A stretch of 64,000 nucleotides of DNA from Pseudoduganella dura (GTDB taxonomy: Bacteria; Pseudomonadota; Gammaproteobacteria; Burkholderiales; Burkholderiaceae_D). Of the stretch, positions 1-64,000 are shown piece by piece. The notes under the pieces are model-generated. The model was not told the origin of the DNA and made no database searches. It saw nothing but the letters and a program-made list of their open reading frames with translations. Location of the stretch: assembly GCF_009727155.1 (NCBI RefSeq), contig NZ_WNWM01000002.1, positions 5,828,001-5,892,000 of the forward strand, read 5' to 3'. A program made the position numbers and the translations under genes. How positions within the stretch are numbered: the stretch's first letter is position 1; the number at the start of each line of letters is the position of its first letter.

Positions 1-1
1 C

Positions 2-538
2 GGCCCGCTGGCCGGGCCCGTGTACGCGGCGGCCGTGATCCTGCACCGCGAACGGCCGATCGCCGGCCTGCGCGATTCGAAGAAGCTGACGGAAGCCCGG
101 CGCGAGGCGCTGGCGCCGCTGATCAAGCGCGACTGCATCGCCTGGGCGATCGCCAAGGCATCGGAAGCGGAAATCGACAGGCTCAATATCCTGCAGGCCT
201 CGCTGCTGGCGATGAAGCGGGCCGTGCATGCGCTGGAGACGATCCCCACGCTGGCGCTCATCGACGGCAACAAGTGCCCGGTGATGAAGATCCAGACCAT
301 CGCCATCGTCGACGGCGACGACAAGATCGAATCGATCTCCGCCGCCTCCATCCTGGCCAAGACGGCGCGCGACGATGCGCTGCGCAAGCTGCACAGGAAA
401 TATCCGCAGTACGGCTTCGACCAGCACAAGGGCTACGGCACGGCGCAGCACCTGGAAGCGCTGCGGCTGCACGGCGTGACGCCGGTGCACCGGCGCTCGT
501 TCGCCCCGGTGCGCCAGCTGCTGGAGCTCGCGTTTTAA
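2..538 (+). CDS. rnhB: Ribonuclease HII, 5' end cut by window edge
   Basis: RNase HII cleaves the RNA strand of RNA-DNA hybrids, including single ribonucleotides misincorporated in DNA. The frame is open to the left edge and begins [14 protein letters not shown], which is the segment just after the DEAGRG active-site motif, so only the first few residues are missing. About 178 residues are visible. Further family signatures are the LRDSKKLT block, the IDGNKCP aspartate strand, the [12 protein letters not shown] block and HKGYGT near the C-terminus. The methyltransferase gene follows on the same strand after 36 bp. The identification is firm. The true start lies outside the window. Confidence 0.95.
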
Positions 539-574
539 GATTCAGGCAATAAAGCTCAGTAAAGAATATTTTCA

Positions 575-1369
575 GTGAAGACCATCACGTCGCGCGACAA
601 CGCGCAGTACAAGGAACTCAAGCACCTGGCCACTAGTGCGCACGCATTGCGCAAGGCGGGCCGCACGCTGCTCGACGGCGTGCATCTGTGCGAAACATGG
701 CTGCAGATGCGCGGACTGCCGGAGCAGTGCATCGTCAGCGACAGCGGCCTGCGGCATCCCGAGGTGGTGGCGCTCGTCGCCAGGCTGGAAGCCGCCCATG
801 CGCATTGCCTGCAGCTGCCCGATGCGCTGTACGCCGCGCTGTCGCAGGTGGAGCATGGCGTGGGCATCATGTTCCTGGTCGAGATGCCGCGGCCCGCCGC
901 GACGGGCGCGCTCGCCGCCAACGCCGTGCTGCTGGACAACGTGCAGGATCCCGGCAACGTGGGCTCGATCCTGCGCAGCGCGGCCGCCGCCGGCATCCGC
1001 GAAGTGTACTGCGGCCCCGGCACGGCATTCTGCTGGTCGCCCAAGGTGCTGCGCGCCGCGATGGGTGCGCACTTCGTTCTCGATATCCACGAGAATGTGG
1101 AACTGGCGCAGCTGGTGGCCGGCGCGAAGATCGCCACGCTGGCCACCAGCGGCTATGCGACGCAGAAGCTGTACGACGTCGACCTGGACCGGCCGGTGGC
1201 GTGGGTGTTCGGCCATGAAGGGCAGGGCGTCTCGGACGAGCTGCTGTCGCTGGCGCGGCATAAGGTCGTCATCCCGCACCTGGGCCAGGTGGAATCGCTG
1301 AATGTGGCGGCCTGCGCGGCCGTCTGTTTCTTCGAACAGGTAAGGCAACGCCAGGCAAGCGCCGGCTGA
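575..1369 (+). CDS. TrmH/SpoU-family RNA 2'-O-ribose methyltransferase
   Basis: This is a 264-residue SPOUT-class enzyme expected to transfer a methyl group from SAM to a ribose 2'-OH in rRNA or tRNA. All three SpoU motifs are visible: LLDNVQDPGNVGSILRSA (motif 1, with the conserved Asn and Arg), WVFGHEGQGVS (motif 2) and IPHLGQVESLNVAA (motif 3). The N-terminal 100 residues look like the L30e-like substrate-binding domain of RlmB-type enzymes. The start codon is GTG, 36 bp after rnhB, and the next gene follows after 9 bp, so the three genes may be co-transcribed. The exact RNA target cannot be read from sequence. Confidence 0.9.
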   Translation: MKTITSRDNAQYKELKHLATSAHALRKAGRTLLDGVHLCETWLQMRGLPEQCIVSDSGLRHPEVVALVARLEAAHAHCLQLPDALYAALSQVEHGVGIMFLVEMPRPAATGALAANAVLLDNVQDPGNVGSILRSAAAAGIREVYCGPGTAFCWSPKVLRAAMGAHFVLDIHENVELAQLVAGAKIATLATSGYATQKLYDVDLDRPVAWVFGHEGQGVSDELLSLARHKVVIPHLGQVESLNVAACAAVCFFEQVRQRQASAG

Positions 1370-1378
1370 CACGGAGGA

Positions 1379-2590
1379 ATGATGGAGATCGCCGCATTGC
1401 AGTTCCTGGTGGCCGAGAGCGAACCGGTGCAGCGCGAAGTGCTGGCCGGCGTCCTGCGCAGCGCCGGCGCCCGCAACATCCAGGTGGCGCCCGACGGCCA
1501 TGCCGCGCTGCGCGCCATCGGCGGCGCGCCGCCAGCCATCGATACGCAGTCCATCGACATCATCATGCTGGACCTGGAACTGGCCGGCATGGACGGGCTG
1601 GAGCTGATCCGGCGGCTGGCTGACGAAAAGTGCCGGGCCGGCCTCATCGTCGTGGGCGCGCAGAGCGGCGATATCCTGTTTTCCGTCGAGACGATGGCGC
1701 TGGCGTATGGCGTGGACCTGCTGGGCGCCGTCGCCAAGCCCGTGTCGGCGCAGCGGCTGGAATCACTGATCGCCAACTACACGCGGCCGGCCGACGTGGC
1801 GGGCCAGCCCGCCGTGCCGTCGTTTTCGTTCGCCGAAGTCGGCAAGGGCCTGCAGGCGCGCGAATTCGATCCGTTCTTCCAGCCGAAGATCGAGCTGGAG
1901 ACCGGGCAGGTCAAGGGGCTGGAAATGTTCGCCCGCTGGCGGCATCCGCAGCATGGCGTGCTCGGTCCCGCGGCCTTCATGCCGGCGCTGGAAGCGGCCG
2001 GCCGCATCGATTTCCTCGACTGGAGCATGATCGAGAAATCGGTGGCCGCGTGCCGCACGCTGCACGACCAGGGCATCCCGATCTCGTTCTCGATCAATGT
2101 CGATCCCGGCACGCTGTCGCACCCGCAGTTCATCGCCCAGATCGGCGCCTGCCTGGAACGCCACCGCATCCTGCCCGGCTACATCACGTTCGAGATCACC
2201 GAATCGTCGGTGCTGCAGACCGATCCGCACTTCCTCGAACGGCTGCTGCGGCTGCGGATGACGGGCTTCGGCCTGGCCATCGACGACTACGGCACCGGGC
2301 GCTCGAACCTGCAGCTGCTGGCGTCGATCCCGTTCTCCGAGCTGAAGATCGACCGCAGCTTCGTCGACGGCGCGTCGCGCAAGCGCGCCATCGGCACCGT
2401 GCTCAAATCCTGCCTCGGGCTCGCGCTGAGCCTGGACCGGATGTCGTGCGCCGTTGGCGTGGAAACCAAGCAGGACTGGGATTTCCTGCAGGGTCTCGGC
2501 TGCACCTATGCCCAAGGCTACTATATCGCCAGCCCGATGCCGGTGGAGGATGTGCCGAAGTGGCTGGTGGAGTGGCGGCAGTTTTTTTGA
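1379..2590 (+). CDS. Response regulator with EAL (c-di-GMP phosphodiesterase) domain
   Basis: This 403-residue protein has two domains. Residues about 7-125 form a receiver-like domain with a probable phospho-acceptor Asp65 in IIMLDLELAGMDG. Residues about 155-400 form an EAL domain. The EAL signature is altered to GLEMFARW (Glu and Arg kept, Leu replaced by Phe). Other catalytic elements are present: the Asn in SINVDP, the FEITES glutamate, DDYGTGRSNL, LKIDRSF and the VGVETKQD glutamate. An active c-di-GMP phosphodiesterase is therefore likely but not certain. The architecture resembles the VieA/RocR family, although no DNA-binding domain is present. No cognate kinase is adjacent, and the gene starts 9 bp after the methyltransferase stop. 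Confidence 0.85.
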   Translation: MMEIAALQFLVAESEPVQREVLAGVLRSAGARNIQVAPDGHAALRAIGGAPPAIDTQSIDIIMLDLELAGMDGLELIRRLADEKCRAGLIVVGAQSGDILFSVETMALAYGVDLLGAVAKPVSAQRLESLIANYTRPADVAGQPAVPSFSFAEVGKGLQAREFDPFFQPKIELETGQVKGLEMFARWRHPQHGVLGPAAFMPALEAAGRIDFLDWSMIEKSVAACRTLHDQGIPISFSINVDPGTLSHPQFIAQIGACLERHRILPGYITFEITESSVLQTDPHFLERLLRLRMTGFGLAIDDYGTGRSNLQLLASIPFSELKIDRSFVDGASRKRAIGTVLKSCLGLALSLDRMSCAVGVETKQDWDFLQGLGCTYAQGYYIASPMPVEDVPKWLVEWRQFF

Positions 2591-2639
2591 GCGCGACCGG
2601 GACTGGCGAGCAGTCACCGGTTTTCCTACGATGCGGATA

Positions 2640-2666
2640 TGGCGCAGGCGAACACCGGTGTCCGAT
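2640..2666. repeat. Single copy of GGTGTC-type palindromic repeat
   Basis: Between the convergent EAL and MscS genes lies an ACCGGTGTCCGATACCAG element. It is close to the units clustered at 6087-6250. It may also help form a transcript end between the two genes, but there is no U-tract. Confidence 0.45.
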
Positions 2667-2672
2667 ACCAGG

Positions 2673-3806
2673 TCATCGCGGCCGCGGCAGCGGTTCCGGC
2701 CGGCGCCGCTCTTCCGTGCGCGGCGCGCCGTCGAAGGTTTCGTTGGCGGCTTCGCCGCGCAGCGCTTCCGGGTTCGACAGCTTGACGGTCTGCGTGGGGT
2801 AGGCGAACTCGATACGTTCGCGGTTGAACCGCCGGAACATCTCGAAGTTGATCGCCTGCTGCACATCCATGAACATGCCGTAGTCCGCGGTGGTCATCGT
2901 ATACACCACCTCGAAGTCCAGCGACGACGCGCCGTACGACTTGAAGTGGGCGCGGTCGAATTTCACGTTTTCCTTGCTCGACACGATGTCCTTCAGCATG
3001 CCCGGGATCATTTCCAGCTGCTGCTCGGTGACGTCGTACGTGACACCCACGCTGAACACGATACGGCGCGTTTCCTGCCGGCGGTTGTTATGGATGCGGC
3101 TTTTCAGCAGGTCGCTGTTCGAGATCACGATTTCCTCGCCGGTCAGGCTGCGGATGCGCGTGGTCTTCAGGCCCACGTACTGCACGGTGCCGGAGATGCC
3201 GTCGACGGTGATGAAGTCGCCCACCACGAACGGCTTGTCGAGCAGGATCGACAGCGACGAGAACAGGTCGCCCAGGATGTTCTGCACGGCCAGCGCCACC
3301 GCGATGCCGCCGATGCCGAGGCTTGCCACCAGCGTGGTGATGTTGACGCCGAAGTTATCCAGGATCATCAGGATGATGATCAGCCACAGCGCCGCGCGCA
3401 CCACGAACGTGAGCGCCGCGGTCGAGGTGGTGGCGGCCACGTCGGTCGCGCCGCGTTTCTTGCGGTAGAAATCGATCCAGCCGCGCACGCCGATGTCGAG
3501 CCAGCGGGCGATCTGCAGCAGCAGGATGCCGACCGCGAGGTTGCGCAGCAGCGTTTCCGCCTTCGGTGACAGCAGCAGCCACTGGCTGCCGGCATAGATG
3601 CCCATCGTGACGATGAAAGCCGTGCTGGTCTTCGACAGCACGCGCACGGCCATGTCGTCGAGGTGCGTGGCGGTGTGCTCGGCGAACGCGCCGATGCGGC
3701 GTACCAGCATGCGGTTGGCCGTGTACAGCGCCATGCTGACGGCGGCGGCGATGCCGATGGCGATCGCCCAGGTGCTCAGGTCGTTACCCAGTAAAACATA
3801 ATCCAT
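2673..3806 (-). CDS. MscS-family mechanosensitive ion channel
   Basis: This small-conductance mechanosensitive channel family protein (377 residues) would open in the inner membrane on hypo-osmotic shock. Four to five hydrophobic helices occupy about residues 8-190. The pore-lining TM3 is clear as TLVASLGIGGIAVALAVQN followed by LGDLFSSLSI. The beta domain follows (FVVGDFITVDGISGTVQYVGL, then RIRSLTGEEIVISNSDLL). The reading frame extends far upstream without a stop, but an AGGAGGA ribosome-binding site directly precedes the ATG at 3806, which fixes the start. The C-terminus is a charged, Arg/Pro-rich tail. It lies downstream of the ECF41 sigma gene on the same strand with a 164-bp gap, so it probably has its own promoter. 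Confidence 0.92.
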   Translation of the reverse strand: MDYVLLGNDLSTWAIAIGIAAAVSMALYTANRMLVRRIGAFAEHTATHLDDMAVRVLSKTSTAFIVTMGIYAGSQWLLLSPKAETLLRNLAVGILLLQIARWLDIGVRGWIDFYRKKRGATDVAATTSTAALTFVVRAALWLIIILMILDNFGVNITTLVASLGIGGIAVALAVQNILGDLFSSLSILLDKPFVVGDFITVDGISGTVQYVGLKTTRIRSLTGEEIVISNSDLLKSRIHNNRRQETRRIVFSVGVTYDVTEQQLEMIPGMLKDIVSSKENVKFDRAHFKSYGASSLDFEVVYTMTTADYGMFMDVQQAINFEMFRRFNRERIEFAYPTQTVKLSNPEALRGEAANETFDGAPRTEERRRPEPLPRPR

Positions 3807-3970
3807 GCATCCTCCTGTGTTGCGGGAAGGCGCGCGAGCGCGCTTGCCCCTGTGGAAGTTGCCTAGTGTAATTTCATTGTACGGCCGGGTTTGTTCGCGC
3901 ACGCACACTATGAACCACAGGCAAGAAGCGATGAACTGATTGCCAGGGCCGCCGGAGCGCAGTCCAGCCC

Positions 3971-4846
3971 TCAATACAGCGGCGCGATGGCGGCCAGCTT
4001 GTCCGGATTGCGGATCGCATAGACGGCCACGATCCTGCTGCCGTCGATGATGAAGGCCTGCGCGGATTCCACCACGCCGCCCACGTAGCGCACCAGCCCC
4101 GGCTCGCCGTTGACGCGGGCCATGCGGTACGCGACCTTGCCCGGATTGGCATGTTCGACGGACCAGTAGACGCCGGCGATGCGGGCGGCGCCCACGAGGA
4201 TCTTGCCGAACGAGGGCACCTTGCCGCCGCCATCGGACACCAGCCGCACATCGTCCGCCAGAAACGCCTTCATCGCCTCGCGGTCGTTGCTGGCGGCGGC
4301 GTGCATGAAGCCCGCCAGCACATCGCGGTGCACATCCTTCGAAACGGCAAAGCGCGGCTTTTCCTGCTGCACGCGGGCTTGCGCGCGATGCACCAGCTGG
4401 CGGCACGCGGCCTCGCTCTTGCCCAGCGTGGCGGCCAGGTCGGCATAGTCCTGGTCGAACACCTGCCGCATCAGGAACGCGGCGCGCTCCTCGGGCGCCA
4501 GCCGTTCCAGCACCCACAGCATGGCCACCGACACGTCGCTCGCCAGCTCGGCCGCGCTCTCGGGCGTGCGTTCGTCCATTTCCACCAGCGGCTCGGGCAG
4601 CCACCAGCCCACGTAGGCTTCGCGCTCGGCCTTGCGGCCGCGCAGCCGGTCGATCGACAGGCGCGTGGTGACCGTCACCAGCCACGCCTCGGCGGACTGC
4701 ACAGCGCCATGGTCGCTGCCCGCCCAGCGCAGCCACGCATCCTGCACCACGTCCTCGGCATCGGCCCGGGTGCCGAGCATGCGGTAGGCGATCGAGAACA
4801 GGCGGGGGCGCAAGGCATCGAAGGGGGTGGTGGTGTGGTCGTTCAT
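3971..4846 (-). CDS. ECF41-type RNA polymerase sigma factor with C-terminal SnoaL-like domain
   Basis: This extracytoplasmic-function sigma factor belongs to the ECF41/SigJ type. The sigma2 region (FSIAYRMLGTRADAEDVVQDAW) and sigma4 region (LAPEERAAFLMRQVFDQDYADLA) are followed by a C-terminal SnoaL-like domain of about 110 residues. That domain serves as a built-in regulator in place of a separate anti-sigma factor. The ECF41 linker motif WLPEP is visible in VGWWLPEPLVE. An in-frame GTG exists at 4876, but it falls inside the predicted promoter at 4879-4905, so the ATG at 4846 (MNDHTTTPFD) is chosen. ECF41 genes usually neighbour a carboxymuconolactone decarboxylase, oxidoreductase or epimerase gene. 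Here the divergent neighbour is a Tat-exported SDR. Confidence 0.9.
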   Translation of the reverse strand: MNDHTTTPFDALRPRLFSIAYRMLGTRADAEDVVQDAWLRWAGSDHGAVQSAEAWLVTVTTRLSIDRLRGRKAEREAYVGWWLPEPLVEMDERTPESAAELASDVSVAMLWVLERLAPEERAAFLMRQVFDQDYADLAATLGKSEAACRQLVHRAQARVQQEKPRFAVSKDVHRDVLAGFMHAAASNDREAMKAFLADDVRLVSDGGGKVPSFGKILVGAARIAGVYWSVEHANPGKVAYRMARVNGEPGLVRYVGGVVESAQAFIIDGSRIVAVYAIRNPDKLAAIAPLY

Positions 4847-4878
4847 GTGGGCATGCGAAAAGTGACGGGTCTTCACCA

Positions 4879-4905
4879 GACGCGCAGGGCGGCCGTGTTG
4901 TGACA
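4879..4905 (-). promoter_or_regulatory. Putative ECF41 autoregulatory promoter (TGTCACA-N16-CGTC)
   Basis: Read on the minus strand, TGTCACA (4905-4899) is separated by 16 nt from CGTC (4882-4879), upstream of the ECF41 sigma gene. This matches the published ECF41 promoter consensus in both hexamers and spacing. A transcript starting 6-8 nt downstream excludes the GTG at 4876 as translation start and leaves the ATG at 4846. Confidence 0.75.
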
Positions 4906-5005
4906 GCTTTCCCAGCGCAAAGGTGTGGGCAGCGACTTTTGATCTTGACTACATTGTGACCCCGGCAGTCTACCAACCTTTACAACAGCTTCAGGGGAGT
5001 CTTCG

Positions 5006-6055
5006 ATGGACCATAACGACAAGCAGGTGGAACAGGGCAGTGCGGATACCGCGGACAATACGGTCGCGCCGTCGCGCCGCCGCTTCGTGGGCGCCGTGGC
5101 GACCACCATCGCGGCGGCCGGCACGGCGGCGGCGGCGGGCGGCGCGATGGCGCAGGCGTCCGGAGCAGGGCAGGGCAGCGGTGCAAAACGCAAGCCGAAT
5201 CATCCGAAACCGCCGTTCAAGCGCCAGCAGCAGGAGTGGCCGGCGCTGGCCGGCAAGATGACGCCGCGGCCCGATCATGGCGAGACCACGTACCGCGGCA
5301 GCGGGCGCCTCGCCGGCCGCAAGGCCCTGATCACCGGCGGCGACTCCGGCATGGGCCGCGCCGCGGCGATCGCCTATGCCCGCGAAGGCGCGGACGTGGC
5401 GATCAGCTACCTGCCGTTCGAGGAGCCGGATGCGCAGGAGGTGAAGGCCCTGATCGAAAAGGCCGGCCGCAAGGCCGTGCTGCTGCCGGGCGATATCCGC
5501 GACGAGGCGTTCTGCAAGAAGCTGGTCGACAATGCCGCCCAGCAACTGGGCGGCCTCGACATCGTGGTCAGCAACGCCGCCAAGCAGCATTCGGTGGATT
5601 CGATCCTCGACCTGACCACCGAGCAGTTCGACTGGACGATGAAGACCAACCTGTACGCCAACTTCTGGATCTGCAAGGCCGCCGTGCCGCATATGACCAA
5701 CGGTGGCGCGATCATCGTCACCGCGTCGGTGCAGGCCTATGACCCGTCGCCGAACCTGCTCGACTATGCGCAGACGAAAGCGGCGCAGGTGGCCTTCGTG
5801 AAATCGCTGGCCAAGCAGCTGGCGGAAAAGAACATCCGGGTCAATGCCGTGGCCCCGGGCCCGGTATGGACGCCGCTGCAGGTGTGTGGCGGCCAGCCGC
5901 CGGAAGCGCTGGAAACCTTCGGTGGCGACACGCCGATGAAGCGCCCCGGCCAGCCGGGCGAGCTGGCGCTGGCGTATGTGACGCTGGCTTCGGACGATTC
6001 CAGCTACACCACAGGGCACGTGTACGGGATCGCGGGCGGCAGCGGGCAACCATAA
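5006..6055 (+). CDS. Tat-exported short-chain dehydrogenase/reductase
   Basis: This 349-residue SDR resembles the YhdF/YhxC glucose-dehydrogenase-like group ([16 protein letters not shown] nucleotide-binding motif, SNAA, catalytic Ser in ASVQAY, YAQTK catalytic Tyr/Lys, [13 protein letters not shown]). Residues 1-50 carry a twin-arginine type leader ([17 protein letters not shown]) ending near AMAQA. A pre-folded NAD(P)-containing enzyme could therefore be exported to the periplasm. The ATG at 5006 follows a GGGGAG ribosome-binding site. It is divergent from the ECF41 sigma gene, with 159 bp between the starts. No second ECF41-like promoter facing this gene was found. The substrate is unknown. 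Confidence 0.88.
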
Positions 6056-6086
6056 TCTCCGGCAGTTGAGGTGCCGGGCCAGCCGC

Positions 6087-6250
6087 CTGGTGCCGGACAT
6101 CGGTTCTCGCCAACATCGGCCGCCTTGTGTCGGACACTTTTCCCGTTTTTTCGGGAAAAGCTGTCGGACACCGGTTTTCGCTGGCGTGGCACGGATTTTG
6201 CGCCGGAAAACCGGTGTCCGACACCAGGAAGCCGGTGTCCGGCACCAGCG
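6087..6250. repeat. Cluster of palindromic GGTGTCCGACACC-type repeats plus perfect hairpin
   Basis: The 283-bp gap between the SDR and ppsR holds no gene. It contains at least five copies of a short dyad with core TGTCSGACA (near 6096, 6127, 6172, 6212 and 6234), often flanked by CCGGTTTTC or its complement. Between two copies lies a perfect hairpin with 9-bp arms CTTTTCCCG/CGGGAAAAG (6137-6145 and 6152-6160) and a T6 loop. It looks like an intergenic REP-like element. The hairpin may also serve as a terminator between the converging SDR and ppsR transcripts. Confidence 0.6.
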
Positions 6251-6338
6251 ATGCAAACAGCATCGCCGCCAGGGATGGCCTTCGAACAGCGAAAATACCC
6301 TGATTGCCGGCGGCGCCGGCGTTCAAGTGCTCGCCGCG

Positions 6339-7178
6339 TCAATACTCCCTGCGGTTCGGCTTGATCTCCTGCAGGATCGTCGTCGAGATCTCCTCGATCG
6401 ACTTGGTGGTCGACGACAGCCAGCGGATGCCTTCGCGCTTCATCATCTTTTCCGCCTCGTTGACCTCGTAGCGGCAATTCTCCATCGATGCATACTTGCT
6501 GCCGGCGCGCCGTTCGTTGCGGATCTCGGTCAGCCGTTCCGGCGTGATCGTCAAGCCGAAGATCTTCGGCTTGTAGGCGTACAGCGCCGAGGGCAGCTTG
6601 CCGCGCTCGAAATCGTCCGGGATCAGCGGGTAGTTGGCCGCCTTGATGCCGTACTGCATGGCCAGGTACAGCGATGTCGGCGTCTTGCCGGAGCGGGAAA
6701 CGCCGACCAGGATCACATCCGCGTCGGCCAGGTTCTTGTGCGACTGGCCGTCGTCGTGCGCCAGCGAGAAATTGATCGCCTCGATGCGGTTGCGGTATTC
6801 CTCGCTGTCGACGATGTTGTGCGAGCGGCCGATCGTGTGGGTCGATTTCATGCCCAGCTCTTCTTCCAGCGGCGCCACGAAACTCTGGAACAGGTCCATG
6901 TGCAGCCCGCTGCATTGCCGGATCACCGAGGACAGTTCGGCCTGCACGAGCGTGCTGAAGATGATGGGGCGCTGGCCGTCCGCGATCGCCGCCTCGTTGA
7001 TCTTGCGGGCCGCGGCGCGCGCCTTGTCCACCGTGTCGATGAACGGCAGGCGGATCTGCCGGAAGCGCATCTCGAACTGGGTCAGCACGGAATGGCCGAA
7101 TGTCTCGGCGGTGATGCCGGTGCCGTCGGAGACGAAAAACACGGTACGGGCGGAGGTCGGGCGTTGTTCGGATGTCAT
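6339..7178 (-). CDS. ppsR: PEP synthase regulatory protein (bifunctional kinase/pyrophosphorylase)
   Basis: This is a DUF299/PSRP-family enzyme of 279 residues. It inactivates PEP synthase by ADP-dependent threonine phosphorylation and reactivates it by Pi-dependent dephosphorylation. Signatures are [15 protein letters not shown] at the N-terminus and the P-loop-like [16 protein letters not shown]. The frame is open for 46 codons further upstream, but that part has no family similarity and the ATG at 7178 begins the conserved domain. It is divergent from ppsA with 167 bp between the starts, the standard arrangement in beta- and gammaproteobacteria, and this supports both assignments. Confidence 0.95.
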
Positions 7179-7345
7179 TGAAATCAACTTTAGATTGTGA
7201 ACTGTCAATTTTCGCCACAGGCTGTAAAATGGCCGGCAACGGTCGGATTGTGCTGCACGACGCCAAGAATAACAACAACATGTCGGCATGCCCGGGGCAA
7301 ACCCACTGAAGACCAACAGATTCCCATCATCAGTAAGGTGTCATC

Positions 7346-9808
<2,463 letters not shown>

Positions 9809-9854
9809 TCCGCCAGCGGGCCGACGGCGCGGAACGTTGCCCCGGAAGCGAATC

Positions 9855-9884
9855 CCGGGGCCGGACCCACAAGTCCGGCCCCGG
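9855..9884 (+). terminator. GC-rich hairpin downstream of ppsA
   Basis: Perfect 11-bp arms (CCGGGGCCGGA and its complement) enclose an 8-nt loop. No U-tract follows, so this may be a weak or Rho-assisted end, or a 3' stabilising structure for the ppsA mRNA. Confidence 0.55.
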
Positions 9885-10014
9885 CCTTCGCCTCGGTGTG
9901 AACGGTAGCGATTGTCGAGATCTACCCAACACCGTTGAATTGCTCTATCGTTACGCCAACCCTCGTCGCTCTTTCCGGGCCACGAGGGTTTCATCTTTAT
10001 AGGAGACCGACAAG

Positions 10015-10449
10015 ATGGCTGACTGGATCATGTGGCTCATCGCCGCCGGGGTACTGGTGGCGCTGGAACTGTTCAGCGGCACGTTCTACCTGCTGATGAT
10101 CGCGCTGGGCGCGCTGGCCGGGGCGCTGGTGGCTTCGCTGCGCATCGACCTGCCGGGCCAGATGCTGGCGGCCGCGCTGGTGGCCGTGGCCGCAACGGTG
10201 CTGCTGCGCCGCCGCCGCCGCAACGAGCCGGCGAAGGTGGACGCCGCGCGCGACCCGAACGTGAACCAGGATATCGGCCAGCCGGTGCATGTTCCGCAAT
10301 GGCATGGCAACGCGGCCCGCGTGATGTACCGCGGCGCCTTGTGGGACGTGGAACTCGAAGGGAAGCCTGCACCCGGCACGGCGCCGGAGGCGGGAACGTT
10401 CACGATCCGCGAAGTGCGCGGCAGCACGCTGATCGTCGGCGTGCCCTGA
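10015..10449 (+). CDS. NfeD-family membrane protein
   Basis: This 144-residue short NfeD-type protein has two or three N-terminal hydrophobic helices (residues about 3-65). A soluble OB-fold domain follows (residues about 85-144, with VMYRGALWDVELEG and FTIREVRGSTLIVGVP). NfeD proteins pair with SPFH/stomatin proteins and are thought to act in membrane microdomain organisation or proteolysis. The stomatin gene follows after 26 bp, so the two form an operon. The start follows an AGGAG ribosome-binding site. Confidence 0.9.
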   Translation: MADWIMWLIAAGVLVALELFSGTFYLLMIALGALAGALVASLRIDLPGQMLAAALVAVAATVLLRRRRRNEPAKVDAARDPNVNQDIGQPVHVPQWHGNAARVMYRGALWDVELEGKPAPGTAPEAGTFTIREVRGSTLIVGVP

Positions 10450-10475
10450 CTATCCCTGACAATAACGGAGAACAC

Positions 10476-11420
10476 ATGGAAATCACTTTTGGCGGCGTGG
10501 CGCTGGTCGTGCTGCTCGTGGCGCTGGTATTCGTCTTCAAGACCATCAACGTGGTGCCGCAGCAGCATGCATGGGTGGTGGAGCGGCTCGGCAAGTACCA
10601 TGCGACGCTGGCCCCGGGCCTGAACATCGTGGTGCCGTTCGTCGACCGCATCGCCTACAAGCACATCCTGAAGGAGATCCCGCTCGACGTGCCGTCGCAG
10701 GTCTGCATCACGCGGGACAACACGCAGCTGCAGGTGGACGGCATCCTGTATTTCCAGGTCACCGACCCGATGCGGGCCTCGTACGGCTCGTCGAACTACG
10801 TTTCGGCGATCACGCAGCTGGCGCAGACCACGCTGCGTTCCGTGATCGGCCGCATGGAGCTCGACAAGACGTTCGAGGAGCGCGATCACATCAATACCAC
10901 GGTGGTCAACGCGATCGACGAATCGGCGGCGAACTGGGGCGTGAAGGTGCTGCGCTACGAGATCAAGGACCTGACGCCGCCGGCCGATATCCTGCACGCG
11001 ATGCAGGCGCAGATCACGGCCGAGCGGGGCAAGCGGGCGCTGATCGCCGCTTCCGAAGGGCGCAAGCAGGAACAGATCAACATCGCCACCGGCGAACGCG
11101 AAGCCTCCATCGCCCGGTCCGAAGGCGAGAAGCAGGCCGCCATCAACCGTGCGCAGGGCGAGGCCTCGGCCATCGTCGCGATCGCCGAGGCCACCGCCTC
11201 GGCGCTGCGCCAGGTGGGCTCGGCGATCGAACAGCCGGGCGGCGAGGAGGCGGTCAACCTCAAGGTTGCCGAGCAGTACGTGGAGGCGTTCCGCGAGCTG
11301 GCCAGGACCAACAACACGCTGATCGTGCCCGCCAACCTGGGCGACATGAGCAGCCTGATCGCCACGGCGATGCAGGTCGTGAAGACGCAAACCGCGTCGC
11401 GCGTCGTGCGCACGCCATAA
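10476..11420 (+). CDS. SPFH/stomatin-family membrane protein (QmcA-like)
   Basis: This 314-residue protein has one N-terminal membrane helix (residues about 5-22), then the SPFH/band-7 domain (VPQQHAWVVERLGKYHATL, SVIGRMELDKTFEER). An Ala/Glu-rich coiled coil (about residues 170-235) and a hydrophobic C-terminal region follow. Such proteins oligomerise into membrane-associated cages, often around FtsH-type proteases. The open frame continues upstream inside nfeD, but the ATG at 10476 with AACGGAG upstream begins the recognisable protein. Confidence 0.92.
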   Translation: MEITFGGVALVVLLVALVFVFKTINVVPQQHAWVVERLGKYHATLAPGLNIVVPFVDRIAYKHILKEIPLDVPSQVCITRDNTQLQVDGILYFQVTDPMRASYGSSNYVSAITQLAQTTLRSVIGRMELDKTFEERDHINTTVVNAIDESAANWGVKVLRYEIKDLTPPADILHAMQAQITAERGKRALIAASEGRKQEQINIATGEREASIARSEGEKQAAINRAQGEASAIVAIAEATASALRQVGSAIEQPGGEEAVNLKVAEQYVEAFRELARTNNTLIVPANLGDMSSLIATAMQVVKTQTASRVVRTP

Positions 11421-11450
11421 TGACGCATTGACTGGACAAACGGAGGAAGC

Positions 11451-11873
11451 ATGGGCACGTGGGCAGCAGGACCATTCGGCAATGATTTCGCGCAGGACTG
11501 GGCGGAAGACCTGCACGAATCGAACGACCTGTACTTCATCGGCGACACGCTGGACAACGTGCTGTCGCCCGACAACGGCGATTACCTGGAAGCGCCGTTC
11601 GGGGCCGAAGGGCTGGCGGCCGTGGAAACGCTGCTGCGGCTGGAAGGCCGCGGCGGCGTGGAGGACGACGACTCGGCCGCCATCGACGAGTGGGTGGACA
11701 TCGTGAAGGACAAGTACAAGTCGCGGCCCGACCTGCTGGAAAAGGCCGGCCGCGTGCTCGACCTGGTGCTTGCCGAGCGCTCGGAATTGCGCGAGTTGTG
11801 GCAGGATAGCGAGCATTTCGACGCATGGCGCGCGACGGTCGACGGGCAGAGGGCGCGGCTGCAGGGCGGTTGA
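11451..11873 (+). CDS. DUF4259-family protein
   Basis: This small acidic cytosolic protein (140 residues) opens with MGTWAAGPFGNDFAQDWAED, the hallmark of the DUF4259 family, whose function is unknown. It lies 30 bp downstream of the stomatin gene behind a GGAGG ribosome-binding site and could be part of that operon. The rest is helical with many Asp/Glu residues and no catalytic motif that I recognise. Confidence 0.8.
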   Translation: MGTWAAGPFGNDFAQDWAEDLHESNDLYFIGDTLDNVLSPDNGDYLEAPFGAEGLAAVETLLRLEGRGGVEDDDSAAIDEWVDIVKDKYKSRPDLLEKAGRVLDLVLAERSELRELWQDSEHFDAWRATVDGQRARLQGG

Positions 11874-11914
11874 ACGGCACCCGGGAAGCAACTGAAGGGC
11901 AAGCGAGGAATTTC

Positions 11915-13054
11915 ATGGCGGTAGTGAAGAAGACCGTGGCGGCGGCGATGCTGGCCATGGCGGCGGTGGCATCCGCGGCGGGCGGGGCGGTTACCCCGGA
12001 GCAGGAAACGATGGACCGCCTGGCACGGATGCGCGCGTTGCCTGCTGCGGCGGCCGGCCAGGATGGCCAGTCGCAGCGCCGCGACCTCGACGCCGCATGG
12101 CGCTGGTTCGGCAACCACAAGTCCGCCGCGCTGCCGGTGCTGCGGCGCGAACTGGCCGCCGAGCTGAACAAGGCCGCGCCGAACCAGCTGGTGCTGCTCG
12201 ACGTGGGCTATTTCCTGCGCGCGCTCGGGGAGCCGGCCGACCGCGCCCTGTCGCTGCGGGCGCTGCTCGCGATCGACCCGGCCGGCATCGCGCCGCGGTC
12301 GCAAGGCCCGCAACTGTTCCGCTTCGTGCACGCCAGCGCGGCGGACCGCGATCCCCGGCTGTTGCCGCTGATCGACAAGGTGTTCCTGCGCGGCGACGTC
12401 GCCGTGCCCGTCCCGCAGCAAGGGTACACGGTCGACGCGACGTCGGTCTGCATCTACCTGTACGGGCAGTATGGCGAGCTCGCCGAGCGGCACCTGCGCG
12501 GCCTGCTGAACGACCCGGCCGTGGTCAACCGCGCGCTCGAAGTACTGATGTGGGTGGGTTCGCCGGACAGCGTGCCGGCCGTGGCCGCGCTGCTGGACAC
12601 GCCCGATGCCGAAACGTTCGCGCGCGCCGTCACGTTCATGCTGCGCGCCGGCGGCCCGCAGGGCAGGGATGCGCTGCAGGCGTTCGACCCGCGCCGCCTG
12701 GAAGGCAAGGCGCGCGACTTTTACCAGCAGACGCGCCCGCAACTGGCAGCGATGCACTTCGATGCGCTCGTGCAGCAGCTGTCCGATGCGCCGCCGTCCG
12801 GCAAGGCGCCGCCGCCGCGGCGGCTGGACGAGGCGGCGACCCGGCAGGTGCTCGCCGACCTGTTCGCCAGCCATGGCAGCTACGAGGGAGTCCAGCCGAT
12901 CGAGATCGCGCTCTCGGCGATGCCGGCGCAGCAGCTCATCGACGAGCTGCTGCGCCTGCGCGGCCGCAGCCTGCTGCGCATCTCCGGCGAAGCGCTGGCC
13001 GACATCGACACCACCAACACGCTGGTCAACACATTGCGTTATCGAAGCCAATAA
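11915..13054 (+). CDS. Secreted alpha-helical repeat (HEAT-like) protein of unknown function
   Basis: This 379-residue protein has an N-terminal signal peptide (MAVVKKTVAAAMLAMAAVASAA, probable cleavage near ASA/AGG). The rest is almost all helical, with recurrent segments such as NDPAVVNRALEVLMWVGSPDSVPAVAALLDTPD that look like HEAT-type repeats. No catalytic motif is visible. The open frame begins 90 bp upstream inside DUF4259, but the signal peptide and the AGCGAGGAA ribosome-binding site place the start at 11915. The function is not known. Confidence 0.75.
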   Translation: MAVVKKTVAAAMLAMAAVASAAGGAVTPEQETMDRLARMRALPAAAAGQDGQSQRRDLDAAWRWFGNHKSAALPVLRRELAAELNKAAPNQLVLLDVGYFLRALGEPADRALSLRALLAIDPAGIAPRSQGPQLFRFVHASAADRDPRLLPLIDKVFLRGDVAVPVPQQGYTVDATSVCIYLYGQYGELAERHLRGLLNDPAVVNRALEVLMWVGSPDSVPAVAALLDTPDAETFARAVTFMLRAGGPQGRDALQAFDPRRLEGKARDFYQQTRPQLAAMHFDALVQQLSDAPPSGKAPPPRRLDEAATRQVLADLFASHGSYEGVQPIEIALSAMPAQQLIDELLRLRGRSLLRISGEALADIDTTNTLVNTLRYRSQ

Positions 13055-13123
13055 CTGTCGGACGGAAGTGCCGGCCGCAGCAGGAGGCCCGTGCCGGCGC
13101 ACCTGTCGAATTCCCGGCGTTCC

Positions 13124-13894
13124 TTAAAACCCCTGGCTGACCGACACGATCACCGCATGCGGCGACGGTGCCGGCGCGTAGCGGTACGCAGGCCGGTGAT
13201 TGTTGCGCACGTAGGCCACCTGCAGGCCGAATGCGCCGAAGCGCGCCGCGACACCGGCGCGCAGGTCGGCACGCTGCGGCGGGCGCGGGCCGGACAGCGT
13301 GCGCAGCGTGCCCGCGTGGAAGAACGCATCCACCTTGCCGGACAGCGCGGTGCTGGCATCGAGTTCGCAGTACAGCGTGCGCGCCTCGCCGCCGGCATAG
13401 CGGGGCGACCACGACATGCGCGCCGAGACGCCGCCATTGGCGCCGCCGCGCGACAGGCCGGCATACAGCTCCTGGTAGCTGCCGTATTCGTCCTGCGTGA
13501 CCTGTACCGTGCTGATGCCGGCATCCCAGGCCAGGCCGTTGGCCAGGCGCCGCGCGTAACCGCCATACGCCAGCAGTTGCGTGCCGCCTCGATCGGCCAG
13601 GCGGGTCGAAGCGCCAAAGCCGCCGGCATACCAGCCGCTGCCGGCATCGTAGGCCACGCCGGCCTGAAGCGATGGCTTGCCGTCGCTGAAATCCGTGCCG
13701 CGGTAGCGGTATTCGGACGCGGCGGTGATGCTGCCGGACCATTGCGCGAAGGCCGTGGCGGGGTAGAAGAAAAATGCGAGGGAACATGCGAGGGGCAATC
13801 CGATAGCCGATGCGCGTGTCGACGCGCGTGCCGCAGCGAATGCCGCGGCGCAGTGTCGGGGGATCAGGGTGCGGAGGCGGTGGCTGGCATGCAT
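13124..13894 (-). CDS. TIGR02001/Gcw_chp-type outer-membrane-like protein
   Basis: This 256-residue protein has a long basic signal sequence ending at AFAQW. A beta-rich body follows (GSITAASEYRYRGTDFSDGK, QAGVAYDAGSGWYAGGFG) and the C-terminal strand ends in VSVSQGF. The pattern fits the TIGR02001 family of proteobacterial envelope proteins, which are predicted beta-barrels of unknown role. Its start lies inside the 3' end of the subtilase gene (31-bp overlap), so it appears to be the last gene of the sigma/anti-sigma/subtilase operon. Confidence 0.75.
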   Translation of the reverse strand: MHASHRLRTLIPRHCAAAFAAARASTRASAIGLPLACSLAFFFYPATAFAQWSGSITAASEYRYRGTDFSDGKPSLQAGVAYDAGSGWYAGGFGASTRLADRGGTQLLAYGGYARRLANGLAWDAGISTVQVTQDEYGSYQELYAGLSRGGANGGVSARMSWSPRYAGGEARTLYCELDASTALSGKVDAFFHAGTLRTLSGPRPPQRADLRAGVAARFGAFGLQVAYVRNNHRPAYRYAPAPSPHAVIVSVSQGF

Positions 13895-15174
13895 GAACAG
13901 GCGCAGGCACCCGTGACGCGCGCGATGGTGGCACATGCGTCGATGGTAGCAGGGTTCGGCGCCGTGGTGGCCAGCGTGCGGCGCAGGGTGGCCGGCCCTT
14001 CGCGCGGCCGCAGTTCGGCGAGCAGGGCGGCCAGGCCCGATACGTGGGCGGCGGCGAACGAGCTGCCGGAGACGAAGGCCCAGCGCGCGCCAGGCACGGT
14101 CGCCGGAATGTCGCGCCCCGGTGCGCGCAGGGTGCCGGATGCGTGGGCCGGCGAACGGCCCGGGGCGGAGGCGGGCGCGTACAGCGGCTCTTCCAGGCTC
14201 GCCACCGCGAGCACGCCGGGGTGTGCGGCGGGGAACGCGGGGCCGCGCGGATCGGCCGCGCCGACGATGGCGATATCCTTCGCCAGTGCCGCATCGAGCA
14301 GCATGGAGAGCAGCTTGTCCGGCGGGCCGCCGACCGACAGGTTGATCACGCGCGGCGGATGCAGCAGCGCATAGTTCAGCGCCTTGCCGAGGGTGAACGT
14401 GTCGCAGCGGGTATCGGCCGCCTGTTGCCAGCAGGCGCGCAGCGCCATCAGCCGCGCGCCGGGCGCCACGCCGAGGATGCCGGCGCCGTTGCCGCCGCGC
14501 GCCGCGATGATGCCGGCCACCGCGGTGCCGTGCGCTTCGGCGCGATAGGGGCTGTCGGCGAAATTGCGCACCTCCGCGACCTGGCCGGCCAGGTCGGGGT
14601 GCGACGGGTCGACACCGCTGTCGATCACCGCCACCGTCACGCCGCGGCCGGTGGCGCTGCGGTGCAGCTCGGCCACATGCCAGTAGCGCCCGCCCGGCTG
14701 CGCCGGATACAGCGGATCGCCGGCCGCCACCGCCATGCCGGAAAACCGCTGCACGCGCTGCACCCATGCCACGCGGGGATCCTGTTCCAGCAGCGCGGCC
14801 GCCGCATCGGGCGAGCCGCCGGCCGGCACCTCCAGCACGTAGCAGTCGATGCCGATGGCCGGCATGGCCCAGCCATCGCGCAGCACCAGGCCGTGGCGCC
14901 GCGCCAGCTCGGCGGCGATGCGGCGGCGCGCCATGCTGCCGGCATCGTCGCCGTAGCGGCCGCCATACGCGACATCGGGACGGAAGTGCGGCGGCGGCAG
15001 GCGCAGCATCAGCAGCAGGCGCGGCGCGGCGTCCGGCGGCGCTGCGCCGGCCGCGTCTTCCGCTCGCACGTCCGCGTCGGCGGCCTGCGGCAGGGATGGC
15101 AGGCACAGCAGGCATAGGCACAGCGCCGCGCGAAGCGACAGAGAAGGAATAAGGCGGGCCCGCAGCGCGTTCAA
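13864..15174 (-). CDS. Secreted subtilisin-like serine protease (S8)
   Basis: This 436-residue protein has a signal peptide (residues 1-31), an I9/fervidolysin-like propeptide region (about 50-143, with CYVLEVPAGG and DPRVAWVQ) and a subtilase catalytic domain. The catalytic triad is visible as Asp185 (VAVIDSGVD), His215 (AHGTAVAGI) and Ser372 (SGSSFAAAHVSG), with Asn278 in VINLSVGG. The TTG start at 15174 overlaps the anti-sigma stop as TTGA and is backed by a GGGGGAGG ribosome-binding site, indicating translational coupling. The C-terminus is Cys- and Ala-rich. It is expected to act in the periplasm or outside the cell. Confidence 0.92.
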   Translation of the reverse strand: MNALRARLIPSLSLRAALCLCLLCLPSLPQAADADVRAEDAAGAAPPDAAPRLLLMLRLPPPHFRPDVAYGGRYGDDAGSMARRRIAAELARRHGLVLRDGWAMPAIGIDCYVLEVPAGGSPDAAAALLEQDPRVAWVQRVQRFSGMAVAAGDPLYPAQPGGRYWHVAELHRSATGRGVTVAVIDSGVDPSHPDLAGQVAEVRNFADSPYRAEAHGTAVAGIIAARGGNGAGILGVAPGARLMALRACWQQAADTRCDTFTLGKALNYALLHPPRVINLSVGGPPDKLLSMLLDAALAKDIAIVGAADPRGPAFPAAHPGVLAVASLEEPLYAPASAPGRSPAHASGTLRAPGRDIPATVPGARWAFVSGSSFAAAHVSGLAALLAELRPREGPATLRRTLATTAPNPATIDACATIARVTGACACSCMPATASAP

Positions 15175-15809
15175 GGCGCCTCCCCCGCATCGAGCGGCTC
15201 CGCCATCAGCACGGCGGGCTCGGCGCGCAGCCGTGCCAGCGCTTCGTCGCGCCGCGCCACGCCGATCTCCAGCACGTAGGCGCCGGCCACCGTGGGGCCG
15301 TGCACCGCTTGCGCGCCGGCGGCGGCCAGGATGCGGCGCACGTCGCCGGCGCCGGTGTCGGGACGGAATACCACGGTCGCGTTGCCCGCCGCTGCCGGCA
15401 CCGGGCCGAGTCCAAGGTAGGGGGGCTGGGCGGACGGCAGCGCCACGGCCAGCACCACCAGGGCCGCCGCCAGCGCGGCCGGCAGCGTCGGCATGCGGCC
15501 CAGCCAGGCCATCAGCGCGGCCAGCGCGCCGGCGGCCTTTTCACGGCGCCCGGCCGGCGCGGCACCGTCGTCGAGGCGTGGCAGCAGGCGCGCGAACGCG
15601 GCATCCACGTCGGGCATGGGCGCGGCATGGCCGGCGCTGTCCGCCGCCACATGCAGCTGCCGCTGCCAGGCCAGCTCGGCGCGGCAGGCTTCGCACGTGC
15701 GCAAGTGTTCCGCGACCAGCGCCTCGTCGGCGCCTTCGAGCCGGCCCGCGGCGTGCCAGGGCAGCAGCGGCCAGGCCGTGGCGTGCTGTTGCGTGTCATG
15801 TGCATTCAT
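15171..15809 (-). CDS. Transmembrane anti-sigma factor with propeptide-like periplasmic domain
   Basis: This 212-residue protein has a zinc-finger anti-sigma motif HxxxCxxC (His35, Cys39, Cys42) in the N-terminal cytoplasmic part. A single membrane helix (about residues 108-126) follows, then a periplasmic domain (about 144-207). That domain reads VVFRP...DVRRILAAAGA...GAYVLEIGV...DEALARLRAEPAVLMAEPL. It follows the beta-alpha-beta-beta-alpha-beta order of subtilase propeptides and shares YVLE-V/I plus the P-x-V element with the propeptide of the adjacent subtilase. It overlaps the sigma gene by 4 bp (ATGA) and the subtilase by 4 bp. The anti-sigma role is strong. The propeptide-like reading is inference from pattern and context. 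Confidence 0.82.
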   Translation of the reverse strand: MNAHDTQQHATAWPLLPWHAAGRLEGADEALVAEHLRTCEACRAELAWQRQLHVAADSAGHAAPMPDVDAAFARLLPRLDDGAAPAGRREKAAGALAALMAWLGRMPTLPAALAAALVVLAVALPSAQPPYLGLGPVPAAAGNATVVFRPDTGAGDVRRILAAAGAQAVHGPTVAGAYVLEIGVARRDEALARLRAEPAVLMAEPLDAGEAP

Positions 15810-16405
15810 CGGCCTTCCTCCTCGCCGGCCAGCAATTCCTTCAGCCGCCGCCGGGCATGAAACATGCGTGTTTTCACTGTATTCACAGGGCATTCCGCGA
15901 TGGCGGCGATTTCCGCATAGTCCATGCCGTGGAAATAGGTCAGCACCACGGCCAGCCTCTGCGGCCACGGCAGGCGCGCGACGGCGCCGGCCAGACGGCG
16001 CGCCAGCTGCTCGGCCTGCGCGTGCTGCTCGGGCGACTGCTCCTCGGCGGGATAGCCGCCGCCGTCCGATTCCACCGGCTCGTCCACCATCGACAGCGCC
16101 TTCTTCGCCTTGCGCCAGGCGATGCCGAACACCCAGGTCGACACCTTGCTGGTGCCATCGTAGCTGCTGGCGCGCCGCCACACCACGAGCATCGTGTCGT
16201 TGATGATTTCCTCGATCAGCGGCGCGCTGTGCGTCATGCGCCCCAGAAAGCGTGCCAGCCGGTGGAAATAGCCGCGATACAGGCGTTCGAACGCCTGCCG
16301 GTCGCCGGCCGCCACCTGGGCCAGCAATCGCGCCTCTTCCGCATCCGCCCTGGCGGCCGGCGCGGCGGCCGGCGGCGCCAGGGCGCCTGTGATGGTCTGC
16401 TGCAT
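15806..16405 (-). CDS. ECF RNA polymerase sigma factor
   Basis: This 199-residue ECF sigma-70 factor has region 2 (AFERLYRGYFHRLARFLGR...EEIINDTMLVVWRRASSYDG) and region 4 (LPWPQRLAVVLTYFHGMDYAEIA...VNTVKTRMFHARRRLKELL). The ATG at 16405 follows an AGGAG ribosome-binding site. It heads the overlapping operon with its anti-sigma factor, a secreted subtilase and a TIGR02001-type protein, so those genes are the likely autoregulated core regulon. It is divergent from the sirtuin gene across 88 bp. Confidence 0.92.
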   Translation of the reverse strand: MQQTITGALAPPAAAPAARADAEEARLLAQVAAGDRQAFERLYRGYFHRLARFLGRMTHSAPLIEEIINDTMLVVWRRASSYDGTSKVSTWVFGIAWRKAKKALSMVDEPVESDGGGYPAEEQSPEQHAQAEQLARRLAGAVARLPWPQRLAVVLTYFHGMDYAEIAAIAECPVNTVKTRMFHARRRLKELLAGEEEGR

Positions 16406-16493
16406 GGAGCTCCTGTTGTGTGCCGCGGTCTACCGTATATTCCCGCTTCCGGCCGAACGGTTCAAGTTTTCGGCACGGTGTACGATACGGGCC

Positions 16494-17324
16494 ATGAACG
16501 AACAGATCGACCAGCTGGCGGCGTTTCTCGATCGCCACCGCAACGTGCTCGTGCTGACCGGCGCCGGGCTTTCGACCGCTTCCGGCATTCCGGGATACCG
16601 CGACGAGGAGGGCGTGCGGCACGGCAAGGCGCCCGTGCAGGGGCCGGAATTCCGGAGCAACGATGCGCTGCGCCGCCGCTACTGGGCGCGCAGCATGGTG
16701 GGCTGGCCGACGCTGGCGCGGGCCGAACCGAACGCGGGGCACGGCGCGCTGGCGCGGCTGGAGCTGGCAGGCCGGGTCGGCGCGGTGATCACGCAGAACG
16801 TGGACGGCCTGCACCAGCGCGCCGGCAGCGCCCGCCTGATCGAGCTGCACGGCAATATCCACACGGTGCGTTGCCTGGCCTGCCAGCGCCGCCAGCCCCG
16901 CGCCGCGCTGCAGCAGCGGTTGCTGCGCGACAATCCCGCCCTCGGCGAGGTGCTGGCCCAGCCGCTGCCGGACGGCGATGCGCAGCTGGAGCCGGAATCG
17001 CTCGAACACTTCGTCGTGCCCGCATGCGAGGCATGCGGCGGCGTGCTGCAGCCGGATGTGGTCTTCTTCGGCGACAACATTCCGCCGGAACGCACGCGAC
17101 AGGCGCTGGCATGGATGGACGAGGCGGACGCGCTGCTCGTCGTCGGTTCGTCGCTGATGGTGTTTTCGGGCTACCGCTTCTGCAAGCTGGCGGCCGCAAC
17201 CGGCAAGCCGATCGCCGCCGTCAACGCCGGCAAGACGCGGGCGGACGAGCTGATTTCACTGAAACTGGCGCTGCCGGCCCAGGAGGTATTGCCGGCGGTG
17301 GCGGCGTTGCTGACGGTCGCCTGA
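16494..17324 (+). CDS. Sir2-family NAD-dependent protein deacetylase
   Basis: This 276-residue sirtuin carries TGAGLSTASGIPGYRD (NAD-binding), TQNVDGLHQRAG and the catalytic His in IELHGNIH. Zinc-binding cysteines come as two pairs, CLAC and CEAC, split by an insertion of about 48 residues. The later LLVVGSSLMVFSGYRF and AAVNAGKTRAD blocks are typical. The layout resembles the SIRT4-like class II sirtuins. The open frame extends 35 codons upstream, but the ATG at 16494 directly precedes the conserved domain. It should act in the cytosol on acyl-lysines. Confidence 0.93.
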   Translation: MNEQIDQLAAFLDRHRNVLVLTGAGLSTASGIPGYRDEEGVRHGKAPVQGPEFRSNDALRRRYWARSMVGWPTLARAEPNAGHGALARLELAGRVGAVITQNVDGLHQRAGSARLIELHGNIHTVRCLACQRRQPRAALQQRLLRDNPALGEVLAQPLPDGDAQLEPESLEHFVVPACEACGGVLQPDVVFFGDNIPPERTRQALAWMDEADALLVVGSSLMVFSGYRFCKLAAATGKPIAAVNAGKTRADELISLKLALPAQEVLPAVAALLTVA

Positions 17325-17394
17325 GCGCCCGTGCAGTGGGGCCGGAACAGGGGGGCGGCGCCGGCCAGGCCGGTTCCCAGGCAACTTTCAGCGT

Positions 17395-17949
17395 TCAGCG
17401 CTGCAGCAGCATCGACCGGACGATGCCTTCCTTCTGCAGCACATAGTCGTGCCCGGCCAGCACGAAGTTGCTCTGTGGTTGCACGACCTTGATGTTGATG
17501 AAGACCATGTCGCTCGTTTCCGCATACGACCCCACGACGACCGCCTGCGCATTGTGGTTTTGCGCCACTTCGCCGATCTCGCGGGTGAGCATCAGCTCGC
17601 CCTGGTTGCGCTTCAGGTAGACCGAATTGCGCAGCTTCATCTCCAGCATCTTCAGGCCGCCCTGCGCCATCCGCGTGGAAACCTGTTCGGAGACCAGCCG
17701 GCCCAGCGTGGAGGTCTGGTCGAGCGCATCGATGTTGACGACGGTGGCCATGATCAGCGGCTTGTCCGCCGCCAGCTTGCCGCTCAGCTGGGCCAGCAGC
17801 GCATCGGCGGCCTTGTAGTTGGCGTTGACGAACTGGTTCGACGACAGCGTGGCGTAATTCGCTTCTTCCTTCGGCGGCGCGCTCGCGCACCCGGCCAGCA
17901 GGGCGGCGGAACAGGCGGCGGCCAGTGCCGCGCGGGCAACGGCGCGCAT
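17395..17949 (-). CDS. FlgO-like outer-membrane lipoprotein
   Basis: This 184-residue lipoprotein has a lipobox LLAGCASAP (Cys at about residue 21). The body resembles the FlgO domain found in proteins needed for flagellar or envelope stability (PLIMATVVNIDALDQTSTLGRLVSEQVSTRM, then GEVAQNHNAQAVVVGSYAE). Its start overlaps the stop of the upstream lipoprotein gene by one base (TGATG), so the two are translationally coupled. No flagellar genes are nearby, so the role is uncertain. Confidence 0.78.
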   Translation of the reverse strand: MRAVARAALAAACSAALLAGCASAPPKEEANYATLSSNQFVNANYKAADALLAQLSGKLAADKPLIMATVVNIDALDQTSTLGRLVSEQVSTRMAQGGLKMLEMKLRNSVYLKRNQGELMLTREIGEVAQNHNAQAVVVGSYAETSDMVFINIKVVQPQSNFVLAGHDYVLQKEGIVRSMLLQR

Positions 17950-18638
17950 CAGCGGCCTCCCTGCACTTGGAATACCTTGGTCAATTGCCGGTCCTCTTCC
18001 TTGATGCCGTACAGCGCGCGGTCGGTATCGGCCACGTAGTAGGCCGAAGTGGTACGCGCATGGTAGCGGAACTGGTCGCCCACGGATACGGTGACGATCA
18101 GCTCGGTCTTCGGCGTGGCGCCCGGCGCGAACTGGCTGTGGAACCAGTGGTACGCGTCGCCGCCGCCGGCCAGCGCCACGATGCCGACCGTGGGGTTGAT
18201 GTCGGACAGCACCCAGGCACCGGTGGCGATCGCCGCATGCGCGCCGGAGTAGCGGTATTGCGGACGGTCCGGCGCGAACGTGACGGCCTGGATATCGAGT
18301 TCCAGCTTCCATGCGCCGGCCGGCGCGCGCGACACGACGAAGCCATCCTTCACCAGCGACGTGACGATCTGGTTCGTGACGGCGCGCTTGAACGGCGACG
18401 CCTCCTTGTCTTCGGCGATGAAGAACGGCCGCTGCGGGTGCTTTTTCATCTCGGCCACCACACGCTGCTCGATGTGGTCGGCGATCGCGTTCCAGTGCGA
18501 CGCGGCCTGCAGCTTTTCCTGGCGCGCGGTCGGGAAATTGGTGGCGAGCGGCGCCGGGGAGTATGGTACGGCGCAGCCGGCCAGTGAGGCGGCAATGGCG
18601 ATGGCAAAAGCGGTGGCGGTGGCGACTTTGAAGGGCAT
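17949..18638 (-). CDS. Lipoprotein of unknown function coupled to FlgO-like lipoprotein
   Basis: This 229-residue protein starts at the ATG at 18638 (MPFKVATATAF). It has a signal sequence and a lipobox SLAGCAVPY. The mature part has alternating strands and helices, including DKEASPFKRAVTNQIVTSLVKDGFVV, which is the kind of segment found in envelope lipoproteins that accompany FlgO-like proteins. A longer frame to 18692 exists, but the shorter start gives a normal lipoprotein signal peptide. No enzymatic motif is visible. Confidence 0.7.
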   Translation of the reverse strand: MPFKVATATAFAIAIAASLAGCAVPYSPAPLATNFPTARQEKLQAASHWNAIADHIEQRVVAEMKKHPQRPFFIAEDKEASPFKRAVTNQIVTSLVKDGFVVSRAPAGAWKLELDIQAVTFAPDRPQYRYSGAHAAIATGAWVLSDINPTVGIVALAGGGDAYHWFHSQFAPGATPKTELIVTVSVGDQFRYHARTTSAYYVADTDRALYGIKEEDRQLTKVFQVQGGR

Positions 18639-18778
18639 GGCGGGAACCGGAGTGATTAGCCGGAAGAGTGTAGCACGCGCCCATTGCCACACGGAAACGA
18701 TAGCTGGCGCGGCGTGGCACCGGCGCGACGGCTCCGCCGGCCACGAGGCCGGTTCTTTTACCCTTCGAGCAACCTTGC

Positions 18779-19228
18779 TTAACGCTTGTGCTGCTTCATT
18801 GCCGCCTGCACCTCGCGGCTGGCATCGCGGTCCTTCTCGGTGGCGCGCTTGTCATGCTGCTTCTTGCCCTTGGCCAGGCCGATCTCGCACTTCACGCGGC
18901 CGCCCTTGTAGTGCAGGTTGAGCGGCACCAGCGTATAGCCGGAGCGTTCGACCTTGCCGATCAGCTTGTCGATTTCCTGGCGGTGCAGGAGGAGCTTGCG
19001 GGTGCGCACGGCTTCCGGGTGGATGTGGGTGGAAGCGGTGGGCAGTGCGCTGATGTGCGCGCCAAACAGGTACAGTTCGTTGTTACGGATCGTAACGTAA
19101 GCTTCCTTGATCTGGACGCGCGCATCGCGGATTGCCTTCACTTCCCATCCCTCGAGCACAATGCCCGCTTCGTAGCGGTCTTCGATGAAATAGTCGTGAA
19201 AGGCTTTGCGGTTATCAGCGATGGTCAT
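18779..19228 (-). CDS. smpB: SsrA-binding protein SmpB
   Basis: SmpB binds tmRNA and delivers it to stalled ribosomes for trans-translation. The 149-residue length is normal. Signatures are [40 protein letters not shown], the [19 protein letters not shown] core and the Lys/Arg-rich C-terminal tail that inserts into the ribosome. It is divergent from ratA, a neighbour pair conserved across proteobacteria. The tmRNA gene itself is not in this window. Confidence 0.97.
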
Positions 19229-19331
19229 GTGAATTTCTTATGGAGCGTGCATCGAGCGCGGGTCGGTTAAACTACGGTCTTCATTCGCGCCGGAGCGCGA
19301 TTTGTCCAACATGATATCAAACGGTTAAAAA

Positions 19332-19763
19332 ATGGCGGTAGTGCACAAATCGGTATTCCTTGGATACAGCGCGAAGCAGATGTTCGACCTGGTGGACCGG
19401 GTGGAGGATTATCCCAAATTCCTGCCATGGTGTGGCGGCGTGGACGTGCGCGAGCGGGGCGAGAACTCGGTGGTGGCGTCGGTGGGCATCAATTTCCATG
19501 GTGTCAAGCAAAGCTTTACCACGTCGAACGTGAACACGCCGCCCTCGTGCATCAAGATGAACCTTGTCGACGGCCCGTTCAAGACATTGCACGGCACCTG
19601 GACGTTCAAGGCGCTGCGCGACGATGCCTGCAAGGTGGAACTGGACCTGCAATACGAATTTTCCAGCCGCCTGCTGGAACAGGTGATCGGCCCGGTGTTC
19701 GGCATGATCGCCAACAGCATGGTCGATTCGTTCTGCAAGCGCGCCGAAACCGTGTATGGGTGA
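19332..19763 (+). CDS. ratA: RatA/COQ10-like START-domain protein
   Basis: This 143-residue START/polyketide-cyclase-like protein has the family opening VHKSVFLGYSAKQMFDLV and EDYPKFLPWC. In E. coli, RatA was reported to interfere with ribosome subunit association. Related proteins bind ubiquinone (Coq10). The location between smpB and rnfH is typical. The next gene begins 8 bp before this stop codon. Confidence 0.92.
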   Translation: MAVVHKSVFLGYSAKQMFDLVDRVEDYPKFLPWCGGVDVRERGENSVVASVGINFHGVKQSFTTSNVNTPPSCIKMNLVDGPFKTLHGTWTFKALRDDACKVELDLQYEFSSRLLEQVIGPVFGMIANSMVDSFCKRAETVYG

Positions 19764-20118
19764 CGGCGTGGCCGAGCGCATCAAGGTTTCGCTGAGCTAC
19801 GCGCGCGGCCCGCAGGCCGGGGTCGTTAGTGATTCCGGTAGCGATGCCATCGGCGAAGCCGCTGGCGGCGGACTGCCGATCCTGCGCGTGATGGACGTGG
19901 AGGCCGGCACCACGATCGGCCAGGCCATCGAAATGTCCGGCATCCTGCAGGAAGCGCCGGAAATCAACCTCGTCACGATGCCGGTCGGTATCTACGGCAA
20001 GAAGAAAACCCTGGACACGGTGCTGCAGCCGCGCGACCGCATCGAGATCTACCGCCCGCTGATCGCGGACCCGAAGGATGCGCGGCGGCGCCGTGCGAAG
20101 CGCGACAGCGCGGCATAG
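19756..20118 (+). CDS. rnfH: RnfH-family ubiquitin-fold protein
   Basis: This 120-residue RnfH/UPF0125 protein has a beta-grasp fold: IKVSLSYARGPQ, then TIGQAIEMSGILQ, VGIYGKKKTLDTVLQPRDRIEIYRPL and the family-typical ADPKDARRRRAK end. Length and gene order (after ratA, 8-bp overlap) are normal. Between the first strands sits a variable Gly/Ser-rich stretch of about 15 residues. The last 70 bp overlap the 3' end of the PEP-CTERM gene on the other strand. Confidence 0.92.
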   Translation: MGDGVAERIKVSLSYARGPQAGVVSDSGSDAIGEAAGGGLPILRVMDVEAGTTIGQAIEMSGILQEAPEINLVTMPVGIYGKKKTLDTVLQPRDRIEIYRPLIADPKDARRRRAKRDSAA

Positions 20119-20921
20119 GTGCCGGCGCGCCGGCCCGCCAGGCCAGCGAGCAGCGCCAGGCCGGCGCCGAGCATCGGCACCATGCCGGGCTCGGGAACCG
20201 GCGTGATGGACACCACCCGCAGTTCCGCCCCATAGCTGAACGTGCCGCCCTGGTCGAAGCCGGTCTGGTTCCGCAATGCCAGCGACAGGAATCCCGTGCC
20301 ATCCGGCACGTGGTTCAGCCAGCGCACTTCGTCATAGGCGCCCCCGAGCCCGGTGGCACGCAGCCACACGGCCGCCGCTCCCGCTTCGAGCCGCTCGCCG
20401 GCGCCGGGCGGCGGTTCGGTGGCAAGGCTCACGTCGTATTCGACGCTGAAGAAGGCTCCCGTGTTGGGCGACAGCGTGAATGCCGTCTCGCCGGTGTCGC
20501 CGGTCATGCGGCTTTCGGCACGCAGGCCGGGCGCCGGCGCCAGCACCTGCGTGCTCACCGCGCCCGCCAGCATTGCGCCCGTGGGGGATGCGCGGCCGGA
20601 CAGGCTCAATTGCGCGGCGGCGGCGAGTTCCGCCGTGCTCCGGTCGATCGCGTGGCCGATCGGCGCGGGGTGCGTCCAGGTGGGGACATGCGTTTCCAGC
20701 GCGGCGCCGCCGAGGGCCAGGTAGCTGGCCGCGCCCGGCGCGGATGCGCTGCCCGATGTGCCGATGAACGTCATGGACGGGGAGACGCCGTCCGTGAGGT
20801 CGAGATCGACAAGGATGAAGGTGAGGGGCCCCAGCGTTGCGCCGGCTTCGGCCGCCGGGGCCGCGGCGGGCGCAGCGCCCAGCAGTGTGGCGACGGAGCA
20901 GAGCAGTGGAACGGTCTTCAT
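20049..20921 (-). CDS. PEP-CTERM sorting-domain protein with extended C-terminal tail
   Basis: This 290-residue secreted protein has a signal peptide (MKTVPLLCSVATLLGAAPAAA) and a beta-rich body. The PEP-CTERM anchor reads PVPEPGMVPMLGAGLALLAGLAGRR. This signal is recognised by exosortase (EpsH), which cleaves and anchors such proteins at the envelope or in the exopolysaccharide matrix. About 23 residues follow the basic cluster, whereas the domain normally ends there. The extra part lies antisense to rnfH. The start at 20921 was chosen because it begins the signal peptide. A longer frame reaches 20951. Confidence 0.8.
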   Translation of the reverse strand: MKTVPLLCSVATLLGAAPAAAPAAEAGATLGPLTFILVDLDLTDGVSPSMTFIGTSGSASAPGAASYLALGGAALETHVPTWTHPAPIGHAIDRSTAELAAAAQLSLSGRASPTGAMLAGAVSTQVLAPAPGLRAESRMTGDTGETAFTLSPNTGAFFSVEYDVSLATEPPPGAGERLEAGAAAVWLRATGLGGAYDEVRWLNHVPDGTGFLSLALRNQTGFDQGGTFSYGAELRVVSITPVPEPGMVPMLGAGLALLAGLAGRRAGTYAALSRFARRRRASFGSAISGR

Positions 20922-21019
20922 TGCGGCCTCGCTGCAAGCTGGTGCGGTCATTCCAGCTTAGCACGCGTTCCGCGGGCCGCACGGATTTGTGGCGGCACCG
21001 TTGCGCGAACAGGTCAGCC

Positions 21020-21352
21020 TTAGAGATCGAGCATCCTTGGCGCGATGCCCAGCGCCGCGGCGATGCGTTCGCGGGTCGAGCGCCTCGGCCGCAGGCCCAC
21101 TTCCTGCTGCGCGTAGGCCGGCTGGCTGATGCCGATGCGCGTGGCCACTTCCAGTTGCGTGAGGCCCAGGTATTCGCGCCATGCGCGCGCCGGGGTCCAC
21201 GCGTTATCGGCGATCATTCCCACGACCTGGTGCGGCACGTCCGTATCCTTCTGGCGCGATTGCGTCTGCATGTAGGTGGAGTAGGGGATGACGACATACA
21301 CGGGCTCCCCGTTGGGCCCGTTGATGATCTGTACATGGGAAAATGCATTCAT
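21020..21352 (-). CDS. XRE-family HTH regulator with Phd-like N-terminus, no adjacent toxin
   Basis: This 110-residue protein has an N-terminal segment that resembles the Phd/YefM-type dimerisation part of antitoxins (GEPVYVVIPYSTYMQ). Its C-terminal helix-turn-helix (AWREYLGLTQLEVATRIGISQPAYAQQE) is of the XRE/HigA type. It looks like an antitoxin-type autoregulator, but neither neighbour encodes a RelE/HigB-like toxin. The ATG at 21352 begins MNAFSHVQI. An upstream TTG (21376) is less likely. It could be an orphan antitoxin or a stand-alone repressor. Confidence 0.75.
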   Translation of the reverse strand: MNAFSHVQIINGPNGEPVYVVIPYSTYMQTQSRQKDTDVPHQVVGMIADNAWTPARAWREYLGLTQLEVATRIGISQPAYAQQEVGLRPRRSTRERIAAALGIAPRMLDL

Positions 21353-21456
21353 GGATTGGCTCGCTGGTCGGTTCAAAAATATAGGCTTCGCGTAGTTTGG
21401 CTTATATTCTTGAGACGACCACGGCTATGACGGTCGCCCTTGCGCGTGGTCAAACT

Positions 21457-21954
21457 TTATTGCCTGCAATGCGTGGCAACCGTGGCGCGGTTGCGCCGCG
21501 CCTGTTCGGTTTTCTGCGTGTCGTCGAGGAAGGCCGGCTCGCCGTTCCGGTCCGTCGTTGCGATGCGCACGCCCGACTCCAGCACGCGCAGGTTGCCGCG
21601 CGCGCTGTCGCATGCCGCCGCGCTGGCGGCCCTGTTCTGCGCTTCCACGGCGGCCTTGCGCGCGGCTTCGGCGGCTTCTTCCTTGCGCTGCGTGGCCGCT
21701 GCATCGCCCTCGGCCGCCGCCGGCCGCGCCCTGGCCGGGGCCGCCGGCGCGGTTGCCGGCGGCGCCGCCAGCTCCTTGCGCAGGTCCGGCAACTGGCCGC
21801 GCGGCGCCTTCAGGATGCGCGACGGCGGGATCGAGGCGGGCGGCGGCTGGTCCGAGAAATGGCGCACATTGTTGGCATCCTTCCATTCCCACTGGGCATG
21901 GACCAGCGGGCAGCATGCCAGCAGCAAGCTGCACAGTAGAAGTCGATTATTCAT
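21457..21954 (-). CDS. DUF4124-domain periplasmic protein
   Basis: This 165-residue protein has a signal peptide (MNNRLLLCSLLLACCPLVHAQ). The DUF4124 motif WEWKDANNVRHFSDQPPP follows directly. After it comes an Ala/Pro-rich linker and an Ala/Glu coiled-coil-like stretch, ending with a short Cys-containing segment (AACDSARGNL...THCRQ). DUF4124 proteins are common in proteobacteria and have no defined function. It is divergent from guaB. Confidence 0.8.
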   Translation of the reverse strand: MNNRLLLCSLLLACCPLVHAQWEWKDANNVRHFSDQPPPASIPPSRILKAPRGQLPDLRKELAAPPATAPAAPARARPAAAEGDAAATQRKEEAAEAARKAAVEAQNRAASAAACDSARGNLRVLESGVRIATTDRNGEPAFLDDTQKTEQARRNRATVATHCRQ

Positions 21955-22027
21955 AAGTTTTGTTTCCCCATTGAATCACCGCGATTGGACCGCGATCCGC
22001 CGCAAGAGTCAATCGTGAAACAGCTAA

Positions 22028-23560
<1,533 letters not shown>

Positions 23561-23570
23561 GCATTCCACG

Positions 23571-23607
23571 AACGCCGGCGAGTTTTGAACCGCCGGCGTT
23601 TCTCTTT
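23571..23607 (+). terminator. Intrinsic terminator-like hairpin between guaB and guaA
   Basis: Perfect 10-bp arms AACGCCGGCG/CGCCGGCGTT enclose a 10-nt loop and are followed by TCTCTTT. It could partly uncouple guaA from guaB expression. Confidence 0.7.
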
Positions 23608-23642
23608 ATCGTCCCGGTTTTCCCAGTTCATCAAGCACATCA

Positions 23643-25253
23643 ATGCACTCTAAAATCCTCATCATCGATTTCGGCTCCCAGGTAACCCAGCTGATCGCGC
23701 GCCGCGTGCGCGACGCCGGCGTGTTCTCGGAAGTCTACCCGTACGACGTTTCGGAAGAATTCGTCCGCAACTACGGCGCCTCCGGCGTGATCCTGTCCGG
23801 CAGCCACAACTCCACGCTGGAAGGCGATTCGCCGCGCGCGCCGCAGGCCGTGTTCGAACTGGGCGTGCCCGTGCTGGGTATCTGCTACGGCATGCAGACG
23901 ATGGCCGCGCAGCTGGGCGGCAAGGTCGAAAACGGCCTGGTGCGCGAATTCGGCTACGCCGAAGTGCGCGCCCGCAACCACACGTCGCTGCTGAACGGCA
24001 TCAACGACTTCGTCACGCACGAAGGCCACGGCATGCTGAAGGTGTGGATGAGCCACGGCGACAAGGTGCTGGAAATGCCGGAAGGCTTCAAGCTGATGGC
24101 GTCCACCGAGAGCTGCCCGATCGCCGGCATGGCCGACGAGGACCGCAAGTTCTACGCGGTGCAGTGGCACCCGGAAGTGACGCACACGGTGCAGGGCAAG
24201 GCCATGCTGGGCCGCTTCGTGCACGAGATCTGCGGCTGCAAGTCCGACTGGAACATGCCGGACTACATTTCCGAAGCCGTGGAAAAGATCCGCGAGCAGG
24301 TGGGCACCGATGAAGTGATCCTGGGCCTGTCCGGCGGCGTCGATTCTTCGGTGGCGGCCGCGCTGATCCACCGCGCGATCGGCGACCAGCTGACCTGCGT
24401 GTTCGTCGACCATGGCCTCTTGCGCCTGAACGAAGGCGAAATGGTGATGGACATGTTCGCCAAGAACCTGGGCGTGAAGGTGATCCGCGTGGATGCCACC
24501 GACCAGTTCATGGGCCACCTGGCCGGCGTGACGGACCCGGAACAGAAGCGCAAGATCATCGGCCGCGAATTCGTCGAGGTGTTCCAGGCCGAGTCGGCCA
24601 GGCTGCCGAGCGCGAAATGGCTGGCGCAGGGCACGATCTACCCGGACGTGATCGAATCGGCCGGCAAGGGTAAAAAGGGCCAGACGATCAAGAGCCACCA
24701 CAACGTGGGCGGCCTGCCGGAAACGATGAAGCTGCAGCTGCTGGAGCCGCTGCGCGAACTGTTCAAGGACGAAGTGCGCAAGCTGGGCGTGGCGCTCGGC
24801 CTGCCGTACGAGATGGTATACCGTCACCCATTCCCGGGCCCGGGCCTGGGCGTGCGCATCCTCGGCGAAGTGAAGAAGGAATACGCCGACCTGCTGCGCC
24901 GCGCCGATGCCATCTTCATCGAGGAACTGCGCAACACGCCGTACGAGGCGGTCGTGGTGCCGGGCTTCGACCAGGATGGCGTGCCGCGCAACTGGTACGA
25001 AGCCACGTCGCAGGCATTCGCCGTGTTCCTGCCGGTGAAATCGGTGGGCGTGATGGGCGACGGCCGCACGTACGACTACGTGGTGGCGCTGCGCGCCGTG
25101 CAGACCCAGGACTTCATGACGGCGCACTGGGCGCACCTGCCGCACGCGTTGCTGGGGAAGGTGTCGAACCGGATCATCAACGAGGTGCGGGGGTTGAATC
25201 GCGTCGTGTACGACATTTCGGGGAAGCCTCCGGCGACCATTGAATGGGAATGA
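23643..25253 (+). CDS. guaA: GMP synthase (glutamine-hydrolysing)
   Basis: GuaA aminates XMP to GMP using glutamine and ATP. The 536-residue protein has an N-terminal class I glutamine amidotransferase domain (nucleophile Cys in [11 protein letters not shown], catalytic His in [10 protein letters not shown]). The ATP-pyrophosphatase domain follows (P-loop [15 protein letters not shown]), then the dimerisation domain ending in the canonical [10 protein letters not shown] textbook terminator lies 48 bp downstream. Confidence 0.98.
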
Positions 25254-25301
25254 TGAGCTAGCCTGGAGGCTCAGGCATTAGCACGCGGTAGAGTAATTCC
25301 A

Positions 25302-25327
25302 AGCCCCTGAATTCAGGGGCTTTTTTT
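25302..25327 (+). terminator. Rho-independent terminator after guaA
   Basis: A self-complementary stem (AGCCCCTGAA and its complement) is followed directly by a run of seven T (25321-25327). Confidence 0.9.
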
Positions 25328-25690
25328 ATGCCCGTGCTCGGCAGATCAAGCAATTACCCGCAGCCCGGAGCAAGCACGATCATGCTGGTATCGGCTTTTT
25401 TAAACATTACCAGTGGGCACGCAGTGCCGTCGCTGAGTACTCAACTGAACAAGGGACAATGGTGCAGTTTACAAATGCGCTTGGAAGCCTTGGAATGTGG
25501 ACGATTTTTCTGCCGCAACGGCTGTCGGCTCGGAGCGATTGTATAAGGTTGGCCAAACCCGGTATCCCATGCGTCGTCGAATCAAACCGGAAATCGCCGG
25601 CTCGGGACGCCCGACTCTGCTACGGCAAAGTCGAGGAAGTTTTATCGCCACTGTCCAGGCCAATGAGAACGATCAGCCGATGCGTCGAAG
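25328..25690. other. Gene-free stretch after guaA
   Basis: About 360 bp of noticeably lower GC than the flanking core genes. Short open frames are present but lack ribosome-binding sites and recognisable content. It marks the junction between conserved guaBA and the accessory two-component block. Confidence 0.5.
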
Positions 25691-26125
25691 TCAATCGGGA
25701 TGGATTAATCGAAGCTGGCGCTCCGCAGCGATTTTATTGGCCTGAACCGGCCCGACAAAGCAGTAACCGCGACCGATGATCGTCGCGATGTAATTCGACC
25801 CTTCCTCGAACTCGCCAAGCGTACGCCGTAATGCCGACACATGAACTTTCAGGTTGCCATCCTCGACAACCGTGGTGGGCCAGACCCGGTTGATCAGCTC
25901 GCGCTTGCTGACCGGCTCGCTCGGACGCTCGACCAGGACGGTCAGGATGTCGAAGGCACGGCTGCCGATACGCTGTGGCACGTCTCCACAATGTAATGTG
26001 CGGCGCGCGGGAATGAAGCGAAATGGTCCGAACAGATATTCCATCGTTTTCTTCATGTTATCGACCTCGGCATTCGCTTCGTATTCTCCGGCAGCCTCGG
26101 GCACCTTTGTCTTGGATGTTTCCAT
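25691..26125 (-). CDS. Stand-alone winged-helix (OmpR/CadC-type) DNA-binding protein
   Basis: This 144-residue protein has a Trans_reg_C winged helix over residues about 32-125 (FGPFRFIPARRTLHCGD, FDILTVLVERPSEPVSKRELINRVWP, VHVSALRRTLGE, IATIIGRGYCFV). It has neither a receiver domain nor a membrane or TPR sensor domain, which most relatives with this sequence type carry. The ATG at 26125 is chosen because GGAGGTGA stands 4 nt upstream. In-frame codons at 26164/26167 have no ribosome-binding site. It is divergent from the first histidine kinase gene and may regulate it. Confidence 0.8.
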   Translation of the reverse strand: METSKTKVPEAAGEYEANAEVDNMKKTMEYLFGPFRFIPARRTLHCGDVPQRIGSRAFDILTVLVERPSEPVSKRELINRVWPTTVVEDGNLKVHVSALRRTLGEFEEGSNYIATIIGRGYCFVGPVQANKIAAERQLRLIHPD

Positions 26126-26275
26126 CGACTCACCTCCGGGATTGTTTGATAGCGCTACATCCATCACGTCATGCTGACCGATGAATCAGGCCGGGTGGCT
26201 TTATTTTCCGATCATTTCAGCGCCGTCGCATCCCTAGTTCTAGGTACTTTCGAGGTATTTTTTGCAATACCCCGG

Positions 26276-26303
26276 TTGACGCGTTAATGTTGTCCGATAC
26301 AAT
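26276..26303 (+). promoter_or_regulatory. Sigma70-type promoter of the first histidine kinase gene
   Basis: TTGACG (26276-26281) and TACAAT (26298-26303) are spaced by 16 bp and lie just upstream of the GTG start at 26331. The dyad CCTAG-TT-CTAGG (26233-26244) stands upstream, where an activator could bind. Confidence 0.7.
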
Positions 26304-26330
26304 CAAAACGCCCAAACTTCGCCATTAACC

Positions 26331-29327
26331 GTGAGCACTCAGCGTCTCTTTCGTTCCATACTGCTCATCTGCCTGTTCTTGAGCCACGCGACTGCCTGGC
26401 CCGCTCCACCGGCGCCTTTGCTCTCGGATTTCACGCATACGGCTTGGAAACGCCTGCAGCACGCACCGGTCGACGTGTTGAAGATCACCCAGACCACCGA
26501 TGGCTGGATGTGGGTGGCCACGGCAACAGGCCTGTTTCGTTTCGACGGCATGCGTTTCGAGCGCGTCGACAGCGTGTATGGGGAACGCCTTGATTCCAGC
26601 AATGTGATCGGCCTGGTGGCCGATCCCCGCGAAGGCGTGTGGGTGGGTTATCGGCTCGGCGGGGTGACGCTGCTGCGCCCGGGAAGCAGCCGAAAATTCG
26701 GTGAGGCGGAGGGGCTTCCCGTCGGCGGCGTCATTCATATCGAGGCGGTTGCCGACGGCTCGGTATGGGTCGGTACGCGCGACGGTGTTGCATGGCTGGC
26801 GCCGGGTGCGAACCGCTTCAAGGTGTTGGGCAACGAAGTGGGCTTGCCGGAAAAGTTCGTCTACCAGATCCTGATCGCAAAAGATGGTACGCAATGGATC
26901 GGTTCCTTGCAGGGCCTGTTTTTCCGCAAGCCGGGCCAGCAGCGCTTTACGCAGGCATGGCCAAGAGTCCAGTTGCTGGCGATCGTCGAGGCACCCGACG
27001 GCACGATCTGGGCCAGGGATTCGAAGTACCGTTATTTCAAGGTGCAGACGACCGCTCCGGCCGGGGGCCGTATCCTCGCGCCGGACTTTCCCGGCATGGG
27101 CATGCGCTTCGGTACCGACGGGACGATGTGGGTCCTGCATCCGGATGGCGTGGAGCGGCGTTTCGGCAGCGCGGGTATCGGCTATCCGCATCAGCGGCTC
27201 ACGCAAGCTGCGGGCATGAGCGGACCACAGGCGCAGAGCTTCTTCGAGGATCGCGAGGGAGACATCTGGATCGGCACGGCGACCGGGATCGATCGCCTGC
27301 GCCGCAACCGGCTCACCCCGGTCGTGTTCGACAAACCGCTGGAAGAGCCCGGGATCGCACTGGGACCGCGTGGCTCGGTCCTCATCGGTGATCGTGCCAA
27401 CGGCGCCATCTACCGCCAGACCGATCGGCAGCGCGACAGGATCCGCGCGGAAGGCTCGATCACGGCGAGCTATCGCGCGCCGGACGATACCGCGTTCTTC
27501 GGAACCGATCACGGCATCTATGAGCTTGGCCGCGACGGCAGGTTATCGGTCACGCCGGCGCCCGAGGAGACACGGGGGTTCTATCCCCAGGCGATGATCC
27601 GTGATGGCAACGGCATTCTGTGGGTGTCGTATTCGAGCGGCCCGTTATACCGCCTGGCCGGCGCGCCCTGGACACGCGCCGACGAGGTGGCGAACCATGC
27701 GCGTGCGCTGACGCTGGCGATCGCCAGCGATAACAAGGGCGCGCTCTGGTTTGCGCATCCCAACAATGCGGTAACCATTACCGACAGCCGGGGGCGGCCC
27801 ATGCGCCGGCTCGATACGGCGGCGGGACTGGACCTCGGCCCCGTATTGCAGATCGTGCCGGACCAGGATGTGATGTGGCTAAGCGGTGAGCGGGGCGTGA
27901 TGCTGCATCGCGAAGGGCGAATTGTCGCGTTGCGCGGACGTGGCAAGGAAAGCTTCAGGGGCGTGTCCGGCCTGGTGCGGACACCGGAGGGCGACCTGTG
28001 GATGCATGGCGCCGACGGGGTCTTTCACATCGTCGCGGCGGAGCTGACGGAGTGGCTGCGCAGACCCGATTACCTGCCATCGTTCGAACGGTTCGATGCG
28101 CAGGACGGCCTGGTGGGACATGCGATGCAGATGCGCCCCATTCCATCGCTTGTCCGCGCCGATGACGGCACGCTCTGGTTCATCACCAGCAGCGCCGCGT
28201 TCACGCTCGACCCCGGGAACATTCCACGCAACCGCATCGCGCCGCCGGTGCTGATACGCAGCGTCTCCAGCGCCGGAAGCAAGGTGCCCGTGAACGCCGG
28301 CGTCGCTCGCCTGCAAGAAGGTGCCACCGACCTGCACATCGAATTCACCGCCCTGAGTCTGAAGATGCCGGAACGGACGCGGTTTCGCTACCGGTTGACG
28401 GGAGTCGATCCCGACTGGCAGGAACCCAATGAGCGACGGGAAGCGTTCTACACCAACGTCAAGCCCGGGACCTACCGTTTCGAGGTCGGCGCGGCCAATG
28501 AGGATAATGTCTGGCATCCCGATCTCGCGGCCGTGGAAATCCGGTTGCCGCCGACGTTCGTGCAAACCGTCTGGTTCAAGCTGCTGCTCGCGACCTTTGC
28601 CGTGCTGTTGTTGTATGGAGGGCACGTGCCGCGCCTGCGTGTCGTGACGCAGCAGATTCAGGGGCGTTTGGCCGAGCGATCGAGGATCGCCCGCTCGCTT
28701 CACGACACCTTGCTGCAGAGCGTGCAGGGCCTCATTCTGGCGTTCGGGTCGCATTACCATACAATGCCCAGGGAGGCTGCCGGCCGCGAGCGCCTGCAGA
28801 ATGCCTTGAAGCTGGCCGAGCAGTTGCTGGTCGAGGGGCGCAACGAGATCATGGATCTGCGCGTCCCGGCGACCAGCAGCACGCTCTTCGACGTCCTGTC
28901 CGAATTCGGCCACACCTTGACTGCGATGGGTTCGCACACGTTCAAGCCGCGCCTGACCGGCACGCCACGCCCTTTGAAAGCGGGCATCTATGAGGACATC
29001 TACGCGATCGGCAGGGAGGCCCTGTTCAATGCCGCCCGTTACGCCGAGGCGGACCTGATCACGCTGCAGGTCGACTATACCCGCCAGGAGTTCCATCTGA
29101 CGGTGAGGGACAATGGGCGTGGATTTTCCAGGAACAGGACGGCAGACGATCGGGAAGAAGGGCACTGGGGCATACAAGGTATCCTGGAACGTGCAAAGCT
29201 CATCGGCGCGGACCTTCATGTCACCAGCGAGACGGATCGTGGAACGACGATATCCCTGCGTATCAATAAAGTGCTCGCTTACGAGACCCGCGCAACGGTT
29301 CGCCAGGGCAGGCACGAGCATGCCTGA
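26331..29327 (+). CDS. Sensor histidine kinase with periplasmic beta-propeller (Reg_prop/Y_Y_Y)
   Basis: This 998-residue membrane kinase has a signal sequence (about residues 1-25). Two-component-regulator propeller repeats (TTDGWMWVATATGLFRFDG, DGSVWVGTRDGVAWL and others) occupy about residues 30-640. A Y_Y_Y domain follows (FRYRLTGVDPDWQE...YTNVKPGTYRFEV), then a membrane helix (FKLLLATFAVLLLYGG). The cytoplasmic end is a HisKA_3 domain with the phospho-acceptor His in ARSLHDTLLQSVQGL and a HATPase_c domain (VRDNGRGFS...HWGIQGILERA). It belongs to the HPK7/NarX-like kinases that pair with NarL-type regulators. The partner follows after 87 bp. The start is GTG. A second, paralogous kinase lies at 34213-37167. 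Confidence 0.93.
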   Translation: MSTQRLFRSILLICLFLSHATAWPAPPAPLLSDFTHTAWKRLQHAPVDVLKITQTTDGWMWVATATGLFRFDGMRFERVDSVYGERLDSSNVIGLVADPREGVWVGYRLGGVTLLRPGSSRKFGEAEGLPVGGVIHIEAVADGSVWVGTRDGVAWLAPGANRFKVLGNEVGLPEKFVYQILIAKDGTQWIGSLQGLFFRKPGQQRFTQAWPRVQLLAIVEAPDGTIWARDSKYRYFKVQTTAPAGGRILAPDFPGMGMRFGTDGTMWVLHPDGVERRFGSAGIGYPHQRLTQAAGMSGPQAQSFFEDREGDIWIGTATGIDRLRRNRLTPVVFDKPLEEPGIALGPRGSVLIGDRANGAIYRQTDRQRDRIRAEGSITASYRAPDDTAFFGTDHGIYELGRDGRLSVTPAPEETRGFYPQAMIRDGNGILWVSYSSGPLYRLAGAPWTRADEVANHARALTLAIASDNKGALWFAHPNNAVTITDSRGRPMRRLDTAAGLDLGPVLQIVPDQDVMWLSGERGVMLHREGRIVALRGRGKESFRGVSGLVRTPEGDLWMHGADGVFHIVAAELTEWLRRPDYLPSFERFDAQDGLVGHAMQMRPIPSLVRADDGTLWFITSSAAFTLDPGNIPRNRIAPPVLIRSVSSAGSKVPVNAGVARLQEGATDLHIEFTALSLKMPERTRFRYRLTGVDPDWQEPNERREAFYTNVKPGTYRFEVGAANEDNVWHPDLAAVEIRLPPTFVQTVWFKLLLATFAVLLLYGGHVPRLRVVTQQIQGRLAERSRIARSLHDTLLQSVQGLILAFGSHYHTMPREAAGRERLQNALKLAEQLLVEGRNEIMDLRVPATSSTLFDVLSEFGHTLTAMGSHTFKPRLTGTPRPLKAGIYEDIYAIGREALFNAARYAEADLITLQVDYTRQEFHLTVRDNGRGFSRNRTADDREEGHWGIQGILERAKLIGADLHVTSETDRGTTISLRINKVLAYETRATVRQGRHEHA

Positions 29328-29414
29328 TTGCCCTGGCGCCTGGTCGCCGCCTCCGGTGCAATGAACGGTAACCCTGCTTCGAACGCTGACGAAACAACTG
29401 ATGGACGGTCCGCC

Positions 29415-30056
29415 ATGAACGAAAAAACTTCACATCGAATACGCGTTCTCCTTGCGGACGACCATCACCTCATGCGGGAAGGGGTCCGCTACATGCTGGA
29501 CAGCGCACCGGACATACAGCTGGTCGCCAGCGTGGGCGACGGTGCCTCGGCTGTCGAAGCGTTCAAGCAGACGATCCCGGACGTGACCCTGATGGACTTG
29601 CGCATGCCCGGCGGCGACGGCTTCTCGGCAATTGCGAGCATTCGACGCCACTCGCCATCGGCAAGGATCGTTGTACTCAGCACCTATGACGGCGACGCGC
29701 TGATGAAGCAGGCACGCAAGGCAGGTGCATCGGCCTATCTGCTCAAGAGCATGCTGCTGGAAAACATGCTTGGCGTGATTCGCTCGGTGCATGCGGGTCT
29801 TCAGTTCTGGCCACCGGAACTCGGAACGCACAACGGCACTTTCAAGGCAGATCTGACGCCGCGGGAATGCGACATCATTCGCCTGGTCGCCTGCGGCAGC
29901 TCGAACCGGGAAATCGCCCAGGAGCTGCGGATCGGGGAAGAAACGGTGAAAACGTACATGCGCAACATTTTGCCGAAACTGGGTGCCAACGATCGGGCGC
30001 ATGCGGTAGCGATCTGCATGCGTCGCGGTTATCTCGATCTTCTGGATTTGCCTTGA
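29415..30056 (+). CDS. NarL/LuxR-family response regulator (partner of first kinase)
   Basis: This 213-residue regulator has an N-terminal receiver domain (VLLADDHHLMREGV, phospho-acceptor Asp in DVTLMDLRMPGGDG, conserved Lys in AYLLKSM). A C-terminal LuxR-type helix-turn-helix follows (LTPRECDIIRLVACGSSNREIAQEL...VKTYMRNILPKLGANDRAHA). The ATG at 29415 is preferred over an in-frame TTG at 29328, because the family begins a few residues before IRVLLADDH. It lies downstream of the propeller kinase on the same strand and converges with the hydrolase gene at 30133. Confidence 0.92.
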   Translation: MNEKTSHRIRVLLADDHHLMREGVRYMLDSAPDIQLVASVGDGASAVEAFKQTIPDVTLMDLRMPGGDGFSAIASIRRHSPSARIVVLSTYDGDALMKQARKAGASAYLLKSMLLENMLGVIRSVHAGLQFWPPELGTHNGTFKADLTPRECDIIRLVACGSSNREIAQELRIGEETVKTYMRNILPKLGANDRAHAVAICMRRGYLDLLDLP

Positions 30057-30132
30057 CGCGACGCCGGGTTTCCGTGGCTCGCAGCGGGCGCCGAAACGCG
30101 GTTGTGCATGCTGCTGCCTCGGACCACTGCGT

Positions 30133-31146
30133 TCACACCTTGCGCAGGAACGTCATCAGGTAGGAAAAATAGTCGGCCTGTGCGTCCCACATCGACAGGT
30201 GACTTCCGGTTGCGCAGATTTCCGCCTGGCCTTGGGGCAGCAGCGACGCCATCTTGCGGATATCGGCGGGGTCCATTTCGTCGTGGACCGCGCCAAGCGC
30301 CAACGTGGGAACCTTGATCTCCGGCAGGCGGTCCCATCGCTCCCAGTCCTTCAGGTTGCCGTTGATTACGAATTCGCTCGCTCCCTGCATCTGGTTGTAG
30401 ATTTTCTTGTTGACCCTGCCGAATGCGCGCATCACCGCCTCCGGCCACGGCTGAATCCGGCAGATCGCCTGCGGATACAAATAGGTCATCATGATTTCCT
30501 CGTAGGCCGGCGTGTCGTACGCGCCGCGCGTCTCCAGTTCTTCGAGCTGCGCGAGCACGTTGGCGGGCAACTGTCTCTTGATCGTTTCGAGGCGGCGAAG
30601 CACTGACTGGATGCCAGCCGTCATGTTCGAGATCACGAGGCCCCGCAGGTGCTGCTGATGCCGCAGCGCATATTCGATGGCGAGCAGCCCGCCCCAGGAG
30701 TGGCCATACAATACGAACCTGTCCAGGCCCAGGCCCTTGCGGACTTCCTCCAGCTCCGTCATGTACCGGGGCAGCGTCCACAGTGAGGAATCCTCCGGGC
30801 GGTCGGAATTGCCGCAACCCAGCTGGTCGTAGTGGTACATTTCGATGCCTGCCTGCGGCAGGAACGATTCCATCGCCTCCAGGTAGTCGTGCGAGAACCC
30901 AGGGCCGCCATGTAGCAGCAGGACCTTGACGGCGCCGTTGCCGATCTTCTTGGTCCATACCTTGTACTTGCCCCCAACGACCGGCACCAGCTTTACGCCG
31001 CCGGTGCGGATTCCGGGCGGATTGAGTCCGTCGGGCACCGGGGCCGTGATGACGGAGGCATCGGGCCTGCCACGGGTAGCGGCTTGCGCGGGCATCGCGG
31101 CTGCAGCGGTTGCTACGCTGGAAGCAAGAAAATTTCTACGGTTCAT
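30133..31146 (-). CDS. Tat-exported alpha/beta hydrolase, proline iminopeptidase-like (S33)
   Basis: This 337-residue protein has a twin-arginine-like leader (MNRRNFLASSVATAAAAMPAQA). It has an alpha/beta-hydrolase fold with the S33 hallmark HGGPG (LLLHGGPGFSHDY), the nucleophile elbow GHSWGG, and acidic and His residues near the C-terminus (AVHDEMDP, TGSHLSMWD). Proline iminopeptidases and related enzymes release N-terminal proline, but many homologues act on other amides or esters. Export suggests an extracytoplasmic substrate. It is convergent with the first kinase/regulator pair. Confidence 0.85.
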   Translation of the reverse strand: MNRRNFLASSVATAAAAMPAQAATRGRPDASVITAPVPDGLNPPGIRTGGVKLVPVVGGKYKVWTKKIGNGAVKVLLLHGGPGFSHDYLEAMESFLPQAGIEMYHYDQLGCGNSDRPEDSSLWTLPRYMTELEEVRKGLGLDRFVLYGHSWGGLLAIEYALRHQQHLRGLVISNMTAGIQSVLRRLETIKRQLPANVLAQLEELETRGAYDTPAYEEIMMTYLYPQAICRIQPWPEAVMRAFGRVNKKIYNQMQGASEFVINGNLKDWERWDRLPEIKVPTLALGAVHDEMDPADIRKMASLLPQGQAEICATGSHLSMWDAQADYFSYLMTFLRKV

Positions 31147-31300
31147 ACGTCACATCTCTGGTTGAACAAGTGGGAAACACTGCGCATGTGCGGCACGGCG
31201 GCCGCAAAATCTCCGGTTGCATCCCGCACGCGAAGGAAGCGGGGAAGGCCGTCAGAGGTCTCGAAACAGCAATGGATCGGCCCTTGCATGCTCAATTGCG

Positions 31301-31981
31301 CTAACGCGTTTCGCGCACTGCCTGCTGGGCCCGGAAATAACTTTCCGCTACGGCCGCATAGTTGGGGGCGACCAATCCATACAGCTTGTCCAGCTCGGCC
31401 GCTTCCGGACGCGCCCATGTCCGGTGCAGTTCGGACAGCAGCGCATTCGTCGTCGTGGGGCGCACGCCGCCCTGGACGAATCGCGCCAGCGAAACGCGGG
31501 AGGCCATCTCGCTTGGGTCGCCGGACGCGTCGATCACGGCATAAACCTCATGGCCAGCCGCGCGCGCATTGAGCGCCGGGAACATCACGCACACGCTCGT
31601 CCACACGCCAGCCATCACCAGCGTGTTGCGGCCGGTGGCGCGGACCTGGGCAACGAAATCGTCGTTGTCCCAGGCGTTGACTTCGCCCTTGCGCGGCACA
31701 TAGACGGCATGAGGCGCAAGCTCGTGGATTTCCGGCATGAGTGGACCATTGGTGCCGGCCGGTTCCGATGCCGTGGTAATCACGGGAATCCCGAGCAGCG
31801 TGCACAGTCTGGCGATCGTCTCGACATTGCGTCGCAGGTCGGCCACCGGGATATCCTTGACGGTCTGGAACAGGCCCGACTGATGATCGAGCAGCAGCAC
31901 GAGCGTGTCGGCGGGGTCAAGCAGCATTGCGCCTCCGCCGGAGGCCAGTATGCTGGTTTTAGGCTGCATGGTGGTTTGCAT
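31301..31981 (-). CDS. Isochorismatase-like cysteine hydrolase
   Basis: This 226-residue isochorismatase-superfamily hydrolase is of the YcaC type. The catalytic triad is visible as Asp (TLVLLLDHQSGLF), Lys (VPRKGEVNAWDN) and Cys (MAGVWTSVCVMFPAL). The superfamily hydrolyses amides such as nicotinamide, N-carbamoyl compounds or isochorismate. The substrate here is unknown. The ATG at 31981 follows an AAGGAG ribosome-binding site. It lies on the same strand as the flanking hydrolases but with gaps over 150 bp, so co-transcription is possible rather than certain. Confidence 0.85.
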   Translation of the reverse strand: MQTTMQPKTSILASGGGAMLLDPADTLVLLLDHQSGLFQTVKDIPVADLRRNVETIARLCTLLGIPVITTASEPAGTNGPLMPEIHELAPHAVYVPRKGEVNAWDNDDFVAQVRATGRNTLVMAGVWTSVCVMFPALNARAAGHEVYAVIDASGDPSEMASRVSLARFVQGGVRPTTTNALLSELHRTWARPEAAELDKLYGLVAPNYAAVAESYFRAQQAVRETR

Positions 31982-32062
31982 TGTCGTTCTCCTTGGCGTC
32001 CAGCGTCCGTATGACGTGCCGGCCGGGTAAATGTCGTCCTAAGAATTGGCGCATCAACGGCG

Positions 32063-32133
32063 CTACGGGTCGAAGCCAGGCAGGTCTGGTGCGATGACCC
32101 GGTAGCGGTCGGCAAGCGCTTTCCTGTTTCGCT
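32063..32133 (-). pseudogene. Relic of an alpha/beta hydrolase gene
   Basis: Directly after the stop of the hydrolase at 32134, the same strand encodes LADRYRVIAPDLPGFDP followed by a stop. This mirrors [19 protein letters not shown] in the neighbouring intact hydrolase. The DNA is related but diverged. It looks like the leftover of a second, decayed hydrolase copy or a recombination scar, too short to work. Confidence 0.6.
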
Positions 32134-33060
32134 CTACAGCGTACGGTCGAGGAAATCCCGGATCAGCGGTGCCATCACGTCGAGCTTGTCTTCGAGCGCG
32201 AAGTGCCCGGAATCGAGGATATGCAGTTCCGCCGCCGGAAGGTCGCGCAGGTATGGGTGCGCGCCCGGCTCCGGGAATATCACGTCGTTCTTGCCCCACA
32301 CGATCAAGGTCGGCGGCTGATACTGGCGGAAAAACGCTTGAAAGTCAGGATAGAGAGGGACGTTCGACCCATAGTCACCGAACAGGTCGAGCTGGATCTC
32401 GCGATTGCCGGGCCGGTCGAGCAATGCCTGGTCGACCACCCAATTGTCGGGACTGATCCGGCTGATATCGCCAACACCGTCCGTGTACTGGAACTTCGTC
32501 AGATCGAGCGTAACGAGATGCGCAAGCGCCTCGCGCTTGGCCAGGGACTTGTCGGCCCAGTAAGCCTTGATCGGATCCCAGAATGCGGCGAGTCCTTCCG
32601 TATAGGCATTACCGTTCTGGACAATTAGTGCCTGTACCCGCTCGGGGTGTTTCAGCGCCAGCCGATAACCGATCGGCGCGCCGTAGTCCATCACATACAT
32701 GCTGTATCTCGTCACTTCCAGAACAACCGTAAGCTTCTCGATCAGGGTCGCCAGGTTGGCGAACGTATACTCGAACCCGGACCGGTCGGGTGCATCGCTC
32801 TGGCCATAACCGGGATAATCCGGCGCGATCACATGGTATCGGTCGGCCAGCAGGGGGATGAGATTGCGGAACATGTGGGATGACGTGGGGAAGCCGTGCA
32901 ACAACAGCAGCACCGGAGCGTCGGCAGGGCCTGCTTCGCGGTAGAACACGTTAACGCCGTCGATGTTCACCTTTTTGTAGTGGATAACGGGTACTACGAG
33001 GGCGTGCCGCTCGGATGGGCGTTGGCGTTCAATCTGGTCAATCGAATCGGGTCGGTTCAC
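32134..33060 (-). CDS. Alpha/beta hydrolase, haloalkane dehalogenase/epoxide hydrolase-like
   Basis: This 308-residue protein has an alpha/beta-hydrolase fold with the oxyanion motif [18 protein letters not shown]. The nucleophile is Asp rather than Ser ([13 protein letters not shown]), typical of haloalkane dehalogenases and epoxide hydrolases. The catalytic His is in [12 protein letters not shown] cap domain covers about residues 140-220. A TTG at 33072 is in frame, but GGAG lies 8 nt upstream of the GTG at 33060, which is taken as start. No signal peptide is present, so it is cytosolic. Confidence 0.85.
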
Positions 33061-33220
33061 GGTTTTCTCCAACAGGTCAGGGATTATCAGGGCACACCGA
33101 AACGGCGTCTGACTGGTACTGTATCCCCCGGAACAAGCATTGCCTCGTTAATCGAGGTTAATAGGGGTTAAGCAGAAAACGTCGGTTCCGTGACAGGAGA
33201 ATCCACGACCCGACCGCGTA

Positions 33221-34012
33221 TCAGAAGGCACTCCTGATGACCCCGCCATCCACGCGCAACGCTGCCCCCGTGGTCGCGGCCGACAGCGGGCTCGCCACAT
33301 AAGTCACGAGCGAAGCGACCTCCTGCGGCGTTCCAAAGCGCTTGATGAGCGATGTCGGCCGCACGCTCTCGAAGAACTCCGCTTCGATCTGCTCGAAACT
33401 CTTGTCGTTCGCGCGGGCCATGTCCTGTACGAAGGTGCTGACGCCACGCGATTTCGTCGGGCCGGGCAGCACGCTGTTGACCGTGATACCGGTGCCCGCG
33501 ACCGCTTCCGCCAGCCGGCGCGAGACCGCAAGCTGCGCGGTCTTGCTCATGCCGTAGTGGATCATCTCGGTCGGTATCTGCACCGCGCTTTCGCTGGAGA
33601 TGAAAACGATCCGCCCCCAGTTCGCCCGCTTCATCCCCGGGAGTACCAGGCGCGCCAGCCGCACGCCGCTGAGCACGTTGACGTCGAAAAAGCGCTGCCA
33701 ATCCTCGTCCGGAATGTCTTCGAAGGCCTTCGGCTCGAAGATGCCCAGGTTGTTGACGAGAATGTCGATGCCGGGATGACGTTGCACCACGCTCATGGCG
33801 GCTTCGGGCTGGCTCAGGTCCGCGGCATGGCCGAAGACCGTACCGTTCGTCTCTGCCCGAATGCGATCGACGGCATCGTCGACGCCCGATCGCGTCCTGC
33901 CGCTGACGATGACGCTGGCGCCTTCCCGGGCCAGCGTTGCCGCGATCGCGTAGCCGATGCCAGCGGTACTGCCGCTGACCAGTGCCAGTTTCCCGCCAAG
34001 CTGCAAGTCCAT
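33221..34012 (-). CDS. Short-chain dehydrogenase/reductase
   Basis: This 263-residue classical SDR has the Rossmann motif ALVSGSTAGIGYAIA, NNLG, the catalytic Ser in VFISSESAV and Tyr/Lys in YGMSKTAQ, followed by VNSVLPGPTKS. The C-terminus GAALRVDGGVIRS is typical. The ATG at 34012 has AAGGAG upstream. A longer frame exists but lacks similarity. It is divergent from the second histidine kinase gene, with 200 bp between starts, so that kinase's regulator may control it. The substrate is unknown. Confidence 0.9.
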   Translation of the reverse strand: MDLQLGGKLALVSGSTAGIGYAIAATLAREGASVIVSGRTRSGVDDAVDRIRAETNGTVFGHAADLSQPEAAMSVVQRHPGIDILVNNLGIFEPKAFEDIPDEDWQRFFDVNVLSGVRLARLVLPGMKRANWGRIVFISSESAVQIPTEMIHYGMSKTAQLAVSRRLAEAVAGTGITVNSVLPGPTKSRGVSTFVQDMARANDKSFEQIEAEFFESVRPTSLIKRFGTPQEVASLVTYVASPLSAATTGAALRVDGGVIRSAF

Positions 34013-34212
34013 ATGACTCTCCTTCGATGCGCGCAGCTGTCGTTGCGCAGTGCATGGGTGGCCGGGATCGATGGAAGATCGTATCCGGTCGTCGAACACA
34101 CAGGATAAGCAGCCGTTGTCGACCACTGAATACACTATCGGGTAACAAATTTCTATACAATCGCCGGTAGATTTATTGCCGAATTGATAAATACAGGGAT
34201 GGGGGAACGCTC

Positions 34213-37167
34213 GTGCTCGGCTATTGCCGCGCAGGCCTGGCCTGCTGGCTTGTTCTGCTCTGTGTCGCGCTGCCCCGGGGTTGCCTGGCGCTGGACGCTT
34301 TCACACCGGTCATCGACCTGCATCACACCAGCTGGAGCACGCGCGACGGTGCGCCCGAGTCGATCATTTCGATCACACAAACCGCGGATGGCTGGTTATG
34401 GCTGGGCGGCGCGGCCGGATTGTTCCGCTTCGACGGCACCCGGTTCGAACCGTTCGTGCCCGCGAATGCCGCATTGCCGACCAAATACGTCAGCATCGTC
34501 AACGCGGCGCCGGACGGCGGGCTGTGGGTGGGTTACCGCACCGGAGGGGCCAGCTATCTGCGGCAGGGGCTGATACGTAATTACGGCGTACGGGACGGAC
34601 TGCCGAACCGCACGGTATGGGGGCTGGAACAGGATGGTACTGGCCGCATGTGGGCCGCGACGGTGGTCGGCCTGTATTACCTCGAACGCGGCCGCTGGCA
34701 CAAGCCTGCGAGCTCATGGCAACTGCCGGACGGCGCTTACAAGACACTGATGCGGGACCGGTCCGGCATCCTGTGGGCGCAGGGAGACGCGGGCGTCTGC
34801 CTGCTCAAGCCGGGCGCGGAAAGGTTTGACCGGGTGGCCGTCGAACGCGGTACCGGCGTGCTGTTCGAGCTCCCGGACGGCAATGTCGTCAGCTGGGATG
34901 CCATTCATGCCCGTCTCCGCCTGCTGACAGGCGCACGGCCCGGGGTGCGCTATGCGAAATGGGGCAGCCTGGGCGATCCCAGCAGCCTGCTGGTCGATCG
35001 GCGCGGAAACATGTGGGTCGGGCTGCTGGAGGGCCTTGAATATCGTACCGCCAGGGGCATCTCACGCGCGATGCCGCCGCAGGGCTTGAGCGGGCGGGCA
35101 GTGGGCGCGATCTTCGAAGATCGCGAGGGAAATATCTGGACGTCCACCTCCACCGGCATCGACCGGTTCCGTTCCAGGCGCGTGACCAGGCTGGATCTTC
35201 CCGCCCAGGCCATCGGTGGCGCGATGCTTGCCGATGACCGTGGCGGGGTCTGGGTCGGCGCCTATCATGTACTCGCCGATGAGGCAGGCAAGGTGAAGGT
35301 GGCACCCCGCCGCGAGATGGCCGGGGGCGGCTTGAAAAACCTGCTGACCAGCCTGGCCCATACCAGCGATGGCGCGATGTGGGGCGCCTCGCTGTGGACG
35401 TTGCGCAGGTTCCAGGGTTCGGACAGCCGGCCGGTGGCGCTGCCAGCCGCCCTCGAAGGGGCAATGATCAACGCCGTGCTGGAAGAGCGTGACGGCAGCG
35501 TGCTGGTGGCGCTCGACCGCGAGGGCCTGTATCGCCGCACGATGGCGGGGCAATGGGAAATGGCGGGGCCGCAGGTCGAAGTCAATGTCATGAGCCGCTC
35601 GGACGCCACCGGGCTGTGGACCGGATTTCATCCAGGGCTCGTGGCACAGGCACAAGGCCGGACCTGGCGCACCTACGGTCCGGCCGAAGGGCTGACGCTG
35701 GGCATGGTCATGGCGCTGCACCCGCACGGCCGGCACCTGTGGGCGGGGGGCGAGAGAGGGGTGGCATTTTTTGCGGCAGACCGGTTTACCCGGCTCATCG
35801 GCATCGATGGCGAGACGTTCCATGGCGTCTCCGGCATCGTCGAACTGGAAAATGGCGACCTGTGGCTGAACGCCTTTGCCGCCCTGTTCCACGTCCCGGC
35901 CGCCGAGGTACGCAAGTTCATCGCGTTGCCCGAATACCGTGTCCAGTATGAGCGGCTCGACCAGCTGGATGGACTGGAGGGCAGTGCGCCCTATCTGAGA
36001 CCGTCGCCTTCGCTGGTGTCCGCATCCGACGGGCGGCTCTGGATCGCCCGCTCCACCGGGGTATTCCGCCTGGATCCGGCCGCGCCGCCGCCCGCCACGC
36101 CGGGCCAGTCCGTCACGATCAAGGCGCTCGGCCTGCCCGGCGCTCCCAGCCTGCCGCACCCGCACCTGCGCTTCGCGCCGGGCAGCTCGGCGCTGCAGAT
36201 CGATTACACGCGCCTGGCGCTGGCCATGCCGGAACGCCTGCGCTTCCGGTATCGCCTCGAGGAAGTCGACGATGCCTGGCGGGATGCGGGGACCCGCCGC
36301 AGCGCCTACTACAGCAACCTCGCGCCGGGTGATTACCACTTCAGTGTCGCGGCGACGGACTACGACGGCAAGTGGTCGGGCACGCCTGCCACGGTGCGGT
36401 TTTCGATCGCACCGAAGGCAACCCAGACCTGGTGGTTCAGGGCGCTGTGCGGGCTCGTGGTGCTCTCGCTGGCAGTGGTCGCCTATCGACTGCGGATTGC
36501 CCGCCTGGGCAGGCAGATGGCGGCCCGCTTGCACGAACGCATCAACGAACGCGAACGCATCGCCCGCGAGCTGCACGACACCCTGCTGCAGTCCGTGCAG
36601 GGGCTGGTGTTCCACGTGCATGCGGCGGTATTGAAACTCCCGGCCGGAACGGCCGCGCGGCTGCAGATCGAAAGCGCACTGCGGCGTGCCGACGAGGTGC
36701 TCAGCGAGGGGCGCAGCCGGATTTGCGAGTTGCGCGGGGAGGACGTCGGCAAGCTCGGTTTCGGGGACGCGGTGCTGGCCGCGGCGGCGCGACTGCAGCA
36801 AGGCGACGGCTGTCCCGTGCGCCTGGCGATATCCGGCGACGTTCGCCAGCTCGAGGCATTGATCCACAGGGAAGCGCTGGCGATCGTTACCGAGGCGCTG
36901 GCCAACGCATGCCTGCATGCGAGGGCTGGCGCGATCGCCATCGAACTTCATTACGGCAGGCGCGAATTCCGCTGTATTCTCTCGGACGACGGCATCGGCA
37001 TCTCCGCCACGGTCCTGCATGACGGCGGCCGCGAGAACCACTGGGGCATGCGCGGGATGTACGAGTGCGCCGCCAGGATCGATGCCAGGTTGGCAGTGCG
37101 CAGCAGCGAAGGGTCCGGCACCACGTGGCAGCTGGACGTTCCCGCCGCATTGGCATACGCCAGGTAG
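34213..37167 (+). CDS. Second sensor histidine kinase with periplasmic beta-propeller
   Basis: This 984-residue kinase has the same layout as the one at 26331: signal sequence, Reg_prop repeats (TADGWLWLGGAAGLFRFDG, DGGLWVGYRTGGASYL), Y_Y_Y domain (FRYRLEEVDDAWRDAG...YSNLAPGDYHFSV) and membrane helix (WFRALCGLVVLSLAVVAYRL). HisKA_3 (ARELHDTLLQSVQGLVFHV) and HATPase_c (LSDDGIGIS...HWGMRGMYECA) complete it. The shared phrases show a paralogue pair. The start is GTG. A regulator gene follows after 45 bp. Confidence 0.93.
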   Translation: MLGYCRAGLACWLVLLCVALPRGCLALDAFTPVIDLHHTSWSTRDGAPESIISITQTADGWLWLGGAAGLFRFDGTRFEPFVPANAALPTKYVSIVNAAPDGGLWVGYRTGGASYLRQGLIRNYGVRDGLPNRTVWGLEQDGTGRMWAATVVGLYYLERGRWHKPASSWQLPDGAYKTLMRDRSGILWAQGDAGVCLLKPGAERFDRVAVERGTGVLFELPDGNVVSWDAIHARLRLLTGARPGVRYAKWGSLGDPSSLLVDRRGNMWVGLLEGLEYRTARGISRAMPPQGLSGRAVGAIFEDREGNIWTSTSTGIDRFRSRRVTRLDLPAQAIGGAMLADDRGGVWVGAYHVLADEAGKVKVAPRREMAGGGLKNLLTSLAHTSDGAMWGASLWTLRRFQGSDSRPVALPAALEGAMINAVLEERDGSVLVALDREGLYRRTMAGQWEMAGPQVEVNVMSRSDATGLWTGFHPGLVAQAQGRTWRTYGPAEGLTLGMVMALHPHGRHLWAGGERGVAFFAADRFTRLIGIDGETFHGVSGIVELENGDLWLNAFAALFHVPAAEVRKFIALPEYRVQYERLDQLDGLEGSAPYLRPSPSLVSASDGRLWIARSTGVFRLDPAAPPPATPGQSVTIKALGLPGAPSLPHPHLRFAPGSSALQIDYTRLALAMPERLRFRYRLEEVDDAWRDAGTRRSAYYSNLAPGDYHFSVAATDYDGKWSGTPATVRFSIAPKATQTWWFRALCGLVVLSLAVVAYRLRIARLGRQMAARLHERINERERIARELHDTLLQSVQGLVFHVHAAVLKLPAGTAARLQIESALRRADEVLSEGRSRICELRGEDVGKLGFGDAVLAAAARLQQGDGCPVRLAISGDVRQLEALIHREALAIVTEALANACLHARAGAIAIELHYGRREFRCILSDDGIGISATVLHDGGRENHWGMRGMYECAARIDARLAVRSSEGSGTTWQLDVPAALAYAR

Positions 37168-37212
37168 TGAATACGCCGCGCCGCCGGTGCCGCGCAAAGG
37201 AGAACTCTAGTC

Positions 37213-37839
37213 ATGGAGAGCGACCACATCAGCGTCATGATCGCCGACGATCATCCCCTGCTGCGCAGCGGGATTACGGCGGTGTTGACGGCCAACCCCA
37301 GGTTCTCGGTGGTGTGCCAGGCGGAAGATGGCATCAGCGCCGTCGAGCTGCATCGCCGCTGGCGCCCCGATGTCACCCTGATGGATTTGCAGATGCCGGG
37401 AATGAACGGCATCGAGGCGACGCGCACGATCCGCCAACTCGACCCCGAGGCCCGCGTGGTCATCCTGACGACGTTCGCCGGCGACGTGCAGGTGACGCGT
37501 GCGCTGAAGGCCGGTGCGGTGGGCTACCTGCTGAAGAACACGGCACCCGAGGCCCTGGGCGACTGCATCGTCTCCGTCCACGCCGGCCGGCGGGCGTTGC
37601 CGCCGGTCGTGGCAGCCAGCCTGGTGGACAGCTTCCAGCTCGACGCGTTGAGCAAGCGCGAGGTCGAAGTGCTGCGCCTGGTCAGCGGTGGCAATTCGAA
37701 CCAGCGCGTGGCGGCCCAGCTGGGCTTGCGCGAGGATACGATCAAGGCCCATATGAAGGCGATCCTGCAGAAGCTCGATGCGCGCGACCGTACCCATGCC
37801 GTGATGATCGCGATACGGCGCGGGTATTGGGAAAACTGA
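37213..37839 (+). CDS. NarL/LuxR-family response regulator (partner of second kinase)
   Basis: This 208-residue regulator has a receiver domain (VMIADDHPLLRSGI, Asp in DVTLMDLQMPGMNG, Lys in GYLLKNTA). The LuxR-type helix-turn-helix is LSKREVEVLRLVSGGNSNQRVAAQL...IKAHMKAILQKLDARDRTHA. AAGGAG precedes the ATG. It is paralogous to the regulator at 29415, keeping the DVTLMDL phrase. The stop codon falls inside a 12-bp tandem repeat. Confidence 0.92.
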   Translation: MESDHISVMIADDHPLLRSGITAVLTANPRFSVVCQAEDGISAVELHRRWRPDVTLMDLQMPGMNGIEATRTIRQLDPEARVVILTTFAGDVQVTRALKAGAVGYLLKNTAPEALGDCIVSVHAGRRALPPVVAASLVDSFQLDALSKREVEVLRLVSGGNSNQRVAAQLGLREDTIKAHMKAILQKLDARDRTHAVMIAIRRGYWEN

Positions 37840-37876
37840 AGGGAAAACCGACGGGAAAACCGATGGGAGAACCGAG
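37829..37876. repeat. 12-bp tandem repeat, four copies
   Basis: Units are GGGAAAACTGAA, GGGAAAACCGAC, GGGAAAACCGAT and GGGAGAACCGAG in direct succession. The first overlaps the last codons and stop of the second regulator gene. The array ends 38 bp before the convergent hydrolase stop. Confidence 0.75.
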
Positions 37877-37914
37877 GCGGCGACCGGGAGACGGGCCGGC
37901 GCCCCGACGCTGCC

Positions 37915-38856
37915 TTACCGGATGAACGCCAGCAGGGCAGGGATCGTCCGGTCGGTCGCTTCTTCCATCAGCCAGTGGCCGGACCCTTGCAAGACCTGGC
38001 CGTCGACGTTCTCCGCCACCAGTTTCACCTGGTTGACGAGAAAATCGCTGCCGGACTTTTCGCCGGCCAGCACGAGGACGGGCATCGTCAGCTTCGTCTT
38101 GCCCAGCTCGGCGAACTGCTCGGCATCCCTGGGAAACGCCTTGAAGTACTCGAAGCCCGCATGCACGCCGCCGGGCTGTGCATATGCCGCGGCGTACAGC
38201 TTGCGGTCCCCTTCCGGAATCGAGCGTTTCGGGTCGGCCGCGAAATCGTTCCAGAAGTGCTCGAAGTAGATCCGTTCGCGGCCTTGCACGAGGCGCTCCG
38301 GCGTCGTGCCGTAGAAGTGGAAGTGCCACAGGTCGCGCAGCAGGAACATGTCCTTCCAGTTGCCGATGCCGGGCAGGAAAGCGTCCATCAGGGCCACCTT
38401 GCGGGTGTCGGCCGGGTACTGCGCGGCATACGCATAGGCGACCATCATGCCGATGTCGTGGCCAACGACGACAGCCGGTTCGTTCGTCACGCCTTTCACG
38501 AGATCGTGGATATCCTTCGCCAAGTTCGTCTTTTCGTAGCCGCCCGCCGCCTTGGCCGAGGCGCCGGTGCCGCGCAGGTCGGGCACGATCACGGTGTGGC
38601 TTTGCGCCAGCCGGGCCATGATGGGCGTCCACATGTGGCCCGTCTGCGTGTAGCCGTGCAGCAGCACGACGGGCGTTCCCTTGCCGCCGATGCGGTAGTG
38701 GATGGTCGTGCCGTTGACCTGCGCGGTCTTGCCGGCGAACCCGGGCGGATTGCCGGCAGGAGCCGCGCTGGCCTGCACGGCCACGGCCAGGAGGCCGGCG
38801 AAGCACCATTGAAACAGGCGCCGCGCGATCGTGTGGGGAATTCTTGCTGTGCTCAT
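37915..38856 (-). CDS. Exported alpha/beta hydrolase, epoxide hydrolase/dehalogenase-like
   Basis: This 313-residue protein has a signal peptide (about residues 1-32, ending AVQASAAPA). Motifs are VVLLHGYTQTGHMW, PDLRGTGAS, the nucleophile Asp in VVGHDIGMMVAYAYA and the C-terminal His in LQGSGHWLMEE. As in the cytosolic relative at 32134, the nucleophile is Asp, which fits epoxide hydrolases or haloalkane dehalogenases, but here the enzyme is secreted. It is convergent with the second kinase/regulator pair. Confidence 0.85.
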   Translation of the reverse strand: MSTARIPHTIARRLFQWCFAGLLAVAVQASAAPAGNPPGFAGKTAQVNGTTIHYRIGGKGTPVVLLHGYTQTGHMWTPIMARLAQSHTVIVPDLRGTGASAKAAGGYEKTNLAKDIHDLVKGVTNEPAVVVGHDIGMMVAYAYAAQYPADTRKVALMDAFLPGIGNWKDMFLLRDLWHFHFYGTTPERLVQGRERIYFEHFWNDFAADPKRSIPEGDRKLYAAAYAQPGGVHAGFEYFKAFPRDAEQFAELGKTKLTMPVLVLAGEKSGSDFLVNQVKLVAENVDGQVLQGSGHWLMEEATDRTIPALLAFIR

Positions 38857-39159
38857 GGTTCTGCTCCTGGTGTAGGGGGAGCCACCAGCTTAGGATGCAA
38901 TGCCCACGGTTCGCATGCCCTCCGGGGGGTATCCGTAGTCTTTCGAAAGGAGGAGACGATATCGCACTAAATTGAAGCGGAGCCTATTAGCAAGTTGCAT
39001 CTCTATAGCATGTCCCTGCGGTCATGCCGCCGTGCAGCCCTGGGTCGGCCCTTCTAATTGTTGCAAACGTGCAGCAACCAAAAAGGCCAATAACTAATAA
39101 AATACTTGTGGCAAAAATTTCAATGTAGGATTTACCTTTTCCTCAATGACACATGTGCG
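38857..39159. other. Left border of the low-GC island, no gene
   Basis: About 300 bp between the hydrolase start and the AAA-ATPase gene. GC drops sharply after roughly 38960. It contains the left copy of a 10-bp direct repeat (38961-38970) and a CTTTCGAAAG palindrome (38940-38949). No integrase or transposase remnant is visible. Confidence 0.55.
38961..38970. repeat. Left copy of 10-bp direct repeat ATCGCACTAA
   Basis: Identical to 45415-45424. The pair brackets exactly the two lower-GC genes and could be a target-site or att-like duplication, though chance is not excluded. Confidence 0.45.
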
Positions 39160-41388
39160 ATGATTGACACACTCGAAATTGACCAAGTGGCAATTTATGC
39201 CAGTCGCCAGACCATGTCTAGGCTCAAGGAGGTTAACTTTATCTTCGGAGCTAACGGCGCCGGCAAGACAACCATTGGGAGAGTGGTGGCAGATAGGTCC
39301 CTGCATGAGCACGAGAACTGTTCGATCGTCTGGCGCGATGGAATCGAGATGCAGCCGCTTGTGTACAACCGAGACTTCGTGGACGCAAACTTCAACACGG
39401 AAGGCAGTTTAAAGGGCATCTTCACCCTTGGCGAAAAGGACATCGCTAACGAGCTTGCAGTCAAGACGAAAAAGGAAGAGGTTGACCGCTACGCCAACGA
39501 AATTGCCCAGCGCACGAGCACTCTCGGCGACCCGGCACATAGATCTGGAAAATTCGGTGAGCTGGCCGCATTGGAGGCCGATTTTAAGGAGCGGTGCTGG
39601 GCGCAAAAACGCAAACACGATGAGGCCTTTTCGGAGGCGTTCACTGGCGTCAGAAATGACGCGGCCAAGTTCAAGGAGCGTCTTCTTCAACAACTCCAAT
39701 CAAACGTTGCCGATGCGCAGACACTTGAATACCTGACTAAGCGCGCGGCCACGGTGTTGGGCGTGAAGCCGCAGCTGCAGGCCAAACTCCCTACGTTGGA
39801 TTTCGCCGACATCGTCGCTTTGGAGGCAGCTCCTATCCTCATGAAAAGAGTAGTTGGCAAAGAGGACGTGGACATCGCCGAGATGATTTACCGGCTAGGA
39901 CACAGCGATTGGGTCAAAGCTGGACAAGCGCACTATGAAACCAGCGCCCCTAAGTGCCCGTTCTGCCAGCAGACGGCGCCTGAAGGGCTGACTGCAAGCC
40001 TTACGAGCTATTTCGACGAGACCTTTGAGCAGGACACCAAAGCAGTCGCGGACCTGCAGGCGACATACGGCCGCGAAGACAAGTCGCTTTTGTTGGCCTT
40101 GAATGCGATTAAGGAATCAACGTCAATTTTCTTGGACAAGGCAACGTTCATGCGCGAGCAGATCACGATCGAGGCCAAGCTTCGTACTAACTCCCTCATT
40201 TTAGCCAACAAGCGCAAAGAGCCAAGTGCGCCTCAAAAGCTTGAATCGCTCGCGGAACCATTGGCGCTAGTCCTTGACCTGGTCAAAGCGGCTAACACGA
40301 AAGTGGCGGAGCATAATCGCATTGTAGACAGCATTAGCGCAGAGAGGACGAAGCTTGTCGCACAAATATGGCGCTACATTCTCGACGACGTGAAAGTCGA
40401 TCTCGAGGTTTATCAGCGCAAAAAAGCAGGCCTTTCGGCAGCGATCGAAAGCCTGAAAAGCCAGATTAAAACAGCCGAGGGGGCCAAGGCGAGTGCGGAG
40501 CGCGAATTGCGCGAGCTTGAAAAAAAGATTTCCACTGTCCAGCCTACGGTCGACGCCATCAACGACCTGCTCAAATCGTTTGGGTTCAAGACGTTTGCGC
40601 TGGCGAAGGCTGGCGACCAACCCCATTATAAACTCGTGCGTGACGACGGAAAGGACGCGAGGCATTCTTTGAGCGAGGGCGAAAGGTCTTTCGTCACTTT
40701 TCTCTACTTTTACCACCTGATCAAGGGCAGCGACAACGATAGCGGCGCGGCGCGGGACCGCGTCGTCGTGTTCGACGATCCCGTGTCAAGCATGGATAGC
40801 GATGTGCTCTTCATTGTGAGCAGTCTCATTCGTGCGCTTTTCGACGATATGAAGAACGGTCAAGGCTACGTCAAGCAGGTGTTTGTCTTGACCCACAACG
40901 TCTATTTTCACAAGGAGGTTTGCTTCATGAGCCCTCAGCGCAAGGTCGGAGCGAAAGGCGACAAACGCGCCGAGCGCAATCTCGGCCGTAGCTACTGGGT
41001 CGTGCGCAAATCGCCGACCGGGCCGCTGCTCGAACGCTTTGACGATAATCCTATCAAGACATCATACGAGCTGCTGTGGGACGAGGTACGTAGGGACCAG
41101 CGGAATCCCTTGACGATCCAGAACACTATGAGGAGGATCTTGGAACACTACTTCAGGATTCTTGGCGGTGTAGACTTCGACGACCTCTGCGAGAAGTTTG
41201 ATGGCAGAGAAAAGCTGGTGTGCCGTTCGCTGCTTTCGTGGGTGAACGATGGCTCCCATTTCTCCCACGACGACGCGCACTTCGCGTTTGGCCCGAACGC
41301 AATTGACGACCAAGTGGCCATATTTAAAAAGATCTTCGAGCGGGCTGAGCATTTGCCGCATTACGAGATGATGATGGCTAAGAAGTGA
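39160..41388 (+). CDS. RloC-like AAA_13 ABC ATPase with zinc-hook motif, putative anticodon nuclease
   Basis: This 742-residue protein has a split ABC-ATPase. Walker A is GANGAGKTT (residues 30-38), then a long coiled coil (about 95-465) is interrupted by CPFC (Cys266, Cys269) like a zinc hook. The signature is LSEGERS (504-510), Walker B VVVFDDPVSS (535-544) and the H-loop LTHN (577-580). The C-terminus has RRILEHYF and WVNDGSHFSH, giving Arg658-x3-Glu662 and His700. This fits the Arg-Glu-His pattern reported for PrrC/RloC tRNA anticodon nucleases. RloC is an SMC-like phage-response tRNase of similar size. The ATG at 39160 is preferred over a TTG at 39106. The NACHT gene follows 82 bp later. 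Low GC and AT-rich codon use mark it as acquired. The nuclease role is inferred. Confidence 0.75.
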   Translation: MIDTLEIDQVAIYASRQTMSRLKEVNFIFGANGAGKTTIGRVVADRSLHEHENCSIVWRDGIEMQPLVYNRDFVDANFNTEGSLKGIFTLGEKDIANELAVKTKKEEVDRYANEIAQRTSTLGDPAHRSGKFGELAALEADFKERCWAQKRKHDEAFSEAFTGVRNDAAKFKERLLQQLQSNVADAQTLEYLTKRAATVLGVKPQLQAKLPTLDFADIVALEAAPILMKRVVGKEDVDIAEMIYRLGHSDWVKAGQAHYETSAPKCPFCQQTAPEGLTASLTSYFDETFEQDTKAVADLQATYGREDKSLLLALNAIKESTSIFLDKATFMREQITIEAKLRTNSLILANKRKEPSAPQKLESLAEPLALVLDLVKAANTKVAEHNRIVDSISAERTKLVAQIWRYILDDVKVDLEVYQRKKAGLSAAIESLKSQIKTAEGAKASAERELRELEKKISTVQPTVDAINDLLKSFGFKTFALAKAGDQPHYKLVRDDGKDARHSLSEGERSFVTFLYFYHLIKGSDNDSGAARDRVVVFDDPVSSMDSDVLFIVSSLIRALFDDMKNGQGYVKQVFVLTHNVYFHKEVCFMSPQRKVGAKGDKRAERNLGRSYWVVRKSPTGPLLERFDDNPIKTSYELLWDEVRRDQRNPLTIQNTMRRILEHYFRILGGVDFDDLCEKFDGREKLVCRSLLSWVNDGSHFSHDDAHFAFGPNAIDDQVAIFKKIFERAEHLPHYEMMMAKK

Positions 41389-41470
41389 AGTTCAGAGCCA
41401 CTGCACCTGCAGTCCAGCCAAGAAACCGTGATAGGCCTGGCGGACAGGATCGCGATTCGAAAGAGATGAA

Positions 41471-44400
41471 ATGATGGGTAGCGATAAGAGCGCAAAACGG
41501 ATGACGGGTGGCAGCGCTGCAGAACGCGGGCTAGATTTCCAAGCGCGAGTAAGTGCAATCGTAATGGCAAACCTGCTGACAGAACGGCCCATAGGCTGGC
41601 TTGAAGGGGTACTGGACGACACGCCGCTGGAGCTGCACGCTGAAACGGGCGGGCCTGGCGACGATGTACGCTTCTCGACTAAGGGCGGAAGGCATGTGGA
41701 ACTGCAGGCCAAGCGGGGGTTGCAACGTGGGGATGACCTCTGGTGCGCTCTGACGGATCTGTCAAAAGGCATTTCTGACGGCACGATCGACGCGGGGATC
41801 TTAGCTGTGTGCCCGAACAGTAGTGGCACGATCCGTGAAAACTTGGCTGAGGACATTGTGCGGCTGGGCACTGGGCGAGCTGACGGGCTGCGCGAGATTG
41901 GCGACGCTTGGGTGAGGTTGCTTTCGTCATTGTCCTTGGACGCGACCCTGGTATGCAGACACTTGCGTATCGTCGTCGTCAGCGCAGTTGATGGGAACCG
42001 TGAAGCGGAGGTCACGGCTAGCGAGCGCCTTAGCCGCGTCATCGAGGATCCGGGAACTGCGTGGCCGGTGCTTGTGGAGTATGGGCGACTTCTGATACGC
42101 AGGAGAGAACGGTCGAGACCAGAAGACATCTACCAAACCTTGTCGCTCGCCCACGTTAAGTTAAAGACGACCGAAGTTGATACGCGCGTGCAGTTAACCG
42201 CAGCAATGCACCAATGGCTGCGTCGAACCTACGCCAACATGACTGTCATCGGCGTACATAGCCAAGTTTCCTTCGATAAGTGTTGGATCGAGCTGGACGC
42301 ACAAGCGATGGACGAGGCCTCGACCGAACAGGAAGACCTTGACAAGGCGCTTCGCCGTTACCATGAATATGGTGGTGGCCGCAGCAGCGCATCTTCTTTC
42401 GATTCCGCGACCATCGCCCGTTTCGTCAGAAAATGCGTGGTCGTCGGCGGCCCCGGGATGGGCAAGTCTACGCTCCTCAAGAAGCTAGCCTTGGACTACT
42501 CAGCTGACGGATTTCTGACGCTCCTCGTGCGCCTGCCGCAGGTGGTTGCGCTTCTCATTCGCGAAGGGCGCCGCTTTGAGGAATGCTTAATGGAGGTCGC
42601 GCTCAGCGGCTCGGGCTTCCGAATACCAGTCGTTTCGCTGGAAGGGTCCGTCATCCTGTGCGATGCATTGGACGAGTGCGGGAGTCAGCAGCCGCTGGTG
42701 ACCGCTAAGTTGCACGCTTTCACTGTTGCACATCCACGCGCCCGCGTCGTGGTAACGAGTCGGCCCATCGGATATCGCCCAGGCGAACTGGCAGGATGGC
42801 GACACTATGAGCTTCAACCGCTGAACGACATGGCGGCCGAGAAGGCAGTCTCCAAAGTAATCGAGGCGATTCCGTTTTCTGATGGAGCGCTACGGTCACG
42901 CGCTACGAAGCAAGCCATCGCCCAACTTGGCGCGAAGACCATCAAGGGAGCTGCGGCAAGGAGTCCTCTGATGATTACGCTGGTTGCTGCACTTTCGATC
43001 AAGGGCGTTGATCCAGGGCTTGGCAAGGGGACCATGTATCGCAATTTTTTTCAGTTGCTGCAGAATCATCCGCCGACCCGTCTTACCGAACGATCACCAA
43101 GCGAGCCGGAAAGGAACAGATTTTTGGATATGCTCGGCTGGTGTCTTCTATCACAAGGCAATGAACCGGCCGAACGGATCCTTTCGCAATGCGCGCGTTG
43201 GTGGAGTGAAGAGACGGGGCAATCCGCCTTCGTTAGCGAAACAAAAATTGCTGAGTGCCTGGAATATTGGGAGTGTCTAGGCGTCGTCGAACGCGTACGT
43301 ACACACACACTGGAGGCGATCACTTTCGTTCACAAGACCTTCGGGGAGTTTGCGGCCGCGCGACACATCTCCAAGGGCTTTCTTGAAGTGCAACGGGAGA
43401 ACATTGCGCGCGCGATCCAGACACCAGACTGGAAGGAAACCTTATCGTTCGCGAGCCACCTCGGCCTTACGTCGCTGATCCTCAAAGTCTGGACCGAGCT
43501 GGCGGAGAGTGGTGAAACCAAGGCTATCAGCAGCCTCGACGACGCGGTCGAGTTAGTGATCCAGGCGGGAATGCCGCTGGCGAGCGATGCCCTTGCGAGC
43601 TTTGCGCAATGTTGTTGGCGCGCCGTTGAGAATACAGCGTCGCGAGTGCGTTACGTCGCAGGAGAAGCTCTTTGCCTGGTGTCCAAAGACCATTGGAGCG
43701 TAATAGAGGAAGCGACGCTGGCAAGGCTGGAGTCATCCGACGGGTGGAGCCGACTAGTCGCTTGGGCATCCTTATGCGTCAGCAACGACCAAAAAATGGC
43801 GATTACCACGCTCACTGAAGCAATACCGAGGCTTGTCGATTCTCGACCAACCGATTCTCACCTAGGCGGCTTCTCCCTTCAGCCGAGCGGGAACGGCGTG
43901 TGGCAGCACTTAGTGCTTGGTGCGGCTCGGCGCGTCCTCATCGCTCTACCAGATCCAAAGGCGGTGCAGATACTCAATGAGCTCATTGGCGATGCTAAAG
44001 GCCTGAGTGTAAGTACCGTCGGCAAGTTGAGAACTCTGTTCAAGCATGCCGGACTGGAGCTTAGCAGATTGTTAGACGAAACATTTTCAGGAACCATGAC
44101 TCACTGGGCGTCGGACCGCGAAGCCTTGAACCGTGAGGCCGCCTATTTGCTTGAGCTCATCGACGATCCTTTGATCGCGAGCGATGAAGCAGACCTCTGC
44201 GAACCAAGTCTCAGCCTTGAACTTGGCGCGTGCATGACGGTAATTTGCTATCGAGAAATGCCACTCGAGGACAACCCTAGTAGTACATCGTCGGCAAAGA
44301 TAACTGCGGCTAGACGTCGCGTCATCCACGCGCTCGCTCGGAGCGCTGGCCTAGACCACGCCCAGCTAGTAAGACAGGCACGTTCGATGAAGAGAATGGT

Positions 44401-45388
44401 CCTCGACGACGTAGAGAACGAAAGATTTGGGCTATTCGACCTTCTGAGGGTCGACGCGGAGGTTGACCAAGACCATTCCCTTGTCGACAGCGCATTTATC
44501 CATGAACTGGAGGACCTTGTTCTTGGCCCAAGCGAGCTTTTTGCGTGGAATGCGGCTCAAGTGCTATATACAACGCACAACTGTCGGGAATTTCCAGATG
44601 CAGTCAAACGCCTAATCAGCCGCGGGCAGGGCAAGTCGCTCCGGATATCCGCCGCACTGGCTAGTCATTTGCCGGATGGAGGGGGACAACGACTTATGCT
44701 GGATCGCCTACTATACGGTGAAATTACTCCAGGCTGCCGCTATTTATACCAAAGTCTGACGGCCCCCTACGGTGCCGATCACCTTGAAGTTGTTCGAAGG
44801 GGCCTCACCGGGAACTCCGTCCATGCTGCCACGGCAGCTGCCGAATTGAGTAAAGAGTTTTGCTTGGACAGCGCATTGGCAAACGAGTTGAGGAACTATT
44901 TTGAGCAATGGAAGGGCAAAGAAGAGCCGTATTCTAAAGGCGGTCGTGTCGTCCCGGAGAGCCCTCGCGACGAGCTAGCTAAGATTCTGGCTCCAGCGTT
45001 CGCGCAGGACCACGACTTCCTCATTGCACTTCTGGCCGACGATCGATCCAGCGTACAAGGTGCGGCACGTGAACATGCTCTAGCTGAAGCGGCGAGCTCA
45101 GCTCTCTTGCGTTCAAGACTTTTGGAAGGCGTCGAAATGAAACGGTTGCCGGCAGGGCTTCTCCGCACAGCTGTTCTCAGAGGCCTATATATGGGGGACG
45201 AGGCACCCGCAATCGTCCGCTTTCTCTACAGTGAAGATGCTCGCTTGCGGTACGCGGCGTTGCCAATCCTTGACGTGAAATATCTCAAGCAAGAGCAGGT
45301 GCGTGATGAGTCCAAGCGACTTCTGACGGACAACGAGTTGGACATTAGGGAGGGAGCAAGCCGAGCTCTGCATTGCCTGACGTTGTAA
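41471..45388 (+). CDS. NACHT/STAND NTPase with N-terminal PD-(D/E)XK-like nuclease domain, Avs-type defence candidate
   Basis: This 1305-residue protein has three parts. Residues about 12-175 resemble Cap4/DUF4297-type effector nucleases: GGSAAERGLDFQ, then GPGDDVRF (Asp64/65) and HVELQAKRG (Gln79-x-Lys81), a D...(E/Q)xK pattern. A NACHT-type NTPase follows with Walker A GGPGMGKST (326-334), Walker B VILCDALDE (394-402) and VVVTSRPIGY. The last 750 residues are alpha-helical, HEAT/TPR-like, and would serve as sensor. This nuclease-STAND-repeat order is that of Avs anti-phage proteins, which oligomerise on phage proteins and degrade DNA. It is in the same low-GC island and strand as the RloC-like gene. 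I do not recognise a named subfamily. No frameshift is seen. Confidence 0.75.
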   Translation: MMGSDKSAKRMTGGSAAERGLDFQARVSAIVMANLLTERPIGWLEGVLDDTPLELHAETGGPGDDVRFSTKGGRHVELQAKRGLQRGDDLWCALTDLSKGISDGTIDAGILAVCPNSSGTIRENLAEDIVRLGTGRADGLREIGDAWVRLLSSLSLDATLVCRHLRIVVVSAVDGNREAEVTASERLSRVIEDPGTAWPVLVEYGRLLIRRRERSRPEDIYQTLSLAHVKLKTTEVDTRVQLTAAMHQWLRRTYANMTVIGVHSQVSFDKCWIELDAQAMDEASTEQEDLDKALRRYHEYGGGRSSASSFDSATIARFVRKCVVVGGPGMGKSTLLKKLALDYSADGFLTLLVRLPQVVALLIREGRRFEECLMEVALSGSGFRIPVVSLEGSVILCDALDECGSQQPLVTAKLHAFTVAHPRARVVVTSRPIGYRPGELAGWRHYELQPLNDMAAEKAVSKVIEAIPFSDGALRSRATKQAIAQLGAKTIKGAAARSPLMITLVAALSIKGVDPGLGKGTMYRNFFQLLQNHPPTRLTERSPSEPERNRFLDMLGWCLLSQGNEPAERILSQCARWWSEETGQSAFVSETKIAECLEYWECLGVVERVRTHTLEAITFVHKTFGEFAAARHISKGFLEVQRENIARAIQTPDWKETLSFASHLGLTSLILKVWTELAESGETKAISSLDDAVELVIQAGMPLASDALASFAQCCWRAVENTASRVRYVAGEALCLVSKDHWSVIEEATLARLESSDGWSRLVAWASLCVSNDQKMAITTLTEAIPRLVDSRPTDSHLGGFSLQPSGNGVWQHLVLGAARRVLIALPDPKAVQILNELIGDAKGLSVSTVGKLRTLFKHAGLELSRLLDETFSGTMTHWASDREALNREAAYLLELIDDPLIASDEADLCEPSLSLELGACMTVICYREMPLEDNPSSTSSAKITAARRRVIHALARSAGLDHAQLVRQARSMKRMVLDDVENERFGLFDLLRVDAEVDQDHSLVDSAFIHELEDLVLGPSELFAWNAAQVLYTTHNCREFPDAVKRLISRGQGKSLRISAALASHLPDGGGQRLMLDRLLYGEITPGCRYLYQSLTAPYGADHLEVVRRGLTGNSVHAATAAAELSKEFCLDSALANELRNYFEQWKGKEEPYSKGGRVVPESPRDELAKILAPAFAQDHDFLIALLADDRSSVQGAAREHALAEAASSALLRSRLLEGVEMKRLPAGLLRTAVLRGLYMGDEAPAIVRFLYSEDARLRYAALPILDVKYLKQEQVRDESKRLLTDNELDIREGASRALHCLTL

Positions 45389-45414
45389 GGCTTCCTCGTA
45401 GGAGTTATTCTCAA

Positions 45415-45424
45415 ATCGCACTAA
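45415..45424. repeat. Right copy of 10-bp direct repeat ATCGCACTAA
   Basis: Starts 27 bp after the NACHT gene stop and is identical to 38961-38970. Confidence 0.45.
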
Positions 45425-45445
45425 CAGCGCTCCCTTCTATGTAGT

Positions 45446-45480
45446 AAAACTAAGCCCATGACCCTCGGGGCCTAGTTTTT
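45446..45480. terminator. Bidirectional intrinsic terminator after the defence island
   Basis: AAAACTAAGCCC pairs with GGGGCCTAGTTTT (one mismatch), with an A-tract on the left and TTTTTT on the right. It ends the island transcript and insulates the TonB receptor gene. Confidence 0.8.
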
Positions 45481-45705
45481 TGCCTATAGAAGACATGTGA
45501 ACGTTATCCCGAAGCATACCTTTCATGACTATGACACGGCCAGTAAAGCATAGCTTGCCATGGAGTCATGTATTGCGGGGCGTTACTCAGGTGGTATTTA
45601 ACACAACACGCAACAAAAAGAAATGTGCTGTACCAAAACTACATCACGCATCATATTTCCGTTTCTTAAATTCTCAGCATTGACATACCATCGTTGTCAC
45701 CGGCA

Positions 45706-45725
45706 GCAGGCGTGCACACGCCTGC
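45706..45725. promoter_or_regulatory. Inverted repeat upstream of TonB receptor (possible operator)
   Basis: Perfect 9-bp arms GCAGGCGTG/CACGCCTGC are separated by two bases, 90 bp before the receptor start. A second, looser dyad TGACA-N9-TGTCA lies at 45681-45699. Either could be a LacI- or TetR-type operator. No regulator gene is adjacent. The rest of the gap from 45481 is AT-rich leader with no gene. Confidence 0.5.
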
Positions 45726-45815
45726 GGAGACAACCGTCGGCCTGCTCTGCTCGCGCTTCCACAGCGCGAGAGCCTTCCCCCATACAACATAACAATCAAG
45801 GAGTAGAGGAGCACA

Positions 45816-48641
45816 ATGAGAAAAAATAGAAACGTTTCCAATATCGTGTTGGCCTTCACGGCGATGCTGACCGCCGCGCAGAACAGCGCAGCCCAGGAAG
45901 CCCCGCCCGCGGGGCCCGGCGATGGCGCAAATGCCAGCGCAACGGCCAGCACCAGCACCGTGGTGGTCAAGGGCATCCGGCGCAGCCTGATCAACTCGCT
46001 CGACACCAAGCGTGAAGGCAACGGCATCGTCGACGCCATTTCGGCGGAAGACATCGGCAAGTTCCCCGACCAGAACCTGGCCGAATCCCTGCAGCGCATC
46101 ACCGGTGTCTCGATCGACCGCTCTGGCGGCGAGGGGAAACAGGTCACGGTGCGCGGCTTCGGACCCGACTTCAATACCGTGCTGGTCAACGGCCGCCAGG
46201 TGGCCTCCGAGAACGAGAACCGCGCCTTCAATTTCGATACCGTCTCGGCCGACCTGGTCAACAGCATCAACGTCTTCAAGACTGGCACGGCGACCCAGCA
46301 GTCGGGTGGCATTGGCTCGACCATCAACATCACCACCGCCCGGCCCTTGAGCCTGGGCGGATTCAAGGTGGCCGGCTCGGTCAAGGCGCTGCACGACGAT
46401 AATCGCGGCGAGACCACGCCCGAATACTCGCTGCTGGTCAGCGATACCTTCGCCCAGGGCAAGTTCGGCGCGCTGCTGGCGGTCTCGCGCAAGAAGGCGA
46501 AGACGCGCCTGAACCAGGCGCAAACCGATGGCTGGCTGACCAATGCGGGCATTCCGGGCGCCGAACTGAATGGCGGAGCGGGATTCGCGGGCCCGGTATT
46601 CTCACCTCGCAACTACGACACCAAGGTAACGTTCGAAGAGCGCACCCGCACCAATGCCAACCTGGTCCTGCAATACCGGCCATCGAGCGCCCTGACGCTG
46701 ACGGCCGACGCGCTGTATTCCGACTTCGATATCAAGACCGATGCAACGTCATACGGCCACTGGTTCACCGCGCCGAACGTGCAGCGCGCCCGCACCGATG
46801 CCAACGGCACCATCACCGACCTGTACCAGGAGGTGGGGCTGGCAACGGACTTCCATGCCAAGAAATTCGACCGTCTCACCAACACGAAGTCGTTCGGCCT
46901 GCAGGCCGACTGGAAGATCTCGAACAAGCTCAATGTCGTCTTCGACGCGTGGAAATCGGATGCGACGCGCGAGCCCAACAACGGCGGCGGCGACCAGCTT
47001 TCACTGATCGGCTACAAGAACCGCGCAAGGTTCCAGTCCGATGCGGCCACGCTGCCCTGGGTGAGCGAATTCGCCGGGCCGGCAACCGGGCTGGTGTACG
47101 AAAACGATGCGCAGGGCCGGCCGGTCACCCATTCCGTGTCGAATTATCTCGACCCGGCCAACGCCCGGGCGCACGTGATGCTGCGCCGTGGCTGGGCCGT
47201 CGACGACGCGGTGCGCCAGTACAAGGTCGATGGCGTCTGGAAGGAGGGCAGCGGCGACGGACTGGTCTCCGCCCGCTTCGGCCTGCAGCGCTCGCAGGAG
47301 ACCAAGGCACTGACCCGGTGGGACAACGAAGGCGTCGGTATTCACTGCACGTATTGCGGCTACGGGGACTTCCCGGCCATTCCGGCCGGCACCCTCAGCG
47401 TGTTCAACGCCGGCAGCGACTTCCTGAGTGGCGTCAGCGGCAGTGGCCGCACGCCGGCTTCCTGGCTGCGCCATGACGGGGAAAAGCAGTTCGCTTTCGT
47501 CGAGCAGCAGAGCGGGAAGAACTTCGACGCCGTGGTGCGTGACAACTCCTATGCGGTCGAGGAGAAAACCACCTCGGCCTATCTGGAACTGGCGTTCGCC
47601 GGCACGCTGGCCGACAGACCGGTGCGGGTTACCACGGGCGCGCGGCTGGAACACACCGACATCAACGTCTCGGGTACCCAGGGCAATATCGAGCGGCTGA
47701 ACGTGCTCGATGCCACGGAGCTCAGCGCCGTGTACGGCGCCAAGTCGGCCATCAACGTCAGCAACTCGTACTATTCGGTGTTGCCCAACCTCAGCGCGAC
47801 CATCGAATTGACGGACACGCTGGTGGCGCGCGTGGCGGCCTACCGCTCGCTGACGCGACCGCGCCTGGACGATTTGTCGCCCGCCACCAACATCGTCACG
47901 ACGCGCCCCGGCACGCTGACCGCTTCCTCCGGCGATCCCACGCTGAAGCCCTTCGAGTCGAACAACCTCGACCTGTCGCTGGAGTGGTATTACAAGCCGG
48001 CCAGCTATGTCTCGGGCGGATTCTTCTGGAAAGACGTCAGCAATTTCATCGTTTCCAGCAACACCACGCGTCAGTTCGACACCAGTACCGGCGTGCTGAC
48101 CGACCCCAGCACGGGTAGCGACAGGCTCAAGCCCGATCCGGCCGATGGCCCGGCCGTGTTCACGTTGACCCGGCCCAGCAATGGGCCATCCGCAGTGGTG
48201 CATGGCTTCGAACTGGCCGTGCAGCACACGTTCGACAACGGCCTGGGCTTCATCGTCAACGGCACCATCGTGCGTAGCGACTCCAACCTGAATCCGGGCG
48301 ACATCAACCAGAAGTTCGCCGTGACCGGCATCAGCGATTCGGCCAACGTCGTCGGCTTCTATGAACGGGGGCCTTACCAGCTGCGCCTGGCCTACAACTG
48401 GCGCGACAAGTTCCTGCAATCGCTCACCCAGCAGAACGGCGACGGCGTGACCCAGGTGGCGGCCTATGGCCAGTGGGACCTGAGCGGCAGCTACGAGGTG
48501 TCGAAGAACCTGTCAGTGGTGTTCGAAGCAACCAACCTGAACGAAGCGGTGGTCAAGAAATATGGCCGCTACACCAACCAGTTCCTGCTGGCGGAGGATT
48601 CCGGCCGCCGATTCGCGCTCGGACTGATCGCCAAGTTCTAG
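45816..48641 (+). CDS. TonB-dependent receptor (TIGR01782, TonB-Xanth-Caul type)
   Basis: This 941-residue outer-membrane receptor imports a substrate using TonB energy. It has a signal peptide (residues about 1-27, ending SAAQE), a plug domain (VVVKGIRRSLINSLDTKREG, VSIDRSGGEGKQVTVRGFGPDFNTVLVNGR) and a 22-strand barrel ending in LGLIAKF with a C-terminal Phe. This type is typical of carbohydrate-uptake clusters of Xanthomonas and Caulobacter. It is followed on the same strand by a flavin halogenase, SapC and a DUF6445-like gene. A hairpin separates it from the halogenase gene. Confidence 0.93.
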   Translation: MRKNRNVSNIVLAFTAMLTAAQNSAAQEAPPAGPGDGANASATASTSTVVVKGIRRSLINSLDTKREGNGIVDAISAEDIGKFPDQNLAESLQRITGVSIDRSGGEGKQVTVRGFGPDFNTVLVNGRQVASENENRAFNFDTVSADLVNSINVFKTGTATQQSGGIGSTINITTARPLSLGGFKVAGSVKALHDDNRGETTPEYSLLVSDTFAQGKFGALLAVSRKKAKTRLNQAQTDGWLTNAGIPGAELNGGAGFAGPVFSPRNYDTKVTFEERTRTNANLVLQYRPSSALTLTADALYSDFDIKTDATSYGHWFTAPNVQRARTDANGTITDLYQEVGLATDFHAKKFDRLTNTKSFGLQADWKISNKLNVVFDAWKSDATREPNNGGGDQLSLIGYKNRARFQSDAATLPWVSEFAGPATGLVYENDAQGRPVTHSVSNYLDPANARAHVMLRRGWAVDDAVRQYKVDGVWKEGSGDGLVSARFGLQRSQETKALTRWDNEGVGIHCTYCGYGDFPAIPAGTLSVFNAGSDFLSGVSGSGRTPASWLRHDGEKQFAFVEQQSGKNFDAVVRDNSYAVEEKTTSAYLELAFAGTLADRPVRVTTGARLEHTDINVSGTQGNIERLNVLDATELSAVYGAKSAINVSNSYYSVLPNLSATIELTDTLVARVAAYRSLTRPRLDDLSPATNIVTTRPGTLTASSGDPTLKPFESNNLDLSLEWYYKPASYVSGGFFWKDVSNFIVSSNTTRQFDTSTGVLTDPSTGSDRLKPDPADGPAVFTLTRPSNGPSAVVHGFELAVQHTFDNGLGFIVNGTIVRSDSNLNPGDINQKFAVTGISDSANVVGFYERGPYQLRLAYNWRDKFLQSLTQQNGDGVTQVAAYGQWDLSGSYEVSKNLSVVFEATNLNEAVVKKYGRYTNQFLLAEDSGRRFALGLIAKF

Positions 48642-48652
48642 GTAGAGAGGAG

Positions 48653-48688
48653 GGGCGCCGGAAGCAGGCCAAAAGCGCGCCGGCGCCC
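48653..48688 (+). terminator. Hairpin between TonB receptor and halogenase genes
   Basis: Arms GGGCGCCGG/CCGGCGCCC (9 bp) enclose an 18-nt loop and are followed only by TT. It may act as a partial terminator or mRNA processing barrier that favours receptor expression. Confidence 0.5.
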
Positions 48689-48734
48689 TTCGGTATGCAA
48701 CCGTCTCATTGCCAATCATTGATAACAGGCAGAC

Positions 48735-50276
48735 ATGAACCAGCAAATCAAAAACATCGTCATCGTCGGCGGCGGCGCGGCCGGCTGGATCACGGCGGGG
48801 CGCATCGCGGCCCGGCATGCCGGGGAGGACAGCGGCATCACCGTCACCCTCGTCGAGTCGCCGTCCATCGGTCCGATCGGGGTGGGCGAGGGCACCTGGC
48901 CCACCATGCGCAGCACGCTGATGAAAATGGGAATTTCGGAAACGGACTTCATGCGCGAATGCGAGGCGACGTTCAAGCAGGGCGCCAAGTTCGCACGCTG
49001 GGTCGACGGCAGTGCCGACGACTATTACTACCATCCGCTGATGCTGCCGCAGGGCTTTGGCCAGCTGGACCTGGCACCTTACTGGCAAACGGCCTGCTCC
49101 GGCCGCTCGTTCTCCGATACCGTGTGCGCGCAGGAGCAGGTCTGCGAACACGGGCTGGCGCCGAAGATGATCACCACGCCGGAATACGCTTCGGTGGCCA
49201 ACTACGCCTACCACCTCGACGCCGGCAAATTCGTCGCCTTCCTGACGCGCCATTGCACGGCCAGGCTGGGGGTGACGCAGATCCTGGGCGATGTGACCAC
49301 CGTCAGGAGCGCGCCCAATGGCGATATCGCGGCCATCGTCACCGCGCAGCAGGGCGAGATCGCGGGCGACCTGTTCATCGACTGCACCGGTTTTTCCTCC
49401 CTCCTGCTGGGCAAGCACCTGGAAGTGCCTTTCGTCGACCGGGGCGACGTGCTGTTCATCGACAAGGCCATCGCCGCCCAGGTGCCGTACGAGCGCGAGG
49501 ACGCGCCGATCGCCTCGCACACCATCTCCACGGGCCAGGCGGCCGGCTGGATCTGGGATATCGGGCTGGTGACACGGCGCGGGATCGGTTACGTGTATTC
49601 CAGCCGGCACACGAGCGACGACGAGGCGGAAGCCGCGCTGCGCGCGTATATCGGGCCGGCCGGCAAGACGGTCGGCACGCGCAGCATTCCGATCCGCTCC
49701 GGCCATCGCCGGCTGTTCTGGAAAAACAACTGCGTGGCCGTCGGCCTGGCGGCCGGATTCCTGGAGCCGCTGGAAGCGTCGGCGCTGGTGCTGGTCGAAC
49801 TGTCGGCGGACATGCTTGCCGAGCAGTTGCCCGCCACCCGCGACACCATGGACATCACCGCCCGCCGCTTCAACGACACCTTCTTATATCGCTGGGACAG
49901 GATCATCGATTTCCTGAAGCTGCATTACATCCTCAGCAAGCGCACCGACAATGCCTTCTGGACGGACAACCGGGCGCCCGAAACCATTCCGGACAGCCTG
50001 AAGGACCTGATGCGGCTGTGGCGCTACCGCCCGCCCGGCAATTGCGACTTCACCAGCAATAACGAGGTATTCCCGGCCGCCAGTTACCAGTATGTGCTGT
50101 ATGGCATGGGCTTCAGGACGGACCCGGACTTCCTGCGGCCGTCGGCCAGCGAGCGGCACGCGGCGCAGGAACACCTGTCGCAGAACAGCGCGGCCGTCAG
50201 GAAGGCGCTGAAAATGCTGCCGGCCCATCGCGACCTGATCGCCAGGATTCATGCCTACGGCCTGCCGACGGTGTAG
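48735..50276 (+). CDS. Flavin-dependent tryptophan halogenase-family protein
   Basis: This 513-residue FAD-dependent oxidoreductase is of the PrnA/tryptophan-halogenase family. It has an FAD-binding GGGAAGWITAGRIA, the GEGTWPTMRSTL block and the catalytic-Lys region ATFKQGAKFARW. The halogenase motif WxWxIP appears as WIWDIGL, with Pro replaced by Gly, and VGLAAGFLEPLEASAL follows. Members of this family inside TonB-receptor/SapC clusters are common, and their true substrate is not known. The altered motif suggests that halogenation should not be assumed. It shares the strand with the receptor and lies 25 bp before sapC. Confidence 0.88.
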   Translation: MNQQIKNIVIVGGGAAGWITAGRIAARHAGEDSGITVTLVESPSIGPIGVGEGTWPTMRSTLMKMGISETDFMRECEATFKQGAKFARWVDGSADDYYYHPLMLPQGFGQLDLAPYWQTACSGRSFSDTVCAQEQVCEHGLAPKMITTPEYASVANYAYHLDAGKFVAFLTRHCTARLGVTQILGDVTTVRSAPNGDIAAIVTAQQGEIAGDLFIDCTGFSSLLLGKHLEVPFVDRGDVLFIDKAIAAQVPYEREDAPIASHTISTGQAAGWIWDIGLVTRRGIGYVYSSRHTSDDEAEAALRAYIGPAGKTVGTRSIPIRSGHRRLFWKNNCVAVGLAAGFLEPLEASALVLVELSADMLAEQLPATRDTMDITARRFNDTFLYRWDRIIDFLKLHYILSKRTDNAFWTDNRAPETIPDSLKDLMRLWRYRPPGNCDFTSNNEVFPAASYQYVLYGMGFRTDPDFLRPSASERHAAQEHLSQNSAAVRKALKMLPAHRDLIARIHAYGLPTV

Positions 50277-50301
50277 GCCCACAAGAACAGAGGACACACG
50301 C

Positions 50302-51036
50302 ATGGCACATCTTGTTTCACTGGATAATACGGCGCATCGGCAGATCCGCGTCGACAAAGGGCGGGTGGAAGCGGCGGGCGCGGCACTGAACATGGTGCCG
50401 GTGGTGTTGAGCGAGTTCCTGAAACTCGTCGTCCAGTACCCGATCGCATTCACCAAGGACAAGGACACCGGCCGCTTCGCCTGCGTCGCGCTGTTCGGCT
50501 TTCACGACAGCGAAAACCTGTTCGTCGACGATGGACGGTGGGACGCCATCTATGTGCCGCTGCAGGTCTCGCGCCAGCCGTTTTTCCTCGCGCAGGCCGG
50601 CAACCCGGCTACCGAGGACGAGCACTTCGTCGTGTGCATCGACATCGAGCACGCCAGCATCGGTGCCGGCGGCGAGCGCATCTTCGACACCGATGGCCAG
50701 GAAACGCCCTGCCTGGAAGAGGCCAATGGGCGCCTGGCCGAACTGCTGAACGGCGAGGAACCCACACGGCAATTCATCGACGCGCTGGTCCACCTCAAGC
50801 TGCTGGTGCCAATGCAGCTCGAGATCACGTTCGGGAATGGGGAAACGACCCAGGTCCAGGGCCTGTACACGATCGACGATGCCCGCCTGAAGCAGCTCGA
50901 TGGGGGTGCGATTGCCAGGCTGCACGCACAGGGCTTTCTCGGCCCGCTCCACACCATGCTGGCGTCGCTCGGCCACGTCTACGCGATGATCGACCGGCGC
51001 AACAAGCGCCTGGCGCGCGCGGAGGTGCGCCCATGA
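50302..51036 (+). CDS. SapC-family protein
   Basis: This 244-residue SapC-like protein has the typical opening (VSLDNTAHRQIRV), AALNMVPVVLSEFLKLVVQYPIAFTKD and SRQPFFLAQ. The name comes from a Campylobacter S-layer locus, but the biochemical role is unknown. In proteobacteria, SapC genes accompany TonB receptors and halogenase-like genes. The ATG at 50302 follows an AGAGGA ribosome-binding site. The last codons overlap the next start (ATGA). Confidence 0.85.
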   Translation: MAHLVSLDNTAHRQIRVDKGRVEAAGAALNMVPVVLSEFLKLVVQYPIAFTKDKDTGRFACVALFGFHDSENLFVDDGRWDAIYVPLQVSRQPFFLAQAGNPATEDEHFVVCIDIEHASIGAGGERIFDTDGQETPCLEEANGRLAELLNGEEPTRQFIDALVHLKLLVPMQLEITFGNGETTQVQGLYTIDDARLKQLDGGAIARLHAQGFLGPLHTMLASLGHVYAMIDRRNKRLARAEVRP

Positions 51037-51089
51037 ATGCGCCCATGAATGCGCCCATGAATGCGGCCCTGGATGCGGCCCTGGATGCG
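51030..51089. repeat. Five 12-bp tandem repeats over a translation start
   Basis: Three copies of CCCATGAATGCG are followed by two of GCCCTGGATGCG. They span the sapC stop and the start of the next gene, so three in-frame ATG codons (51033, 51045, 51057) follow each other, coding for MNAP MNAP MNA A LDAA LDA. Confidence 0.85.
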
Positions 51090-51860
51090 GGGCCGATGGC
51101 ACCGATATTCGCGCTGCGCCCGTCCCCCGTACATCAGGTACTTCTCGTCGGGGCCGAGCGGGAGCCCGTGCTGGTCGTCGACGACCTGTTGCTCGATCCC
51201 GAAGCGATCGTGCGCTGGGCGGAAACCGGCGCGGCGTTCCAGCGCCGGGAAGGGGATTTTTATCCGGGCGTGCGCAAGCCCCTGGACATGGCGTATGCGA
51301 GCGCGCTGCATATGCACTTGCGCAAGCTCCTGCTTGCCACCTTCGGCGCGGCGGGCGATGCCGCATCGACTCCGCCAATCACGCCGCTGTCGTGCGTGCT
51401 GTCGCTGGCGACGACGCCGCAGGAAGCGCTGCGCCCGATCCAGAGCGTGCCCCATTTCGACAGTGTCGAGCGCAACCGGATCGCCAGCGTGCATTACCTG
51501 TGCGATCAACGGTTCGGCGGCACCTCGTTCTACCGCCATCGCAGTACAGGTTTCGAAAGCATGGACGCGCAGCGTATCGTCGACTATGCGCCATGCCTGA
51601 AGCAGGAAGTGATGCGGGAAGCAAAGCGCGATCCTGCGCGTGGCTTCACCTACATCCGCGGGGATACGGCACTCTTCGAGCGCACGGCAAGGGTCGACGC
51701 CAAGTTCAACCGCGCCGTCTTCTACCGCAGCAGCCTGCTGCACTCCGGCGACATCGCGGTCGACGCTGGGCTGTCGTCCGAGCCGCGCAGGGGGCGCCTG
51801 ACCGCCAACACGCTGCTGGAGATCGGCGCAGCCGGGTCGCTTGCGCAACCGGCGCCCTGA
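51033..51860 (+). CDS. DUF6445-like protein of TonB/halogenase cluster
   Basis: This 275-residue protein has a low-complexity N-terminus made by tandem repeats. A core similar to DUF6445-type proteins of halogenase/SapC clusters follows (VLVVDDLLLDPEAIVRWAETGAA, VPHFDS, VHYLCDQRFGGTSFYRHRSTGFE, NRAVFYRSSLLHSGDI). The His-Asp and later His suggest a 2-oxoglutarate/Fe(II)-oxygenase-like cupin fold, but this is only a pattern inference. GGAGG precedes the first ATG. Translation is coupled to sapC by a 4-bp overlap. The function is unknown. Confidence 0.72.
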   Translation: MNAPMNAPMNAALDAALDAGPMAPIFALRPSPVHQVLLVGAEREPVLVVDDLLLDPEAIVRWAETGAAFQRREGDFYPGVRKPLDMAYASALHMHLRKLLLATFGAAGDAASTPPITPLSCVLSLATTPQEALRPIQSVPHFDSVERNRIASVHYLCDQRFGGTSFYRHRSTGFESMDAQRIVDYAPCLKQEVMREAKRDPARGFTYIRGDTALFERTARVDAKFNRAVFYRSSLLHSGDIAVDAGLSSEPRRGRLTANTLLEIGAAGSLAQPAP

Positions 51861-51987
51861 GATGACATCAGCAAGTCATCGCCTTCTTCGTAAAGCCGGG
51901 TAAGTCCAGGTAAAGTTGCCGGTCCCGGCGGCCACGGACCCGGTTGCATCGCGTACATTCGCCCGATCGAATCAATGGTTGCCGCGA

Positions 51988-53046
51988 ATGCCCCCACGCC
52001 TGCTGATCACCCTGGACTCCATGCGCCACGAAAATACCGGCCTGCACGCCTTCGGCCGCAGCCTCGGACTCGAGCTTGTCCGGCAGGGCGCGCGTGATTT
52101 CGACCTGGCTGCCTACCTGCACCCGAAGAAGGTTGGCTGCCTCGGCAAGGAAATCGCCTACCTGCGCCGCCGCAAGTACCACAGCTGGTACTTCCCGCGC
52201 AAAAGCCAGTACGACATCGTTCACTTCTCCGACCAGTACTGCCGCTTCGGCCCGGAGCGCGTGCATGGCCGCACGGTGCTGACCGTGCACGACCTGAACC
52301 AGGTGCATGAACTGCCGGCCGGCCACCCCAGGCGCGAACGCCGCATGGCTAACATGGCGCGCAAGATCGCCGGCGCCGATCGCGTGGTGGCGATCTCCAG
52401 CTTCGTGCAGGGCGATATCCTGCGCTTCTTCCCGCAGGCGCGGGAAAAGATCTCGGTCATCCACAACGGCGCCGATGCCGGCTGCGTGCCCGAGGGGCAC
52501 CGGCCATCCCACGTGCCACCGGGCCCCTTTCTCTTCACATTGGGGCGGGTCTGCCCGAAAAAGAATTTCCACGTGCTGGTGCCGCTGCTGCGTGGCAGCG
52601 ACCGCACGCTCGTGATATCGGGACCCGTCGAGGAAGACTACCGCCGCAAGATCCTCGCCGACGCCGCCCGCTTCGGCGTTGCCGGCCGCGTCGCGATCAC
52701 CGGACCGGTAAGCCAAGCCGACAAGGACTGGTACTACGCGCACTGCGAGGCGTTCCTGTTCCCGTCGCTGGCGGAGGGTTTCGGGCTACCCGTGATCGAA
52801 GCCATGCACCACGGCCGCCCCGTGTTCCTGTCGCGTTTCACCAGCCTGCCCGAAGTGGGCGGTGCCGCCGCCTGCTACTTCGATCATTTCGACCCGGAGC
52901 ACATGGAGCAGGTGCTTGCCACCGGCCTGGCACATTTCGCCCGCGCGGGCGGCGCGGAACGGGCACGCACGCACGCGGCGCGGTTTACCTGGCAACGGTC
53001 GGCCGCCGCCTACCTCGACCTGTACCGTATGTGCCTGGAGCGATGA
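51988..53046 (+). CDS. Glycosyltransferase family 4 (GT-B) protein
   Basis: This 352-residue retaining GT-B glycosyltransferase has a C-terminal nucleotide-sugar domain with FTLGRVCPKKNFHVLV, RTLVISGP and the EX7E region SLAEGFGLPVIEAMHHGRPVF. It has no signal peptide, so it acts on the cytosolic face. Donor and acceptor cannot be assigned. The frame is open from 51916, but ATG 51988 starts the recognisable PPRLLITLDSMRHENTG. It stands alone between the DUF6445-like gene and the convergent TonB receptor. Confidence 0.85.
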   Translation: MPPRLLITLDSMRHENTGLHAFGRSLGLELVRQGARDFDLAAYLHPKKVGCLGKEIAYLRRRKYHSWYFPRKSQYDIVHFSDQYCRFGPERVHGRTVLTVHDLNQVHELPAGHPRRERRMANMARKIAGADRVVAISSFVQGDILRFFPQAREKISVIHNGADAGCVPEGHRPSHVPPGPFLFTLGRVCPKKNFHVLVPLLRGSDRTLVISGPVEEDYRRKILADAARFGVAGRVAITGPVSQADKDWYYAHCEAFLFPSLAEGFGLPVIEAMHHGRPVFLSRFTSLPEVGGAAACYFDHFDPEHMEQVLATGLAHFARAGGAERARTHAARFTWQRSAAAYLDLYRMCLER

Positions 53047-53127
53047 ACCCTGCAACGATGCCCGCTCGAATGCGCAGGTGTCGCGCCTGCTGTCCTGCGA
53101 AGCGACAGCCCGGCCGGCCCGGTGCGG

Positions 53128-55869
53128 CTATTTGAACGCGTAAGCCAGCGCAGTATAGAACTGGCGCCCGCGCGGATCGGTATAACTGGGATCGTAACCG
53201 ACCGAAAAACTGAACAACTGGTTCGAGCGCGGGGGATTCTTGTCGAGCAGGTTCCGGATGCCGGCACGCAGTTTCAGTCCGGCCGAGATCTGATACCCGC
53301 CGGTCAGGTCGAGCAGGGAGTAGTCATCGACGCGATGGATCGACCCGTCGGCCAGCAGGTTCTGGTCGCGATAACCGCTCAGGTAGGTTTGCTGCAAGGT
53401 CAGGCTGAGCGGGCCGCGGTCGTAGTCCAGGCTCACCGTATGGCGCCAGCGCTGGACGATCTGGTCGTTGGTGTAGACGCCCAGCGCGCTGAGCTCGGGG
53501 CCGTCGGCCGTCTCGCGCGTCTTGTAGTCGAACACATAGGTGCCGTTGAGTGTCACGGCAAACTTGCCCAGGCCGGTGGCCGGCAGGCGCCAGTTGATGC
53601 CCAGGTCGGCGCCCGAGGTTTCCAGCGCGCCGATATTGCGCAGCCGCGAATCGATGGACAGGATCGGTCCCGGGATGCCAGGCAGGGCAGGGTCGGGCTC
53701 GCCGCGGATGATGTAGGCGGCGTTGCGCACCGGGTCGGTGAAGTACGAGCCTTCCGGCGAGACGATCACATCGGTTTTCTTGATGCGCCAGTAGTCCAGT
53801 GTCGCGGTCATGTCGCGATGCGGTTCGAGCACCAGGCCCAGGGAAAACTGCTTCGACTCCTCCGGACGCAGCGACGGCGAGCCGCCCCTGAGCTTGTCCG
53901 GTTGCAGGCCGCAGTAGTCCGGATTCTCGGTGTTGTCGATCGCACCGACCCTTATGCAGCCGAGCGGGTCGTTGTAGATGCCGTTGGCCTGGCCCAGCCG
54001 CACCGGGCTGTACAGGTCGGCTAGGGACGGCGCGCGAAAGCCCGTGCCATACGAGCCGCGCACCACCACCTGCTTCATCGGATTCCAGCGCACGCCGATC
54101 TTGGGATTGGTTGTCGAGCCCACGTCGTTGTAGCGGTCATGGCGCAGCGCCAGTTGCGCCTCCAGGCTCGCCAGCAACGGCAGGTTGAACTCGGCATACA
54201 CGGCCTTGACGTTGCGTCCGCCCGAAAACGGCGTCGCCGTGCCTTCGCCGCGGATTTCCCCTGCGGCCAGCAGCGCCGACGGCGTGAACGCCATCTTTTC
54301 GCGCCGGTATTCGGCGCCGAGCGCAATGGCGGCATTGCCGCCAGCCATCCCGAACAGGTCGCGCGTGGCCTTGATGTCGAACGAGTCGGTGGTGCCGCGC
54401 GAGTGGCGCGCCAGGTCGTTGACTTTGGCCGCGGCCAGCAATGCCAGCCCTTCCGGACCGGACGGCCCGAAAGGATTGATCTTGCCGGACGCGAAGGCAT
54501 CATCGAACAGCGTGGTCTCGACATAGCCATCGGCATACCTGTCGTCGACCTTGTTGACGCTGTGATTGAGCGCCACGTCGTAGTCCCAGCCCAGCGAGAT
54601 GCCCTTGGCGCCAAGCACCATGCGCGTGGCCGTCGCCTCGATCTCGTTGGTGCGCGGTCCACCTTCGGTCAGGCGCATATTGACGTTGAGCGGGGTTATA
54701 TTGTCCGTCACCAGCGCATGCGGATAGTACTGCCCGGTCAGCGGATAAATCGAACCGGAGATCGTCAATGCACTGATGCGGTAAGTGGTCGACGTTTCGT
54801 TGACGAGCAGTTCGCCGTACAAGGTCGTGTCCTTGTCGAGCGCAAACTGGCCCCGGGTGAGCAGTGACACGCGCTTCGAATCCGGGAAGAGTTCGGTGTC
54901 CTGCATGTAGTCGTACATGCAGGCAGCGGGGCCGACGAAGCTCTCCGGCGCGTAGACGGTTGCCGGCGGATTGCAGGCCGGTGCGCTCGGATTCATCCGG
55001 GGGCCGGTGGCCGTGGTGCCATTGGCGCGCGTGCGGCGGAAATTGGCGGGAAACGTATTCGAACTGCCCGAATCGAGGTTGATATCGGGCTGGAACGCCG
55101 AACCGATCCAGCTGCGCTGCGACGAGCGCAGGCTGCTTGTATCCTGGTAATCGAGCACGCCCAGTACGTTGTAGCGATCGGTCGCCAGGTTGCCGATGCC
55201 GCCCGATAAGGTTGCCATTGCCTTGCGCGCGCCGCCATGCTGGGTGTCGGCGTAGTAGGCGCTGGCGTCGGCGCCTTCGTAATTGCGGCGCGTAATGAAG
55301 TTGATCACGCCGCCGATCGCATCGGTGCCATAAATGGCCGAAGCGCCGTCCTTGAGCACTTCGACCCGGTCGATCGCCGCCGACGGGATCGCGTTCAGGT
55401 CGACGCCGGCGTTGCCGCCTGGCGAGGCAAAGTTGGCCAGGCGCCGGCCATTGAGCAATACCAGCGTCGACGAAACGCCGATGCCGCGCAGGTTGGCGCC
55501 GTTGAAACCGCGCTGTCCGGCAATGTCGCTGAAACTGGCGCCATCGGTCAGCGCGGCCGTGTTGGCGGACACTTTCGACAGCAGTTCGGCTGCCGTGGTG
55601 ACGCCGCTTTTCTCGATCTCGGCACGGGTAATCAATTGCACCGGCAACGCCGTTTCGGCATTGAGGCGCTTGATCGAAGACCCGGTGATTTCGACTTTCT
55701 GGATCGGTTGTGTTTCCTGCGCGGCGGCCGGGAAGGCCGGCAAGGCCAGCAAGCCGGCAGTGGCCGTGATACAAAAGGCGCGCGATACATGGATGGCGAT
55801 ACGCGTGGGAACCGGACGGTTCCCGTGCTGATATGGTATGCAATTTCCCCAGGTGACTTGGTTCGTCAA
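53128..55869 (-). CDS. TonB-dependent receptor
   Basis: This protein of about 913 residues has a long N-region, a signal peptide ending ALPAFPAAAQE, a TonB-box-like KVEITGSSIKR, a plug domain (VQLITRAEIEKSG, NLRGIGVSSTLVLLNGRRLA, RVEVLKDGASAIYGTDAIGGVINFI) and a barrel ending YTALAYAFK. No ATG or GTG is in frame ahead of the signal peptide. The only usual start is TTG at 55869, without a good ribosome-binding site, so the start is uncertain. The GSSIKR/GTDAIGG phrases match receptors for peptides, polyphenols or B12-like ligands in Caulobacterales and Xanthomonadales. It shares the strand with a cyanophycinase gene 450 bp upstream. Confidence 0.9.
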   Translation of the reverse strand: MTNQVTWGNCIPYQHGNRPVPTRIAIHVSRAFCITATAGLLALPAFPAAAQETQPIQKVEITGSSIKRLNAETALPVQLITRAEIEKSGVTTAAELLSKVSANTAALTDGASFSDIAGQRGFNGANLRGIGVSSTLVLLNGRRLANFASPGGNAGVDLNAIPSAAIDRVEVLKDGASAIYGTDAIGGVINFITRRNYEGADASAYYADTQHGGARKAMATLSGGIGNLATDRYNVLGVLDYQDTSSLRSSQRSWIGSAFQPDINLDSGSSNTFPANFRRTRANGTTATGPRMNPSAPACNPPATVYAPESFVGPAACMYDYMQDTELFPDSKRVSLLTRGQFALDKDTTLYGELLVNETSTTYRISALTISGSIYPLTGQYYPHALVTDNITPLNVNMRLTEGGPRTNEIEATATRMVLGAKGISLGWDYDVALNHSVNKVDDRYADGYVETTLFDDAFASGKINPFGPSGPEGLALLAAAKVNDLARHSRGTTDSFDIKATRDLFGMAGGNAAIALGAEYRREKMAFTPSALLAAGEIRGEGTATPFSGGRNVKAVYAEFNLPLLASLEAQLALRHDRYNDVGSTTNPKIGVRWNPMKQVVVRGSYGTGFRAPSLADLYSPVRLGQANGIYNDPLGCIRVGAIDNTENPDYCGLQPDKLRGGSPSLRPEESKQFSLGLVLEPHRDMTATLDYWRIKKTDVIVSPEGSYFTDPVRNAAYIIRGEPDPALPGIPGPILSIDSRLRNIGALETSGADLGINWRLPATGLGKFAVTLNGTYVFDYKTRETADGPELSALGVYTNDQIVQRWRHTVSLDYDRGPLSLTLQQTYLSGYRDQNLLADGSIHRVDDYSLLDLTGGYQISAGLKLRAGIRNLLDKNPPRSNQLFSFSVGYDPSYTDPRGRQFYTALAYAFK

Positions 55870-56322
55870 TTTTTTACGGTTCTTTTCAGTGCCCGAATGA
55901 CACGGCGTCGCCGTCGAATGTCGTGAAGGTTGGCGCCATGCCGCTCTCGTGATCGCGTTTCGAGCCGAAGAATTAAAATTGACAAGGCTGTTACGCGTAT
56001 CTTGCTTTCACACTAACGCGGGCTTGCCCATCGATCAATGAATTCTGTATCAGCTCTTGCATATCGCCTGCAATGTGTAAAAAATCATACGTTTTTCGGA
56101 GCAATACGATCCTGGGCGTGGGGGCAGACCGCCGGCTCTGGGCAGCCCCTAAATGGTTTGGCGCTTCGATTGGTGGCGCACGGCTGCTGCCTCCGGAATT
56201 CCAGCCGCCAGCGGTGTGACAGCAGGTTTCGCCAGCGACGAGGTCGGAAGCGCGTTCATTTGCGATACGAATGCTGCAGGCGGTATAGTGCACCGCTTCC
56301 AATTCGGTCGCGCCTGCGGCTC
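55870..56322. other. Gene-free stretch between TonB receptor and cyanophycinase genes
   Basis: About 450 bp of reduced GC. It presumably carries the promoter of the minus-strand receptor. Open frames here lack ribosome-binding sites and known content. Confidence 0.5.
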
Positions 56323-57558
56323 TCAGTACCAGTCTGCGGGGAATAACATGCCCGATGTGACGTCCATGTATTTGTACAGCGGCACGCCTGTCCAGTCGGT
56401 AATATTGAAAACCCGATTCGAATCCGCCAGCTTTCTTACCTCAACCGTGGAGACTGTCAGGGGGGTCTTGGGTCTGCATACACTCGGCGGGACCGAAGGA
56501 CGAACAAAATAGACAGCGCTTTCCGTCGTGGTGGACGCGTTGGTGACTCGTCTTGCCGTGACCGGTTTCCCATTGCCGTTTCCCTGAACCAGCAATGCGG
56601 TCTCGACACCGATACCTATGCCGCGCGCGGTCGCATTGCCGCTGGACGATGCGGGAAGTACCCCGCCGATGCAGCCGAAGGTCCCGCCCGGTGTTGCGGT
56701 CGGCGCCACGATCCTCGACAGGAATGCGATAAAGCGGCCCATCCGGTCGCGACTGTCGAAATGCGAATCGAAAATCATGCTTGCCAATGCCGGCGGTGCG
56801 ATGAAGCCGCCCTGCAAGCTCAACGGGTTTGGATCGAAAGTTATATCCTTGTAATAAGGATCGAGCATCGAATCTTCCGACGTGGCGGATTTGTACAGGG
56901 CGGAGTAATCGAACTGACCGAGCACTGCCAGGCCGGCGCTGGTCCCGCCGACTGGCACGTTTCTCTTCATCAAGGCCAGTAAAGTCTGTTCAAGCGCCGT
57001 GCCTTTCCAGAACCGGATGTAATGGCTCTGGTCGCCACCTGCGATGAACACGACATTGGCCCTGGCCAGGATGGCATTGACGGCTTTATTGTTGGCCGCT
57101 TTTACACTTGGAATCACGAGTGTTTCCACCGACGTGAGGCCCAGCGAGGCGCCGCCCACCCACAAATCGGCGATCGTGCTGGATGTCGACAACGTCTCGT
57201 CGCTGTAGAAAATATAGGGATTATAGGCCTCCGTTCCGGTTGCCCGGATGACGACGAATCGCCCTCCCGTACCTGGTCCGATGCCGGCCCGCTGGATCAG
57301 CCATCGAAAAGCGGGATCCACGTCGGGGCCACCACCCATCAGTACGAACGATGGCGAGGGAAGGGTGGTTGGTGCGGTTACCGTGGCATTGACATCGCCC
57401 GTTGAAAAATAAGAATAGAGCGGTATCGGTTGCGCCGGTTCGAATGTTGCCTCCGCAAATACCGGAGCTGCAAGAAAAGCCGATGCCACGGCAAGCACGG
57501 CCTTTGCATGGTATGAAAAAAGCCGGGTCAGCAACAGGTAGAAAAATCGTGCATTCAT
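56323..57558 (-). CDS. Secreted cyanophycinase-family serine peptidase (S51)
   Basis: This 411-residue protein has an N-terminal signal/anchor (FYLLLTRLFSYHAKAVLAVASAFLAAPVFA). The peptidase S51 core follows: FVLMGGGPDVDPAFRWLIQ, VVIRATGTEAYNPYI, VFIAGGDQSHYIRFW and the nucleophile elbow VGGTSAGLAVLG. This family hydrolyses cyanophycin (multi-L-arginyl-poly-L-aspartate) to beta-Asp-Arg or acts on isoaspartyl peptides. Export indicates action outside the cytosol. The ATG at 57558 has GGAG upstream. The longer frame to 57771 overlaps the PEP-CTERM gene and is rejected. The TonB receptor downstream might import a product. Confidence 0.87.
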   Translation of the reverse strand: MNARFFYLLLTRLFSYHAKAVLAVASAFLAAPVFAEATFEPAQPIPLYSYFSTGDVNATVTAPTTLPSPSFVLMGGGPDVDPAFRWLIQRAGIGPGTGGRFVVIRATGTEAYNPYIFYSDETLSTSSTIADLWVGGASLGLTSVETLVIPSVKAANNKAVNAILARANVVFIAGGDQSHYIRFWKGTALEQTLLALMKRNVPVGGTSAGLAVLGQFDYSALYKSATSEDSMLDPYYKDITFDPNPLSLQGGFIAPPALASMIFDSHFDSRDRMGRFIAFLSRIVAPTATPGGTFGCIGGVLPASSSGNATARGIGIGVETALLVQGNGNGKPVTARRVTNASTTTESAVYFVRPSVPPSVCRPKTPLTVSTVEVRKLADSNRVFNITDWTGVPLYKYMDVTSGMLFPADWY

Positions 57559-57635
57559 TTTCCAGGCTCCAGTAACGATCGCTTGATGATTGGCTATTCT
57601 TCGGGAATAACTGCTGGAGAAACCACGTCCGGCAA

Positions 57636-58262
57636 TCATGAAAATACCCGTTGTTGTGAACGGCGCGGCATGCTGGAGCTCGCCAAAAGGAGCAAACCGC
57701 CCAGCACCATCGCAATGGCAGGCGGCTCGGGCACTTGGGCAATGCCGAAAGTCAGCGTGCCGTGATTCCACATACCCTCGGGTTCATCGAAAGCGAGATC
57801 CTTGAAGCCATCGTGAAATTCGAGGCGCAGGATACCGTCGGCACCCACTGTAAAAACCTGTCCCAGTACGCGCAAATCCTGGAATCCGGCGTAATCCACC
57901 GTGCCGTCGAAATCGTCGCCATTACCGGGCGTAAAGGTAACTCCCCTGCCCAGGATATCGGTGAACGTAATTTTCATTTCGGACAGGTAGCTGCCGGCGT
58001 AAGCCGTGGCATTGACGTCCCACGCGAGACTCGTTATCGACGCTCCGGCCCCCACGTGGAAATCCTGGATAACATTACTCGCGGCGCCTCTCTCGTCATA
58101 ATTCGGGATGCCCGAAATATCCACCATTAGCTGGGACATTGCAGCTTGCTGGGCGGCCGGATAATCCGTGCCGACTGGCGCAGCTTGCGCCGTCCCAAAA
58201 ATTATTGCTGTACCGACCATCAAGAGAACAGGGGTGCGCCGCGCATAATGTGCGTTCTTCAT
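57636..58262 (-). CDS. PEP-CTERM sorting-domain protein
   Basis: This 208-residue exported protein has a signal peptide (PVLLMVGTAIIFGTAQAAP), a beta-sandwich-like body and the C-terminal PEP-CTERM anchor QVPEPPAIAMVLGGLLLLASS followed by MPRRSQQR. It should be processed by an exosortase encoded elsewhere. It lies 77 bp upstream of the cyanophycinase gene on the same strand and could be co-transcribed with it. The function is unknown. Confidence 0.85.
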   Translation of the reverse strand: MKNAHYARRTPVLLMVGTAIIFGTAQAAPVGTDYPAAQQAAMSQLMVDISGIPNYDERGAASNVIQDFHVGAGASITSLAWDVNATAYAGSYLSEMKITFTDILGRGVTFTPGNGDDFDGTVDYAGFQDLRVLGQVFTVGADGILRLEFHDGFKDLAFDEPEGMWNHGTLTFGIAQVPEPPAIAMVLGGLLLLASSSMPRRSQQRVFS

Positions 58263-59019
58263 GATAATTTTTCCCTTAAAAAATACTACTGTATGCAGGA
58301 AAACTGGCCGATGGGAACAATCATTTCGGGATCCGAAGAGCCTGGTGACTACCCGTCAAACGGTACGAAGCGATTGTATAACCAACTCCTGGCTTGAAAT
58401 CATTAACTGACAAGAAATTTAGGTGTTGGATTACTGGCGAGAAAACAATATGTTGAAGTCGATAAAAAATGTTTTGACAAGAGATAAATCGTTGCCGATG
58501 GCATGCTGGTGGGTCGACACTGGCGTACGGCGTTGCCGATTCGGTTTGGGTCGATAAAATTCGTCGTGAAAGATTGATCGGCAAGGCGGTTTGCAACGCA
58601 GTCCGGTTCACGAAGAGGAAGGGCAGGGCAAAATCGCGGCCATTTGGATATTGGCATATCGGCTACCGCGAGATGACCGGCGTCGGTCCACGACAGGACA
58701 GTCTTCGCCGCCTCGAGCGCTGCGGAAAACGATCGGTTGGTTAGAAATGAGTCACACAGCATATCCCGGTGTTGCAGACAGCCTACTCGGCAGGCCGCCC
58801 TCTTCATGTAAGATTTGCAACACGACTGCGTCGAGGTGTACATTCCACGTTACGGGTCGCACCTCGCATCTACCTTAGACGATCCGGCGAACACTCCCTG
58901 CACTGCAACCCGATGGCCTGGCCGAAGCTTGCATCATCGGCCTGCCTCGACGGCAAATCGCTTTTACTGCAAGCCCGGCCGCATGGCCGGTTTCACTGCA
59001 ACGAACGGGAGATATCGAC
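58263..59019. other. Gene-free 757-bp stretch
   Basis: This lies between the divergent PEP-CTERM and lectin-like genes. The left part is AT-rich and presumably promoter. The part near 58900-59010 carries GGCCGG-rich dyads and the GGGAGA ribosome-binding site of the lectin gene. No convincing ORF or RNA was recognised. Confidence 0.5.
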
Positions 59020-59820
59020 ATGGCAAGCTGGCAAGGCTGGACACAAGTCCCTGGGGGTGGGAGGACGATCGACGCACCTGGCGCTACCGGTGCGGTGGAC
59101 GTATTCGTGCGAGGCACGGACAACCGCGTCCATCACAACCATTTTTTCCAGGCCGACCATTGGAGCGGCTGGCAGCCGCTCGACGGGTTGACGGCGCATT
59201 CGGCGCCCGCCACCGCGTCGCTGAACGGTAGCGTGTACGTGTTCGCACGCGGAGCGGATAACCTCATCCATTTCAACCGCAATGCCGGACATTGGGAAGG
59301 GTGGCAGCCGGTGCCGGGCGGAGAACAGACGGACTCCGCGCCGGCCGTGGCACCGGGTGTGCTCGCCGTACGAAGAGGGGACGGTGCGATCCGCTTCAAC
59401 ACGTTCGACGGACCCGGTGCCTGGCATGGATGGCGGGACGTCCCGGACAACGGGCGGACGCCCTCCGCGCCGGCCCTCACCCAATTCGGCGCGGGCTTTT
59501 TCCTGTTCGTGCGGGGAACGGACGATGGCATCCACTACAAGAGCCTGGGTTCCAATCGCCAGTCATGGGGCGTCTGGCAACGCATACCCGACGGCGCAAC
59601 GCCCTCGGCACCCGCCATCGCGAACGGCTTGCTGGTCGTGCGCGGGACGGATGACGGCCTTCACCACAATAACTTCGACGGCGCCTCCGGCTGGACGGGA
59701 TGGCAGCGCGTTCCCGGCGGATTGACGCGCGATGCACCCACGCTGGCGCATTCGCCTGGTTTCTTCACGCTCGTGGTACGCGGAACGGACGACGGCATCC
59801 ATTTCAATTTCAACGCATGA
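59020..59820 (+). CDS. Six-repeat beta-propeller lectin-like protein
   Basis: This 266-residue protein is built of six repeats of about 44 residues. Each contains a W-x-GW-x-x-V/I-P-x-G segment and a VRGTDDGIHHN-like strand (VFVRGTDNRVHHN, VFARGADNLIHFN, LAVRRGDGAIRFN, LFVRGTDDGIHYK, LVVRGTDDGLHHN, LVVRGTDDGIHFN). This resembles fucose-binding PLL-type propeller lectins of Photorhabdus. No signal peptide is present, so it would be cytosolic or leave by a non-classical route. GGGAGA precedes the ATG. The sugar ligand is unknown. Confidence 0.8.
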   Translation: MASWQGWTQVPGGGRTIDAPGATGAVDVFVRGTDNRVHHNHFFQADHWSGWQPLDGLTAHSAPATASLNGSVYVFARGADNLIHFNRNAGHWEGWQPVPGGEQTDSAPAVAPGVLAVRRGDGAIRFNTFDGPGAWHGWRDVPDNGRTPSAPALTQFGAGFFLFVRGTDDGIHYKSLGSNRQSWGVWQRIPDGATPSAPAIANGLLVVRGTDDGLHHNNFDGASGWTGWQRVPGGLTRDAPTLAHSPGFFTLVVRGTDDGIHFNFNA

Positions 59821-60366
59821 AACGACCTGCCGTATGGAGCTTCCAGGGCCGTATGGAGCTTGCCTGCGCAACTCGGACATACCATCAGACCTGTCATCAG
59901 GCATATCACGATCTGTGCGCTGGCGAACATTACTAGCACATTTCAGGCCGGAAAGTACCTAGACTCCTACGTATTTTTGCGTTATACTTGACGTAAATTT
60001 ACAACAGATTGTCTCTGCGGCATCCCTGCTGCACAGTGCACCTCACGCAACGCGTGGGGTGCTTTCATCGGGCCTTGCGCCCGCATCGTTAATCATTCGA
60101 CGCACTTGCGTCGAATACCCCGGTGCCATCCTTGCATGGCACCCGCGTGGTCAAGAGTCCTGTAGCCCAGCTTCTTTTGACACGCACATGACACCCCGGC
60201 GTACAGGCATGAAGCCCGCCGGCTACGCGTGTCTCGCCCTGTTCCGTCGCTTGCGTGCGCTGTTGCGCACCGTTGCATCGCCGTCGGCCCGGGGTTTACC
60301 GATTCCCGTTCGCGGCCACTGGCCGCAGGGTTTCATTCATTCGCGAAATCGAAGGAGAACCACAAA
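59821..60366. other. Gene-free 546-bp stretch and long leader of the proVWX operon
   Basis: It contains AAAGTACCTAG (59952-59962, reverse complement of a site at 26240-26250), a TATACT box (59973-59978) and a hairpin at 60038-60062. A transcript starting near 59985 would have a leader of about 380 nt before proV. No known riboswitch class was recognised. Confidence 0.5.
60038..60062 (+). terminator. Hairpin in the proV leader
   Basis: GCACCTCAC pairs with GTGGGGTGC (one G-U) around a 7-nt loop, followed by TTTC. It might be an attenuator-like element or the end of a short RNA. Confidence 0.45.
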
Positions 60367-61614
60367 GTGGCAAAGCAAATCATCATCGACCACGTCTTCA
60401 AAGTCTTCGGCGACCAGCCCGAAGAGGCACTGGCCCTGGTCCGCCAGGGGGCGGGCAAGCAGGATATCCTCGCCAGGACCGGATGCACGATCGGTGTGTT
60501 CGACGCCACCTTCACCATCGAAGCGGGCGAGATCTTCGTCATCATGGGCCTGTCCGGCTCGGGCAAGTCGACGCTGGTACGCATGCTCAATCGCCTGATT
60601 GAGCCGACCGACGGCCGCATCCTGGTCGACGGCAACGATATCAATACCTTGCCGGACGCGCAGTTGCGCGCACTACGCCGCAAGGACATCAGCATGGTGT
60701 TCCAGTCGTTCGCGCTGCTGCCGCAAATCAGCGTGCTCGACAACACGGCGTTCGGCATGGAACTGGCCGGCATGCCCAAGGCCGAGCGCCATGCGCTGGC
60801 CCGGCAGGCGCTGGAACAGGTCGGCCTGGCCGGCTATGCCGCCAGTTATCCGGACGAACTGTCCGGCGGCATGCAGCAGCGCGTGGGACTGGCCCGCGCG
60901 CTGGCCTGCGATCCGTCGATCCTGCTGATGGACGAGGCCTTCTCCGCGCTCGACCCGATCATGCGCACGGAAATGCAGTCGGAGCTGCTGCGCCTGCAGC
61001 AGATCAAGCGCCGCACCATCGTCTTCATTTCTCACGACCTCGACGAAGCCATGCGCATCGGCGACCGCGTCGCCATCATGAAGGATGGCCACGTGGTGCA
61101 GGTGGGCACGCCGGAAGAGATCCTGCGCAAGCCTGCCAACGATTACGTGCGCAACTTCGTGCGCGGCGTCGACGCGGCGGCCGTCTTCAAGGCCGGCGAT
61201 ATCGCCCGCAAGAGCCAGATCGTGGTGTCGGAATCGCCGACCCGCGGTTCGCGCGCGGCGCTGTCCATGCTGGAAGAGCAGGACCGGGCATATGCCTACG
61301 TCGTCAACCCCAGGCGCGAATTCCTCGGCGTGGTGTCGGCCGATTCGCTGCGCAGCGCGCTCGAAGGCCACGTCGGTCCGCTGGGCCTGTCGCATGCCTA
61401 CCTGCCGGATGTGCAGACCATCGATGCCGACGAACCCGTTGCCGGCCTGTTCGGCCAGGTCGCGCAGCTGCCTTACGCGGTTCCGGTGGTCGCCAGCGAC
61501 GGCGGCTTTCGCGGCGCCATCAGCAAGACCACCTTGCTGAAGTTCCTCGACCGCGATACGCCGCCCATTGCCGAGCCACGAACTGAATCACGCGTAGAGA
61601 AAGGACAAGCATGA
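60367..61614 (+). CDS. proV: Glycine betaine/L-proline ABC transporter ATPase
   Basis: This 415-residue ATPase powers the osmoprotectant importer. It has Walker [11 protein letters not shown], signature [15 protein letters not shown], Walker [14 protein letters not shown] and the switch FISHDLDEA. Two C-terminal CBS-like segments (about residues 285-400) are typical of the osmosensing ProV/OpuAA group. The open frame continues upstream, but GTG 60367 with AAGGAG upstream begins the family start ([15 protein letters not shown]). It overlaps proW by 4 bp. Confidence 0.95.
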
Positions 61615-62723
61615 ACCCGAATACCTCAATGCCACCGGAACTGGCCGCCGAGCAAGCCGCGCAGGCAAACCCGTGGCTGCCCACCCCGCCCGGCGACACG
61701 TCCTGGCTCGACGCCGCGGGGCCGGCTGCAACGCCGGAGCATGCCGGCGGCTCTCACCTGGCGCAGCTGTTCGACGGTTCGCTGCCGCTGCAATCCTGGA
61801 TCAACGACGGCCTGGGCTGGGTCGTCGAGCATTGCCGGCCGTTTTTCCAGGCCGTGCGCGCGCCCATCGACGCGACGCTGACAGGCGCAAGCGACGTGCT
61901 GCTGGCCGCGCCGTCGCCCGTGGTGATCGCCATTATTGGCCTGCTGGCCTGGCAGTTCACCAGCCGCGCGCTGGCCATCGGCACCGTGCTGGCGCTGCTG
62001 GTCGTGGCGATGCTGGGCGTCTGGCCGGAGGCGATGATCACCCTGTCGCTGGTGCTGACATCGCTGGCCTTCTGCCTGGCGATCGGTCTGCCGCTGGGGA
62101 TCTTCCTCGCCAGCAGCGACCGCGCGCAAAACATCCTGCGCCCGCTGCTCGATGCCATGCAGACCACGCCGGCCTTCGTGTACCTGGTGCCGGTGGTCAT
62201 GCTGTTCGGTATCGGCAATGCGCCCGGCGTGATCGTGACCATCGTCTTCGCGCTGCCGCCGCTGGTGCGCCTGACCAATCTCGGCATCCGCCAGGTGCGG
62301 CCCGACCTGATCGAAGCGGCGCGTGCCTATGGCGCCTCGCCCTGGCAGCTGCTGACGCGCGTGCAGTTCCCGCTGGCCATGCCGTCCATCATGGCCGGCA
62401 TCAACCAGTCGCTGATGCTGTCGCTGTCGATGGTGGTGATCGCGTCGATGATCGCGGTCGGCGGCCTGGGCCAGATGGTGTTGCGCGGCATCGGCCGCCT
62501 GGACATGGGCCTGGCCACCGTGGGCGGGCTCGGCATCGTGCTTCTGGCCATCACGCTGGACCGGCTGACGCAGGCGATGGGGCAGCCGCGCCGCGGCGTG
62601 CGTCACTGGTATCAAACGGGCCCGGCCGGTTTCATCCTGCGCCTGGCAGGCGGCAGCACGGTACAGGGCAGTCCGGCACGCGGCGAAGCGGCCGCGCCGG
62701 CCACGGCCAGTGCCGCGCACTAA
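61611..62723 (+). CDS. proW: Glycine betaine/L-proline ABC transporter permease
   Basis: This 370-residue inner-membrane permease has a long hydrophilic N-terminal segment (about 95 residues), as in ProW. About six membrane helices follow, with the ABC permease EAA loop [23 protein letters not shown]. Downstream segments are [15 protein letters not shown] and [16 protein letters not shown]. The ATGA overlap with proV shows coupling. The substrate-binding protein gene follows after 25 bp. Confidence 0.95.
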
Positions 62724-62748
62724 GCAAGTAAAAGAAGAAAGGATCGCC

Positions 62749-63798
62749 ATGCATCACATCGAACACTTCAACGTCACCTGTAAAACGCAGCGCAGGTTCA
62801 AATGGTTTTCGGCGCTGGCGCTTGCCGCGCTCGCCTTGACCACCAGCCTGGCCATGGCGCAAACGCCCGATGCCGGCCTGCCCGGCAAGGGCATCAAGGT
62901 GCAGGCGCTGCAAAGTTCGATCGCCGAGGAAACGTTCCAGACCATGCTGGTCGACCGCGCCCTGGAAAAGCTGGGCTACGAGCCGCAGCCGATCCAGGAA
63001 GTCGACTATCCGACCGCGCATATCGCCATCGCCAACGGCGATGCGACATTCCTCGCGGTGCACTGGGATCCTTTGCACCAGGACTACTACGACAATGCCG
63101 GCGGCGACGGCAAGCTGCTGCGCACGGGCCGGTATGCCGGTCCGGCCGCGCAGGGCTACCTGATCGACAAGGCCTCCGCCGACAAGTACCGCATCACCAG
63201 TATCGACCAGCTGCGCAATCCGGAAGTGGCCAAACTGTTCGACCAGGACGGCGACGGCAAGGCCGACCTGACCGGCTGCAATCCGGGTTGGGGCTGCGAG
63301 GCGATGATCGAGAATCACATGGATGCCTACAAGCTGCGCGCGACGGTCAAGCATGTGCAGGGCAGCTACTCGGCACTGATCGCCGATACCATCGGCCGCT
63401 ACAAGCGCGGCGAACCGATCCTGTACTACACGTGGACGCCATACTGGGTGAGCGGGGTGCTGGTGCCGGGCAAGGATGTGGTGTGGCTGCAGGTGCCGTT
63501 CTCGTCGAATCCCGGCAAGACCAATACCCGTCTCGACGATGGCAGCGATTATGGATTCGCCGTCAACACCACGCGCATCGTCGTGAACCGCGCCTGGGCG
63601 GAGAAAAATCCGGCGGCCGTCAAGCTGTTCGAAGTGATGCGCCTGCCGATTGCGGATATCAATGCGCAGAACGAGCGCATGCGCAGTGGCGAAAACACGC
63701 AGGCCGATATCGCGCGCCACACCGCGGGCTGGATCGAATTCCACCAGCAGCTGTTCGACAGCTGGATCGCGCAGGCGCTGGCGGCGGCGAAATCCTGA
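62749..63798 (+). CDS. proX: Glycine betaine/L-proline-binding periplasmic protein
   Basis: This 349-residue protein has a signal peptide ([16 protein letters not shown]). The OpuAC/ProX domain follows: [36 protein letters not shown], and Trp/aromatic residues that form the betaine cage (YYTWTPYWV). The insertion [21 protein letters not shown] is typical of ProX. AGAAAGGA precedes the ATG at 62749. It completes the proVWX operon. Confidence 0.94.
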
Positions 63799-63811
63799 TT
63801 CGACAGCGGAA

Positions 63812-64000
63812 TTGACAGCGAAAGCAACCCGGCGATCGCGCTCTGCGCTCGCCCTTGCCTTGCCTCTTTGCCTGCTTGCATCGCCGGCGGCATGGTCGCA
63901 GGGCGGCATCCTGGTGTCGGGCTTCATCGATGCCGGTGTGTACCGCGACAACGGCGATACCTGGCGGGTCGGGCCGATCCAGCGCAGCAATCTCGCCTTC
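63812..64000 (+). CDS. Porin-like outer-membrane protein, 3' end cut by window edge
   Basis: The 63 visible codons start at TTG 63812. They give a basic N-region, a hydrophobic signal peptide (ALALALPLCLLASPAAWSQ) and a mature start GGILVSGFIDAGVYRDNGDTW. This looks like the first strand of a Gram-negative general porin (VTLYGxIDxG type). It lies 13 bp after proX, so it may be part of the osmoprotectant operon as an outer-membrane entry. The identification rests on a short segment. Confidence 0.6.
   Translation, partial: MTAKATRRSRSALALALPLCLLASPAAWSQGGILVSGFIDAGVYRDNGDTWRVGPIQRSNLAF

Follow-up and report, generated by a model that had tools for sequence, protein, structure and literature searches.

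Probably a small shared defence island: an RloC gene and a nuclease-NACHT gene in tandem in Pseudoduganella dura

The window, by which we mean the whole 64-kb stretch of Pseudoduganella dura DNA that was analyzed, carries two long plus-strand genes in tandem, an RloC-type gene (39160..41388) and, after an intergenic junction of 82 bp (41389..41470), a nuclease-NACHT STAND gene (41471..45388). We read this locus as a two-gene defence cassette whose two genes are autonomous, belong to known kinds, and have some shared history in close relatives, and we put the probability of this reading at roughly 0.7. By analogy with the families to which they belong, both genes are probably antiviral. The sequence-only reading knew of no system with this exact pair, and our search of the listings of open-licence papers likewise found none that describes an RloC and NACHT pair. 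Both genes nevertheless belong to known kinds, and co-occurrence does not make the pair a system; most likely the two genes make up a small shared defence island and not a two-part system of a new kind. The genes, their motifs, the predicted folds, and the gene neighborhoods are described below as observed.

Judged by its sequence, the first gene is an RloC, with every feature tested present. Its start was placed at the ATG at 39160, with M1 and I2 invariant across the family alignment, in place of the TTG at 39106 given in the mechanical list of open reading frames. The 742-residue product falls within the length range of RloC proteins (658-897 aa) and contains an AAA_13 match, ABC ATPase motifs with a predicted Rad50-like head fold, coiled coils with a zinc hook, and a C-terminal anticodon-nuclease region. 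The PDC-S06 model of PADLOC, which stands for a candidate family named in four papers, matches the protein over almost its full length. The zinc hook (C266-P-F-C269, 39955..39966) is the sole CxxC of the protein, lies within the coiled-coil insert that splits the ATPase, and is invariant in 40 aligned sequences, this one included; its cysteines fall between predicted helices 250-262 and 277-318, with the hook itself modelled at low confidence. The anticodon-nuclease signature R658-x3-E662-x37-H700 with S699 (41131..41259), also invariant in 40 aligned sequences including this one, obeys the RloC rule R-x3-E-x36-52-H, with S often preceding H, as given in the published description (PMC2610378). 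Zinc hook, triad, ATPase motifs, and length all fit, so the RloC-like identity first proposed from sequence is upheld. A PDB sequence search with this protein alone gave nothing useful, and the best hit of a profile search was a ribosomal protein at an E value of 0.009. The Geobacillus and Acinetobacter proteins (PMC2610378, PMC3874168) share the same size, split ABC ATPase, CxxC hook, and R-x3-E-x36-52-(S)H triad with the window's protein, whereas no restriction-modification gene was seen adjoining the gene in the window, the next gene downstream encoding a nuclease-NACHT protein.

The second gene encodes a nuclease-NACHT STAND protein of 1305 residues with an NLR-type NACHT module. Its N-terminal domain (41513..42154) is confidently predicted to adopt the Cap4/LmuA-like PD-(D/E)XK nuclease fold, and cutting of DNA would be expected from the family. 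The putative active site comprises D63, D64, and E76-x-Q78-x-K80, numbered from the Met at 41474; D63, D64, E76, and Q78 are invariant and K80 is conserved in at least 90%, which fits the N-terminal PD-(D/E)XK effector of bacterial NACHT (STAND) proteins. The NACHT NTPase module of such proteins is present as well (42173..43393), with Walker A GGPGMGKST, Walker B ILCDALDE, and a helical region after them; it scored 26.9 bits against PF05729 (cut-off, 26.7) and matched NLRC4 in a profile search with an E value of 1e-9. The C-terminal half (43394..45385), the presumed sensor, is perhaps HEAT-like, its match to HEAT_EZ (E value 0.0014, 19.6 bits) lying below the Pfam cut-off of 27. A PDB sequence search with the NACHT protein alone gave nothing useful, and none of the Pfam, NCBIfam, and PADLOC models searched spans its whole length. 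The nuclease-NACHT identity had also been named from the sequence, and it is borne out by the two predicted folds and by the invariant active-site pattern. Cap4 of CBASS, a nuclease with the PD-(D/E)XK fold, is combined with a SAVED domain, and the LmuA nuclease of Lamassu works with an SMC-type partner protein, whereas the nuclease of the window is joined to a NACHT module instead. Avs-type STAND sensors are larger (Avs3 has 2028 residues in structure 8dgc), while the window's protein is shorter and has an NLR-type NACHT module. Parallels are also seen in bNACHT25 and bNACHT32 of clade 6, which have an N-terminal PD-(D/E)XK DNase, a central NACHT, and a further C-terminal part (PMC12169576); in a comparison by domain description alone, the C-terminal half of the window's protein amounts to ∼660 residues.

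The two genes differ in composition from the DNA around them. Their GC contents are 0.539 (RloC) and 0.567 (NACHT) compared to 0.636 for the whole window, and their GC3 values are 0.674 and 0.608 compared to 0.815-0.881 in the measurements for five flanking genes. Of all 6.2-kb segments of the 64 kb, the six lowest in GC start at 38801-39801, so the low GC noted earlier for the two same-strand genes holds at that scale; the further statement that it is lower than everything around does not, as positions 58001-59000 are equally GC-poor (0.532). We consider the low-GC stretch probably foreign. The 82-bp gap between two long plus-strand reading frames was as described. Immediately downstream, a hairpin with A and T runs (45435..45490) has a folding energy of −18.2 kcal/mol (z of −3.4 relative to shuffles) and may be a bidirectional terminator. 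The hairpin, which the sequence-only reading had taken for a bidirectional terminator, is stable, but it is missing from a generic pattern scan for terminators, which listed eight terminator-like and three promoter-like sites in the region compared to 7.2 and 3.4 in shuffled sequences.

A perfect 10-mer does bracket the genes (38961..38970 and 45415..45424) and occurs just twice in the whole window, but we reject it as an island boundary. At least 10 shared bases were found between intergenic stretches of matching lengths in 10.5% of 2000 simulated pairs (P of ∼0.105), so that chance alone yields such a repeat about one time in 10. Moreover, in five genus relatives (13.5-14 kb fetched from each) similarity to the window starts at 45590-45627, beyond the right-hand copy of the 10-mer. 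The genes of the left flank were not found at that place in the five relatives except for one 60-base match, and the left-flank DNA gave just partial matches elsewhere in their genomes. An empty site was sought in the same five genomes and none was demonstrable, the right flank being common to them and the left flank not.

The distribution of the NACHT family argues against a dedicated two-gene system, which would be expected to keep its genes adjacent in most carriers. Thirty-one distinct NACHT loci extend 3 kb or more upstream of the gene, and none of them has RloC. These derive from 151 loci, of which 52 matched a 640-residue profile at E values up to 1e-5 (the profile searches covered closed frames with at least 60 residues); dropping eight matches under 150 bits left 44, of which 32 had the required upstream length, and removal of L091, a duplicate of L003, gave the 31. 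Twenty-six of them score above 300 bits (L035, L036, L037, L038, and L093 lie below), the frames of L036 and L037 are short (151 and 595 residues), and most are distant relatives at ∼25-37% identity. Across the 151 loci, 61 had RloC matches, 52 had NACHT matches, and three had both, namely the window's genome and Massilia soli twice. Among 392 family genomes, NACHT was detected in five (E values up to 1e-20; G188 matches at 30% identity and G363 by the nuclease domain alone) and RloC in 10 at the unequal cut-off of 1e-60 (G349 at 27% identity), and only the window's own genome appears in both lists. The proposal of a single module with layered action is not supported by these counts (0 of 31 loci; both genes in one of 392 genomes).

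The protein catalogue holds 268 relatives of the NACHT protein at E values up to 0.001, the window's own included. There was no match among 50,697 phage records, a pattern-based scan gave one viral-contig locus (37% identity), and five of 72,556 plasmid records had matches, one of which spans most of the query at 29%. A search of 399 genomes across the order (E values up to 1e-60) returned just the window's genome and that of M. soli (G011). A scan of genome contigs, partial since it rests on two short peptide patterns, gave 47 NACHT loci, four of them with at least 50% identity along the whole protein, own genome excluded. One of these four (L004) has 700 bases upstream, so the upstream region is readable in three: L002 (M. 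soli) has an RloC remnant, and L003 and L005 lack RloC within 10 kb.

The upstream neighbors of the NACHT gene also vary. No same-strand open reading frame of at least 100 aa ends within 100 bp upstream in 20 of the 31 loci; the other 11 have varied upstream same-strand frames, of which those in L003 and L009 were identified. The former, from Pseudoduganella guangdongensis (L003:6148-13945), has a Ppl-like ATPase gene, which we take to be TrlF-like, followed by a Schlafen-AlbA gene and, after 29 bp, the NACHT gene, so that here, too, a NACHT gene of this family has an SMC-type ATPase gene upstream. In the latter, from Eilatimonas milleporae (L009:6584-13966), 15 bp separate the NACHT gene from the end of a gene for a Mokosh-like helicase upstream. 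A viral contig (L049:5758-13912) has two nuclease-NACHT-like genes in tandem: the frame upstream of its NACHT gene, 1192 residues long, gives a weak LmuA-type match at the N terminus and narrowly misses the cut-off for NACHT.

RloC genes were likewise found in other company. Matches were present in 61 loci, 59 of them above 150 bits (duplicates and loci with ∼1.5 kb of flank included), and among those 59 a NACHT-family neighbor was seen only at the window's own locus. On named plasmids the neighbors include SbcCD, restriction genes of the PaeR7I and ISP types, and, immediately upstream, a type I restriction set. Nine large neighbors were picked by hand from the viral-contig loci and one genome; eight are restriction-modification proteins (HsdM, HsdR, or Eco57I-like) and the ninth had no Pfam match. 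The single NACHT neighbor among 59 loci and the eight of nine restriction-modification neighbors argue for the autonomy of RloC. A restriction partner acting in trans, as has been proposed for RloC, is possible for the window's protein; a search with the type I restriction N-terminal domain gave one match in this genome, ∼2.7 Mb away, which clears the cut-off only jointly with neighboring pieces.

Several relatives of the window's RloC gene are broken. The gene of G018 (L090:7495-9802) is 77-86% identical to that of the window, the matches falling in two frames that join near codon 530 (no NACHT-family match occurs in the 18 kb fetched for this locus), that of G040 contains a stop, and M. soli retains a remnant. 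Such decay would suit a reading in which the RloC of the window is itself degenerate, or serves DNA repair rather than defence, leaving the NACHT protein alone active; the window's copy, on the other hand, is full length with all signature residues in place, and we regard this reading as highly improbable.

M. soli also provides evidence for a shared history of the two genes. A 4.1-kb stretch of its DNA is 79% identical to the window from 41283 through a homologous junction and along the NACHT gene. A decayed RloC tail (L002:1188-1364), comprising 34 residues at 91% identity and reading beyond the old stop, lies directly upstream of an intact NACHT frame. No trace of RloC was found in the 1186 contig bases that precede the 4.1-kb stretch, and the M. 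soli genome is absent from the 10 RloC-positive family genomes. We infer from the remnant at this junction that an ancestor or donor carried the tandem, and that RloC was later lost and NACHT kept. In addition, P0002, which at 78% is the nearest relative of the NACHT protein, and P0123, the second-nearest of the RloC protein (83%), each come from a 6862-base metagenomic contig, probably one and the same, which is just long enough for the pair. This comparison is rough, with one longest contig per protein cluster: the longest contig reaches at least 6.25 kb for 48 of the 59 NACHT relatives P0002-P0060 (counted from the table), and among the 120 RloC matches listed, P0002 was by eye the only NACHT relative with a contig of equal size.

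The M. soli junction and the probable metagenomic pair show that the two genes were passed on together, by descent or by transfer, on at least one occasion; the tandem thus predates the window's strain and could have been retained for a reason. Given these two cases, the homologs cannot be said never to occur together elsewhere, the outcome that the sequence-only reading had named as refuting its module. The same two cases weigh against a distinctly unlikely explanation, that two mobile genes came to lie side by side by chance in a variable locus with no common function or expression, for which one may cite the stretch left of ∼45600, not found at this place in the five genus relatives, and the occurrence of either gene alone elsewhere. 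They also count against two autonomous genes, as do the distance of most of the 31 loci from the window's protein and the small number (three) of loci at 50% identity or above whose upstream DNA is readable. For the autonomy of NACHT speak the absence of RloC from all 31 loci, the 20 loci with no close upstream frame, and the intact NACHT gene beside a ruined RloC in M. soli. We conclude that the tandem is common to few relatives but dispensable, and that neither gene needs the other to persist.

The triggers and the cutting of tRNA and DNA are assigned here from what is known of the two families. According to the literature, the ATPase and zinc hook of RloC keep its anticodon nuclease silent and the activated protein cuts host tRNA (PMC2610378, PMC3710099); double-strand-break inducers activate it (PMC3874168). 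With two autonomous genes, the ATPase and zinc hook of the window's RloC would restrain its nuclease until DNA damage, such as that caused by phage or by restriction, activates it, whereupon cutting of host tRNA would stop translation. The NACHT protein would recognize an infection cue through its C-terminal half, its NACHT module would oligomerize, and the N-terminal PD-(D/E)XK domains would then assemble and degrade DNA.

These activities could also be coupled in a cascade, in which double-strand breaks, made by the NACHT protein once it has sensed infection, switch on the RloC anticodon nuclease next door. The response of RloC to break inducers (PMC3874168), the confidently predicted nuclease domain, the placement of the genes on one strand only 82 bp apart, and the M. 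soli junction with the probable metagenomic pair are consistent with this idea, as is the adjacency of other RloC genes to restriction-modification genes, which makes a DNA-cutting neighbor usual for the family. We nonetheless consider the cascade unlikely, given that no NACHT locus with 3 kb upstream kept RloC, that M. soli kept NACHT and lost RloC, that both genes occur in one of the 392 family genomes, and that RloC would sense breaks of any source.

A related and unlikely proposal is a relay in which the nuclease-NACHT sensor takes the place of the restriction enzymes found beside PrrC and many RloC genes, such that phage recognition would lead to breaks and the breaks to wobble-nucleotide excision by RloC. 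The relay is possible because the damage predicted for the NACHT protein is of the kind to which RloC responds, and reasonable because RloC habitually adjoins DNA-cutting systems; the NACHT neighborhoods do not favor it. If it were true, tRNA cutting would be a second kill step, perhaps beyond repair by phage tRNA repair. PrrC and the EcoprrI restriction system (PMC2610378, PMC3710099) likewise place a DNA-cutting enzyme beside an anticodon nuclease; in contrast, no restriction-modification genes were seen in the window, and nothing observed there points to one protein silencing the other.

The locus adds a clearly bounded Cap4-type nuclease-NACHT family, whose whole length falls outside the Pfam, NCBIfam, and PADLOC models searched, and a well-preserved RloC. 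Because RloC answers to DNA breaks and its neighbor is predicted to make them, the tandem suits a two-gene test of whether co-located defence genes are coupled via damage signals. If the two genes act separately, they would represent one more case of defence genes shuffled as cassettes.

Two other features of the window were noted by eye. A second low-GC stretch (56323-58843, 0.53-0.58 per kilobase) contains a peptidase-like gene and a gene for a predicted exported PEP-CTERM-like protein. Finally, two pairs of genes (26331-30056 and 34213-37839), each combining a large gene that resembles sensor kinases with one that resembles LuxR-type regulators, are similar in layout and start ∼8 kb apart.
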